A stretch of DNA of 64,000 nucleotides from Escarpia spicata (taxonomy: Eukaryota > Annelida > Polychaeta > Sabellida > Siboglinidae), in assembly GCA_963995525.1 (NCBI GenBank), contig OZ023209.1, positions 30,405,044-30,469,043 of the forward strand, written 5' to 3'. Each line of letters begins with the position of its first letter. The first letter of the stretch is position 1. Under the pieces are notes generated by a model. The model was not told where the DNA came from and made no database searches. It saw only the letters and a program-made list of their open reading frames with translations. Both the position numbers and the translations under genes were made by a program. This document shows positions 1 to 64,000 of the stretch, in pieces.

Positions 1-451
1 TTGTCAATTTTAAATGTGTTCACGCAAACCATTAAGAGCTACTAATGTGATATGTTATATTCATTTGCTTTTGACTCATACTGTCTCTTTAGAAAGTAAG
101 ACATCACATTGTCTAAACGCAACAGCAAACAACAAAACAACAAAACATACAAATAACAACAACCAAATGAATTAACTTAACAGCTGTATTTATTGATACA
201 TTTAATATCGTTTTAACTTATTCTGAGTTAATTTTACTTGGTTTTTTTAATACAGAAATATAGATAAATAAATGTTACATTTATTAAAGTAGTTATCCAT
301 ATTCCAAAATAACCGATGTAGGTCTATCCACCGTGTCCAAATTCTCGGATAGGCCTAATACCGAGGATCAATTTTCCATGAGGTACAATGTAATAAACTA
401 TATATATATATATATATAAATTATATATATATATGTGTATATATATGTGTG

Positions 452-482
<31 letters not shown>

Positions 483-1555
483 ATATTATTAGCAAAATTT
501 CTAAAGCGCCATATATCCGGGATAGGCGCATACGCACATTATAAACCCTACATGGAATTATGTTTCAGAAATATATAATCCTGGTAAAACAGTATTATAT
601 TAAAATAAAAAAACTGTATATATTAAATAATTAACATGCATGACAGTTTCAAAAATATTAAGATAATTACATAAATAATTATAATATGTTAAAATAAAAT
701 TGATATTATATAATAAAACATAATTTAATTAATAAATAAAATTAATTAATAAAACACATGTTCATAAAAAGTGTCCCACAGCACAGTTCTTCGGTGAAAG
801 TAAGCCAGTTTAAATAAATGAGCTTAAACTGATATATCACAGCGACTGCGCCTGCTTTGTTCTTTGTCAACGACGCACACCGGTTGAAATAAGACAATAT
901 AAAAACCGGATTTTAAACAATAATTGCTACCTTGGTTAATAGTTTTCTAAAGCCGGAGAATGTGTTTCTATATCGGCATAACTCCTAGGTCCACTAAAAC
1001 CACCAACGCCGATATCGGCAGAGATTCGGTTATTTTGGAAGTAACACGAGCGCGATTGTGCCCCTTCCTTACCCACAGGGGGTTATCGGCGTAACCCCGA
1101 TTGGTGCAACTTCGCGTTTTTGTCGTCGACAGAAAGATAAAGTTGAAGAAAGACTCTGGCGTGGAACATGCGTCGCACGCGCCAGAAATTACACGAATTA
1201 GTGAAGTTCGCTGTCACATTGCGCGTACTAAGGCTGAAGCGGCGGCAACGTTGGTCGGGGTAATTAGGTTAAATCACCATTTGATAGCGACCAAATCAGA
1301 CACGTGATAGGGGTCTACATTAAATTGTGTAGAATTGTGTTTCGGTAATATGTTCACATGAATGTTAGTGATATTGGTTAGTACACGGTTATTAACCTTC
1401 TTATTGCGTACACAATAATTATTCTAGGGGGTCGTCACGTGTGACTGTGTCGTTCAGCCTGACCAGGTCGCCGTTGCATTTGTGTAGTGGACACTCACTG
1501 GTGATGTGTTCTTAACCTTCTTGGGTTGCGATCCAAATGCTGGTCGCAGAACATG
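1..1555. other. AT-rich flank, no gene seen
   Basis: Mostly AT-rich, with many short ATTTA and TAAT runs between 600 and 760. A TA-rich microsatellite sits at 398-487. From about 840 to 1310 base composition becomes more even, but the only open frame (68 codons from 1101) has no recognisable domain. I see no supported gene. Confidence 0.6.
398..487. repeat. (TA)n microsatellite
   Basis: About 90 bases of alternating T and A, broken only by a few TGTG and TTT interruptions. A simple repeat, liable to form cruciforms. Confidence 0.95.
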
Positions 1556-1968
1556 CCTAGCGACCCACGCCTTCAATCATCTCGACTTGTGATTAATGAT
1601 AACATTTGTCAAAACAAATGCATCTCTCTCTGTATCTCTCTCTCTCTCTGTATCTCTCTCTCTCTGTCTCTCTCTGTCTCTCTCTTTCACTATCTCTCTC
1701 GCTCGCTCTTTCTCTCACTGACACACACACTCTCTGTCTCTCTCTCTCCCCCTCTCTCTTCCTCTCTCTCCCCCTCCCCCCTCTCTCTTCCTCTCTCTCT
1801 CTCTCGCCCCCCCCCCCTGCCTAGCGATCCGCGCCTTCAGTCAGCTGACTTGTGATTAATGATAAAACTTGTCAAAACAAATGCATCTCTCTCCCCCCCT
1901 CTCTCTCTCTCTCACAATCACTCTCTCTCCCTCCTCCCCCCTCTCTCTCTCTCTTGGCGACCCAATCA
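1550..1968. repeat. CT-rich microsatellite inside a direct duplication
   Basis: A roughly 70-base segment beginning CCTAGCGA at about 1556 recurs from about 1820 with few changes (both continue to CAAAACAAATGCATCTCTCT). Each copy is followed by a (TC)n-rich tract (about 1621-1817 and 1885-1954). The structure is a two-copy tandem duplication of about 265 bp whose microsatellite part has expanded unequally. Confidence 0.85.
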
Positions 1969-2344
1969 CAATGAATGATGGGTCGCGACTCCGGGGTTAA
2001 GAATTGGACAAGTAAACTAGAAAAAATTATATTAACGCGCTCGGCGTAGAGGCAGGCGGCGGGTGTGCGTGCGTGTGTGTAGTGTGTGCGGGTGTGTAGT
2101 GCGTGCGTTCGTTAACGCGACAACCAATAGACGTCGCACCAACGGTCGGTCATTCCCAGTGACAAACAAATGATAAGACAATCTTGCACTAGTTAGATTT
2201 ACTGTTGATTGCCACGTCACAGCAGGGCGATAAGAGTGACATTTCTGGGTCAAAGGTCAGCGTCTTGATTTTGCAATCAGCATGTGCGGTATAATTTACA
2301 CTGTCGAAACCAAGCAAACGAAAAACAAAAGCAAATTTAACATT

Positions 2345-2430
2345 ATTTAACAAAGTGTAATAACACATTTAACAGTGTAATAACACATTTAACAAAGTGT
2401 AATAACACATTTAACAAAGTGTAATAACCA
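2345..2430. repeat. 22-bp tandem repeat, about 4 copies
   Basis: AACAAAGTGTAATAACACATTT recurs about four times with one shortened unit. It lies directly 5' of the non-LTR retrotransposon tail. Confidence 0.85.
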
Positions 2431-2431
2431 C

Positions 2432-2660
2432 ATCTCACGATCATCTGGCCTTGCAAAGACCATCTTGCAAGGTACCGTGAGAGGGGGAGAAGAAGAGGTA
2501 GAGAGAAAAAGAGATGGGAAGACAACATCAAAGAGTGGACAGGACTGGAGTTCGCGACTCCCAAAGGGCTGTGGAGAACAAGGAAACGTGGAGAGAGCTA
2601 GTTAAGAAGTCGTCAGTGGTGCCCCAACGATCCATACGGTCTATGGGAAAAGTGAAGTGA
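2432..2660 (+). mobile_element. non-LTR retrotransposon, decayed 3' end of the RT ORF
   Basis: Translating forward gives AKTILQGTVRGG, then after a frame change KKRWEDNIKEWTGLEFA, then after another change DSQRAVENKETWRELVKK and a basic tail ending at TGA 2658-2660. This basic KKRWEDNIKEWTGLEF tail is characteristic of the C-terminus of endonuclease-reverse transcriptase proteins of animal LINEs. Two frameshifts in under 230 bases and no upstream RT domain show a dead, 5'-truncated copy. The exact clade (RTE- or CR1-like) cannot be set from this fragment. Confidence 0.75.
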
Positions 2661-5600
2661 ATAACACATTCGCAGCAAAAGGACGGTAGTATATATAGCA
2701 GCGTATCGCGAACATATCAGTAAGTAACTCTACAAACACAACTGGGATCGGGAAGGAAGTCGTGATCGGGTCGCTTGCAGACACTCTCTAGTCTATATTC
2801 TCCATTGCATTAACATATCAATACATATATTAGCATAGCACTCATGTACGTGCATGTGTGAGAATGTGTGTGCGTGCGTGTGAATGTGTGCGGGCGTGCG
2901 TGCGTGTGTGAATGTGTGTGCGCGCACCACTGTTTACATTTCATAAATATCAACATGGTATTTAAAAAACTATTAAAAAAACAACGCAGTCTAGCCAAAC
3001 CGTTACTGTTGTAACCAAGTACATTGAAACTGCGCCCAACGTTTGATAAGCATATGTGAATACTGTCCAATCTTATCGATCTATTCGGGTTGTTCAGACG
3101 ACCCTACCTCGTCGTGCTTTCTGCACGTCTAGAGTATCACAGATAAATTATATGGGAAGTTGACGTGAGAGGTGTATTGCGAAATAAGGCATTATAGACA
3201 GTAGAATACGCGCAATGCTGTATTCGTACACACCGTCGAATTGTTTTCTCTATCTCGCGCACGCACGCACGCACGCATGTACGCACACAAACACGCACAC
3301 ACAATCACAAGATGGCGGCAGCTTATTGTAGACGGTGGTGGCAAAATATGGCCGACTTGGCCCAGGCAAGGGAGTGGGTGGTACTAACTACAAACATAAT
3401 GTGGTTGTTTCGATGACAGCCTGGGTGTATCTGGATTTTAAAGACATTTAGAAACATTCGAAGTCCAAACAAATTGTACTAACTTGTTTTACTTTATAAT
3501 AACCAGCAATAGTTTACCACCGGAGCAACAGACCAAGTGCAGCAACCGTTACCATTACGGTGTCTTCAACTCAAACCCATTCCCACGACCATTAATTTCT
3601 GCTGTCGTTACTAACGGCACTGCACGCAACATACGATTATTTTAACATAACTCCCGCGGCAAAAGCAGGAGAAAGACAGACAACTGAAAAACTTTAAAAA
3701 TAATCACCATTGTATTTTTCAAATACATCCCCAATTGGTAGATCAGAGCCTAAAATAAATGGTCCATAGAAGCACATTCGTATAGACAGAAACTTACAAT
3801 GCTCCAATATCAGCTTAATAATATACAGTGTTTCATTTACTGACAAAAAGACAAACGACCCAGTCGATGCGTCGTAACCGAGTTGCAGTAGACCCCTGTA
3901 CTATGCTTTACGCGGAGGCGGGTCGTGTTCCCGCTTCCGTGCCGCTGCATGGATAAGCTTGCCCTTTTCGACTCCAAAACTGTGATTTACAATTGCATAT
4001 TTGGCATTAATGTGCATTGTAATTGTTGTTGAAGTAAATATCCATATCCGGAAGGGTCGGATAAGGTATCTGTCTCCGTTACCTCAACAAGAACTAGTTT
4101 GCTGTCGTGACGTTTGTGAAATTCCTCACGAGCCACAGATAGCGAGCCACAGGTTCCAGTCAGATACGATGCGCTGCAATATAGCGATACTAATAAAAAA
4201 ATATGAAGAGCGGATAGCACAGATGACGCAAGAACCTATCGACAAGTGTTGAGCATCATCGCGTGGTCAGATATGTGTTGACCTCACACTATTGGTGGAC
4301 ACCGTGTGCGTTTTGGTTGTACGATTGTAGGAAAAAACGACCATACAAAGTTTAGTAACACTCACTGTGTAATTTTCATCGGTGCTCAGAGGTTTCGTGA
4401 CCGAGACCGCTCCTATAACTAGCACTGCCTATAGCTTGTCGCTGGACCAACATGCACGGGATGGTCACCATTATGCGTGCACACTGTATAATTATACTAA
4501 CTAATATCGTCGGTTTTTATAACCACGCCTACACCCACCTTAGCTCCGTAGTACAAGCATCCAACCGTTGGTGACCTTCGTTTTGTACACCGATCATGAA
4601 TGCTTGAGCTGGATATATTGATGAGATGATCATATTGCATTATACACCGTACGCGTAAACAAATAAAATGCAAGCATATTCCCGTGGTTTTCTTCGCTAA
4701 ATAACAAACCACGTCTGTGATAATACCGCAATCTGCCACATAGCAGTAATCAGCATCACTGAAAACCGCCCTGCCAAATAAACACTGCAATATATGATGA
4801 CGAGGTAGGCCTTTCGCATTTTATCGACGCCAAGCAAACATAAATTTGGCATTTTTAGTAAACAGTGCACATATTATGACAAGAAATTGTATTAAGCGTG
4901 GCATAAAATAAGCCTCAAGACTCGAGTAGACGGCGTTGGTATTCCAGCCGCCCCCAGTCGGGCGTTGCGCAAGGGTAATTCTGGATAACCAAGTTATATC
5001 TTACTTTATGGTACTTGGTATGTTGCCACGAGCGACACCGGTCTCAACTGGTGGCGCTTAATACGCGTATAGAAGCTGGCTGCAAGAGAAGGAAAAACAT
5101 CATTTCCGTTTGCGGGTAACTCTACTTCCATTACTGGCGGATAAACCGGCCGTATCGCCCGTGTGCGAGGGAACATGGGAGAGGGGGCAAAGGGGCAGCT
5201 GCCCCTCAGGAATTTCGCTGAGACATATGGTTTGCCACCCTCAGTAAATCTGAGCCTGAATGTCGTTTTTTTGGCGAGCCGCAGGGGAGGGGGTGCAAAT
5301 CGAGGTTTCTCGTGAGCTTCAAATATGTTGACTCTTCCGATGTCATGATCCGACAGCGAGTGCTGCTGAAGCTCCGACTCTGCACACCCAATATAAATTT
5401 CGTTCCGGCGCCAGTGGTGTCATAAACGGTCCACCTTCACATCGATGCATGTTTGACCCTCCGTAAGACCTGATCTTCGCCATCAATCCTCTGCCGAAAT
5501 ATATCGGGGTTGTCCTCAACAGCAGCCTTGCGCAGAGCAACACCTGGCGCAGGTGAGTGTAGAAAGGTGAAACCATGCGCAATTACTGCACACACAAGCC

Positions 5601-5956
5601 AGCACAGACCAGGGATGCAATGTGCTATCCTTTTCGACAACGTCACTGGCACTGGTTTCAATGGGGGGATACTGGTGAAATGTATGGGAACGAATCAAGA
5701 CTTCCCAGCATCAATATGTACCCCAACCCAGACCAACCACAACGTTTCACTCCGCGACGGCTTTTCTGGACCAAAGATGCCCCCTCTAAGAAACGAACAT
5801 CAGCGAGCACGAGAAATGGAGACAAGACCTGGGTTTCGATATACACTAGGAACAAGAATCGTGTCCCGGTCCCTACAACCGACCTTTCCGGCTTATACTT
5901 TCCTCGATGCCAGTGCATCACCACCAGACACCTCACAACTGGAAGGACTCCACACG
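2661..5956. other. no gene seen; TG/GC microsatellites
   Basis: The stretch contains TG/CG-rich simple repeats at about 2845-2935 and 3257-3303. Open frames of 60-97 codons at 3987-4790 show no recognisable domain and lie on both strands. From 5160 to 5950 the sequence is more GC-rich and open in several overlapping frames on both strands, which is a composition effect rather than support for a gene. Confidence 0.55.
2845..2935. repeat. TG/CG-rich microsatellite
   Basis: Alternating GTGTGCGTGCGTGTGAATGTG-like units. Alternating purine-pyrimidine sequence with Z-DNA potential. Confidence 0.85.
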
Positions 5957-6290
5957 AGCGATGGCGTAAGGATAGAGCATCGGACTCTCAACCGAGAGAA
6001 CCCGGGTTCAAATCCTGTGCTGCCGTGTCGAACTTTGGGCACGTTCGTTCATTATACGTTTCTCCAGTTCACTCAGCAATATGAATGAGTACCTGGCTAT
6101 TGACAGTGGTGAATATTTGTGTACGAATAGTCTGCTCGCATTTATTGCAGCGTGGCTGAATGCTTTCCAGAGACGTTGAGATGGCGTTCGATTGAACAGG
6201 TCTGCGAGAGAGTGATATGTAAAGCGCCTTGAACAGTCCCGAGGACTGGATACTGCGCTATTTATAAGAACTTACCTTTAAGTTTAGTTT
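5957..6290 (+). mobile_element. tRNA-derived SINE, copy A (full length)
   Basis: The head is tRNA-like: AGAGCATCGGACTCTCAACC followed by a B box GGTTCAAATCC at 6005-6015. The body contains TACCTGGCTATTGACAGTGG and TTTGTGTACGAATAGTC. The tail TGTAAAGCGCCTTGAACAG ... GCGCTATTTATAAGAA is the type shared by many animal SINEs. The body also occurs, inverted, at 10,660-10,893. The A box is degenerate and no full cloverleaf is evident, so this is a retroposon and not a tRNA gene. Confidence 0.8.
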
Positions 6291-6954
6291 TTTTACCAAA
6301 CCATTGACAAAAAATGCGGCATGTTCGCCTTCAACGGATGAACCTCCGATGCCCACTCACCTTCCCTATGCTATGAAGCAACCGGGTTGATCAACAGCCT
6401 AAGTACACAACTACGAAACAGGGCTGCTTAAATCAATACGAAATAAGTTGCCAAGAATCAAAGTCAATGTCACGATTGTGACGTGATTTGCGTTCGCATG
6501 GCATTCTAGACGTTTCTGGGTGAAGTCGCTTCCGCTTATCATACATTTCTAATGTCATACGAAAAGAATAACATTATTATGCGTAGAACTCAGTCATCCG
6601 CACAAAGACAACGAACATTCACGGTGCTGCTTCGTGTAATTTTAAAACCTTTACCATAAAAATCCTAAGGCTTTTGCGACTGTATTAACGGCGCGACTTC
6701 TTGTGTTGGCGAACGAGCGAGGTGTCACATGAAACAAGATGGCGCCCGCAAGGAACTCTTGCGGGGTTGGTCATGTGATGAGCAACGAACCAGCGACAGG
6801 TCCTTAATTATGTTTAAGTTAGCAGAAGATTTATATCATCATTACGAAGTCAAAATGTCAGATAATGCCTATCTCAACCTATCTCCGGAGTGTTCCGAAC
6901 CTACGTGTTTCCACACGGTCTCCTTCAAACCGTCACATCTCGACTACCGATGAA
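6291..6954. other. no gene seen; small GC hairpin
   Basis: No recognisable protein. At 6735-6745 there is an AAGATGGCGCC motif of the kind found near animal promoters (YY1-like core), followed by a perfect 8-bp inverted repeat at 6745-6765. An open frame of 74 codons from 6729 has no domain I recognise. Confidence 0.45.
6745..6765. repeat. short perfect hairpin
   Basis: Arms CCCGCAAG and CTTGCGGG with a 5-nt loop. Next to an ATGGCGCC motif. Function unknown. Confidence 0.6.
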
Positions 6955-7658
6955 TTAAGGCCAGACACGGCAGGTAGATAGGATTATTTTTTAATTTGTG
7001 CAAACAGTTCAATTTTTTCTGCCCAATGAATGAAATGGGTCCTACTGAGTAAAATATATGTTGAACTTTTTTCAGCCAGACCCCCCCGTTTCCATGGTGA
7101 CAAAATGGCCACCATTTTGAGCAAATATTAGCAAATTTTGAAAAGCTGCCATTTTTTATTGAATCCATATATAGTTATAATTATTGCAAATCCATGTTCT
7201 CTATAGATTATATTGTGAAATGATCAGAGCATTATTTTTTTTGTGTGTGTAAAATACGAAAAAAAATCTTGTTTTTGGGCTACAAATATGGCTATCTTTC
7301 AAACTATTCATGATTTAAAAAAAGTGTCTGATCATTGCACACAGTAGAATATGCTGAATGCAACACTGAACACATTATTGATATAGCATAATTATTCCAA
7401 GAGATATCCCATTTCCAAATGCAGAAATTGGAAGAAATTTGTTTTTGAGAAAATGGCTGTCAAAGATTGCATAATGGATTTCATTACATGATATCGACAT
7501 GCTTGATCCATGATTACAACTCACTTAGAGGTACATAATTGTCATAGAAGTGAACTTTATTGATAGTATGCATACAAAGGTATAATAATCTGGCAGAAAA
7601 CAATTTTCAGTATTTTTGGTAAAAAAATACCATTTCACCTGGGGTGTCTGGCCTTAAA
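6955..7658. mobile_element. 704-bp MITE with TTAA target site
   Basis: The element is bounded by TTAAGGCCAGACAC on the left and its exact reverse complement on the right. With gaps the inverted repeats extend to about 40 bp (CAGGT, then a T-rich block). TTAA at both outer ends fits the TTAA target-site duplication used by piggyBac, Kolobok and Sola3 transposons; the family is not decided. The interior is AT-rich and codes for nothing visible, so it is non-autonomous. Confidence 0.8.
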
Positions 7659-10422
7659 GAAGTACAATACCACCAATCATATATTAACCTAGGAACGCTC
7701 TAATATACCTATCTGTATGTAACAGGTATGCATTTTTGCCTACTGTGATAAAATCAGTTATATAGTAAATAGTACAGCATACCTTAGGCACCACACACAC
7801 ATACATGCACATACACACATGCACTCACACGCACACGCAGATACTTGCGCATGCGATATAGTCACACAGACAAAATCCTCAATATTTCACATTTATTCGA
7901 TATATTTCTGCCTTTTGTACACATTTCTTTGTTTTTCGAAACTGTAAGGTCAACTGCACGAAATGCATCAGACGACCTTAACTTAACAATTTTGTACAAC
8001 TGTGACCAATAAACAAATATACAGGCAAGCGACTACCAGCAAGAACAACTGTGACACATTAATGGTAAGTTACAACCAAACTTTATACATTCAAATACAA
8101 GTGGACATAATTTGTTAATTACATCTTGCATTAATCAACAGAAAGGTTGGGCATCATGTATATTTGATCAGTTACGATTCCAGGTATATAAAACATGTGC
8201 TTAAATACAAGTAATTGACCTCCAATGTTGACCAACAGTAACACACCAGTAGGTGGTACGTGCGGGCAGTGTGAGAAAGGGAACTATTCCTACTAGATGC
8301 ATAGCAATGTCAGACAGTGTTACTTATTTCCTGGCAGTACACAAACACCGTACTCTCTTCCTGAGACAGGTAACATAAAGGCTGGCATAACACCATCCAG
8401 TTCTAGGTGTTCACAAGACCATCCAAGTGTTCACAAGACAGTTCAAGTATTCACAGACCATCCAAATGTTCATATGACCATCCATGCGTTCACAACACAA
8501 TAACTAGGAAGTTTGTTCACATATCTCAGCTACCGAGCAATGACTCAATATTCCGATATTTCTGGAGAATTACTTTTGTGTCAGTCTTCTTTACACTATA
8601 AATGTGTATTTGTTATACTTATATAACAAAATCAGGTTGACTATGGTATGGTCATATTATGAAGGGCAAGACTGCATTAAAGTTAACACAATGATGACTA
8701 ACAAAAGCCATAAGTCATCCCATAATGGGCTATTCCATATACACCAAAAACTCACACCAGAACCAACCGAATAGAGAACACAGAACCTTGTTAGAATGCG
8801 TAACCTTTAGATTAAATATAATACAGCCACAATAACAGGAACACTTAACACAATATAATTTACCCAGACTTAGAGAATCTCACACAATCAAAACAGCACC
8901 AACCAACCCCAATATGACCTTGGACCCTGTTTATCACTGAACTAAACGAATCAACTTTTGTACCATCAACATTTTTTCTTCACCATATTTAGCTTTCTTA
9001 TGCCAGACAGTTACGTAAGTCACACCCCATTTCTAGCCCATTGATACAATAATTTTACAGAAGCTTTATTCATATTTGACAAATAACGGAAGATAAAGAC
9101 ACAAAAGAAGACAACTTCCAAATAAGCCACCTCGACTGATGTGTGAATAAATAGAACACAACCAAGTTTGAATCTTGTTAACTTATGTGTGCTGTGACAA
9201 AGCACAAACCATTTCATCTGATCCACTTCACAACAATGATTGTCACAAAATGTACATCTCTTGATACGTTGTGGCTTTAGACACGTTATTCTTATTATAA
9301 TAAGATTGTATTAATACTAGCAAATTATTTTGCTAGTATTAATTTAATTTGTTAAGCCAAGCATGCAAGGCCATAGCAATACGTACAGGTGTCAAGGAAT
9401 AGCTACATTCAGGCGTAGGCTTATAGCCAATCATGGCATAGCAATTATAGCCACTAATGAAAGTTATGAGGAAACATCAATCAAAATGCCAACAATCATC
9501 AAACTAGACAACATGCTTTTTCACTTGAACAATCTCACTGCTCTGTTCAGCTAGGTACTATTTTATAAAAGCGCCACAGTAGTAACGTATGCTGAAAGAA
9601 CTCAACTAAGCTCCTTCGTGATACATTCTACCAACATGTATTCCTTTATCGACATTATTACAACGCTCTACCTTTCTGTAGATACAAGAGAAAGGTCAAA
9701 AGGTCAGTTGAGACCCACAAAACACATCCTTTTTACATCTTTACATTCACTCCAGTATTAACAATATATCTTCAAATAGTTCATGCAACCGCCACCCGAC
9801 TATTTTACTCCTCATCTTGGTTCTCTATCAACTAAATAATGATACTCATTTGGACAATCCCACAAATCAGGTTTTTATTTCCCCATGCAAAAAGTTAACT
9901 AAACGTTAGAAGAAAACAGTTGTTTTAACTGTCAGTGGCTGAAATGTTCACAGCCCCTGTGACACCACAGCCCCTGTGACATCACAGCCCCCGTGATACT
10001 CCATACATTCATGGAGAAAGATGTTAAAGAAAAGCAACCTCATATTTTACCCAAATGCTTTGTGATTGCCTGCACATTCACACATACACAGCAACATTCA
10101 TTCTATCTATTTAAACCCACAGGAATGTTCATTAATTCATTGCTCGAAAATAAATCGCTTCATAAACTATTTAACCTTGCATAGGCAACACAGATGCAAG
10201 AGGCCATATTTGCAACTCACGTTATGCGATGACCAAACGTTTCAGCACACATGCACAGCTGTTCTTTATAAAATGAACATATCCTGCACTAGTCTTTACA
10301 GTGGAAGAACTCAGGAAAAGACATAAAACCGGCGCGACACCCAGCCCTCAGTCATCTCACCAACACAACTTCCACCACCTGGAAATAATGAAGCGTTTCA
10401 TCGAGCGGCACAGAGGCGACCC
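7659..10422. other. TM9SF1 3' flank, probable 3' UTR
   Basis: On the minus strand this follows the TM9SF1 stop codon, so its right part should be 3' UTR. The nearest canonical AATAAA in gene sense is at 9874-9879, about 545 nt beyond the stop; it is a candidate poly(A) signal only. A degenerate repeat of about 20 bp (GTTCACAAGACCATCCAA-like) lies at about 8405-8500, and three copies of an 18-bp unit (CACAGCCCCTGTGACA) at 9948-10,000. No other gene is visible. Confidence 0.5.
8405..8500. repeat. degenerate ~20-bp tandem repeat
   Basis: Five diverged units built on GTTCACA-GACCATCCAA. A short low-copy satellite with no sign of function. Confidence 0.7.
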
Positions 10423-10624
10423 TCAGTCCATCTTGATGTTGACGTAGATGTATCGGATGAACTTGAGGGAGGCGAAGAAGGCGACGGTGCCCAGCATGAG
10501 GAAGAAGACGTAGCACGTGAGGAGGGTGTAGCCGAAGAACTCGACCGTCTGCAGCATGCCCGACATGCTGGAGCGCTTGAAGTAGTAGAAGAGGGAGTAG
10601 AGGAATACAAAGAGACCCGTCGAC
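10423..10624 (-). CDS. TM9SF1: TM9SF1 exon 15 (last helices, KMD end)
   Basis: Residues 519-584 and TGA at 10425-10423. [39 protein letters not shown] and [12 protein letters not shown]. The final KMD fits the KXD/E retention signal of TM9 proteins. Its acceptor TTGTAG lies about 36 nt downstream of a SINE. Confidence 0.98.
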
Positions 10625-13600
10625 CTACAAACACAAGCACGTCAACGGTCAGTAAAGTAACATGTTACTCCCTGGTAGACCTATTCAATCAAACACCATC
10701 TAGACCTCTCTGGGAAGTATATGACCACGCTTGCAATTAATGCACGAAGACTATTCGTACACAAATATCTACCACTGTCAATAGCCAGGTATTCCATACA
10801 GCCGAGTGAACTCGAGCAACGTGAAGCACAGGATTCGAACCCAAGTTCTCTCGATTGCGAGTCCGACGCTCTAACCACTGAGCTCCACCTTACTGCAATA
10901 GGGTCAGTTCATGGCAAACAATTTCTTTTTGTATTTTTTAGGGTCAGTTTATGATCTAGATGTCACAGAGATTTATTAAACAGATGTTTGATATCATATA
11001 TATTATAATTGTTTTATTTTTGTTTATTAAAAAAAAATGTTGGAAAGTATTGCCATTATAAATGTTATACCATGTTTGGTCTTAGTAGGATTATTCCGTC
11101 ACACAGCAATTTTTTATATTGCTAAATGTATTATTTTGCTGATTCATTTGATTGTGTTTTATTGTTTTCAAATATTGTATTTTTGTATAAATTATACTGT
11201 TTATGCACAACTTATGATTTGCTGTTGGAACAAACAGACTTATTTTCCTTGCCTTATTCTCCCTCCCTTATTCTCCTTCCCTTATTCTCCTTCCTTTATT
11301 TTCCTTCCCTTAGTATCCTTCCCTTACTCTCCTTCCCTTATTCTCTTTTTTTATTCTCCTTCCCTTATTCTGGTTCCATTATTTTCCTTCCCTTATTCTC
11401 CTTCCCTTATTCTCCCTCCCTTATTCTCTTTTTTTATTCTCCTTCCCTTATTTTCTTTCCCTTATTCTCCCTCCCTTATTATCCTTTCCTTATTCTCCTT
11501 CCCTTATTCTCCTTCCCTTATTCTCCTTCCCTTATTCTCCCTCCCTTATTCTCTCTCCCTTATTTTCCCTCCCTTATTCTCCTTCCCTTATTCTCCCTCC
11601 CTTATTCTCCCTCTATCACTCACTAAAAACCCACAATGCTTTCATGCAACAAACATGACCTTTTGATATTAAAATATTACGTTTGTGTGAACAACCTTGA
11701 AGCGTATCCTACTACTTATGACACACCCTTTTCTAAACCTCCACCCCATAAATACCAAGTGTACTGTGAAAACACTTCATTCAGACGTCAATCTTTTAGA
11801 TTTTATGATGGCTGAAGGCTATTAAAACAACTATATTTACTTTGCGCCATAATCATTATGTGGAGTAAGCAGCTAGCCGCGTTCCTTGATAAATAACTGA
11901 TAAAAAACTGCTGCCAGGTAACTCACCCTTATCAGTGCACCTACAAACATAATTTATCTAATCTCAAAAACATTCCCCCACCGGGACGCAAGAAACGGAG
12001 AGGGAGTGATTCTGCATTTCCTGGGTGCTTTAATTAGAAAGAAAGAGGTTAGGTAGAAAAGACACCACGTACGGTATCTATTGCGGAGGAGAGGAAGACT
12101 TTGCACAGTTCCTCGTCCATTAGCGAGTTTGTATCTCTAGCTTTTTTCAATAACATCATAGAAGTTTTTATGTCAACTAGGATATTTATTTTATCATTTT
12201 ACTGCCCTAAATACCCCCCCCCCCGCGACCATGTATTTACTGCCTAGGATCCATACAAGGATTTAGGCGCAATAGAAGCTCCCTTATTATTATTAGAACT
12301 GGCTACATTCACCACTCACAGCCGCAATCCATCTGAGTAAATCCGACTACTAACAAGGAACACAAAAACAGAAACAAAGACAAAACGGCAACCCCTTCCT
12401 GGATAATTTTCTGTCATGCAAGATAACTGTAAAATAAACAACAGATGAATTCTGGCCAGTGCAAGGCAGAACCAGATAAGGTGGCATTCCTAGTGTTTAC
12501 CAATCTGACATTCCGGACTTGCCATAAACGTGCTGAATACAAATAGTTCTTTTGCATCATTAGTTTGAGTGATCTTACGTAAGAGCTGGACAGAGGTTCT
12601 TAGAATGGGTGAGTTTCCCTACAAAGGCCAGGACTTGGCATGAGAACTAGAACAACCTAATACGCACGCCTTTATGCGGGATCAAAGTTTTACCTGTCCT
12701 GGAAATGGACCAGAAAATAGTGGCAAATATAATTTTGCAATTTCTAAACTTGCAGATTAAATCAAATTTTGCTTTGATCACAAGTCACTCAGATGTACGT
12801 GCAACGAAACAGCAGGAACATTGTGTTGTTGTCATAAAAATAAGACTACGTTTTTTCCGCAGCTTCGATTCCCCTTGACAACCACTCGGACAAGTTACAA
12901 TTTTGGCGGACAAGTAGACTTCAAAACTTACTTGTCCAGCAGACAAGTACATAATCTGGCTTATTTCTATTGCTGTCGTGGGTTCAAATCCCAAACAGGA
13001 CAGTATTCTATACTGTAGCCTTTAATTTACCCCACAATTTCTTTATACCAGTTAATTACATTACTAAATAAATTCTGTTACAATCAGATACAATTTATCA
13101 ATTAGCTTAGAAAGAAGAATCTAGGACTATGTAATAATAACTTTATTTATACACTAAAATCCAAAGTAAAAGTTTGTTCAGCAGTGTTTACAAACAATAA
13201 ATAAATATACTAAAGCATAAATATAATAATACAAACAAAGTAAATTTATAAGAATGCCTAAGACTATATCAAACATATGAGTGTGTGTACTGGTAAATAT
13301 AGTTTATAAAAAAATAAAATGCAGGGATTTATTGGTCAATTATTGGCCAACTCATTTATAGAAGTCACCAGTTTGATAGGGGCATTAGAATAATGTATAC
13401 AATATTACAAATTTGTGGGCCAAGTCATAAGGACACATATAGCCAAAACGAACTTGGACAATAAGAGGAGAAAACAGTTTTTTTAGATATTGTATATAAA
13501 ATTTATAAAAACAAGGTACAAAGGACTGGAAAAAGAAATACTGTTAGAAAACTTATGGCGTAGTTAGCTCGAGGAGAAATGACTAGATAATGCTGTCACC

Positions 13601-16600
13601 TGGTGGAGATGTACAACATACAGGTCCAAAAAGTGGTATAAATTACACATGGTAAATCACTCGTGGATTTCTTTGGCCTTGGATGGCAGGCTTGATACAT
13701 ACTGGGAATGAGCATATTAAAAGTGGTCTATTTCACACACGTGTGAGCAGGAAGAAAATCTGCCCCACAGAATGGCCCAAAGTATGTGCTGCCCCCTGGT
13801 GACCATTACGGAAACTACACTTGCAAGTAGGTCGCCACACCTAGGCCAACTCTACTGACACATTACACCTACCGGTAGGCAGAGTGATACAGTGGGAGGG
13901 AAATATTATGACATAATGTCAGGAGAAAGAACTGGAAATAAAACAACAACGTTCTACACCTAAAACTTGTCGAATAGTTGGCATTATCTGATGACGTGAT
14001 TTAGCAGAAGTCACTGATACGGTCATTAGTATAAATAGGAAAAAATATGATCAATAAAATTACACTACTCAGTTGTGGATGAAAAACATAGTTTCCACCT
14101 AAAATAACTTAAAAAAGCCATTAGGCCTTTATTTCCATTGGGGTTCAAATAATGGGTTAATAGGATCCTACATGAAATAATTCATGTAGGCTTTTGAATT
14201 GCAAAACTGCCAGTCTGCTAGATTACTATTTAAAAAACTTCTTGCTAAACCACAGTTCGTATAGAGACTTGTTGAGAATACTCATTATGCAACAAGTTCT
14301 TTCTCAGAATACCTGCTCAAGCATAATGGTGTAATAAAGCATAACTAGTTTGAAAGAGCAATGCTGACATACAACAGAAAGGCAGTCCTTATCAGTCATT
14401 ACCGTAACATTATTCACCATCTTGCTCTTTGAAATAAGGCGTTTTATAATCACTTTGTAGTGTTGTTGTGAGAATCCATTAACAAGTAATTGATGATTGT
14501 TGTACTGCAGACTGGAACCTGATCTCTACAACGACATGTCTCGCTGTCTGTATATTATGTCACTTTAGAAGGGTCTGTGTGTGAAGGAATACAAATCATG
14601 AAACAAAAACAAAGTATTGTAACCTAAATTAGGGTTGTTGACAACATATATAATTCTGTCTACTGATTGTTGCAAGATAGCAATACAATTGACTATTAAT
14701 TAGACCTCCACTGACACTAACTTACCCGGCACTGAATATAGACCTCACTGACACTAATTTACCCGGCACTGAATATAGACCTCCACTGACACTAACTTAC
14801 CCGGCACTGAACATAGACCTCCAATGACACTAACTTACCCGGCACTGACCATAGACCTCCACCGACACTAACTTATCCCGCACTGAACATAGACCTCCAC
14901 TGACACTAACTTATCCCACACTGAATATAAACCTCCACTGACACTAACTTACCCGGCACTGAGTATAGACCTCCACTGACACTAAATTACCCGGCACTGA
15001 GTATAGACCTCCACTGACACTAACTTACCCGGCATTGAGTATAGACCTCCACTGACACTAACTTACCCGGCACTGAGTATAGACCTCCACTGACACTAAC
15101 TTACCCGGCACTGAGTATAGACCTCCACTGACACTAACTTACCCGGCACTGAATATAGACCTCCACTGACACTAACTTACCCGGCACTGAGTATAGACCT
15201 CCACTGACACTAACTTACCCGGCACTGAATATAGACCTCCACTGACACTAACTTACCCGGCACTGAGTATAGACCTCCACTGACACTAACTTACCCGGCA
15301 CTGAGTATAGACCTCCACTGACACTAACTTACCCGGCACTGAGTATAGACCTCCACTGACACTAACTTACCCGGCACTGAGTATAGACCTCCACTGACAC
15401 TAACTTACCCGGCACTGAGTATAGACCTCCACTGACACTAACTTACCCGGCACTGAGTATAGACCTCCACTGACACTAACTTACCCGGCACTGAGTATAG
15501 ACCTCCACTGACACTAACTTACCCGGCACTGAGTATAGACCTCCACTGACACTAACTTACCCGGCACTGAGTATAGACCTCCACTGACACTAACTTACCC
15601 GGCACTGAGTATAGACCTCCACTGACACTAACTTACCCGGCACTGAGTATAGACCTCCACTGACACTAACTTACCCGGCACTGAGTATAGACCTCCACTG
15701 ATACTAACTTACCCGGCACTGAACATAGACCTCCACTGACACTAACTTATCCCGCACTGAACATAGACCTCCACTGACACTAACTTATCCGGCACTGAAC
15801 ATAGACCTCCACTGACACTAACTTACCCGGCACTGAATATAGACCTCCACTGATACTAACTTATCCGGCACTGAGTATAGACCTCCACTGACACCAACTT
15901 ACCCGGCACTGAATATAGACCTCCACTGACACTAACTTACCCGGCACTGAGTATAGACCTCCACTGACACTAACTTACCCGGCACTGAATATAGACCTCC
16001 ACCGACACTAACTTACCCGGCACTGAATATAGACCTCCACTGACACTAACTTACCCGGCACTGAATATAGACCTCCACTGACACTAACTTACCCGGCACT
16101 GAATATAGACCTCCACTGACACTAACTTACCCGGCACTGAATATAGACCTCCACCACCATCTGTAGTCCTCTACTGACAGCTGGAAGTAGGTGAGGGCGA
16201 CAGAGATGGAGGCCGTCACACTGAGTAGGATGGCGTAGACGACAAACAGGATGCCATAGAGGGTATATTGCTCTCGCCCCCATAGCGTCGCGAAGATGTA
16301 GTACAGCTCCACGGAGATGGCACTGCAGACACAGGAAACACTCATTGACTGGCTGCGATGCACGGCAACACAACTGTTTAATTATGCTGCGAAAGAACGA
16401 TCTTTCTAGGGTAAGTCCTTAACATAGCAAATATGAGCAGGATGTGTCTTATTTCAAAGAATGCAGAATAGAACAAGACAAGACAAGTATTAATTATACA
16501 TTCTTCTTAGCAGTCTATTGTTATTTATTAAGTGAACAAACTGGTGAAACATTGGAGTTCAAAACTGTAGGTAAATTTTGCTTGCTTCTAAACATGTTCT

Positions 16601-19600
16601 ATGGCAATATGTGACCCACTATGCCAAAACTAGACGCTTCTCGATATATGTAATATACAGTCGCGCCTCGTTTATAACGCGCCCCATTATAACGCGGATT
16701 CGGTTATAATGCGATCGGTCGTGGACCCCGAATTTCTGCCGCCAGGGGGAAAATGGGCGCTATGACAAACTATATTAACACGATAATAACTGTCAATTGT
16801 TTTGTGTGAAGTTATCCCCGTCTTTGTTCATGACATGTGTATATTGAAAGACTAGTTGACGGACAATAAATTTAACGTTGACGTACAACTGCAACGAATC
16901 AAGTGTGAGGCGCATCACTATGCTGCCGTTGTTTATTCTGCACTGCCAATGCTATCAAAGGTATAAGTTTCTTTGACTATAATTATGGTCAATTTTAACT
17001 TTAGGAACAGTAAATGTGGAGCGAGGTATTGTTTGTTTCGCGCCGACATCAAACGAATCGTTTCCAATCTGCTCATGGCTTCCGTGGATCGCCTGGTTTC
17101 GGTGCCGGGTGGCTTGTAAAGTGCAATTGAAATTCACAAATACGCCTTGCGTTACGTTTTAATACAGCTTAGTAGGCAAGATCAGTTAGCTAACATTGCG
17201 TAACAAATATTAGCTTTTCACTGCGATGAATGGAAAGCAACTGCCTGTACTGGTGCGCCAAAATATTAATTCGTCAACCGCATATGAATTGGTGAATCGT
17301 AATATTGTTCAGCACGGTAAATGTGCTTTCTAAATTGGTATTTTGATAACGATTGAAAGACGAAGGTAAGCCAATTGTGAGCGTACTTATAGCTTTAAAT
17401 CCTTATTCAACGCTAACATAGCATTTGTCAAATCATTTGCGTATTCGGTTGCCGAGTGCCAGGTGATTATTTTAGATCTTACGTCAGCGGTACCATATTA
17501 TCGTTCAGTTGACCGTGGCTTGTTGGTCTGTTGTTTATTTAAAAACGGTACACCATTCCTGAATTTTATTCAGTTCAACATTCAACAATGTCCAACAGTG
17601 TATGACATTTAAACAGAATACACATTGACGCTGGCTGGCAGTTTAATAAGCTTCATAAACTGTGTATAGACTGCGGACGTGCACACTCTGTCTCTGGCTT
17701 CGATGGTGTTCTTCATGCAGCAGCCTCTGATGGCAGATAGGAGAATGCATTATCGCGTCCCGTTTATAACACGGATTCATTTCGTGGACCCCTACTACCG
17801 CGTTACAACGAGGCGTGACTGTATGTCGATTTTTATTGCATATTCGAATAGAGCACATTCAGAGGGGAAACATGGTACCTCAATATTACTAATATTCAAA
17901 CTAGTTCCAAAAATACAGCAAAGTGAATGTCGAAAATGCTGAAAGTATAGTTTTCGAGTAAAACAGCTTCATTGTTTTTACTCCGTCGACTGTGGTTTTC
18001 ATAATTGTAACTGTGGTTCTCACTCTATCAGCTGTGGTGTTCTCTTTGCTAACAGTGGTTTTCACTCAGTCGAATGTGGTTTTCATAATTGTAACTGTGG
18101 TTGTCACTCTATCAGCTGTGGTGTTCTCTTTGCTAACAGTGGTTTTCACTCAGTCGACTGTGGTTTTCATAATTGTAACTGTGGTTCTCACTCTATCAGC
18201 TGTGGTGTTCTCTTTGTTAACAGTGGTTTTCACTCAGTCGAATGTGGTTTTCATAATTGTAACTGTGGTTGTCACTCTATCAGCTGTGGTGTTCTCTTTG
18301 TTAACAGTGGTTTTCACTCGGTCGACTGTGGTTTTCATAATTGTAACTGTGGTTGTCACTCTATCAGCTGTGGTGTTCTCTTTGTTAACAGTGGTTTTCA
18401 CTCAGTCGACTGTGATTTTCATAATTGTAACTGTGGTTCTCACTCTATCAGCTGTGGTGTTCTCTTTGCTAAAGTGATTTTCACTCAGTCGAATGTGGTT
18501 TTCATAATTGTAACTGTGGTTGTCACTCTATCAGCTGTGGTGTTCTCTTTGCTAACAGTGGTTTTCACTCAGTCGACTGTGGTTTTCATAATTGTAACTG
18601 TGGTTCTCACTCTATCAGCTGTGGTGTTCTCTTTGTTAACAGTGGTTTTCACTCAGTCGAATGTGGTTTTCATAATTGTAACTGTGGTTGTCACTCTATC
18701 AGCTGTGGTGTTCTCTTTGTTAACAGTGGTTTTCACTCAGTCGACTGTGGTTTTCATAATTGTAACTGTGGTTGTCACTCTATCAGCTGTGGTGTTCTCT
18801 TTGTTAACAGTGGTTTTCACTCAGTCGACTGTGATTTTCATAATTGTAACTGTGGTTCTCACTCTATCAGCTGTGGTGTTCTCTTTGCTAAAGTGATTTT
18901 CACTGTTCGCTGTAGTTTTCGCATTATTAGCTGTAGTTAGAAACATTGCCAGAAATCATAATAAAATTTCGTAGAAATTTCCGTCGTAAAAAGTGTTTCA
19001 TGACAGAAAATGTTTTCAGCATGTGTGTTTTGGCCTGTAGCTCGTAATGAGCTTCAGCGAGAAGCATCTAATTTTAAATGCTAGGTTATATATTGCAGAG
19101 GCTGGTTGGGCTAATTGTAACACCTTTTGGTGTGCTGTGGTTGGTTCCAGGTGACGGAACAAACCAACTTGTTTTAAAGTAGAATCCCACACCAGTCTAC
19201 CCTAATCCTAACCCTACACTATACACCAATGGGTAGTTAGTCCAGACTTCAGAAAAAACATCAACATTTCTCGCTCACCTGAACGGCAGGAAGCCTCCCA
19301 CAATGCAGTGGGCGAGGGTGGTGCGATACCAGGGCACTGACGGGATCTCACGGGCGATGTTCTTAGTGCGACACGGGGCGTCAAAGTTACTCGCCCAGTT
19401 CTTGCCGAAGATGCCCCCAATCACCGTGAGAGGGTAGCCCACTGTGGGGGTGAAACAAAGGTCAAGGGTCAATGTGAGACAGAACCCTCCGACAGCAACC
19501 AGGGCTTGGTGCAACTGATAATAACAATGTACTTTTATAGTGCCTATATCCTCAGGAATCTGAGCTCAAAGGTGCAATAAACAAGAAACGTTAGGTTTTA

Positions 19601-22600
19601 TGTCATTAACAAGGACCTGCAGTAGTCATCATTGCAGTAACGGGCTATTGAAGAGTTAGGGTGGAACTGTAGTGTTGAACAAATATGTGTCTGTCTCATA
19701 AAAGATAGCTATTGTTTGAGATTACTGCCACAAAATCAAATCAAATTCAAGTAGTTTTCATTTCCATTAAAATTCCACAATTTCCAATTCAATTACAAAT
19801 GCACCATTTCAGTTAGTTCTGTATTCAGTGGGATCAACTGTGTATTCCAGAAGGAATGCTTTTTCTAGTGCACTTTCGCTGACTATGACACTGAATGACG
19901 TCATTGCACATGTCAGGTAGATCGTAATTTGCCTCATCTCGATTGATTGGTGTTCCGGTCTTTCTGATCCATATGGCTTCTTTTACGTGTCTGATTCTTC
20001 GGTTGGATTCCTTGTCTCTATTTTTGCTCCCTCCCAGTCTATGTGTTTTGAGTCCAATCGAGATAAGGGAAATTATGAGCTACTTCACATATACAATAAC
20101 GTCATTCGGCATCATAGGTACTGAAGAAATTGGCGTGCAATGCCAACGAATGTTTCTACCAGGTAAAATTTGTTTGGATATGTAAAAATGAAATTTAAAA
20201 AGAACTACTTTATACCTGCAAACTCTCCCAGAAAATGCATTTAGGGTATATCTCCTGGTCTCCCAAAATACATAAAAATCTCCAACAGTACCCCTCCCCC
20301 TGTCTTCGAGACAGTGCGACAGCATGGGAGATGTGCCGAGACGAGCTGAACCGCTGAATTTCTGGCGAAAAATCTCCAACAGCAACCTCCCCCGTCTTCC
20401 GATGTCACCATCCCAGACAGAGTGATGAGACAGCATGATGCGTGCTGAACTGCTGATGAATCTCCCGGATTTCACCAAAATGTTAATGGGTATATTATTC
20501 TGAAGAATGTTCAGTAATCTGATCTAGATGTTGTATTTGGGGAAGACAGAGACAAGAGGGGCGGTGGTACTCACGGAAGGCCCACAGACAGCCGAGAAGG
20601 ATGACTGTCTCCCAGGGCAGGGCCTGGGTAGAGCCGTATGCCCATGCCACGCTGTTCACAAAACTCCACACGACAAAGAACGGGGCTGTAAACAGACGGT
20701 TGGATCAGACACAGTGGCAGTGTCTCCTGCTTCATGTAGGCGGCATTCACTTCTACTGATTACATCCAGGCTGACGTACAAAAGATGCACACTCCATATG
20801 CATATGGACAATGTGCTCTAAATGTTTCATCTACATATAGAAAGTTTATTTCATCCCATTGACATAATATCATTCTTCTTCTTCTTGGTTGTATACACAT
20901 AATATACACTGATAAACACAGATACACATATAATACACCATACGTATGCATATAGATCATTTATTAATAATAAATAAATCAAAATTTTTTCCAGATGGGG
21001 TCGATCACTCGTATTAAAACAAATGTCGCTATCATAGGAGCCACCCCATTTACATTAATAACAATTATTACATAGGTCCTTTTAACAACAATAATGACTA
21101 TCTCATGTGTGAACATGTGCCTGTATGTGAACCGTATATATGAACCTGTACATGTGTGAACGTGTGCCTGTGTACGAACCTATGCATGTGTGAACGTGTG
21201 TCTGTGTATGAACCTGTGCATGTGTGAACGTGTGCTTGTATATGAACCTGTACATGTGTGAACGTGTGCCTGTGTATGAACCTGTATGTGTGTGAACATG
21301 TGCCTGTGTATGAACCTGTACATGTGTGAATGTGTGCCTGTGTATGAACCTGTGCATGTGTGAATGTGTGCCTGTGTATGAACCTGTGCATGTGTGAATG
21401 TGTGCCTGTATATGAACCTGTACATGTGTGAACGTGTGCTTGTATATGAACCTGTACATGTGTGAACGTGTGCCTGTGTATGAACCTGTATGTGTGTGAA
21501 CATGTGCCTGTGTATGAACCTGTACATGTGTGAATGTGTGCCTGTGTATGAACCTGTGCATGTGTGACTGTGTATGAACCTGTACATGTGTGAATGTATG
21601 CCTGTATATGAACCTGTACATGTGTGAACATGTGCCTGTGTATGAACCTGTACATGTGTGAATGTGTGCCTGTATATGAACCTATGCATGTGTGAACGTG
21701 TGCCTGTGTATGAACCTGTGCATGTGTGAACGTTTGTTTGTATATGAACCTGTACATGTGTGAACGTGTGCCTGTGTATGAACCTGTATGTGTGTGAATG
21801 TGTGCCTGTGTATGAACCTGTGCATGTGTGAATGTGTGCCTGTATATGAACCTGTACATGTGTGAACGTGTGCCTGTGTATGAACCTGTATGTGTGTGAA
21901 CATGTGCCTGTGTATGAACCTGTACATGTGTGAATGTGTGCCTGTGTATGAACCTGTGCATGTGTGAATGTGTGCCTGTGTATAAACCTGTACATGTGTG
22001 AATGTATGCCTGTATATGAACCTGTACATGTGTGAACATGTGCCTGTGTATGAACCTGTACATGTGTGAATGTGTGCCTGTATATGAACCCATGTATGTG
22101 TGCCTGTGTATGAACCTGTACATGTGAGAATGTATGCCTGTATATGAACCTGTACATTGGTGAACATGTGCCTGTGTATGAACCTGTACATGTTTGAATG
22201 TGTGCCTGTATATGAACCTGTGAATGTGTGCCTTTGTATGAACCTGTACATGTGAGAATGTATGCCTGTATATGAACCTGTACATTGGTGAACATGTGCC
22301 TGTGTATGAACCTGTGCATGTGTGAATGTGTGCCTGTGTATGAACCTGTACATGTGTGAATGTATGCCTGTATATGAACCTGTACATGTGTGAACATGTG
22401 CCTGTGTATGAACCTGTACATGTATGAATATGTGCCTGTATATGAACCCATGCATGTGTGCCTGTGTACGAACCTGTACATGTGAGAATGTATGCCTGTA
22501 TATGAACCTGTACATTGGTGAACATGTGCCTGTGTATGAACCTGTACATGTTTGAATTGGTGCCTGTATATGAACCTGTGAATGTGTGCCTGTGTATGAA

Positions 22601-25600
22601 CCTGTGAATGTGTGCCTGTGTATGAACCTGTACATGTGTGAATGTATGCCTGTGTGTGTTATCTGTTTGTTTGTGTTGCCTGTACATTTTAGTGAAGGAG
22701 ACACCAGTTTTGTCACTAGGTGGCACTGAACGAACCTGCGAAGAGGGCAGATGCGAGGTTAATACACCACACCCAGTAGCTGCCCTGCATCTTGCGGTAC
22801 ATGCTGCTTGCCACGTAGCCCGCTATGCCTGCAACACACCACCACAAGTTGGGCCACAGTTCCCGAGGCAGTTTCGTCTGGTGTCAGACATCGATATTTG
22901 ACACTTCAGACCAATTCTGTATATATATATATAGTGATATCATCAAATCAATGTTTACAAACTGTTCTCTGAGGTGAGGAAGGGTGGGGGTTGGGGCCAG
23001 ATGAAAGTAATATTTTGTCTGATACCGGATATCGATATTCTGAGAAGTCAGAAGTCGCTTAGAAGTCATAGACTTACTGATTTGAAAAGAAAATGTTATT
23101 CACATTAATTAGTGGCATAACGTGACAGACAACGTTTACAAAGGCTACCCAATATATGACAGAAAATAAAATAAAAAACTACTGATTTACTTAAATATGT
23201 CAATTGGTTGTAATTGGACTTTCACAACAATTTTGTCATCGTCAATTCAAGTTCTCTCAGCAGCAGCGTTAAAGGCAACTCTGACCTGAACTAGAACTGA
23301 ACGAGACTTTGAGGTACCTTACAAGACGTGAATGAGGCTGTGTTTAATGAACCATGACAGTTGAGAGGTCACTTACATGACGTGAATGAGGCTGTGTTTA
23401 ATAAACCATGACGATCAAGAGGTAACTTACATGTCATGAATGAGGTTGTGTTTAATTAACCATGGCAATCAAGAGGTAACTTACATGACGTGAATGAGGC
23501 TATGTTTAATAACCCATGATGATCAAGAGGTAACTTACATGACATAAATGAGGTTGTGTTTAATGAACCATGACAATCAAGAGGTAACTTACATGACGTG
23601 AATGAGGCTGTGTTTAATAAACCATGACGATCAAGAGGTAACTTACATGACATGAATGAGGCTGTGTTTAATGAACCATGACAGTGGAGAGGTCACTTAC
23701 ATGACGTGAATGAGGCTGTGTTTAATAAACCATGACGATCAAGAGGTACCTTACATGACGTGAATGAGGCTGTGTTTAATGAACCATGACAGTTGAGAGG
23801 TCACTTACATGACGTGGATGAGGCTGTGTTTAATGAACCATGACAGTTGAGAGTTCACTTACATGACATGGATGAGGCTGTGTTTAATGAACCATGACAG
23901 CTGAGAGGTCACTTACATGACGTGAATGAGGCTGTTTTTAATAAACCATGACGATCAAGAGGTACCTTACATGACATGAATGAGGCTGTGTTTAATAAAC
24001 CATGACGATCAAGAGGTAACTTACAATGACATGAATGAGGCTGTGTTTAATAAACCATGACGATCAAGAGGTAACTTACATGACATGAATGAGGCTGTGT
24101 TTAATAAACCATGACGATCAAGAGGTAACTTACATGACATGAATGAGGCTGTGTTTAATGAACCATGACAGTTGAGAGGTCACTTATATTACATGAGGTT
24201 GTGTTTAATGAACCATGACGATCAAGAGGTAACTTACATAACATGAATGAGGCTATATTTAATAAACCATGACGATCAAGAGGTAACTTACATGACATGA
24301 ATGAGGCTGTGTTTAATAAACCATAACGATCAAGAGGTAACTTACATGACATGAATGAGGCTGTGTTTAATAAACCATGACGATCAAGAGGTAACTTACA
24401 TGACATGAATGAGGCTGTGTTTAATAAACCATGACGATCAAGAGGTACCTTACATGACATGAATGAGGCTGTGTTTAATAAACCATGACGATCAAGAGGT
24501 ACCTTACATGACATGAATGAGGCTGTGTTTAATAAACCATGACGATCAAGAGGTAACTTACATGACATGAATGAGGCTGTGTTTAATAAACCATGACGAT
24601 CAAGAGGTACCTTACATGACATGAATGAGGCTGTGTTTAATAAACCATGACGATCAAGAGGTAACTTACATGACATGAATGAGGCTGTGTTTAATAAACC
24701 ATGACGATCAAGAGGTACCTTACATGACATGAATGAGGCTGTGTTTAATAAACCATGACGATCAAGAGGTAACTTACATGACATGAATGAGGCTGTGTTT
24801 AATAAACCATGACGATCAAGAGATAACTTACATGACATGAATGAGGCTGTGTTTAATAAACCATGACGATCAAGAGGTAACTTACATGACATGAATGAGG
24901 CTGTGTTTAATAAACCATGACGATCAAGAGGTAACTTACATGACATGAATGAGGCTGTGTTTAATACACCATGACGATCAAGAGGTAACTTACATGACAT
25001 GAATGTGGCTGTGTTTAATAAACCATGACGATCAAGAGGTAACTTACATGACATGAATGAGGCTGTGTTTAATAAACCATGACGATCAAGAGGTAACTTA
25101 CATGACATGAATGAGGCTGTGTTTAATAAACCATGACGATCAAGAGGTAACTTACATGACATGAATGAGGCTGTGTTTAATACACCATGACGATCAAGAG
25201 GTAACTTACATGACATGAATGAGGCTGTGTTTAATAAACCATGACGATCAAGAGGTAACTTACATGACATGAATGAGGCTGTGTTTAATAAACCATGACG
25301 ATCAAGAGGTAACTTACATGACATGAATGAGGCTGTGTTTAATGAACCATGACAGTTGAGAGGTCACTTATATTACGTGAATGAGGTTGTGTTTAATGAA
25401 CCGTGATGATCGAGAGGTAACTAACATGACATGAATGAGGCTGTGTTTAATAAACCATGACGATCAAAAGGTAACTGACATTACATGAAAGAGGTTGTGT
25501 TTAATGAACCATGACAATCAAGAGGTAACTTACATTACGTGAATGGGGTTGTGTTTAATGAACCGTGATGATCGAGAGGTACCTTACATGACATGAATGA

Positions 25601-28600
25601 GGCTGTGTTTAATGAACCATGACAGTGGAGAGGTCACTTACATGACATGAATGAGGCTGTGTTTAATAAACCATGACGATCAAGAGGTACCTTACATGAC
25701 ATGAATGAGGCTGTGTTTAATAAACCATGACGATCAAGAGGTAACTTACATGACATGAATGAGGCTGTGTTTAATAAACCATGACGATCAAGAGGTACCT
25801 TACATGACATGAATGAGGCTGTGTTTAATAAACCATGACGATCAAGAGGTAACTTACATGACATGAATGAGGCTGTGTTTAATAAACCATGACGATCAAG
25901 AGATAACTTACATGACATGAATGAGGCTGTGTTTAATAAACCATGACGATCAAGAGGTAACTTACATGACATGAATGAGGCTGTGTTTAATAAACCATGA
26001 CGATCAAGAGGTAACTTACATGACATGAATGAGGCTGTGTTTAATACACCATGACGATCAAGAGGTAACTTACATGACATGAATGTGGCTGTGTTTAATA
26101 AACCATGACGATCAAGAGGTAACTTACATGACATGAATGAGGCTGTGTTTAATAAACCATGACGATCAAGAGGTAACTTACATGACATGAATGAGGCTGT
26201 GTTTAATAAACCATGACGATCAAGAGGTAACTTACATGACATGAATGAGGCTGTGTTTAATACACCATGACGATCAAGAGGTAACTTACATGACATGAAT
26301 GAGGCTGTGTTTAATAAACCATGACGATCAAGAGGTAACTTACATGACATGAATGAGGCTGTGTTTAATAAACCATGACGATCAAGAGGTAACTTACATG
26401 ACATGAATGAGGCTGTGTTTAATAAACCATGACGATCAAGAGGTAACTTACATGACATGAATGAGGCTGTGTTTAATAAACCATGACGATCAAGAGGTAA
26501 CTTACATGACATGAATGAGGCTGTGTTTAATAAACCATGACGATCAAGAGGTACCTTACATGACATGAATGAGGCTGTGTTTAATGAACCATGACAGTTG
26601 AGAGGTCACTTACATGACGTGAATGAGGCTGTGTTTAATGAACCATGACAGTTGAGAGGTCACTTACATGACCTGGATGAGGCTGTGTTTAATGAACCAT
26701 GACAGTTGAGAGTTCACTTACATGACATGCATGAGGCTGTGTTTAATGAACCATGACAGCTGAGAGGTCACTTACATGACGTGAATGAGGCTGTTTTTAA
26801 TAAACCATGACGATCAAGAGGTACCTTACATGACATGAATGAGGCTGTGTTTAATAAACCATGACGATCAAGAGGTAACTTACAATGACATGAATGAGGC
26901 TGTGTTTAATAAACCATGACGATCAAGAGGTAACTTACATGACATGAATGAGGCTGTGTTTAATAAACCATGACGATCAAGAGGTAACTTACATGACATG
27001 AATGAGGCTGTGTTTAATAAACCATGACGATCAAGAGGTACCTTACATGACATGAATGAGGCTGTGTTTAATAAACCATGACGATCAAGAGGTAACTTAC
27101 ATGACATGAATGAGGCTGTGTTTAATAAACCATGACGATCAAGAGGTACCTTACATGACATGAATGAGGCTGTGTTTAATAAACCATGACGATCAAGAGG
27201 TAACTTACATGACATGAATGAGGCTGTGTTTAATAAACCATGATGATCAAGAGGTACCTTACATGACATGAATGAGGCTGTGTTTAATAAACCATGACGA
27301 TCAAGAGGTAACTTACATGACATGAATGAGGCTGTGTTTAATAAACCATGACGATCAAGAGGTAACTTACATGACATGAATGAGGCTGTGTTTAATAAAC
27401 CATGACGATCAAGAGGTAACTTACATGACATGAATGAGGCTGTGTTTAATAAACCATGACGATCAAGAGGTAACTTACATGACATGAATGAGGCTGTGTT
27501 TAATACACCATGACGATTAAGAGGTAACTTACATGACATGAATGTGGCTGTGTTTAATAAACCATGACGATCAAGAGGTAACTTACATGACATGAATGAG
27601 GCTGTGTTTAATAAACCATGACGATCAAGAGGTAACTTACATGACATGAATGAGGCTGTGTTTAATAAACCATGACGATCAAGAGGTAACTTACATGACA
27701 TGAATGAGGCTGTGTTTAATAAACCATGACGATCAAGAGGTAACTTACATGACATGAATGAGGCTGTGTTTAATAAACCATGACGATCAAGAGGTAACTT
27801 ACATGACATGAATGAGGCTGTGTTTAATAAACCATGACGATCAAGAGGTAACTTACATGACATGAATGAGGCTGTGTTTAATAAACCATGACGATCAAGA
27901 GGTAACTTACATGACATGAATGAGGCTGTGTTTAATAAACCATGACGATCAAGAGGTAACTTACATGACATGAATGAGGCTGTGTTTAATAAACCATGAC
28001 GATCAAGAGGTAACTTACATGACATGAATGAGGCTGTGTTTAATGAACCATGACAGTTGAGAGGTCACTTATATTACGTGAATGAGGTTGTGTTTAATGA
28101 ACTGTGATGATCGAGAGGTAACTAACATGACGTGAACGTTGTTGTGTTTAATGAACCATGATGATCAAGAGGTAACTTTCATTACGTGAACAAGGTTGTG
28201 TTTAATGAACCATGACGATCAAAAGGTAACTTACATTACATGAAAGAGGTTGTATTTAATTAACCATGACGATCAAAAGGTAACTTACATTACGTGAAAG
28301 AGGTTGTGTTTAATGAACCATGACGATCAAGAGGTAAATTACATGACGTGAATGAGGTTGTGTTTATTAAACTGTGACGATCGAGAGGTAACTTACATGA
28401 CGTGACTGAGGATGTGTTTAATGAACTGTGACGATCAAAAGGTAACTTACATTACGTGAAAGAGGTTGTGTTTAATGAACCATGACAGTTGAGAGGTCAC
28501 TTACATGACGTGAATGAGGCTGTGTTTAATAAACCATGACGATCAAGAGGTACCTTACATGACATGAATGAGGCTGTGTTTAATAAACCATGACGATCAA

Positions 28601-31600
28601 GAGGTAACTTACATGACATGAATGAGGCTGTGTTTAATAAACCATGATGATCAAGAGGTACCTTACATGACATGAATGAGGCTGTGTTTAATAAACCATG
28701 ACGATCAAGAGGTAACTTACATGACATGAATGAGGCTGTGTTTAATAAACCATGACGATCAAGAGGTAACTTACATGACATGAATGAGGCTGTGTTTAAT
28801 AAACCATGACGATCAAGAGGTAACTTACATGACATGAATGAGGCTGTGTTTAATAAACCATGACGATCAAGAGGTAACTTACATGACATGAATGAGGCTG
28901 TGTTTAATACACCATGACGATTAAGAGGTAACTTACATGACATGAATGTGGCTGTGTTTAATAAACCATGACGATCAAGAGGTAACTTACATGACATGAA
29001 TGAGGCTGTGTTTAATAAACCATGACGATCAAGAGGTAACTTACATGACATGAATGAGGCTGTGTTTAATAAACCATGACGATCAAGAGGTAACTTACAT
29101 GACATGAATGAGGATGTGTTTAATAAACCATGACGATCAAGAGGTAACTTACATGACATGAATGAGGCTGTGTTTAATAAACCATGACGATCAAGAGGTA
29201 CCTTACATGACATGAATGAGGCTGTGTTTAATAAACCATGACGATCAAGAGGTACCTTACATGACATGAATGAGGCTGTGTTTAATAAACCATGACGATC
29301 AAGAGGTAACTTACATGACATGAATGAGGCTGTGTTTAATAAACCATGACGATCAAGAGGTACCTTACATGACATGAATGAGGCTGTGTTTAATAAACCA
29401 TGACGATCAAGAGGTACCTTACATGACATGAATGAGGCTGTGTTTAATAAACCATGACGATCAAGAGGTAACTTACATGACATGAATGAGGCTGTGTTTA
29501 ATAAACCATGACGATCAAGAGGTACCTTACATGACATGAATGAGGCTGTGTTTAATAAACCATGACGATCAAGAGGTAACTTACATGACATGAATGAGGC
29601 TGTGTTTAATAAACCATGACGATCAAGAGGTACCTTACATGACATGAATGAGGCTGTGTTTAATAAACCATGACGATCAAGAGATAACTTACATGACATG
29701 AATGAGGCTGTGTTTAATAAACCATGACGATCAAGAGGTAACTTACATGACATGAATGAGGCTGTGTTTAATAAACCATGACGATCAAGAGGTAACTTAC
29801 ATGACATGAATGAGGCTGTGTTTAATACACCATGACGATCAAGAGGTAACTTACATGACATGAATGTGGCTGTGTTTAATAAACCATGACGATCAAGAGG
29901 TAACTTACATGACATGAATGAGGCTGTGTTTAATAAACCATGACGATCAAGAGGTAACTTACATGACATGAATGAGGCTGTGTTTAATGAACCATGACAG
30001 TTGAGAGGTAACTTACATGACATGAATGAGGCTGTGTTTAATACACCATGACGATCAAGAGGTAACTTACATGACATGAATGAGGCTGTGTTTAATAAAC
30101 CATGACGATCAAGAGGTAACTTACATGACATGAATGAGGCTGTGTTTAATAAACCATGACGATCAAGAGGTACCTTACATGACATGAATGAGGCTGTGTT
30201 TAATAAACCATGACGATCAAGAGGTAACTTACATGACATGAATGAGGCTGTGTTTAATAAACCATGACGATCAAGAGATAACTTACATGACATGAATGAG
30301 GCTGTGTTTAATAAACCATGACGATCAAGAGGTAACTTACATGACATGAATGAGGCTGTGTTTAATAAACCATGACGATCAAGAGGTAACTTACATGACA
30401 TGAATGAGGCTGTGTTTAATACACCATGACGATCAAGAGGTAACTTACATGACATGAATGTGGCTGTGTTTAATAAACCATGACGATCAAGAGGTAACTT
30501 ACATGACATGAATGAGGCTGTGTTTAATAAACCATGACGATCAAGAGGTAACTTACATGACATGAATGAGGCTGTGTTTAATAAACCATGACGATCAAGA
30601 GGTAACTTACATGACATGAATGAGGCTGTGTTTAATACACCATGACGATCAAGAGGTAACTTACATGACATGAATGAGGCTGTGTTTAATAAACCATGAC
30701 GATCAAGAGGTAACTTACATGACATGAATGAGGCTGTGTTTAATAAACCATGACGATCAAGAGGTAACTTACATGACATGAATGAGGCTGTGTTTAATGA
30801 ACCATGACAGTTGAGAGGTCACTTATATTACGTGAATGAGGTTGTGTTTAATGAACCGTGATGATCGAGAGGTAACTAACATGACATGAATGAGGCTGTG
30901 TTTAATAAACCATGACGATCAAAAGGTAACTGACATTACATGAAAGAGGTTGTGTTTAATGAACCATGACAATCAAGAGGTAACTTACATTACGTGAATG
31001 GGGTTGTGTTTAATGAACCGTGATGATCGAGAGGTACCTTACATGACATGAATGAGGCTGTGTTTAATGAACCATGACAGTGGAGAGGTCACTTACATGA
31101 CATGAATGAGGCTGTGTTTAATAAACCATGACGATCAAGAGGTACCTTACATGACATGAATGAGGCTGTGTTTAATAAACCATGACGATCAAGAGGTAAC
31201 TTACATGACATGAATGAGGCTGTGTTTAATAAACCATGACGATCAAGAGGTACCTTACATGACATGAATGAGGCTGTGTTTAATAAACCATGATGATCAA
31301 GAGGTAACTTACATGACATGAATGAGGCTGTGTTTAATAAACCATGACGATCAAGAGATAACTTACATGACATGAATGAGGCTGTGTTTAATAAACCATG
31401 ACGATCAAGAGGTAACTTACATGACATGAATGAGGCTGTGTTTAATAAACCATGACGATCAAGAGGTAACTTACATGACATGAATGAGGCTGTGTTTAAT
31501 GAACCATGACAGTTGAGAGGTCACTTACATGACGTGAATGAGGCTGTGTTTAATGAACCATGACAGTTGAGAGGTCACTTACATGACCTGGATGAGGCTG

Positions 31601-34600
31601 TGTTTAATGAACCATGACAGTTGAGAGTTCACTTACATGACATGCATGAGGCTGTGTTTAATGAACCATGACAGCTGAGAGGTCACTTACATGACGTGAA
31701 TGAGGCTGTTTTTAATAAACCATGACGATCAAGAGGTACCTTACATGACATGAATGAGGCTGTGTTTAATAAACCATAACGATCAAGAGGTAACTTACAA
31801 TGACATGAATGAGGCTGTGTTTAATAAACCATGACGATCAAGAGGTAACTTACATGACATGAATGAGGCTGTGTTTAATAAACCATGACGATCAAGAGGT
31901 AACTTACATGACATGAATGAGGCTGTGTTTAATAAACCATGATGATCAAGAGGTACCTTACATGACATGAATGAGGCTGTGTTTAATAAACCATGACGAT
32001 CAAGAGGTAACTTACATGACATGAATGAGGCTGTGTTTAATAAACCATGACGATCAAGAGGTACCTTACATGACATGAATGAGGCTGTGTTTAATAAACC
32101 ATGACGATCAAGAGGTAACTTACATGACATGAATGAGGCTGTGTTTAATAAAACATGATGATCAAGAGGTACCTTACATGACATGAATGAGGCTGTGTTT
32201 AATAAACCATGACGATCAAGAGGTAACTTACATGACATGAATGAGGCTGTGTTTAATAAACCATGACGATCAAGAGGTAACTTACATGACATGAATGAGG
32301 CTGTGTTTAATAAACCATGACGATCAAGAGGTAACTTACAATGACATGAATGAGGCTGTGTTTAATAAACCATGATGATCAAGAGGTACCTTACATGACA
32401 TGAATGAGGCTGTGTTTAATAAACCATGACGATCAAGAGGTAACTTACATGACATGAATGAGGCTGTGTTTAATAAACCATGACGATCAAGAGGTACCTT
32501 ACATGACATGAATGAGGCTGTGTTTAATAAACCATGACGATCAAGAGGTAACTTACATGACATGAATGAGGCTGTGTTTAATAAACCATGATGATCAAGA
32601 GGTACCTTACATGACATGAATGAGGCTGTGTTTAATAAACCATGACGATCAAGAGGTAACTTACATGACATGAATGAGGCTGTGTTTAATAAACCATGAC
32701 GATCAAGAGGTAACTTACATGACATGAATGAGGCTGTGTTTAATAAACCATGACGATCAAGAGGTAACTTACATGACATGAATGAGGCTGTGTTTAATAA
32801 ACCATGACGATCAAGAGGTAACTTACATGACATGAATGAGGCTGTGTTTAATACACCATGACGATTAAGAGGTAACTTACATGACATGAATGTGGCTGTG
32901 TTTAATAAACCATGACGATCAAGAGGTAACTTACATGACATGAATGAGGCTGTGTTTAATAAACCATGACGATCAAGAGGTAACTTACATGACATGAATG
33001 AGGCTGTGTTTAATAAACCATGACGATCAAGAGGTAACTTACATGACATGAATGAGGATGTGTTTAATAAACCATGACGATCAAGAGGTAACTTACATGA
33101 CATGAATGAGGCTGTGTTTAATGAACCATGACAGTTGAGAGGTCACTTATATTACGTGAATGAGGTTGTGTTTAATGAACTGTGATGATCGAGAGGTAAC
33201 TAACATGACGTGAACGTTGTTGTGTTTAATGAACCATGATGATCAAGAGGTAACTTTCATTACGTGAACAAGGTTGTGTTTAATGAACCATGACGATCAA
33301 AAGGTAACTTACATTACATGAAAGAGGTTGTATTTAATTAACCATGACGATCAAAAGGTAACTTACATTACGTGAAAGAGGTTGTGTTTAATGAACCATG
33401 ACGATCAAGAGGTAAATTACATGACGTGAATGAGGTTGTGTTTATTAAACTGTGACGATCGAGAGGTAACTTACATGACGTGACTGAGGATGTGTTTAAT
33501 GAACTGTGACGATCAAAAGGTAACTTACATTACGTGAAAGAGGTTGTGTTTAATGAACCATGACGATCAAAAGGTAACTTACATGACATGAATGAGGCTG
33601 TGTTTAATAAACCATGACGATCAAGAGGTAACTTACATGACATGAATGAGGCTGTGTTTAATGAACCATGACAGTTGAGAGGTCACTTATATTACGTGAA
33701 TGAGGTTGTGTTTAATGAACCGTGATGATCGAGAGGTAACTAACATGACATGAATGAGGCTGTGTTTAATAAACCATGACGATCAAAAGGTAACTGACAT
33801 TACATGAAAGAGGTTGTGTTTAATGAACCATGACAATCAAGAGGTAACTTACATTACGTGAATGGGGTTGTGTTTAATGAACCGTGATGATCGAGAGGTA
33901 CCTTACATGACATGAATGAGGCTGTGTTTAATGAACCATGACAGTGGAGAGGTCACTTACATGACATGAATGAGGCTGTGTTTAATAAACCATGACGATC
34001 AAGAGGTACCTTACATGACATGAATGAGGCTGTGTTTAATAAACCATGACGATCAAGAGGTAACTTACATGACATGAATGAGGCTGTGTTTAATAAACCA
34101 TGACGATCAAGAGGTACCTTACATGACATGAATGAGGCTGTGTTTAATAAACCATGACGATCAAGAGGTAACTTACATGACATGAATGAGGCTGTGTTTA
34201 ATAAACCATGACGATCAAGAGGTAACTTACATGACATGAATGAGGCTGTGTTTAATAAACCATGACGATCAAGAGATAACTTACATGACATGAATGAGGC
34301 TGTGTTTAATAAACCATGACGATCAAGAGGTAACTTACATGACATGAATGAGGCTGTGTTTAATAAACCATGACGATCAAGAGGTAACTTACATGACATG
34401 AATGAGGCTGTGTTTAATGAACCATGACAGTTGAGAGGTCACTTACATGACGTGAATGAGGCTGTGTTTAATGAACCATGACAGTTGAGAGGTCACTTAC
34501 ATGACCTGGATGAGGCTGTGTTTAATGAACCATGACAGTTGAGAGTTCACTTACATGACATGCATGAGGCTGTGTTTAATGAACCATGACAGCTGAGAGG

Positions 34601-37600
34601 TCACTTACATGACGTGAATGAGGCTGTTTTTAATAAACCATGACGATCAAGAGGTACCTTACATGACATGAATGAGGCTGTGTTTAATAAACCATAACGA
34701 TCAAGAGGTAACTTACAATGACATGAATGAGGCTGTGTTTAATAAACCATGACGATCAAGAGGTAACTTACATGACATGAATGAGGCTGTGTTTAATAAA
34801 CCATGACGATCAAGAGGTAACTTACATGACATGAATGAGGCTGTGTTTAATAAACCATGATGATCAAGAGGTACCTTACATGACATGAATGAGGCTGTGT
34901 TTAATAAACCATGACGATCAAGAGGTAACTTACATGACATGAATGAGGCTGTGTTTAATAAACCATGACGATCAAGAGGTACCTTACATGACATGAATGA
35001 GGCTGTGTTTAATAAACCATGACGATCAAGAGGTAACTTACATGACATGAATGAGGCTGTGTTTAATAAAACATGATGATCAAGAGGTACCTTACATGAC
35101 ATGAATGAGGCTGTGTTTAATAAACCATGACGATCAAGAGGTAACTTACATGACATGAATGAGGCTGTGTTTAATAAACCATGACGATCAAGAGGTAACT
35201 TACATGACATGAATGAGGCTGTGTTTAATAAACCATGACGATCAAGAGGTAACTTACAATGACATGAATGAGGCTGTGTTTAATAAACCATGATGATCAA
35301 GAGGTACCTTACATGACATGAATGAGGCTGTGTTTAATAAACCATGACGATCAAGAGGTAACTTACATGACATGAATGAGGCTGTGTTTAATAAACCATG
35401 ACGATCAAGAGGTACCTTACATGACATGAATGAGGCTGTGTTTAATAAACCATGACGATCAAGAGGTAACTTACATGACATGAATGAGGCTGTGTTTAAT
35501 AAACCATGATGATCAAGAGGTACCTTACATGACATGAATGAGGCTGTGTTTAATAAACCATGACGATCAAGAGGTAACTTACATGACATGAATGAGGCTG
35601 TGTTTAATAAACCATGACGATCAAGAGGTAACTTACATGACATGAATGAGGCTGTGTTTAATAAACCATGACGATCAAGAGGTAACTTACATGACATGAA
35701 TGAGGCTGTGTTTAATAAACCATGACGATCAAGAGGTAACTTACATGACATGAATGAGGCTGTGTTTAATACACCATGACGATTAAGAGGTAACTTACAT
35801 GACATGAATGTGGCTGTGTTTAATAAACCATGACGATCAAGAGGTAACTTACATGACATGAATGAGGCTGTGTTTAATAAACCATGACGATCAAGAGGTA
35901 ACTTACATGACATGAATGAGGCTGTGTTTAATAAACCATGACGATCAAGAGGTAACTTACATGACATGAATGAGGATGTGTTTAATAAACCATGACGATC
36001 AAGAGGTAACTTACATGACATGAATGAGGCTGTGTTAAATAAACCATGACGATCAAGAGGTAACTTACATGACATGAATGAGGCTGTGTTTAATAAACCA
36101 TGACGATCAAGAGGTAACTTACATGACATGAATGAGGCTGTGTTTAATAAACCATGACGATCAAGAGGTAACTTACATGACATGAATGAGGCTGTGTTTA
36201 ATGAACCATGACAGTTGAGAGGTCACTTATATTACGTGAATGAGGTTGTGTTTAATGAACTGTGATGATCGAGAGGTAACTAACATGACGTGAACGTTGT
36301 TGTGTTTAATGAACCATGATGATCAAGAGGTAACTTTCATTACGTGAACAAGGTTGTGTTTAATGAACCATGACGATCAAAAGGTAACTTACATTACATG
36401 AAAGAGGTTGTATTTAATTAACCATGACGATCAAAAGGTAACTTACATTACGTGAAAGAGGTTGTGTTTAATGAACCATGACGATCAAGAGGTAAATTAC
36501 ATGACGTGAATGAGGTTGTGTTTATTAAACTGTGACGATCGAGAGGTAACTTACATGACGTGACTGAGGATGTGTTTAATGAACTGTGACGATCAAAAGG
36601 TAACTTACATTACGTGAAAGAGGTTGTGTTTAATGAACCATGACGATCAAAAGGTAACTTACATGACATGAATGAGGCTGTGTTTAATAAACCATGACGA
36701 TCAAGAGGTAACTTACATGACATGAATGAGGCTGTGTTTAATGAACCATGACAGTTGAGAGGTCACTTATATTACGTGAATGAGGTTGTGTTTAATGAAC
36801 CGTGATGATCGAGAGGTAACTAACATGACATGAATGAGGCTGTGTTTAATAAACCATGACGATCAAAAGGTAACTGACATTACATGAAAGAGGTTGTGTT
36901 TAATGAACCATGACAATCAAGAGGTAACTTACATTACGTGAATGGGGTTGTGTTTAATGAACCGTGATGATCGAGAGGTACCTTACATGACATGAATGAG
37001 GCTGTGTTTAATGAACCATGACAGTGGAGAGGTCACTTACATGACATGAATGAGGCTGTGTTTAATAAACCATGACGATCAAGAGGTACCTTACATGACA
37101 TGAATGAGGCTGTGTTTAATAAACCATGACGATCAAGAGGTAACTTACATGACATGAATGAGGCTGTGTTTAATAAACCATGACGATCAAGAGGTACCTT
37201 ACATGACATGAATGAGGCTGTGTTTAATAAACCATGACGATCAAGAGGTAATTTACATGACATGAATGAGGCTGTGTTTAATAAACCATGACGATCAAGA
37301 GATAACTTACATGACATGAATGAGGCTGTGTTTAATAAACCATGACGATCAAGAGGTAACTTACATGACATGAATGAGGCTGTGTTTAATAAACCATGAC
37401 GATCAAGAGGTAACTTACATGACATGAATGAGGCTGTGTTTAATACACCATGACGATCAAGAGGTAACTTACATGACATGAATGTGGCTGTGTTTAATAA
37501 ACCATGACGATCAAGAGGTAACTTACATGACATGAATGAGGCTGTGTTTAATAAACCATGACGATCAAGAGGTAACTTACATGACATGAATGAGGCTGTG

Positions 37601-40600
37601 TTTAATAAACCATGACGATCAAGAGGTAACTTACATGACATGAATGAGGCTGTGTTTAATACACCATGACGATCAAGAGGTAACTTACATGACATGAATG
37701 AGGCTGTGTTTAATAAACCATGACGATCAAGAGGTAACTTACATGACATGAATGAGGCTGTGTTTAATAAACCATGACGATCAAGAGGTAACTTACATGA
37801 CATGAATGAGGCTGTGTTTAATAAACCATGACGATCAAGAGGTAACTTACATGACATGAATGAGGCTGTGTTTAATAAACCATGACGATCAAGAGGTAAC
37901 TTACATGACATGAATGAGGCTGTGTTTAATAAACCATGACGATCAAGAGGTACCTTACATGACATGAATGAGGCTGTGTTTAATGAACCATGACAGTTGA
38001 GAGGTCACTTACATGACGTGAATGAGGCTGTGTTTAATGAACCATGACAGTTGAGAGGTCACTTACATGACCTGGATGAGGCTGTGTTTAATGAACCATG
38101 ACAGTTGAGAGTTCACTTACATGACATGCATGAGGCTGTGTTTAATGAACCATGACAGCTGAGAGGTCACTTACATGACGTGAATGAGGCTGTTTTTAAT
38201 AAACCATGACGATCAAGAGGTACCTTACATGACATGAATGAGGCTGTGTTTAATAAACCATAACGATCAAGAGGTAACTTACAATGACATGAATGAGGCT
38301 GTGTTTAATAAACCATGACGATCAAGAGGTAAATTACATGACATGAATGAGGCTGTGTTTAATAAACCATGACGATCAAGAGGTAACTTACATGACATGA
38401 ATGAGGCTGTGTTTAATAAACCATGATGATCAAGAGGTACCTTACATGACATGAATGAGGCTGTGTTTAATAAACCATGACGATCAAGAGGTAACTTACA
38501 TGACATGAATGAGGCTGTGTTTAATAAACCATGACGATCAAGAGGTACCTTACATGACATGAATGAGGCTGTGTTTAATAAACCATGACGATCAAGAGGT
38601 AACTTACATGACATGAATGAGGCTGTGTTTAATAAAACATGATGATCAAGAGGTACCTTACATGACATGAATGAGGCTGTGTTTAATAAACCATGACGAT
38701 CAAGAGGTAACTTACATGACATGAATGAGGTTGTGTTTAATAAACCATGACGATCAAGAGGTAACTTACATGACATGAATGAGGCTGTGTTTAATAAACC
38801 ATGACGATCAAGAGGTAACTTACAATGACATGAATGAGGCTGTGTTTAATGAACCATGACAGTTGAGAGTTCACTTACATGACATGCATGAGGCTGTGTT
38901 TAATGAACCATGACAGTTGAGAGGTCACTTACATGACCTGGATGAGGCTGTGTTTAATGAACCATGACAGTTGAGAGTTCACTTACATGACATGCATGAG
39001 GCTGTGTTTAATGAACCATGACAGCTGAGAGGTCACTTACATGACGTGAATGAGGCTGTTTTTAATAAACCATGACGATCAAGAGGTACCTTACATGACA
39101 TGAATGAGGCTGTGTTTAATAAACCATGACGATCAAGAGGTAACTTACAATGACATGAATGAGGCTGTGTTTAATAAACCATGACGATCAAGAGGTAACT
39201 TACATGACATGAATGAGGCTGTGTTTAATAAACCATGACGATCAAGAGGTAACTTACATGACATGAATGAGGCTGTGTTTAATAAACCATGATGATCAAG
39301 AGGTACCTTACATGACATGAATGAGGCTGTGTTTAATAAACCATGACGATCAAGAGGTAACTTACATGACATGAATGAGGCTGTGTTTAATAAACCATGA
39401 CGATCAAGAGGTACCTTACATGACATGAATGAGGCTGTGTTTAATAAACCATGACGATCAAGAGGTAACTTACATGACATGAATGAGGCTGTGTTTAATA
39501 AACCATGATGATCAAGAGGTACCTTACATGACATGAATGAGGCTGTGTTTAATAAACCATGACGATCAAGAGGTAACTTACATGACATGAATGAGGCTGT
39601 GTTTAATAAACCATGACGATCAAGAGGTAACTTACATGACATGAATGAGGCTGTGTTTAATAAACCATGACGATCAAGAGGTAACTTACATGACATGAAT
39701 GAGGCTGTGTTTAATAAACCATGACGATCAAGAGGTAACTTACATGACATGAATGAGGCTGTGTTTAATACACCATGACGATTAAGAGGTAACTTACATG
39801 ACATGAATGTGGCTGTGTTTAATAAACCATGACGATCAAGAGGTAACTTACATGACATGAATGAGGCTGTGTTTAATAAACCATGACGATCAAGAGGTAA
39901 CTTACATGACATGAATGAGGCTGTGTTTAATAAACCATGACGATCAAGAGGTAACTTACATGACATGAATGAGGATGTGTTTAATAAACCATGACGATCA
40001 AGAGGTAACTTACATGACATGAATGAGGCTGTGTTAAATAAACCATGACGATCAAGAGGTAACTTACATGACATGAATGAGGCTGTGTTTAATAAACCAT
40101 GACGATCAAGAGGTAACTTACATGACATGAATGAGGCTGTGTTTAATAAACCATGACGATCAAGAGGTAACTTACATGACATGAATGAGGCTGTGTTTAA
40201 TGAACCATGACAGTTGAGAGGTCACTTATATTACGTGAATGAGGTTGTGTTTAATGAACTGTGATGATCGAGAGGTAACTAACATGACGTGAACGTTGTT
40301 GTGTTTAATGAACCATGATGATCAAGAGGTAACTTTCATTACGTGAACAAGGTTGTGTTTAATGAACCATGACGATCAAAAGGTAACTTACATTACATGA
40401 AAGAGGTTGTATTTAATTAACCATGACGATCAAAAGGTAACTTACATTACGTGAAAGAGGTTGTGTTTAATGAACCATGACGATCAAGAGGTAAATTACA
40501 TGACGTGAATGAGGTTGTGTTTATTAAACTGTGACGATCGAGAGGTAACTTACATGACGTGACTGAGGATGTGTTTAATGAACTGTGACGATCAAAAGGT

Positions 40601-43600
40601 AACTTACATTACGTGAAAGAGGTTGTGTTTAATGAACCATGACGATCAAAAGGTAACTTACATTACATGAAAGAGGTTGTGTTTAATGAACCATGACGAT
40701 CAAAAGGTAACTTACATTACATGAAAGAGGTTGTGTTTAATGAACCATGACGATCAAGAGGTAAATTACATGACGTGAATGAGGTTGTGTTTATTAAACT
40801 GTGACGATCGAGAGGTAACTTACATGACGTGACTGAGGATGTGTTTAATGAACTGTGACGATCGAGGGGTAACTTACATGATGTGAGCGCATAGAGCAGA
40901 ATGGAGGCGGTGTTTATTGAACCGTGACGATGCACGTTGAACATTCCAAGCATGGCCATGAGGAGGATTCCTGTCGCGGTCGCCAGGAACTGAGAGCCAA
41001 CACCTGCAGCAGAATACATGTGAAGGTTTTTAGGGCAAAACGCGATAAACGCCATTTTTGAAATTTTCCCCAAACAAGGACAAAACATTTCTTTAAACAT
41101 GTGTCGAGCTAGAATGCGACTTAATTTATACAAAAAAGCATTAAACAACATGCAAAAAGTGCCTTTGTTTTCAAAAGTGCAATCCGTCTGTTTTATAATG
41201 CGATATATCCATTTTCAGCCAATCAGCACCATTTTGCGGCACATGCATTTATGACAGAACACAACAACTCATTTGATAAATGCATCAAATTTTTATTATG
41301 GCAAAATGGGACAGTCCGGCCAGATCTCTTTGGGGCCAGCTGTGACAGCCTGAGAACAGGATGCAAGACCAGGATATTTCACATGACCGGACGTGATCCT
41401 GGGCTAGCACATGCAACTACGCGGAGTGACGGCGCACGCTGTATAAATATACAGCGTTTTTATAACAAAATGATGTAATATCACATTTTTACGTAACAAA
41501 TATGCTACAAATATTTGATACTTTGCTACCATTCTCTATGATTTTGGATTCTTAATATACACCAACTTCAGGTACGTACAAGTTTTTTTATTTAAACTTT
41601 GAGGATGAAACACAAAGTGACATTTTCCCCAAACCAAGAAAATGGATATATGAAACACTTTATGTATAGATCCCATTCTCACAGAGCAACCACGATGTAG
41701 TGAGTTTCACCTACATGCCATTTTATGAGAATCACATACAACTAGGTTACACCCGACCATGGAGCAACAACATTTCCTGGTAAAGTGAACGTAAAGCCAT
41801 AACACCGCCAGGGGCTTAGCCTGAGACCAGTCTGCCCGTCTTCAAGACTGGCAGATGACTGGCCAAGACAGGTAATTACAACTGATAAGACTGGTGGAAT
41901 TTAGAGGGGGCCAGCTGGCCATTAAATTAACTAATAGTTCCAAGTCTAGGGGCCAACATTAATGACTATCATTGGCACAACAGGCAGTGAAACAAATCTA
42001 ATGGATCAGTATTAATAAATAGCTCAATTGACACTGGTTTGTCTTTGGAAAACTAAACTGGCCAATGACTGTGAATGGCTTCCACCCAAGCAGTTCGCGT
42101 GCTAAAAAGCACATTTTTGATAAGTTCAAGACAGACAAAAATATTTCTGGCTAAGGGCCTTATTAGCGCCCTCTGGGGAATGGCTGATCAGGTTAACGTA
42201 AGTAAATAACTCTAAATAGCTACTGTTGTGTATGTCAAGTAATGACTCGCTACTTTGTAGATCAGAGGCCAGTGGTCCAAGAAAGCGGCAAGTGGATCTG
42301 AGCACTTCAGAGGAGACACTGCCAAACGCCGTCAAAGTTAGCTCATCATTATACAGATGTATTAATCACTGACAAATTGTAAACACTTGAAATAGGATAA
42401 CATAATTGCATCTACAAATGATGAAATGAGGCAACTGGTATTATGTTTTACATTTGAATGGTCTAGTAATTCTCACATTTGCAACGTAGGATGACATGCA
42501 AAGGCGCTAGTGAACGTGTATCAAGTTCAGCTGATAGCCCCACCACACAACAACGGTTCACGTACCAAGGATGGCGCAAAAGAAGGCTTTGTAGGGCGGG
42601 AAGCGGAAGACATCCGTATGTATAATCTTCCACCCATTCTCTTCATCATCCATTAAATCTTCATCGTCGTCGTTACTCTTGGCAAAGTCATTTTTCAACA
42701 CCCGGGTCTACGGTGAACAGACACTCGCACAGTAAAGGTAAACAGCAGAAACAACTCATCAAGGTCATCAAGACAATGATGGACCACAGTGCACACTCAG
42801 AGATCCGAACAACTTATTAACCCTTTAGACCTAGAATGACTGAAAGTGGCCAGACACCCATTTCCTTGAGCAGCCACAAATGGCTACAAACATTTTCTAC
42901 TTTGACAACGTGTGGAGGTGGTGCCACCATCTGGATAGTTATGTAACTTATATCACTAGTTTCTTTAGTGTATCTGCTGTGCGCGGGGGTATTTATGATA
43001 TAGCTCTGTATTGGAAGTTTTTAAATGAGCGCTGTTTGGAAATATCAACTGACAAGAGTTCATAGATATACACTACAGTCTTTGCAAACACACAACTTGC
43101 AATGTTAGGAAAGGAAGCACAACAAAGTTAAATTCAAAAGACTTGGTGAACCCATTAACATGGTGATTTTGGGTGCGTGCTGCAAGGATTTGGAGCAGCT
43201 TTCATAAAATGACGTAAAGTCTAAAGGGTTAAGATAAAATAAAGCCACTTACAAAGATAATGTTAACAAATAATACAATGTTAACTTACTAAAATAATAG
43301 TAATTTACCATGATAATACTAACTTACTAAAGTAATGTTGACATGTCAAGATTATGTTTACTTATCAATTTAAAGATGACAAACCCAATAAGATAATGAA
43401 AACTCATCAAAATAATATAAATTTACCAACATAATAGTAACTCACCTTTACAATAATAACAAAACAAATAAGATATTAATAATAATATGTACATTTATAA
43501 AGCACCTGGTAATTTAGTAATGTTAACTTACAAACAAAAATAATGCTAACTCACCATTATAATGATCACAAAGCCAATAAGAAGGAAGACCAGAACCATG

Positions 43601-46600
43601 GAGTTTATTATGGACAGCCAGTGGATCTGAAAGGTAAATATCATTCCATGTATCAGATTAACCAAAATTCATCAATGCCAATAATTATAAAATATATTAA
43701 ATTATGTATGTAAATGAGATAAGCTCTTAAAGGTTAAATAATCAAGAGTTTAGAAACAGTAATGACATCAGTAAATAAAATAAAAAAATCCCCATGTCTG
43801 ATTAGGGATGGTTATGAACATGCCTAATATTACGTTTCACCTTCACATATAGTGAATTGGCAGAAAAATATAACAAAATGTTCCTAAATATTTCTCTATT
43901 GACTTTGTTCAAGAAACATGTCTTAATAATTTTTTTTACAAAAACAAATACAAACTTTAATTCATACAGGTATACCAACACAAAATGCGGCAGATTGAAG
44001 ACAAGGAAGTTGACATAACGTGACACACCTCAAGTGTTTTGGGGAAGAAGCTGCTATCGTGAACTCGCTTTCCACGGTCCGAGAATTTTGTTCTGCAATA
44101 GAAAGCCAACTTCGATGATTGTTATACTGCTAGTAATCAGGTGAAAAGATTCAAGCGCCAGACATTACAATGATCATCTTTAAAGGGAACCAGTCTGTTG
44201 CTTTAACCTGAATTAGCCAGTGTAGTAATTTGTAACAGGAAGTCTGGTTGAATGTGGGAAATTAGGGAATTGTTGAACATCAAAGGGTACCGTGATTAAC
44301 TCAGCCCATCTCTGCATTATTGTCAATAAAGCTTCTTTTGAAACTGGAATTTTTTTTTCCATTTGAACATGATCCTGGACGTATCGTCCAAATTGCGAAC
44401 GCTGTTCCGGGCATACTTTCTAAACAAAATTTGGTTGAATTAATAAATGATAAATTAGTAAATGAAAAGTTAGGAACAGACCGCCTCCCTTTCTACCAAC
44501 TTGACAAGTCAGACACGTTGCAGTTTTCGACTTTGTAGGACACCAAACACACACCAGGTGGCAACACGGACATATTAGCAAGCCAGTTTCTGACACGACC
44601 CAAGTTAGATGTCGTATAATGACAATCTTGATATAATTGTATTGGAACCAGATTTATCGGATTTTGACCGACTTACAGAAAACTGTATTTGTATTACTGT
44701 AATGACTGTATGTATTTGTATTACTGTAATGTATGTATGTATTTGTATTACTGTAATGGCTGTATGCATTTGTATTACTGTAATGCCTGCATGTATTTGT
44801 ATTACTGCTATGAATGTACGTGTTTATATTACTGTAACGACTGTGTGTATTTGTATTAATGTAATGACTGTATGCATTTGTATTATTGCAATGATTGTAT
44901 GCAATTGTATTACTGTAATGATTGTATGTATTTGCATTATTGTAATGACTGTATGTATTTGTATTACTGAATGTAACTGGACACTATGTTTTCAGACACA
45001 CTATAAATCTACAGAAATTATTATTTTTTGTATTGCATGTTTTCGGACACGTAATATTTGTCTGTCTGAATACATACAGTACATAGGGACTACGTTTTTG
45101 GACACCAACACATTTTTTTGTACTGTATGATTAAATGTGTTCCGACACAATTTTAAGTGAAAACTATTACTTTAACACGACAAATGAATCTGTTTACAGC
45201 ATTGTCGCTTGTAAAAATACACTCGGCATGCATCTTCATTCACTGATCATTACGAACAGCCCCCCCTCATAGTCACCAACACCTCCATCAGGATTCTAAA
45301 AATGCTGTGGTCGAGCAGTTAGAATGCTCGTGCTGGCTGGGCAGTGGTTCAGTACTGATTCAGCCAATGTGTTGAACCTTGGGCAATTTTGTTCACCCTA
45401 CGTTGCCCGTGTCTTTCGGAAGATACACCCTAAGCCGTTGGTCCCTTGTGTACCGTGTCTGTGCCAGGGGAAGTAAAACAATTCGTGCAGGGAAATGGAA
45501 AACATGTCGTGGACTCACTGAGCGGAGGTCTCATTCTCACAAAACTCTATGACAGAATCATCAACAACGTTACATTAGTTGAATAACTGGAAGAAGTATG
45601 CGTGTGTTTCACTCACGTTGTCTCCGTCCACTTGACGCTGTACGTGAAGGTCACCTTAAAGGGGGCACTGACCCCCTCCAGGCTCACGGGAGACTTGTTC
45701 TTGGTTGACACATTGGCATAGATGATCTGCAAATAACCAGCCACACTCTCAGTGATGCCGTCTGTCCGTGTTCATCAGTAAACTAAATTCAACACATGGG
45801 TTGCACATCAGTAAAAACGCTGTGAACATTTTATGTAATATTATTTAAAAGGAGGCAGACTGTTCATAGCTTTTCATTTATTAATATAACATTCTTAAGA
45901 TTATACTGTATTGAAGGCACACTGCCTGCCAAATTGTGTTTAGTAAGTGTCAACACTCAAGGTTTCCATAGGTGGAGAACTTACAGTTTTTTGTGTCATC
46001 GATTTTATTTAAGAAAACTTAGAATTCCAGGTTTTTCCATGCCATTTAGAAAATTCTTGGCTTTCAAGGCCTTGATTTTTAACTAATGAAACTCCATGCT
46101 ATTCAAGGATTTCCCTGCCCCGTGTGAACCTGTTGTAGGATTGTTTGTCTGTAGTTTGGTCGTATCATCAGCAGTATTACTTTTCATAATCAGTATCTAG
46201 AAAAATATTCAACTGTTCTAAATTTATTATAATAAACGTTTTTGGGTCTGAACGTACATTGTTTGATGCCCACCAAGCAGGTCCAAGTTTAGAATTGTAG
46301 TTTCCAAACAGGACCAAGCATGCTACATTGTACGAGGACCATTTGTATAGTGGTCCTTCCTGGACAAGCTTAGTCACATGGTCTTTCCTCTTCGGTGAAT
46401 TCTAGCAGTCAAATTGAAGGGTGGTCTTTTGCAGAAACTGGTAATAAAGCAAAATTGTGCTTTCTGGCAAGAAATCAGAGTGATATTTGACCCATCACAA
46501 CAAACCAGGTATTAACCCTCTCGTGGTCAGAACGCCCGAATCAACCCGAGTATGCCTCACGGCCAGAACGCCCGAATACAGGGGCACATTTAAACTGGTA

Positions 46601-49600
46601 CCGCGAAACAGTGTCATCCAATAACAGCAATTTATTTCGTCAGTTAGCATATCATAATATTGAAGTTTCACTGGGAAGCATCAAAAGTGAGAAATTATGG
46701 CGATTTCCGTGACTAAATAGTGCCAACCACCACACGGTTTTGTAGTCGAACGCAGCGACACACAATTTCCGGTCCCTCTTTTACGCCACGCAGTGAATAT
46801 TTTAATGGTGATTTTCAGCCAATGAGATTAAAGTTTAACATTTGCTGCGGGCATAAACATGGAAGCACCTAGGAATTATTCCAAAACATGCGTCCGCGAT
46901 TTCTACGATTAAATGCTAACTTTTGAGCGGTCTATTTTGTTGTAAAGAAGTATTAATGCGCCGCGCAACTAAGCGGGTGGTGTTTTTTTAAGCTTTGTTG
47001 TAATTCTTGACATTGTCATTATGTCGAACTCCAGTAATTCGGACTTTGATGGGATTTTCGAATCAAGTTTATAACGAACACTGCCATCGAAGGGGAATGT
47101 TTTGTACTATGATTACGCATTTTAAATATAACACCAACTTAATAGTTCAGACGGGATGATGGCTATGATCACAAAGAACACCATTTTGTATAAAATCTTG
47201 AAAATACATGCACTCTGAAAAACTGAAATTATTTCAGTTTTATTTATCATAGACATTTAATGAGTTTTCCATTCTGTAGCATAGTAATTTATGAACATTT
47301 CATACGCAGCATGTAACCGCTAATTGTTAATGAAAAATATTTTTAAAATAATTTTTGAAAATTATTTACGTATTTTGTTTTTGTCAAACTTTAGCAATTC
47401 ATATTTGGGTAATAAATTGACATATATGTCACATACTTGGCTAGTTACACCAGGAATTAGTCCTTCAAATGTAGTGAAAATTTTACTTGAGTCGGATCAA
47501 ACATTATTTATTTATTTGCATTCATGCAACCCGAGTATATCACATGATTCACTCACAGCACATTCTCTCGATTTAATAGGATTCAATAACAGGCATATAT
47601 TTGCATTAATCTGGCCTTGAGAGGGTTAAGTGACACAGATCTATTCTGCACAAGAGTAAAAAAAGTTGTCTAGGTCATGTCCCATAAATTTTGTGATTTT
47701 GGTAGAAATGCATAACTTATAGTCTCATCTGTCAATGTCCAGTTTGCTTTAAGTTTTATTAACAAAGTTTCCTTCAATTTTTGCAATAAATGAAAAACTA
47801 CTGAAGACATTTCAACAAATGAGGTACCATTTTAAAGCTGTGAAATCCAAAAAGGTACAACATTCAATTTAACAATTCTGTGACTTTATGCCCAGTCACA
47901 CATGAATAATAACGTGAGATCTTTACCCTGTCACCGTTGTACTCGATGTTGAAGTGAAGGTGGGTCCACAGGTAGATCTTGTGGTTGTGGGGCAGGAAGC
48001 CACCCTCCTCAAGGTGGCCAATGAAACCCCGCACAGGAATGTCATCTGGCGACAAACGTAACAATCCGTGTTAGGATGGGACAGTTACATGATGGTGTCC
48101 ATTGCGTGAGGAGCAGCTATTGCAAAATACAATTTAAGAAAGCCCTGCGTACAATAAACATTGAATCTGTAACAATGTTTGATAGACATTTGTAGGAATC
48201 TACTAACTTACTACATATTTGTAAACTATTATACTACGTATTATCACGCCACTGTAATATTTCACCAAAACAGTGCACTACATATGATAATTGGTATATG
48301 AAAAACATATTTTCTATTCTATCCATTGTGATATTGCTATATGGATACGTGTAAATTTTTACATGTTATACCCATGGAACACACTTTCTTAACATTGTCG
48401 ATCCTAAATAAACAGTAAAACTATTGTGGATAATTTTAATGCTGTGATTGTCTTACAACTGCTGTATGGCTGTTGTTATACTATTGTCATATTGCATAAA
48501 CTACTGCAATAGTATGATGTGTATCGCGGTGGTACTCTGTATAGCTATCAGCCAGGAATGCTGTGAGAAACAAAAATAATTTATGGGTGACGCCACCGAG
48601 TGGCTTTGTAGACAGTTTATTAAAAACTTAATTTGTAAATTACACTGCTCTGATCAACAAGTGTTGATGTTATGTCAATATGCATAATTACCAAATAATG
48701 CTGAAGAACGCATAAACAAACAGTATTACAATGACACAAGTAAACATGTTGAAATATAATATATATATTATAACATGATGACAAATCGTGATGACTATCA
48801 ACAGTTTAATCTACTATTGATAGTATTGTACTATTGAGTTTTGCTGATTGTTTCTACAGGCTATCCTCGGTACTCAGCGCAACTTTATTACACAGTAATC
48901 ACAACATATATGGCATGACGTGTCTAACAGGTGATGTGATGTTGTGTACTACTTCCTGGTAGGCATGCATTCCAAACAGTGTATGTATTCCTTGCCATCC
49001 AACACAAACAAGGTTGGGGGCAGATTTAACCAAGTATTTTGCTTCAAGAACAGCAACAGATCAGACAGCAGTTGCAGACAGAAAAGCACAGCACACCGAT
49101 GACAAACTCGAAGTAGTAGAGATCTTCAATGGCGTCCTGCAGCTTCTGCAGTTCAGCATCCGTCAGCTTCGTCTGACACAACTCCTTCGACGGCACATCA
49201 CCTGCAGCAACAACACATCATGGCATAACAACAACACACCAGACAAACAGACAGAGACAGAGAGACAGAGATTCATTTTGACCATATACATACATGTACA
49301 AATTGAAATAGTTTACGTAAATTTGAAGGTCAAGGAGACTTCCATTAAGACATAACATGTTGCTAACATGGGAGCCCACTTTTAATCAAAATAAACTGAA
49401 TAATAATAATAAATATTAATAATCACCATACATTAACAACAACACACTGTGGTGTAACAGCAACATACCAAGGTGTAGCAACAACACACCATGGTGTAAC
49501 AACAACACACCATAGTGTAACAACAACACACCATGATACAACAACACATCATGATGTAACAAAAACACATCATGGCATAACAACAACACACCATAGTGTA

Positions 49601-52600
49601 ACAACAACACACCATGGCGTAACAACACACTGTGACAACAATAACACACCATGGCATAAGAACACACCGTGGTGTAACAACACACCATCATGTAATAAAA
49701 ACACCAAAATATAACAACACACCATGGCATAACAACACAGCATGGTGCAGAAACAACACACCATGACATAACAACAACACACCATGGTGCAGCAACAACA
49801 CAACATGGTGTAACAATAACACACCACATAAAATATAAATAAAATACATTATAAATTTATAATATATATATATATATCTATCGATGACACTTGTTTCCAA
49901 TGTGGTATTTGGACAAATACAGACAACTACATGACACAGATATTAACAAATTTTGACAAAATATACTTCAGAACAGCCTTGCAAACTTTTTTGATTTTTG
50001 GAAATTGCAGCACACCAACTTTGTAAATAAACCTTTTCAGAGATACATAGATCTGGGAGGAATGTTGATCATTGTGAAATATTGGTTCTAAAGTGAAACA
50101 AAATTAGACTGTATATTGCCTTTTTCTGTCATTAACAGTCATAGTGGTTTTATAATTAGGACATATTTAAGTACAAATCTCAACACAGAAATAATCTTCA
50201 CACCAGATCTACCAGTATAGATCGTTAAGTGGTCTGCATCTTGGGTGGAACTACTCACTTCTAAATGACACCTCATACTTGGAGACGGCCATGCGATCGC
50301 CATCTAGAATCTCCCCCAGTGTTAGACTCTTGTGCTCGATCTAAAACAATCTCCAGTACTTTAATGTTTACATTTCAAAGTTCAATTCACATCTCATGTT
50401 TGTCAGCTTAGCTGAACTTTTGTAAATGAATTTTTTTACAATTAATAGATAAATAACACACACATAATTGAATAAATGTTGTTGAAAAGCATCCCTAGTA
50501 AACCTTATTTAACACAAACCTGAGTTACAAAGATTGATTATACTTTATTCAACAATGTCCTGGCTTTTTCAAAATTTAACAACACGGAACAGTGTAGACC
50601 CATAGGATCGTTAAAAACATGACTTATGATGTTTAGCTGCGTTTCCTACAACAAAACTCTGCATTCAGACCATGATCGTAATGATAAATAATACTTATTT
50701 TATATAGCGCCACATCCAATGTAGTTCACAGCACTTTACAAAGACACCTAGAGAATATGTTAAAAATAACATGTTGTAATAAAAACAATACTTGTTACAT
50801 CATAATATATTAAATTATATATACTATATTTATTGCTAAGAAATAATAGTAATTAAGTATAACATGGAATATTGATATAAACATGTATCATAGTAAAACT
50901 AGTAAGCGACTGACATAAAAAACCATAATAAAATAAACTGTGTTATATACTAATTAGTAATATAATAATTCAGAAAAATATATAATAAACTAAGGGAAAT
51001 CTAGACATCACTAAGTTAAGCTAAAAAGTATAAGACAAATATATAAACGGAGTTAAAAACGTCAGTAAAAGTGTTGGTAGTGAATTACACATATGCCGTA
51101 ATAAAAGTGTTTTCAAAGCTGACTTAAAGCAGGTCAGTGAAGTCTTGCAGGCAACACTGCGCGGCAGAGCATAACTATATCACTCACCTTGTCTGGCACG
51201 CACAGAGGCAGTTGGTAGTAGTGATAGGTCTCATGAGGGTTGAAATATGGACCCACTTTATTCACATACACAATCACCTGCAAGTCACCAAACATATCAA
51301 TATTATACCAAAAGAATAAGTTCATGCAGATAGCAGATTTCAGATCAATACAAATGGTGGAATCTTCATATAGTGTAGGCAGAAAGTCTCAACAAATGTT
51401 ACAAGCTGTCATCCATGCCAGGATTTATCTATGAGCTTTACCGGTCATAACCAGCCCGGGTGACACTTTCTATTGTGATCTTGTGCTGCGTTGTGAGCTA
51501 CTTTGTGAAAATGGTGGCAGGGCTTTTTGAAGGTTTTTTAGCATGTACATAATCGGCTATATACAAAGATCTACTATTTATAGGGCTACACAATAACATC
51601 TGGTGTCAGCAATGCTCGTTTTTCCACACACGCTGACTCAGGATGTGTGGATAAACCAGGCAGGTATGTGCAGCAAATTTGTAATCAATGCAATAGATAT
51701 AACTGAAATGTAAGCACAACATATAATAAGAATTTGATTATCGTACCTCCAAACATAACTACATTATTCTATTCCGAAGTAATGCAATGCGATGCTGACT
51801 ATGCAGGCATTGAAGAGAGTGTCTACAACCAGTATTCTTAGCGAATCAACTTGATTGGCCAAAATCCGTTGTTCAGATTTTTGCATGTAGACAGAATGAG
51901 TAGTGCATTAAACATGCACACGTTACTGGTTTCGTCTGTGTTGTGAGTTGGTTGTTTATTTTCTTTATTGCTATTTTATATCGTGTCTAAAATGTCAACC
52001 TTCAGGTTGCCTTTTTGCTTAATTTCTATGGCACTAAAGTTGTCATCTTTCAAGAAAATAAATGTGTTAAACTTGATGTCATTTAATCCCTCTTCATTTC
52101 CAAATGAATTAATGTTACATTGTCTGACAAACAAGGTAATACACTGCAAGCAAAACCAAAACGCTAACTCTACCCTCTTATTCTGAATAACCGCCAAACC
52201 TCGAACACATTCGGCTATAATTATAGATCTACTAATTAAATAGCTAACTTTGTTATCAAAACATGTAGAATAGTACGTTGCGTAGTTGTAGCAAACACTT
52301 ATTTCAATATTATAAACATATTTAAATGAAAGCACACACTGTGCCAACATATACTAATATTATAGTTGGATTTTGTGACGGAAGGTGAACAATACTTCAA
52401 ATCATTACTTACATCCAAGGAACATGGCATTTTTATTTGTAACTGAACTTGAAGAGTCAAGCTATAATATCATCTTAATGGAAGGAACATACCAGTATGT
52501 TAAGCATTAAGTAGACGTGACACATAGGTGAATAGGCTTGGAAAAGTAAAACTGGAAAACAGTCCAGAAACATGCACATAGTTCTATTGGATAATCACAT

Positions 52601-55600
52601 ACATGAAGCGTATCTTTCTGAAGCCAAATAGAACAACCAAAGCATCGCGTTTGCAGAGCCTATCTACGGTGTAAAAATAAGGTGTAGTGTTAGTGTTTTG
52701 CAAGCAATATATTACCTTGTTTGTCAGACAGTCTAGTGTTATTTTATTTGGAAGTGAAGGGGATTTGTGATAAAAACAATTGTCATGTGCCATGTAAGTG
52801 TAAGTAATGATTTGAATTATTGTACACCTTCAGTTAATGTCTGGTTGCATTATCTGTGTTCTACTTTCAAGTATGTATATAATATTGACACACATTCTTA
52901 CCACAAATATGTAACATACTATATCTATCAGAGTGATATCAAAATTATACATGTAGCCCTGTAATTAGTAAACATATAACCAATTGTGTTTGAGGAAGGC
53001 GGTTCTGAAAAGTAAGGGGGTAATGTTAATATTTTGGTTGTATATGAACATATTACATTCTTTGTCAGACAATTTAATGTAAATAAAACATAGCATCAGA
53101 TATGTTGATGTCAACATTAGCTATGACTGTAGCTCAGTAATTAGTAGCTATAATAGCCGATTGTTTTTGCAGGTGGTTATACAAAATAAGGGGTAGGGTT
53201 AGTGTTTTGTTTTTAAAATTAGTTATAATCTTTGTTTGACAAATTAACAGTATTTTATTTGGAAAAAAACTGTGATTACTCCAAGATAAAAAATAATTGT
53301 CATGCGCCATGTATGTACGTAATACATTGAACTATTGTATACGTTGGATCATTAAACCAACTAAAATGTTAACATATCTGAGCTTATTTTGTGCCTTTCA
53401 TTCAAGTAGGTATGCAATATTTACAGATCTACAGTAACTACAAATACGTATATTATCTTTCCAAACATTTTGATACCAACACTAGCTATTTATCTCTGTT
53501 ATTTGTAGAGTTATAGCCTATTGTGTTTGAGTATGATGGTTACGAAAACTAAGGGGGTAGATTTAGTGTTTTGGCTTTGTATGCAATATACTACATCCAT
53601 TGTCTAGTAAACTAATGGTACTTTATTTGGAAATAAACTGGGATAGTTGCGAGATAAAAACAATTGTCATGCGCCACTTGTGTAAGTACCGGTAATGATT
53701 AAAACTATTGTACAACTTCGGTCACTAAACCAAATGAAAATGTTAACACAATCAGAGTGTATGTTGTGCTTTTTTTCCAAGTATGTCTGCAATATTGGCA
53801 CTCATATTAACTACAAATTTGTATATCTTAACTTTCCAAACATTTTGAAATAAAAATTAGTTATGTAGCTCTGCAAATAGTAGATATATAGTTGATTGTG
53901 CTTGAAGACAGTGGTTAAATAAGGGGGTAGGGTTAGTGTTTCGGTTTTGTATGTAAAATATTACGTTTGTTAGAAAATATAATGTTATTTTATTTGGAAA
54001 TGAACTGGGATTGTTGGGAGATAAAACATAATTGTCATAGACCAGAAGGGTAAATAATGATTTGAACTAATGCCCATCCTTCATGAAACCAAACTAAATT
54101 GTTAATATATCTTAGCATATACCGGTATTGTGGTTTTTTTTCAACTCCGTCTAAAATATTGATGTGTGCATTAACTACAAATACGTATCTCGCTATTAGA
54201 GACAAAATTAGCTATGTAACCTTGTAATTAGTACATATATTGCAGATTATGTTCTTGGGAGTTATGAAAAATAAGGGGGTTGGGTTACTATTTTGTTTGT
54301 GTATGCAGTATATTACATCGTTTATCAGAAAATCTAGTGTTGTTTTATTTGGAAATGAATGGAGAAGTTTTTGATGTAAACATAGTTGTCATCTGCCACA
54401 TATGTAATTGTTTTGAACTACTGTACACCTTCGTAATAATTTGGTATATTTTGTGCGTTAATTTCAATTATATCTATTGTATTGATTAAAAATGTGCTGC
54501 ACATACGTGCCTTGTATTTCCACACATGCTGACACAAAATGTTATCGTGTAGCCCTATAATTAGTAGATATTTAGTCAATTATGTACATGTTGAAAAACT
54601 TTCATAAAGCCCTGCCACCATTTTCTCAAAATAGCTCACTACATAGCAAAAAATAAAAACAGAAAGTGTCATCCGGGCTTTTTGTGACTGGTAGAGGTCA
54701 CAGATAAATCCTGTCATTGGTGACAGCTTCTAACATTTAGGTACTCCTAACATGATTTCTAGAGCCCTTTTGAGTTTTTTGGTCTAGACTAATATAAGCC
54801 ATATGTTTCCGTGTTCTGTGTGGCAATCTTAACAATATTGATTTCTTTACTTTTTTCTTTCTAGAGCATTAGCAGGTGTCAGTATGAACATGTGTACTGC
54901 AAGTAGCAGATGACTACGGCACTAATGCCATTTGTCAGCAATCCATCATTTAAAAACTAGTATTTTACATGTGTCTGTGGAAACCTCCTTATGTTTTCTT
55001 GGAAACTGACAATGTTTCCATAGTAATGATCACATGTGCATTAGGCCAGTGAGACCTATCGGCAAACATAAATTTGTTCACGGTGAACGCAGATCACATA
55101 GTCTGGTTATTCTTGTACCAGTACGCTGTTGTATTATAATTACACAAATATATCGCACTGTTAAATCACCAAATACTCTTGGAACTTTTGTTTATTCTGT
55201 GAATGAATGCAAATTGATGCCCAACCACCCCCTCACCATTTGCAATGACACATAACTGACCCCAGACAATGTCCTAACCATGTGCACTGCCTTAATCCCA
55301 GATGTGTGGAGTGCAATTAGATATTTGTTTTCTATATCTGTTTGGATTCGAATAAAACTTTTACAATTATTTACTAACAATAATTTTCTATAATTGGATT
55401 TTGTTCTCTATTGGACCCTCAATCTGTTCCATACAATCATACATGTATAATTATATATTTCAAAGTTTTTGTTTATAACTGTGGGGTCACAGGACCACCG
55501 TACAACGCAACTTTACTCTTTTTTACGGTTGTTTTGTTTATGCTGTTATATTATTGTTGTTGTTGCAAAATTAAATTTGATTTGATGACAATTACTTTCC

Positions 55601-58600
55601 ATGGAATCATCCTGTGATGCAAAGGAGGGATTTGACACTGGTCAGAATAGCTAGAAAAACAACTTTTGGGATTTCTGATTATTTCAGGTTGATAGTTATG
55701 TTGTAAACGGGACTGGTTTTTGCCTAATAAAAGATTGCAGCAATACTTTCTATCCCACATCCAGTTTTATCATAAGTTGGTTATTTTTAAGAGAAATATA
55801 ACCAGGGATAGAGTGACATTCAGAGAAAAAAACGGAAATTTTGCTGTGGCCCACATTTCAGCCCGAGAGGAGTCTCCTATAATTGAAGGGACTCCTCAGA
55901 GATATTTGTTTAATTGTAGACAACATATGGCGTATTTTGAGCAATATTAAATAGAAAATCTTAACATTTCCAATAGCAAAAAAAGCACACGGACTCACGC
56001 ACACATTGTCATAGTATTAACTCACTTGTTAATGGTATTTTCTGGGCTGAACCCGAGTTGGCTGACGGGCAGCTTTCTCCTTAGCCAGCTTTGTCAAAAC
56101 AGCCCGTTGATGGGCCATTCTAGTTTTCTTCGTTACCAGCTCAATTGCTTCCTTAGCTTTGTACTTGGTGGCTGCCTTCGTCTTTGACATGTTCAGCTCA
56201 GTTTTCTTCTCCTCCTTCATCTTTCCTTCCTCGGCAAGATGGATGGAGTACATTTTGTGTGCACCCCTCGTGTTGTGAACGAGGCGACCAGTCCTGTTTG
56301 TGGAAGTCCTGTATAGCAGTCTTGTTGCTTGCCATGATGGCATGAGTGAGTACTTCACTGTCTGGATAGTGTTGAATGTATTAACATTCTTTCTGGCAGT
56401 GGCAGTATTCATGTGGCTAGACATGTGACTAAAACACCCTTCCACTTGAGGACCATGAAAGCAGCTCATCATTGCAGCCACCAGCTTTGACAAGGCTGGG
56501 AACTTGCCAGTAGAGAATATGGTAGCCCACCACGAGTCCAATCTGGAACTTGTGGGTGCTTGTGGAAGTGTGTTGTCTACATGGAATCAGTGAACTTCCA
56601 TATGATACGCCCTCTGTTTAGGTTCTAATAGCACATTGGTGACCAGCGTGGGCAGTGCCAGCGTGTGGACTTCAATGCCTTCGGTTCCCCTCTGACTGCA
56701 GTGTAGCCTGTAGGATCCAATCCGCATAGTTGACATCGGCCTCGCACCACAAACAGTAGGCTTTTCCTGGTGCTGATAATTTACTGATGAATATATCCAA
56801 CATAGTGTCTCCAGGCGATCTCTCCAGCCACACCCAATTCTTTTGTCAATGTCCTTCACGCAACATTTGTCTTGCTGTACAACAAATCGTCGATTAGCCA
56901 TTGTGTTCGAAACTGATCGACATCTCCACAAATTACATTGTCGTTTCCTATTGGTCCACTGCTTTTATGCACGCACTTCGAAAGCGCTGAAGCGAACAGC
57001 CGACAGAACTAAGGGTTTTACTTCGCAGATTCACGGGTTCGGTTGGGTCGGTTCTGTCTCTAATCGCCAGGCAGCGTCATTAACACGTGGCGACACCCGG
57101 TGGATAAATGGTTAACTCAACCCGCAGATAGATCGTCAGTGAATTGTCCAGGATTTTATATGCCCTACCCCCCAACATTCATTTTTTTTCTCCCCGGATT
57201 TACACGATTCACAAAAGTGATCTTTGGAGCAGTATAAAAACCGGAATTCCGGCAAAAACCGAAAATTTCTCATCCCTGTATAACATTGTACCATTTTTGA
57301 ATTTGTACAGATTCATAATTAAAACTGTAAAACAAGTCATATTACTGTGATAATGTATACTGATTATGCATATATACAAATATTAACAATGGCATGTATG
57401 TTTAGCTCATAACAATGCTTGAAAACCCTCTCGCAAGTGATTTATTTATAAATTTGGGGTACCCAAGGGTCACCATTCTTCTTGAAAAGGAAGCATGGAA
57501 GGATATTGAGAGTTACTTGTTATCTGTGTTATAGGACTGGTTTATGTCTAGTAAAAGTTTCATAACAATATCTTCTACCCCACATTGACTTTCTAGGGTC
57601 GGAAGTTGGCAAATTTTTTAGAAATATAATAACATAGCACCTTTGAGTGTGGGTAGATTCATAATTAAGAGAGTCAGACATGTCATATTGCTCTGATAAT
57701 ACACACTGATATGCATAGATACAAAATATTTACAACAGTTAATTAAGGCATCTATATTTAGCTCGCAATCAATGCCTGAAAACCCTCTTGTGAATCGCAA
57801 GTGATTTATAGAAAAATTTGGGGCACCCAAACGTATCCCATTTTTGTTGTGAAGGAAGCACGGAAGGATAATGAGAGCTATTAGTTATTTATGTTATAGG
57901 GACAAGCTTACGTGTAGAAAAAGTTTTTTGTGACAATACATGTTACGCCTCATTTACTTTTTTTAGGTTGGTAGTTGGTAGTACAGATTCATAATTAAGA
58001 CAACCTGCCATATTACTCTGATTTGCACACTTGCATGTGTATTTAACTATTATGTACAACTACATGTGTAGTTTCTAAGGTATGTGTATTTTGGTCACAA
58101 TCAAGGTCTGAAAAACCTCTTGCGAGTGATTTATTGAATAAATCATTATGTTTATCAATTTGGTGCACATTAAACATACACTGTATTTATGTTCTAAGTA
58201 TATTTGTGTGATCTATACATTGTAGAGAACAATTCCACAAAGTTTCATTGATACAGATTAAATAGTGCAAGAGATATTAACCCGTGAAATGTAAATAATT
58301 TTATTTATTTTTAAGAAGCCGTCACAAAATGTCTAAGTTCCAAATTTCAAATAGAATAGAACTTTATTTCGGTCACAATACACATTTCTGAATATTTTAC
58401 AATGGATTACAAAAAGCAATACTGCAACCGAGGAGATTCTCTGGAAACCCAAAGAAACATATGTTGAGAACCACCTGGACAATCACCATTACCGGTATAT
58501 AAATCAAGTTCCTTATACTATAACATTACAACATAACATTAAAACAGTACATTCAACTGGAACAAGCTGAATAGTAATAGTATATATACATGAATAGGTG

Positions 58601-59968
58601 TTTTTGTTATAAATGAAATTGGTTGTCTGCTAAAGAATTAAATAAATAAAGTTACATATTGGGTCTTTTTTTTTACTAGATTAAAGGTTAAACATCAGTA
58701 ATACATTGAATAAAAACAAACTTAAACATTTATAACGTCATGAAAAATTATGGTAGGTTATGAGTTTTCGTAACTCGAAAACTAGCTAGCTAGAACACTT
58801 AAATTTAGAATTCTTGCTTATCTTTCCAAAGGCTTTCACCATGCTGGTTCATTAAAAAAATTGAACAGATGAGTGCCGCTCCCATTAGTTGCATTCACAC
58901 GGAGTGACCATATGTGATTTTGATGGCAAATATCAAGTTTTGCAATGTTGTATACAGAGTCCATGGATATTGCTACACGGGTGTGAATCATGGACCAATG
59001 ATCATAGTTCTAGTAATGGCATGGTCATATGATGAGCAACATACAATCAGAGCATCTTGCTAAAACAGAAACAAACTGAGGGGAAAGAGTTCAGCCGATA
59101 AACAGAACTGTTAGAAGATATCTAGACAAGTGTGTAAAATCATCCCAACTGCCTATGCAGGCAACGCCAACAGGCACAACAACTAATGATGATCTAGATC
59201 TATGTTAGTGCACAAGTAAACAATACACATCACAGCCACACATAAAATGATGATAAAATCTGTGCACTTGCACAGTCGTACAGCAAAAAAACCACTGTGC
59301 CTAAATATAAAACACAATAACAAGGCCATGCAACATGAGCCATGTCCCACAGCAGTGTCCCATTACATGTAGGTCTATAATATTCCCAATGGAAATGTGC
59401 TCTTTAAGAACTGTTTTACTGTTATAGACTAGATTAGCCAGTAGTCAGACGAGAAAGTGTGGGGGCATGATGATGAACGTCTTGTCTTGACTCGAGTTGA
59501 AGTTGATAAGACTTCATAAGTTAACTATGTTCTGGGTATTGACTATTGTGGTGACTTCCTAGGCTATGGTCTGGATTACAATTACATTCCCATTTATGAC
59601 ATGTATACATTTGTGCCATTTGTGGCACATATCTGATTCATATACGTGGACACAATATCACGATTAGAGTGAATTCACCGCGACCCATCCTTGTGTCATG
59701 GCTCGTGTCTAACTTTCGCGGACGTGGTCGTAAAATAAATTCATGACTGACAGTCCACCGTGACGGATTATCGTAATCAATGGGTGTGTCGGGCCGATCA
59801 TATACGCTTTTTGTGAATAAACACGACTGTCCAAACGCATGTAACCAAAAACAAATAATTCAACTTGTAATCACGACTGTTTACCTGATCTCCAGTTTTG
59901 TATTTTATAGCCAGCGTTGAGACAAACAACGCAGCAAACGCGACAACCAACGAAGACAGATTCGCCAT
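10423..59968 (-). CDS. TM9SF1: TM9SF1, transmembrane 9 superfamily member 1 (15 coding exons)
   Basis: A nonaspanin: a polytopic Golgi/endosome membrane protein of the TM9 family, linked in animals to membrane-protein sorting and autophagy. Fifteen exons, each bounded by GT and AG with matching phase, join to 584 codons plus stop, close to the roughly 600 residues usual for this family. Visible parts: signal peptide (about 1-20), lumenal domain (about 21-220) with [34 protein letters not shown] and [11 protein letters not shown], first membrane helix at [19 protein letters not shown] (219-237), an acidic cytosolic loop (about 250-265), then a multi-helix region and the C-terminal KMD, a KXD-type Golgi retention/COPI signal. 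[14 protein letters not shown] and the KMD end favour TM9SF1 over TM9SF2/3/4. The gene looks intact. Fourteen introns total about 47.8 kb, of which intron 10 is 18.0 kb. Confidence 0.96.
10660..10893 (-). mobile_element. tRNA-derived SINE, copy B (3'-truncated), intron 14
   Basis: Same family as the SINE at 5957-6290, on the opposite strand. The tRNA-like head is clearer here: A-box region GAGCTCAGTGGTTAGAGC and B box GGTTCGAATCC (complement of 10831-10841). The body CCTGGCTATTGACAGTGG and GTGTACGAATAGTC matches copy A. The GCGC tail is missing. It is inserted in TM9SF1 sense a few tens of bases before the acceptor of the last exon. Confidence 0.85.
11250..11614. repeat. 14-bp pyrimidine-rich minisatellite, intron 14
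   Basis: About 26 units of CTTATTCTCCTTCC (plus strand). In gene sense the strand is purine-rich (GGAAGGAGAATAAG). Long purine-pyrimidine asymmetry gives triplex/H-DNA potential. Two overlapping open frames across it are by-products of the repeat. Confidence 0.93.
11615..14700. other. intron 14, unique sequence
   Basis: No gene or exon seen. AT-rich, with a poly-C run at about 12,216. The TGGGTTCAAATCCCAAAC sequence at about 12,977 resembles a tRNA B box, but no A box accompanies it. A sequence at 13,786-13,801 (GCTGCCCCCTGGTGAC) resembles the CTCF core in reverse; a single motif is weak evidence. Confidence 0.5.
14701..16130 (-). repeat. 38-bp array of duplicated exon 14/intron 14 junctions
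   Basis: About 37-38 tandem units run from the exon 14 donor to about 14,701. In gene sense a unit is GTAAGTTAGTGTCAG (intron, 15 nt) followed by a 23-nt copy of the exon 14 end, TGGAGGTCTAT-A/T-CTCAGTGCCGG. Units next to the exon carry the exon's own TATATTCAG variant, while central units carry TATACTCAG. Most units keep GG|GTAAGT; a few near both ends (about 14,873, 14,911, 15,747, 15,786, 15,860) have lost the GT (GGATAAGT). The period is not a multiple of three, and read-through from exon 14 meets TAA at intron bases 2-4. Confidence 0.97.
16131..16322 (-). CDS. TM9SF1: TM9SF1 exon 14 (seed of the 38-bp array)
   Basis: Residues 454-517 plus two bases of codon 518: [20 protein letters not shown], two membrane segments, then the invariant EDYRWWWRS. 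Acceptor CTGCAG, donor GCCGG|GTAAGT at 16130. The last 23 nt of this exon plus the first 15 nt of the intron are repeated about 38 times directly downstream. Confidence 0.98.
16656..17823. mobile_element. Tigger/pogo-like element remnant, intron 13
   Basis: Left end TACAGTCGCGCCTCGTTTA-TAACGCG and, inverted at the right end, TACAGTCACGCCTCGTTGTAACGCG. TA at both outer edges fits the TA target site of Tc1/mariner-type transposons, and CAGTC-CGCCTCGTTATAACG is the style of pogo/Tigger ends. No transposase frame is visible in 1.17 kb, so it is a non-autonomous or deleted copy. Confidence 0.75.
17984..18910. repeat. 84-bp satellite (4 x 21 bp), intron 13
   Basis: About 11 units of 84 bp. Each unit is four diverged 21-bp subunits that begin CTGTGGT or CAGTGGT. 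The units in turn form two similar blocks of about five, separated where a unit is shortened near 18,470. Because 84 is a multiple of three, one frame stays open over each block. No similarity to exon 13 or 14 was seen. Confidence 0.93.
19279..19441 (-). CDS. TM9SF1: TM9SF1 exon 13
   Basis: Residues 401-453: [27 protein letters not shown] and [10 protein letters not shown]. The [12 protein letters not shown] loop is one of the strongest TM9 signatures. Acceptor CCACAG, donor TTCAG|GTGAGC. Confidence 0.98.
19442..20574. other. intron 12, no gene
   Basis: Mostly unique sequence. A stretch at about 19,510-19,575 resembles an inverted SINE tail (ATAGTGCC ... AGCTCAAAGGTGC). Two similar GAAAAATCTCCAACAG / ACATAAAAATCTCCAACAG segments at about 20,270 and 20,368 suggest a diverged ~100-bp duplication. 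Confidence 0.5.
20575..20685 (-). CDS. TM9SF1: TM9SF1 exon 12
   Basis: Residues 364-399: [20 protein letters not shown] then [16 protein letters not shown], two membrane segments with the conserved GSTQALP between them. Acceptor TTACAG, donor TTCC|GTGAGT. Confidence 0.97.
21100..22655. repeat. 34-bp minisatellite, intron 11
   Basis: About 45 units of 34 bp, TGAACCTGTACATGTGTGAA-plus-GTGTGCCTGTGTA on the plus strand. Since 34 is not divisible by three and the unit has no stop, all three minus-strand frames stay open and give a 542-codon frame of [15 protein letters not shown] repeats. This is an artefact of period and composition. In gene sense each unit holds CAG|GTTCAT, resembling the exon 11 donor GCAG|GTTCGT, but about 80 nt of unique intron separate array and exon. 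Confidence 0.95.
22736..22828 (-). CDS. TM9SF1: TM9SF1 exon 11
   Basis: Residues 333-362 plus flanking split codons: [20 protein letters not shown] then [10 protein letters not shown]. Acceptor TTGCAG, donor GCAG|GTTCGT, which is less consensus-like than the others. Codon 332 (TGC) is split with exon 10 across an 18-kb intron. Confidence 0.96.
22829..23309. other. 3' end of intron 10
   Basis: About 480 bp of unique sequence between the array and exon 11, with a short TA tract at 22,921-22,934 and a G-rich segment at about 22,976-23,000. No exon seen. Confidence 0.6.
23310..40877 (-). repeat. 17.6-kb array of duplicated exon 10/intron 10 junctions (54-bp unit)
   Basis: About 325 units of 54 bp fill most of intron 10 and abut the exon 10 donor. 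In gene sense a unit is GTAAGTTACCTCTT (intron-like, 14 nt) followed by 40 nt resembling the exon 10 end: [10 protein letters not shown] ... TS in the exon, [13 protein letters not shown] in the unit, with the exon's LLYAL codons (15 nt) missing. Units nearest the exon are the most exon-like (GATCGTCACAGTTCATTAAA). Donor variants are GTAAGT (commonest), GTAAGG and GTAAGTGACC; a minority are broken. Nearly every unit also has ATTAAA or AATAAA. Long open frames up to 760 codons arise because 54 is a multiple of three. No unit is preceded by a convincing acceptor. Confidence 0.98.
40878..41003 (-). CDS. TM9SF1: TM9SF1 exon 10 (seed of the 54-bp array)
   Basis: Residues 290-331 plus the first base of codon 332: [20 protein letters not shown], then [18 protein letters not shown]. 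Acceptor CTGCAG, donor TCAT|GTAAGT at 40877. The last ~55 nt of this exon and the first 14 nt of its intron are the template of the 17.6-kb array that begins at once downstream. The donor falls inside a predicted membrane helix. The exon also carries AATAAA (codons for SINT) 35 nt before the donor. Confidence 0.97.
41004..42565. other. intron 9, no gene
   Basis: Unique sequence without a recognised element. Open frames of about 70 codons on both strands have no recognisable content. Confidence 0.6.
42566..42707 (-). CDS. TM9SF1: TM9SF1 exon 9 (acidic loop)
   Basis: Residues 243-289. [11 protein letters not shown], then a very acidic run ([11 protein letters not shown]), then [15 protein letters not shown], a conserved cytosolic motif. 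Acceptor CCGTAG, donor CTTG|GTACGT, phase 1. Confidence 0.97.
42817..43232. mobile_element. 416-bp piggyBac-like MITE, intron 8
   Basis: TTAACCCTTTAGAC at the left end and its exact reverse complement at the right. TTAA target site plus an inverted repeat starting CCC is the piggyBac pattern. The interior is non-coding. It contains GGCCAGACACCC, which also forms the ends of the MITE at 6955-7658. Confidence 0.8.
43555..43626 (-). CDS. TM9SF1: TM9SF1 exon 8 (first membrane helix)
   Basis: Residues 219-242, 24 whole codons: [19 protein letters not shown] then VIIIM. This is the family's first transmembrane segment after the lumenal domain. Acceptor TTCAG, donor ATG|GTGAGT. Confidence 0.97.
44029..44092 (-). 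CDS. TM9SF1: TM9SF1 exon 7 (64 nt)
   Basis: Completes codon 197 and encodes residues 198-218, ending SSFFPKTLE, the juxtamembrane segment. Acceptor TTGCAG, donor GAG|GTGTGT. Confidence 0.95.
44685..44970. repeat. 27-bp minisatellite, intron 6
   Basis: About 10-11 units of TGTATTTGTATTACTGTAATGAC-like sequence. Period 27 keeps one frame open (CICITVMTV repeats), which is not evidence of a gene. Confidence 0.92.
45297..45510 (+). mobile_element. tRNA-derived SINE, second family, intron 6
   Basis: Head GTGGTCGAGCAGTTAGAATG with a degenerate B box (GTGGTTCAGTACTG), then GTCTTTCGGAAGATACACCC and TAAGCCGTTGGTCCCTTGTG. This head and the CGTTGGTCCC motif are typical of tRNA-related SINEs of marine invertebrates. 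Different from the family at 5957 and 10,660. Confidence 0.65.
45617..45726 (-). CDS. TM9SF1: TM9SF1 exon 6
   Basis: Residues 161-196 plus two bases of codon 197. Contains an N-glycosylation sequon (ANVST) and [10 protein letters not shown], the conserved strand before the first membrane helix. Donor AC|GTGAGT. Confidence 0.97.
45727..46511. other. intron 5, right part, no gene
   Basis: AT-rich unique sequence. No domain or element recognised. Confidence 0.6.
46512..47629. mobile_element. 1.1-kb piggyBac-like element, intron 5
   Basis: TTAACCCTCTCGTGGTCAGA at the left faces the inverse TTAACCCTCTCAAGGCCAGA at the right, with TTAA outermost. The motif GG-T/C-CAGAACGCCCGAAT occurs twice just inside the left end, a subterminal repeat. 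The interior (98-codon frame at most) shows no transposase, so it is non-autonomous. Confidence 0.8.
47927..48045 (-). CDS. TM9SF1: TM9SF1 exon 5
   Basis: Residues 121-160. Encodes [15 protein letters not shown] and [16 protein letters not shown], the conserved beta-rich end of the lumenal domain. Acceptor GCCAG, donor AGG|GTAAAG. Confidence 0.97.
48046..49096. other. intron 4, no gene
   Basis: AT-rich unique sequence, no element or exon recognised. Confidence 0.6.
49097..49201 (-). CDS. TM9SF1: TM9SF1 exon 4
   Basis: Residues 86-120 plus the first base of codon 121. Contains one conserved Cys (KELCQTKL) and the LYYFEFVI motif. Acceptor CTGCAG, donor ATCG|GTGTGC. Confidence 0.96.
49434..49830. 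repeat. 21-bp minisatellite, intron 3
   Basis: About 19 diverged units of AACAACACACCATGGTGTAAC. Each unit contains the palindrome-like CACCATGGTG, so the array could form many small hairpins. Overlapping open frames on the minus strand ([13 protein letters not shown]) are artefacts. Confidence 0.92.
50259..50340 (-). CDS. TM9SF1: TM9SF1 exon 3
   Basis: Residues 59-85 plus the first base of codon 86. Encodes [14 protein letters not shown], a family-typical lumenal motif. Acceptor TTTTAG, donor AGAA|GTGAGT. Confidence 0.97.
50690..50755 (-). mobile_element. SINE tail fragment, intron 2
   Basis: In minus sense TGTAAAGTGCTGTGAACTAC ... GTGGCGCTATATAAAATAAG matches the 3' tail of the SINE at 5957-6290 (TGTAAAGCGC ... 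GCGCTATTTATAA). Head absent or unrecognisable. Confidence 0.55.
51188..51277 (-). CDS. TM9SF1: TM9SF1 exon 2
   Basis: Residues 29-58, thirty whole codons. It encodes [20 protein letters not shown], the most conserved motif of the lumenal N-terminus of the family. Acceptor GCAG, donor AAG|GTGAGT. Confidence 0.97.
51394..54738. mobile_element. 3.3-kb foldback-type element, intron 1
   Basis: The ends are long inverted repeats: left from 51,394 AAATGTTACAAGCTGTCA, right its counterpart ending 54,738. Matching runs for about 250 bp each side, including ATGGTGGCAGGGCTTT, AGGATTTATCT and TTATAGGGCTACAC. Inside, a diverged unit of about 350-370 bp (markers AAGGGGGTAGGGTTAGTG and TTTTATTTGGAAATGAA) repeats about five times to the right of about 52,670. 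It also appears inverted to the left (about 51,960-52,350), so the element is broadly palindromic. No coding region; no clear target-site duplication. Confidence 0.75.
54739..56028. other. intron 1, no gene
   Basis: AT-rich. At about 55,690-55,800 a segment (GGACTGGTTTTTGCCTAATA ... ACTTTCTATCCCACA) is similar to the diverged repeats at 57,300-58,150, which suggests both flank the same inserted element. Confidence 0.5.
56029..56931 (-). pseudogene. decayed hAT-type transposase-like gene, intron 1
   Basis: The 56,029-56,541 frame reads [20 protein letters not shown], then [15 protein letters not shown], which fits the C-terminal hAT dimerisation domain (a conserved short hydrophobic-HGxxVExxFS core), then a Lys/Glu-rich tail and a stop. 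Upstream, in another frame at about 56,690-56,790, [19 protein letters not shown] ... RRH looks like a C-x2-C zinc finger of the type fused to such domains, followed by a stop. Two frames and an internal stop indicate a broken copy. Whether it was a transposase or a domesticated relative cannot be decided here. Confidence 0.6.
57290..58150. repeat. diverged ~350-bp tandem repeat, intron 1
   Basis: Three diverged copies marked by GAAAACCCTCTCGCAAGTGA at about 57,421, 57,778 and 58,108, with TTCATAATTAAGA and CATATTACTCTGAT segments in each. Likely terminal or subterminal repeats of the element that carried the hAT-like gene. Confidence 0.65.
58151..59884. other. intron 1, 5' part, no gene
   Basis: Unique AT-rich sequence up to the exon 1 donor. 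No exon, element or RNA gene recognised. Confidence 0.6.
59885..59968 (-). CDS. TM9SF1: TM9SF1 exon 1 (signal peptide)
   Basis: Residues 1-28. I chose the ATG at 59968-59966 because A at -3 and G at +4 give a good start context and [20 protein letters not shown] makes a typical signal peptide. Two in-frame ATGs lie upstream (from 60016) and would add 12-16 hydrophilic residues before the signal. The donor is CAG|GTAAAC, phase 0. Confidence 0.9.
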
Positions 59969-60504
59969 ATTTGACGCATACATAATCTCGTCCTTTCTCG
60001 CGAAATAATATTTCATATTACATGCTGCATACGAAATTAATATAAATAGTACGAAATATGCTTCATGGTAATTTTATGCAAACTCGGACTGTCGTGATTT
60101 AAAATTACGAACTCATTAAAATTAAGGTCGTAAAATTAAATGATCTTAAATGTGTCCGTGAGCTGGCGCCATCTCGTGTTAACTCAATCGGAATATTTCT
60201 ACAAAATTCATTATCCCAGCTACGCGATGAGGCGCCACCATTTGTCCGCTCAGCCTAAGGTTTGTATAAATTTTCCATTTTATGTCATACGATTTAAATT
60301 CCAGCGACTTTTCAGGCGGTATACCCTTGTGTGAGTATTGATGCAATACACAGTGGAGATATGAGACAAAATGTGGCTACCAGTATTCTTGACACCTTTA
60401 AGGCAAGGGTGCCACAAATCTAAATCTAGATCCTCCATATAATTAGATTGATCTTATGTTAATTATTAACTTACTTATTTAATTAAATTTATGATTTATT
60501 TATT
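59969..60504. promoter_or_regulatory. TM9SF1 5' UTR and probable promoter
   Basis: Between the TM9SF1 start codon and the retrotransposon LTR. No TATA box at a credible distance was identified. GGCGCCATCTCG at about 60,163 and GCGCCACCATTTG at about 60,231 resemble the YY1-type GCCAT motif common in animal promoters. On the plus strand ATGAGGCGCC at about 60,228 runs for 11 codons to a possible donor AAG|GTTTGT, a weak hint of a divergent first exon. These are inferences. Confidence 0.35.
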
Positions 60505-60667
60505 TGTTCTACTGTCGTGTACTGGCCGTGGGCTGTGCGTACAGCGACATTATAGAATGAAGATTCTCGTAGAGAAAGTACGAACACGTTTATTGTGACA
60601 CATTGAGATGTAAAAGGAAAAGAGGAAACGGGGCATGGTAAACGGTTCCGCGATCAAGGATCTAACA
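60505..60667 (-). repeat. 3' LTR (163 bp)
   Basis: In minus sense starts TGTTAGATCC just after the polypurine tract and ends AGTAGAACA, so TG...CA ends. Contains AATAAA (complement of about 60,590-60,595), a candidate poly(A) signal. The matching 5' LTR is outside the window, so exact limits are not confirmed. Confidence 0.75.
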
Positions 60668-60683
60668 TTCCTCCCCCTTTAAG
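60668..60683 (-). other. polypurine tract
   Basis: TTAAAGGGGGAGGAA in minus sense directly before the LTR TG. Such a tract primes plus-strand DNA synthesis in LTR retrotransposons. Confidence 0.8.
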
Positions 60684-60890
60684 AAGAACATAATTAGTAT
60701 AATTATTAAAATGTAAACTTTTAACGCAAACAAGAGTCCCTTATACGTATCAATGTCATATCTAAGATAGCTAGTATGCCATTGTTTATAGTACTAATCT
60801 AGTGCTCTCGCGACTAGCCACATCTACCGAAACCTAGTCTATTCTGGCTATCTTGATCTATGCATTGTCCGTTATGACAAGTTCACAAGT

Positions 60891-62525
60891 TTACAAGTTC
60901 AATCTGTCCGGTGGCTTCACCACTCTGTGTGATCTTCTCAGCGGTACTACCACGTCTGGTACTACACAGGACTGCGACCGTTCAACTGTTGGTCTTGAGA
61001 TCACCTCTCCTGTGGCGGTACCCGTAGTCACGTCCGAGTTGCCAGATGATAGTGGTGTCGATGTTGTTCGCTCGAACCAAGGTAGTACTTCACGTTCTGC
61101 AAGCCTCGGTGGAAGTTGAGGTTCTTCAACCCTCAATGGTACCAGACGCTCTTCCGTCGCCTCGATCGGCCTTCTCTCGCGCAAATGATCCTGGTGACGC
61201 TTCCACACTCTGTCATCCTGCAGACGTACCTCGAAGGTCAGCGGACCCAGCCGGTTCTCTATCACCGCAGCGACCCATTTCGGTTGTCCCTGAAAGTTCA
61301 ATGCCCAGACAGAGTCTCCTGTCATGAAACTTCGCTCCACTGCTCTCTGGTCGTGGCGTTCTTTGTCTTCTTCCTGTTTGCGCAAGACTCGGTTCTGAAT
61401 GGATGGTCGTAGAAGATCCAGTCGTGTGCTCGGTGGTGTCTTCAACACAAACTCTGTTGGAGCTCTGCCGGTTGTAGCTTGTGGAGTTACCCTGTAGCGT
61501 GCTAGGAAGGTGTAGAGACGATCTTCTAGGTTGCCATTTGTCTTCTTCAACCCTGCTTTTACAGTCTGAACGGCGCGTTCAGCTAAGCCATTACTGGATG
61601 GGTGATAAGGTGAAGACTTGATGTGTTTGATTCCGTTAGCTCGACAAAACTGTTCAAACTCCTCACTGGTGAAACAGCTTCCGTTATCTGATACCACTGT
61701 GCTTGGTAGACCCAAAATCGCAAACGTCTGTCTTAGCTTCGTGAGAGTTGCACTGGTTGTCGCAGCTGATACAACGTGTGCATCGATGTACTTGCTGTGA
61801 GCATCGACTATGATGAGTATCATACGTCCCTCGAACGGTCCCGCATAATCAATGTGTATTCGATGCCATGTTCGTCCCGGCCATTCCCATGGATGCAGTG
61901 GTGCCACTGGTGGTTGTTTGCTGTGTATTTGGCATGTCGTGCAGTCCTTAACACACATCTCGATTTCAGCGTCCAAACCTGGCCACCAGAGGTAGCTTCG
62001 GGCTAACGCCTTCATCTTCACTATGCCCGGATGCGTCTCGTGTAGTTCTTTCAACAACGTGTCACGACCCTTTGGTGGTACGATGACTCTTGCTCCCCAC
62101 ATCAGCACCCCGTGTTGGACACTCAGTTCGTCTTTCCTTCGAGAGTAACTCTCCCACTCGCGTGGTACATCGTTAGGCCATCCTCCTTCCACGAACCGTA
62201 GAACTTGTGACAGCATCGGATCGTTTGCTGTCCATTTAGCGATGTGTTCTGCCGTGATGGGTGTATCGTTCATGGTTGCAAGTGCTAGAACCACTTCCTC
62301 CGGGACTGGTACTCGTTCAGGAGTGTCTGGTAGCGGCAAGCGACTCAATCCGTCTGCATGACAGATACTCGTACCCGGTCTGTACTCCAGATGGTACTGA
62401 TAGTTGCTTAGTGTTAGTGCCCATCTCTGAATGCGTGAACTAGCCATTGCGGAGATGGCACGATCTTCCTTCAACAGCCCGACCAACGGCTTGTGGTCGG
62501 TCTGCAACGTGAAGTCCCTCCCGTT
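60891..62525 (-). CDS. Gypsy pol: RNase H end and integrase
   Basis: Continues the pol polyprotein in the shifted frame from NGRDFTLQTDHKPL (RNase H) to a stop at 60,891. The integrase has the HHCC zinc finger (HETH ... CTTC) and the D,D-35-E triad: D in HIDYAG, D in VVSDNGS, E in NGLAERAVQ, with 53 and 35 residues between them. It is followed by a GPY/F-type module (RLGPLTFEV ... VWKRHQDHL). I see no chromodomain after it. The frame upstream of 62,525 is a shadow and is left out. Confidence 0.92.
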   Translation of the reverse strand, partial: NGRDFTLQTDHKPLVGLLKEDRAISAMASSRIQRWALTLSNYQYHLEYRPGTSICHADGLSRLPLPDTPERVPVPEEVVLALATMNDTPITAEHIAKWTANDPMLSQVLRFVEGGWPNDVPREWESYSRRKDELSVQHGVLMWGARVIVPPKGRDTLLKELHETHPGIVKMKALARSYLWWPGLDAEIEMCVKDCTTCQIHSKQPPVAPLHPWEWPGRTWHRIHIDYAGPFEGRMILIIVDAHSKYIDAHVVSAATTSATLTKLRQTFAILGLPSTVVSDNGSCFTSEEFEQFCRANGIKHIKSSPYHPSSNGLAERAVQTVKAGLKKTNGNLEDRLYTFLARYRVTPQATTGRAPTEFVLKTPPSTRLDLLRPSIQNRVLRKQEEDKERHDQRAVERSFMTGDSVWALNFQGQPKWVAAVIENRLGPLTFEVRLQDDRVWKRHQDHLRERRPIEATEERLVPLRVEEPQLPPRLAEREVLPWFERTTSTPLSSGNSDVTTGTATGEVISRPTVERSQSCVVPDVVVPLRRSHRVVKPPDRLNL

Positions 62526-64000
62526 AAAGGTACTTATGGAACTTGGATATCCCGAAGACCAACGACAACGCTTCCTTTTCCAGCTGTGCGTACTTCTTTT
62601 CCGCTGTGGAGAGAGAGCGTGATGCGTATGCGATAGGCTTGTCGCTGCCATCGGGCAATCTGTGTGACAGTACGCTTCCAATCCCGTAAGGAGATGCGTC
62701 ACTGCTCAAGATGATCGGGAGTTCAGGGTTGTAGTGTACAAGCACATCTGAAGAAACAAGCAGTGCCTTAGACTCATCGAAAGCCTTTTGTTGCGCCGGA
62801 CCCCACTTCCACTTTGTGTGTTGGCGTGTCATTTCATGCAGCGGAGCAAGCAGCGTACTGAGATTGCGCAAGAAGTTGTGATAGTAGTGAATGAGTCCTA
62901 GATAACTCCTCAACTCCTGTACATTCTGTGGTGCAGGCGCGTTCTGTACTGCTCGCACTTTGTATTCCGTAGGATGAATACCTTCAGCATCAATCGCATG
63001 ACCTAGATAGGTGCACGATTTCTGACGAAACGCACATTTCTCCTTCTTCAGGCGTAACCCTGCGTCTTGTAGTCGCGTTAGCACAGTAGCCAGATTACGA
63101 TCATGCTCTTCTGGCGTTCTTCCTGTGACCAGGATGTCGTCGAGGTAGACTACAGTCATGGGTATGTTCTGTAGTAACTGCTCCATGATTCTCTGGAAGA
63201 TACCTGGAGAAGAACTCACACCGAAAGGCAGACGTTCGAATGCGAACAGCCCTTTCGACGTGTTGATTGTAGTCAACGGACGTGATTCTTCATCCAGTAC
63301 GACCTGTTGATACGCATGGCTCATGTCCAGCGTTGTGTACAGTGTACCACCTGCTAATTTTGTAAACAGATCAGATACGTTCGGGATCGGGTACTTGTCT
63401 ACCTTGACGGCTCTGTTGATGGTTACCTTATAGTCGCCACAGATTCTGACTGCGCCGGTAGACTTCAAGACCGGTACAATGGGCGCGGCCCACTCAGAAT
63501 ACTCCACAGGACGGATGATTCCGGCCTTCTGCATACGATCTAACTCGTCCTCTACTTTGGCTCGTAAAGCAAGAGGTACAGGTCGAGGTTTACAATACCT
63601 CGGTTTAACCGTGTCATCAACGTAGAACTTCGCAGTCAGCCCCTTTAGAGTGCCTAGTCCCTCACTGAACATTGATTCGTAAGGCTTTAGGAAGTCCTCT
63701 CTGTCTACCTGGTTCACGGTAGCCCAGTTCACTTTCAACACTGTCAGCCAGTCCCTTCCCAGCAGGTTAGGTCCCGACCCAGGCACTACGATTGCCTGCA
63801 GCCTGTGCTGTTGATTGTTGTGACAAACGCTCACCTGCGCTCGCCCTAAAGGCTCAATTGTGGTACCTGCGTACGTTCGCAACCTCGGAACGTTACGCGT
63901 GTCGAGAGTGAGCACAGATGCCTTGCAGATTTTAGCCCACTCATCCCCCGATATAAGCGAAACTGCTGCTCCGGTATCTATCTCCATAGCCACTTCACTT
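62524..64000 (-). CDS. Gypsy pol: protease-RT-RNase H start (partial, frameshifted)
   Basis: Open from the window edge to a stop at 62,526-62,524. Numbering from the codon at 63,993: aspartic protease motif IDTGA (5-9) and the LLGRDW segment (about 77-82), RT with YLDD catalytic motif (283-286), RT thumb, then RNase H starting at SDAS (431-434) with the second acidic residue in LEKEAL. The frame ends at SKFHKYL where the RNase H domain should continue. One extra base at 62,526 pushes the rest of the domain into the next frame. Polyprotein function in the family: proteolysis, cDNA synthesis and removal of template RNA. Confidence 0.92.
   Translation of the reverse strand, partial: SEVAMEIDTGAAVSLISGDEWAKICKASVLTLDTRNVPRLRTYAGTTIEPLGRAQVSVCHNNQQHRLQAIVVPGSGPNLLGRDWLTVLKVNWATVNQVDREDFLKPYESMFSEGLGTLKGLTAKFYVDDTVKPRYCKPRPVPLALRAKVEDELDRMQKAGIIRPVEYSEWAAPIVPVLKSTGAVRICGDYKVTINRAVKVDKYPIPNVSDLFTKLAGGTLYTTLDMSHAYQQVVLDEESRPLTTINTSKGLFAFERLPFGVSSSPGIFQRIMEQLLQNIPMTVVYLDDILVTGRTPEEHDRNLATVLTRLQDAGLRLKKEKCAFRQKSCTYLGHAIDAEGIHPTEYKVRAVQNAPAPQNVQELRSYLGLIHYYHNFLRNLSTLLAPLHEMTRQHTKWKWGPAQQKAFDESKALLVSSDVLVHYNPELPIILSSDASPYGIGSVLSHRLPDGSDKPIAYASRSLSTAEKKYAQLEKEALSLVFGISKFHKYL

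What the first reader, a model, noticed from the sequence alone, without database searches (positions are those of the whole stretch)
23310..40877. Ladder of ~325 copied 5' splice sites seeded by the exon 10/intron 10 boundary
Seen directly: the 54-bp unit is a copy of the end of TM9SF1 exon 10 (minus 15 nt) fused to the first 14 nt of intron 10. The array begins exactly at the real donor and each unit ends in CAT|GTAAGT or a close variant. The real donor is therefore only the 5'-most of hundreds of near-identical candidates. Units nearest the exon are the most exon-like, which fits outward growth from the boundary. Known: GTAAGT pairs with the 5' end of U1 snRNA. Inferred: the nascent transcript is a very large U1-binding platform, and splicing must pick the first rung.
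Basis: partly seen in the sequence, partly recalled or inferred. Interest (0 to 1): 0.9.

Follow-up and report, generated by a model that had tools for sequence, protein, structure and literature searches.

The report
Ladder of 325 copied splice sites
In what is likely a deep-sea tubeworm gene (TM9SF1), the last part of one exon together with its splice signal is repeated about 325 times through the next intron, and two other exons of the same gene show a smaller and a decayed version; splicing would have to pick the first of hundreds of near-equal signals, a kind of repeat already known with fewer copies in amphioxus, chicken and human genes.

Summary
The 54-bp array (325 units, 23311-40881, minus-strand gene) is 40 nt of TM9SF1 exon 10 (15 nt missing) plus the first 14 nt of intron 10. 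The exon match beats all 5,000 shuffles, and outside that exon nothing in the window comes near it. 312 of 325 units keep a GT; 210 share the real donor's nine bases. It is not alone: a 38-bp array (14701-16154) copies the exon 14 end almost perfectly, and intron 8 holds a decayed copy of the exon 8 end. So 3 of 14 donors, and 0 of 14 acceptors, beat 300 shuffles for copies in their own intron. The kind is known: amphioxus 'mirages', chicken 'exon stuttering', human F7 and CBS boundary repeats. New here: an annelid (likely a vestimentiferan), the copy number, low GC, and three donors in one gene. First-donor use is likely but untested; genome-wide spread could not be checked (genome search did not complete).

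The parts
10423..59983 (-). TM9SF1 gene, start codon to stop codon, 15 exons (script names e0-e14 = exons 1-15), 14 GT-AG introns
   Evidence: exon table; Pfam EMP70 for two of three exon pieces tested; closest protein Ridgeia piscesae P0001
40878..41003 (-). exon 10 (e9), seed of the large ladder; real donor CAT|GTAAGT at 40877
23311..40881 (-). 54-bp ladder: 325 units (40 nt exon end + 14 nt intron start), about 97% of intron 10
40230..40877 (-). exon-near units 1-12: consensus differs from that of the other units at 4 of 54 positions, not closer to the exon
34213..36036 (-). 1,824-bp block inside the ladder, identical to 31295-33118: internal block duplication
31295..33118 (-). second copy of the 1,824-bp block
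22736..22828 (-). exon 11 (e10), acceptor side of intron 10
16131..16322 (-). exon 14 (e13), seed of the second ladder; donor CGG|GTAAGT at 16130
14701..16154 (-). 38-bp ladder: 24 nt exon end + 14 nt intron start, 38 unit starts counting the real donor (31 GTAAGT, 5 ATAAGT, 1 GTAATT, 1 GTAAAT)
43555..43626 (-). exon 8 (e7), donor ATG|GTGAGT at 43554
43428..43473 (-). decayed intronic copy of the exon 8 end plus donor (37 of 46 identical), donor copy at 43445
43225..43548 (-). degenerate 19-bp donor-like repeats at the start of intron 8 (7 GTRART sites, shuffles 0.6)
   Evidence: TRF row 43282-43336

Best explanation
The array is a tandem expansion of the exon 10/intron 10 boundary of TM9SF1 (40 nt of exon plus 14 nt of intron, 325 units), and it is likely tolerated because splicing is predicted to use the most upstream donor, so that every copy stays inside the intron. 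Shown: the make-up of the unit, the geometry (exon, donor, units, then a partial unit of intron start running into ordinary intron), two more donor-seeded cases in the same gene, and kilobase-scale identical blocks inside the array. Inferred: a first duplication across the donor left exon and donor intact and put the copy in the intron; unequal exchange or slippage then multiplied the copies. The direction, exon to array, is inferred from the conservation of the exon's protein sequence across animals. Inferred by analogy with human F7 intron 7: a 5'-to-3' scan picks rung one. What a slip would cost can be read off: donors 2 and 3 add 18 or 36 in-frame codons, any donor from the fourth on adds a stop; in intron 14 the second donor gives a stop at once.
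For: Exon match: 0 of 5,000 shuffles as good, absent elsewhere in the window. Three of 14 donors beat all 300 shuffles for copies in their own intron (scores 47, 48, 90 against shuffle maxima 34, 27, 27; next best exon 11, matched by 12 of 300), 0 of 14 acceptors do. 38-bp units match exon 14 at 22-24 of 24 positions. Internal exact blocks of 1,824, 1,406, 1,228, 1,113 and 1,009 bp. First-donor product fits Ridgeia TM9SF1 without a gap, and 0 of the 120 listed homologues has an insertion within 6 residues of that junction. Same geometry in amphioxus, chicken, F7 and CBS.
Against: No RNA data, so rung choice is unproven; the homologues may lack the array. Presence at other loci is untested (13 unanswered genome-search runs). 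By the chicken screen's cut-off the exon 10 ladder would not count (254 hits, best 28.2 bits, cut-off 42.1) and exon 8 gives no hit. The exon 8 case is old and weak. Copy number rests on one assembly.
Confidence: 0.77

Rival explanations
1. The ladder is kept for a function: hundreds of U1 sites on the nascent RNA would shield this long intron from premature polyadenylation (telescripting) or tune its splicing. Each unit joins a polyA-like hexamer to a donor shortly downstream.
For: 323 of 325 units carry A(A/T)TAAA in sense (318 ATTAAA and 5 AATAAA in the array); 281 have the next GTAAG exactly 20 nt after it; other introns of the gene have 1.5 AATAAA and 0.5 ATTAAA per kb. Donor-like U1 sites are about three times denser than in the rest of the minus strand.
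Against: Donor bases are not better conserved than the rest of the unit (rank 9 of 54 windows); pairing per rung is weak and the antisense strand scores as densely; the hexamer is inherited from exon codons; the 38-bp unit has no such hexamer (sequence).
Confidence: 0.1
2. Inner rungs are used: donors 2 and 3 make protein isoforms with 18 or 36 extra residues, or later rungs feed nonsense-mediated decay to set the transcript level.
For: 54 is a multiple of 3; donors 2 and 3 keep the frame open; the inner donors are as good as the real one.
Against: 0 of 120 listed homologues has an insertion there; the third donor is GTAATT; the peptide has no match among the proteins searched (E 0.001); the insert would fall in a membrane region (inference).
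Confidence: 0.06
3. The array is an unrelated satellite and its exon likeness is chance or later convergence.
For: The exon lacks perfect identity (about 31-32 of 40 positions) and 15 nt are missing; the genome could not be searched.
Against: 0 of 5,000 shuffles; the array starts at that exon's donor; two other donors of the gene show the same.
Confidence: 0.03
4. The copy number is an assembly artefact.
For: Exact blocks of 1.0 to 1.8 kb recur in the array; read data are not at hand.
Against: 53 distinct unit types in a structured order; some copies exist whatever their exact number, and the second ladder is separate.
Confidence: 0.04

Closest known systems
Amphioxus 'mirages' (Adh3, globins BflGb6 and BflGb9, TnC, PGBD5)
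   Same: Minisatellite-like tandem duplications that span an exon-intron boundary and copy its splice signal; reported not to disturb splicing (PMC3087553 and PMC3902484, passages)
   Different: There both boundaries are hit and units are 10-160 bp with few copies where given (6 and 3 in BflGb6); here donors only, 38 and 325 units, an annelid
Chicken 'exon stuttering' (dot chromosomes)
   Same: Local tandem expansion of an exon edge with its splice site through the next intron (PMC12954441: abstract, section 7 part 2, sections 9 and 16, passages)
   Different: 1-44 copies, tied by the authors to GC-rich chromosomes; here 325 units at 38% GC; length variation between individuals not testable
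Human F7 intron 7 37-bp repeats
   Same: Row of near-identical donors, the first being the real one; only the most upstream is normally used (PMC6627357, passage)
   Different: Far shorter row; first-donor use shown there, only inferred here
Human CBS 31-bp VNTR, c.1444_1467+7(16_21)
   Same: By its name the unit is 24 nt of exon plus 7 nt of intron (PMC2630376, passages)
   Different: 16-21 copies, polymorphic in people; any effect on splicing is recalled, not read

Membership tests
Mirage (boundary-spanning minisatellite) | Tandem units spanning an exon-intron boundary | tested here: met
   54-bp ladder at exon 10 and 38-bp ladder at exon 14
Mirage (boundary-spanning minisatellite) | Splicing not disturbed | not testable with these tools
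   no RNA data; the first-donor product fits the Ridgeia protein without gaps
Chicken exon stuttering | Intron heavily made of simple repeats | tested here: met
   array is 97% of intron 10
Chicken exon stuttering | Exon fragments in the adjacent intron above 42.1 bits in the authors' BLAST screen | tested here: inconclusive
   my run (sense strand only, one mononucleotide shuffle): exon 14: 37 hits, 9 above 42.1; exon 10: 254 hits, best 28.2; exon 8: none; shuffled introns: 0 hits
Chicken exon stuttering | Length variation between individuals | not testable with these tools
   one sequence only
Chicken exon stuttering | GC-rich setting (association drawn by the authors) | tested here: not met
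   GC 0.377 for the 54-bp array, 0.486 for the 38-bp array, 0.391 for the window
F7-type donor ladder | Only the most upstream donor used | not testable with these tools
   needs RNA
Recursive splice-site array | AG|GT juxtaposed in each unit | tested here: not met
   0 AGGTAAGT on the sense strand of the array

The most novel reading that the evidence does not exclude
In this lineage 5' splice sites are the favoured seeds of intron growth: boundary duplications start at donors (three of 14 here, no acceptor) and are caught at a young stage (38 bp, 38 units), a huge one (54 bp, 325 units) and a decayed one (intron 8), so that donors build long introns. The largest ladder protects itself, since 281 units pair a polyA-like hexamer with a U1 site 20 nt downstream.
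Probability: 0.2. Interest if true: 0.8.

Novelty: new member of a known kind. Interest (0 to 1): 0.6.

Why it matters
It carries a boundary-repeat phenomenon described in lancelets and birds to an annelid and to several times the highest copy number I read of, and at low GC, which speaks against high GC as a needed cause. With 210 rungs sharing the real donor's nine bases it is a natural test of 5' splice-site choice: position, not sequence, would have to tell rung one from the rest. Three stages in one gene would let intron growth by donor duplication be dated in related worms.

Tried and rejected
Exon-likeness gradient: two alignments, none found. Purifying selection on the donor bases: not seen. 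Recursive splicing: no AGGTAAGT in the array. Hairpins as driver: two or three units in a row, either strand, do not fold better than shuffles (z 0.55 to 2.38, the unstable side). Acceptor-side copies: the acceptor of exon 4 (e3) resembles its own intron, which holds a 21-bp array (score 45 against 25 in the best other intron; with other limits 33, reached by 1 of 300 shuffles), but its exon part alone does not match (14; 244 of 300), so I read it as a pyrimidine-tract likeness. An amphioxus gene model (P0048) has 78 extra residues at the exon 14 junction; they do not look like copies of the exon end. Hmmscan of 16350-23311 with stops as X found no EMP70 although exons lie there. PDB search of three exon pieces joined: no hit. 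One array translation (window 31795-32361) against 5.8 billion proteins: none at E 0.001 among the 7,996 candidates scored. A 25-mer of the unit in viral contigs: 0 (not a fair test for an animal satellite).

Left open, post hoc: the three seeded donors are exactly the three of 14 that read GTRAGTTA; 1 in 364 if labels were random, but the motif was chosen after seeing them.
Full report
What is there. The gene on the minus strand is TM9SF1. Fifteen exons join in frame (59983 to 10423), 14 of 14 introns are GT-AG, and the 589-aa product is 95.2% identical, without gaps, to TM9SF1 of the vestimentiferan tubeworm Ridgeia piscesae; the next named relatives in the list are molluscs and the annelid Owenia at 77-80%. 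The window therefore likely comes from a related tubeworm; the species itself is not known. Script names e0-e14 equal exons 1-15; the finding's exon 10 is e9 (40878-41003).

The large ladder. TRF gives 325.3 copies of 54 bp at 23311-40881. Cutting at the donor, the real one counted first, gives 325 units (315 of 54 bp, 9 of 55, 1 of 50) and a partial unit. The unit is 14 nt of intron start and 40 nt of exon end with 15 nt missing. With the donor left out, unit 1 and the consensus match the exon better than any of 5,000 dinucleotide shuffles; the ends of the other 13 exons tested score at most 17.4, and nothing in the window outside the array and that exon scores above 23.8 against 39. A test on the last 30 exon bases alone is negative, because the missing 15 nt fall there. 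312 of 325 units keep GT (303 in register, 9 shifted by one base), 210 share CAT|GTAAGT. The array takes up about 97% of the 18,049-bp intron. At its far end it stops after a unit's intron part and runs into ordinary intron, as expected of a tandem duplication across the donor.

It is not alone. The 38-bp array at 14701-16154 runs from the exon 14 donor: 24 nt of exon and 14 nt of intron. The 28 pieces cut as single 38-mers match the exon at 22-24 of 24 positions; of 38 unit starts 31 are GTAAGT and 5 ATAAGT. In intron 8, a 46-bp stretch (43428-43473) matches the exon 8 end plus donor at 37 of 46, and 324 bp at the intron's start hold seven donor-like sites against 0.6 in shuffles, with a 19-bp period (0 of 2,000 shuffles for each). 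Testing 14 donors and 14 acceptors against their own intron, three donors beat all 300 shuffles (exons 8, 10, 14; the next best, exon 11, is matched by 12 of 300) and no acceptor does; the nearest, that of exon 4, is matched by 1 of 300 and only through its intronic side.

How it grew. Exon-likeness does not fall with distance. The 325 units fall into 53 types; five block pairs of 1.0 to 1.8 kb are identical, with spacings of about 54, 57, 74, 101 and 211 units, and an eight-unit run that begins at unit 6 recurs three more times deep in the array. Block duplication inside the array fits better than steady outward growth. Units 1-12 have a consensus of their own (4 of 54 positions differ), much as edge units of amphioxus mirages escape homogenisation (PMC3087553, passages).

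What it means for splicing. Nothing here shows which rung is used. By U1 duplex energy 210 of 325 rungs pair at least as well as the real donor, which is weak (-5.5 kcal/mol); the exon 14 donor is strong (-11.4), and 30 of its 38 unit starts share its 11 bases. Using donor 2 or 3 of intron 10 would add 18 or 36 codons in frame, any later one a stop; in intron 14 the second donor gives a stop at once, and in intron 8 the donor copy does too. The gap-free fit to Ridgeia and the lack of an insertion at this junction in the 120 listed homologues (of 1,898 matches) fit first-donor use in relatives, but those genes may lack the array. In human F7 only the most upstream of a row of 37-bp repeats is normally used, ascribed to oriented scanning (PMC6627357, passage; the original paper was not held). 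I infer the same here. A U1-protection role is possible: 281 units carry a polyA-like hexamer 20 nt before the next GTAAG, and U1 is known to protect transcripts from premature polyadenylation (PMC5499120, start of abstract in a listing). But donors show no special conservation and antisense sites are as dense, so I rate it low.

What is known. Boundary-spanning minisatellites are known as mirages in amphioxus (PMC3087553 and PMC3902484, passages), as exon stuttering in chicken (PMC12954441: abstract, part 2 of section 7, sections 9 and 16, passages), as a 16-21 copy repeat in human CBS (PMC2630376, passages) and in F7. Human tandem repeats at exon-intron boundaries can also yield new introns (PMC2812944, passages). 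The chicken paper reports 1-44 copies in areas of 112 to 23,555 bp and links the process to high GC. Its BLAST screen, run here on the sense strand with one shuffled control, finds exon 14 (9 of 37 hits above its cut-off), sees exon 10 254 times but always below the cut-off, and misses exon 8; shuffled introns give no hit. My searches in the held library showed no annelid case in their listings; the library lacks most subscription papers. The passages I saw of the tubeworm genome paper (PMC9921365, 12 of 16 places) do not mention such arrays.

Verdict. It is a new member of a known kind, striking for copy number, phylum, low GC and three donor-seeded cases in one gene. Open: genome-wide spread (genome search did not answer in 13 tries), relatives, and RNA.

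Noticed in passing
window 14701-16154: Second donor-seeded ladder (38 bp, 38 unit starts) at the exon 14 donor of the same gene, almost identical to the exon end.
   Followed up: yes
window 43225-43554: Decayed donor-like repeats and a 37/46 copy of the exon 8 end at the start of intron 8.
   Followed up: yes
window 49434-49826: 21-bp array in the intron before exon 4; the acceptor region of exon 4 resembles its own intron, apparently through the pyrimidine tract and not the exon.
   Followed up: partly
donors at 43554, 40877, 16130: The three donors with copies are exactly the three of 14 that read GTRAGTTA; pattern picked after the fact.
   Followed up: partly
window 23311-40881, minus strand: 323 of 325 units carry a polyA-like A(A/T)TAAA hexamer; in 281 the next GTAAG lies 20 nt after it.
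   Followed up: partly
window 21139-22655, 17974-18904, 11239-11610, 44684-44973: Further tandem arrays in introns of the same gene (units 34/68, 84, 14 and 27 bp) that the donor and acceptor tests did not tie to an exon boundary.
   Followed up: partly
window 60891-62705, minus strand: Retrotransposon polyprotein piece with integrase domains and a weak RNase H-like match upstream of the gene.
   Followed up: no
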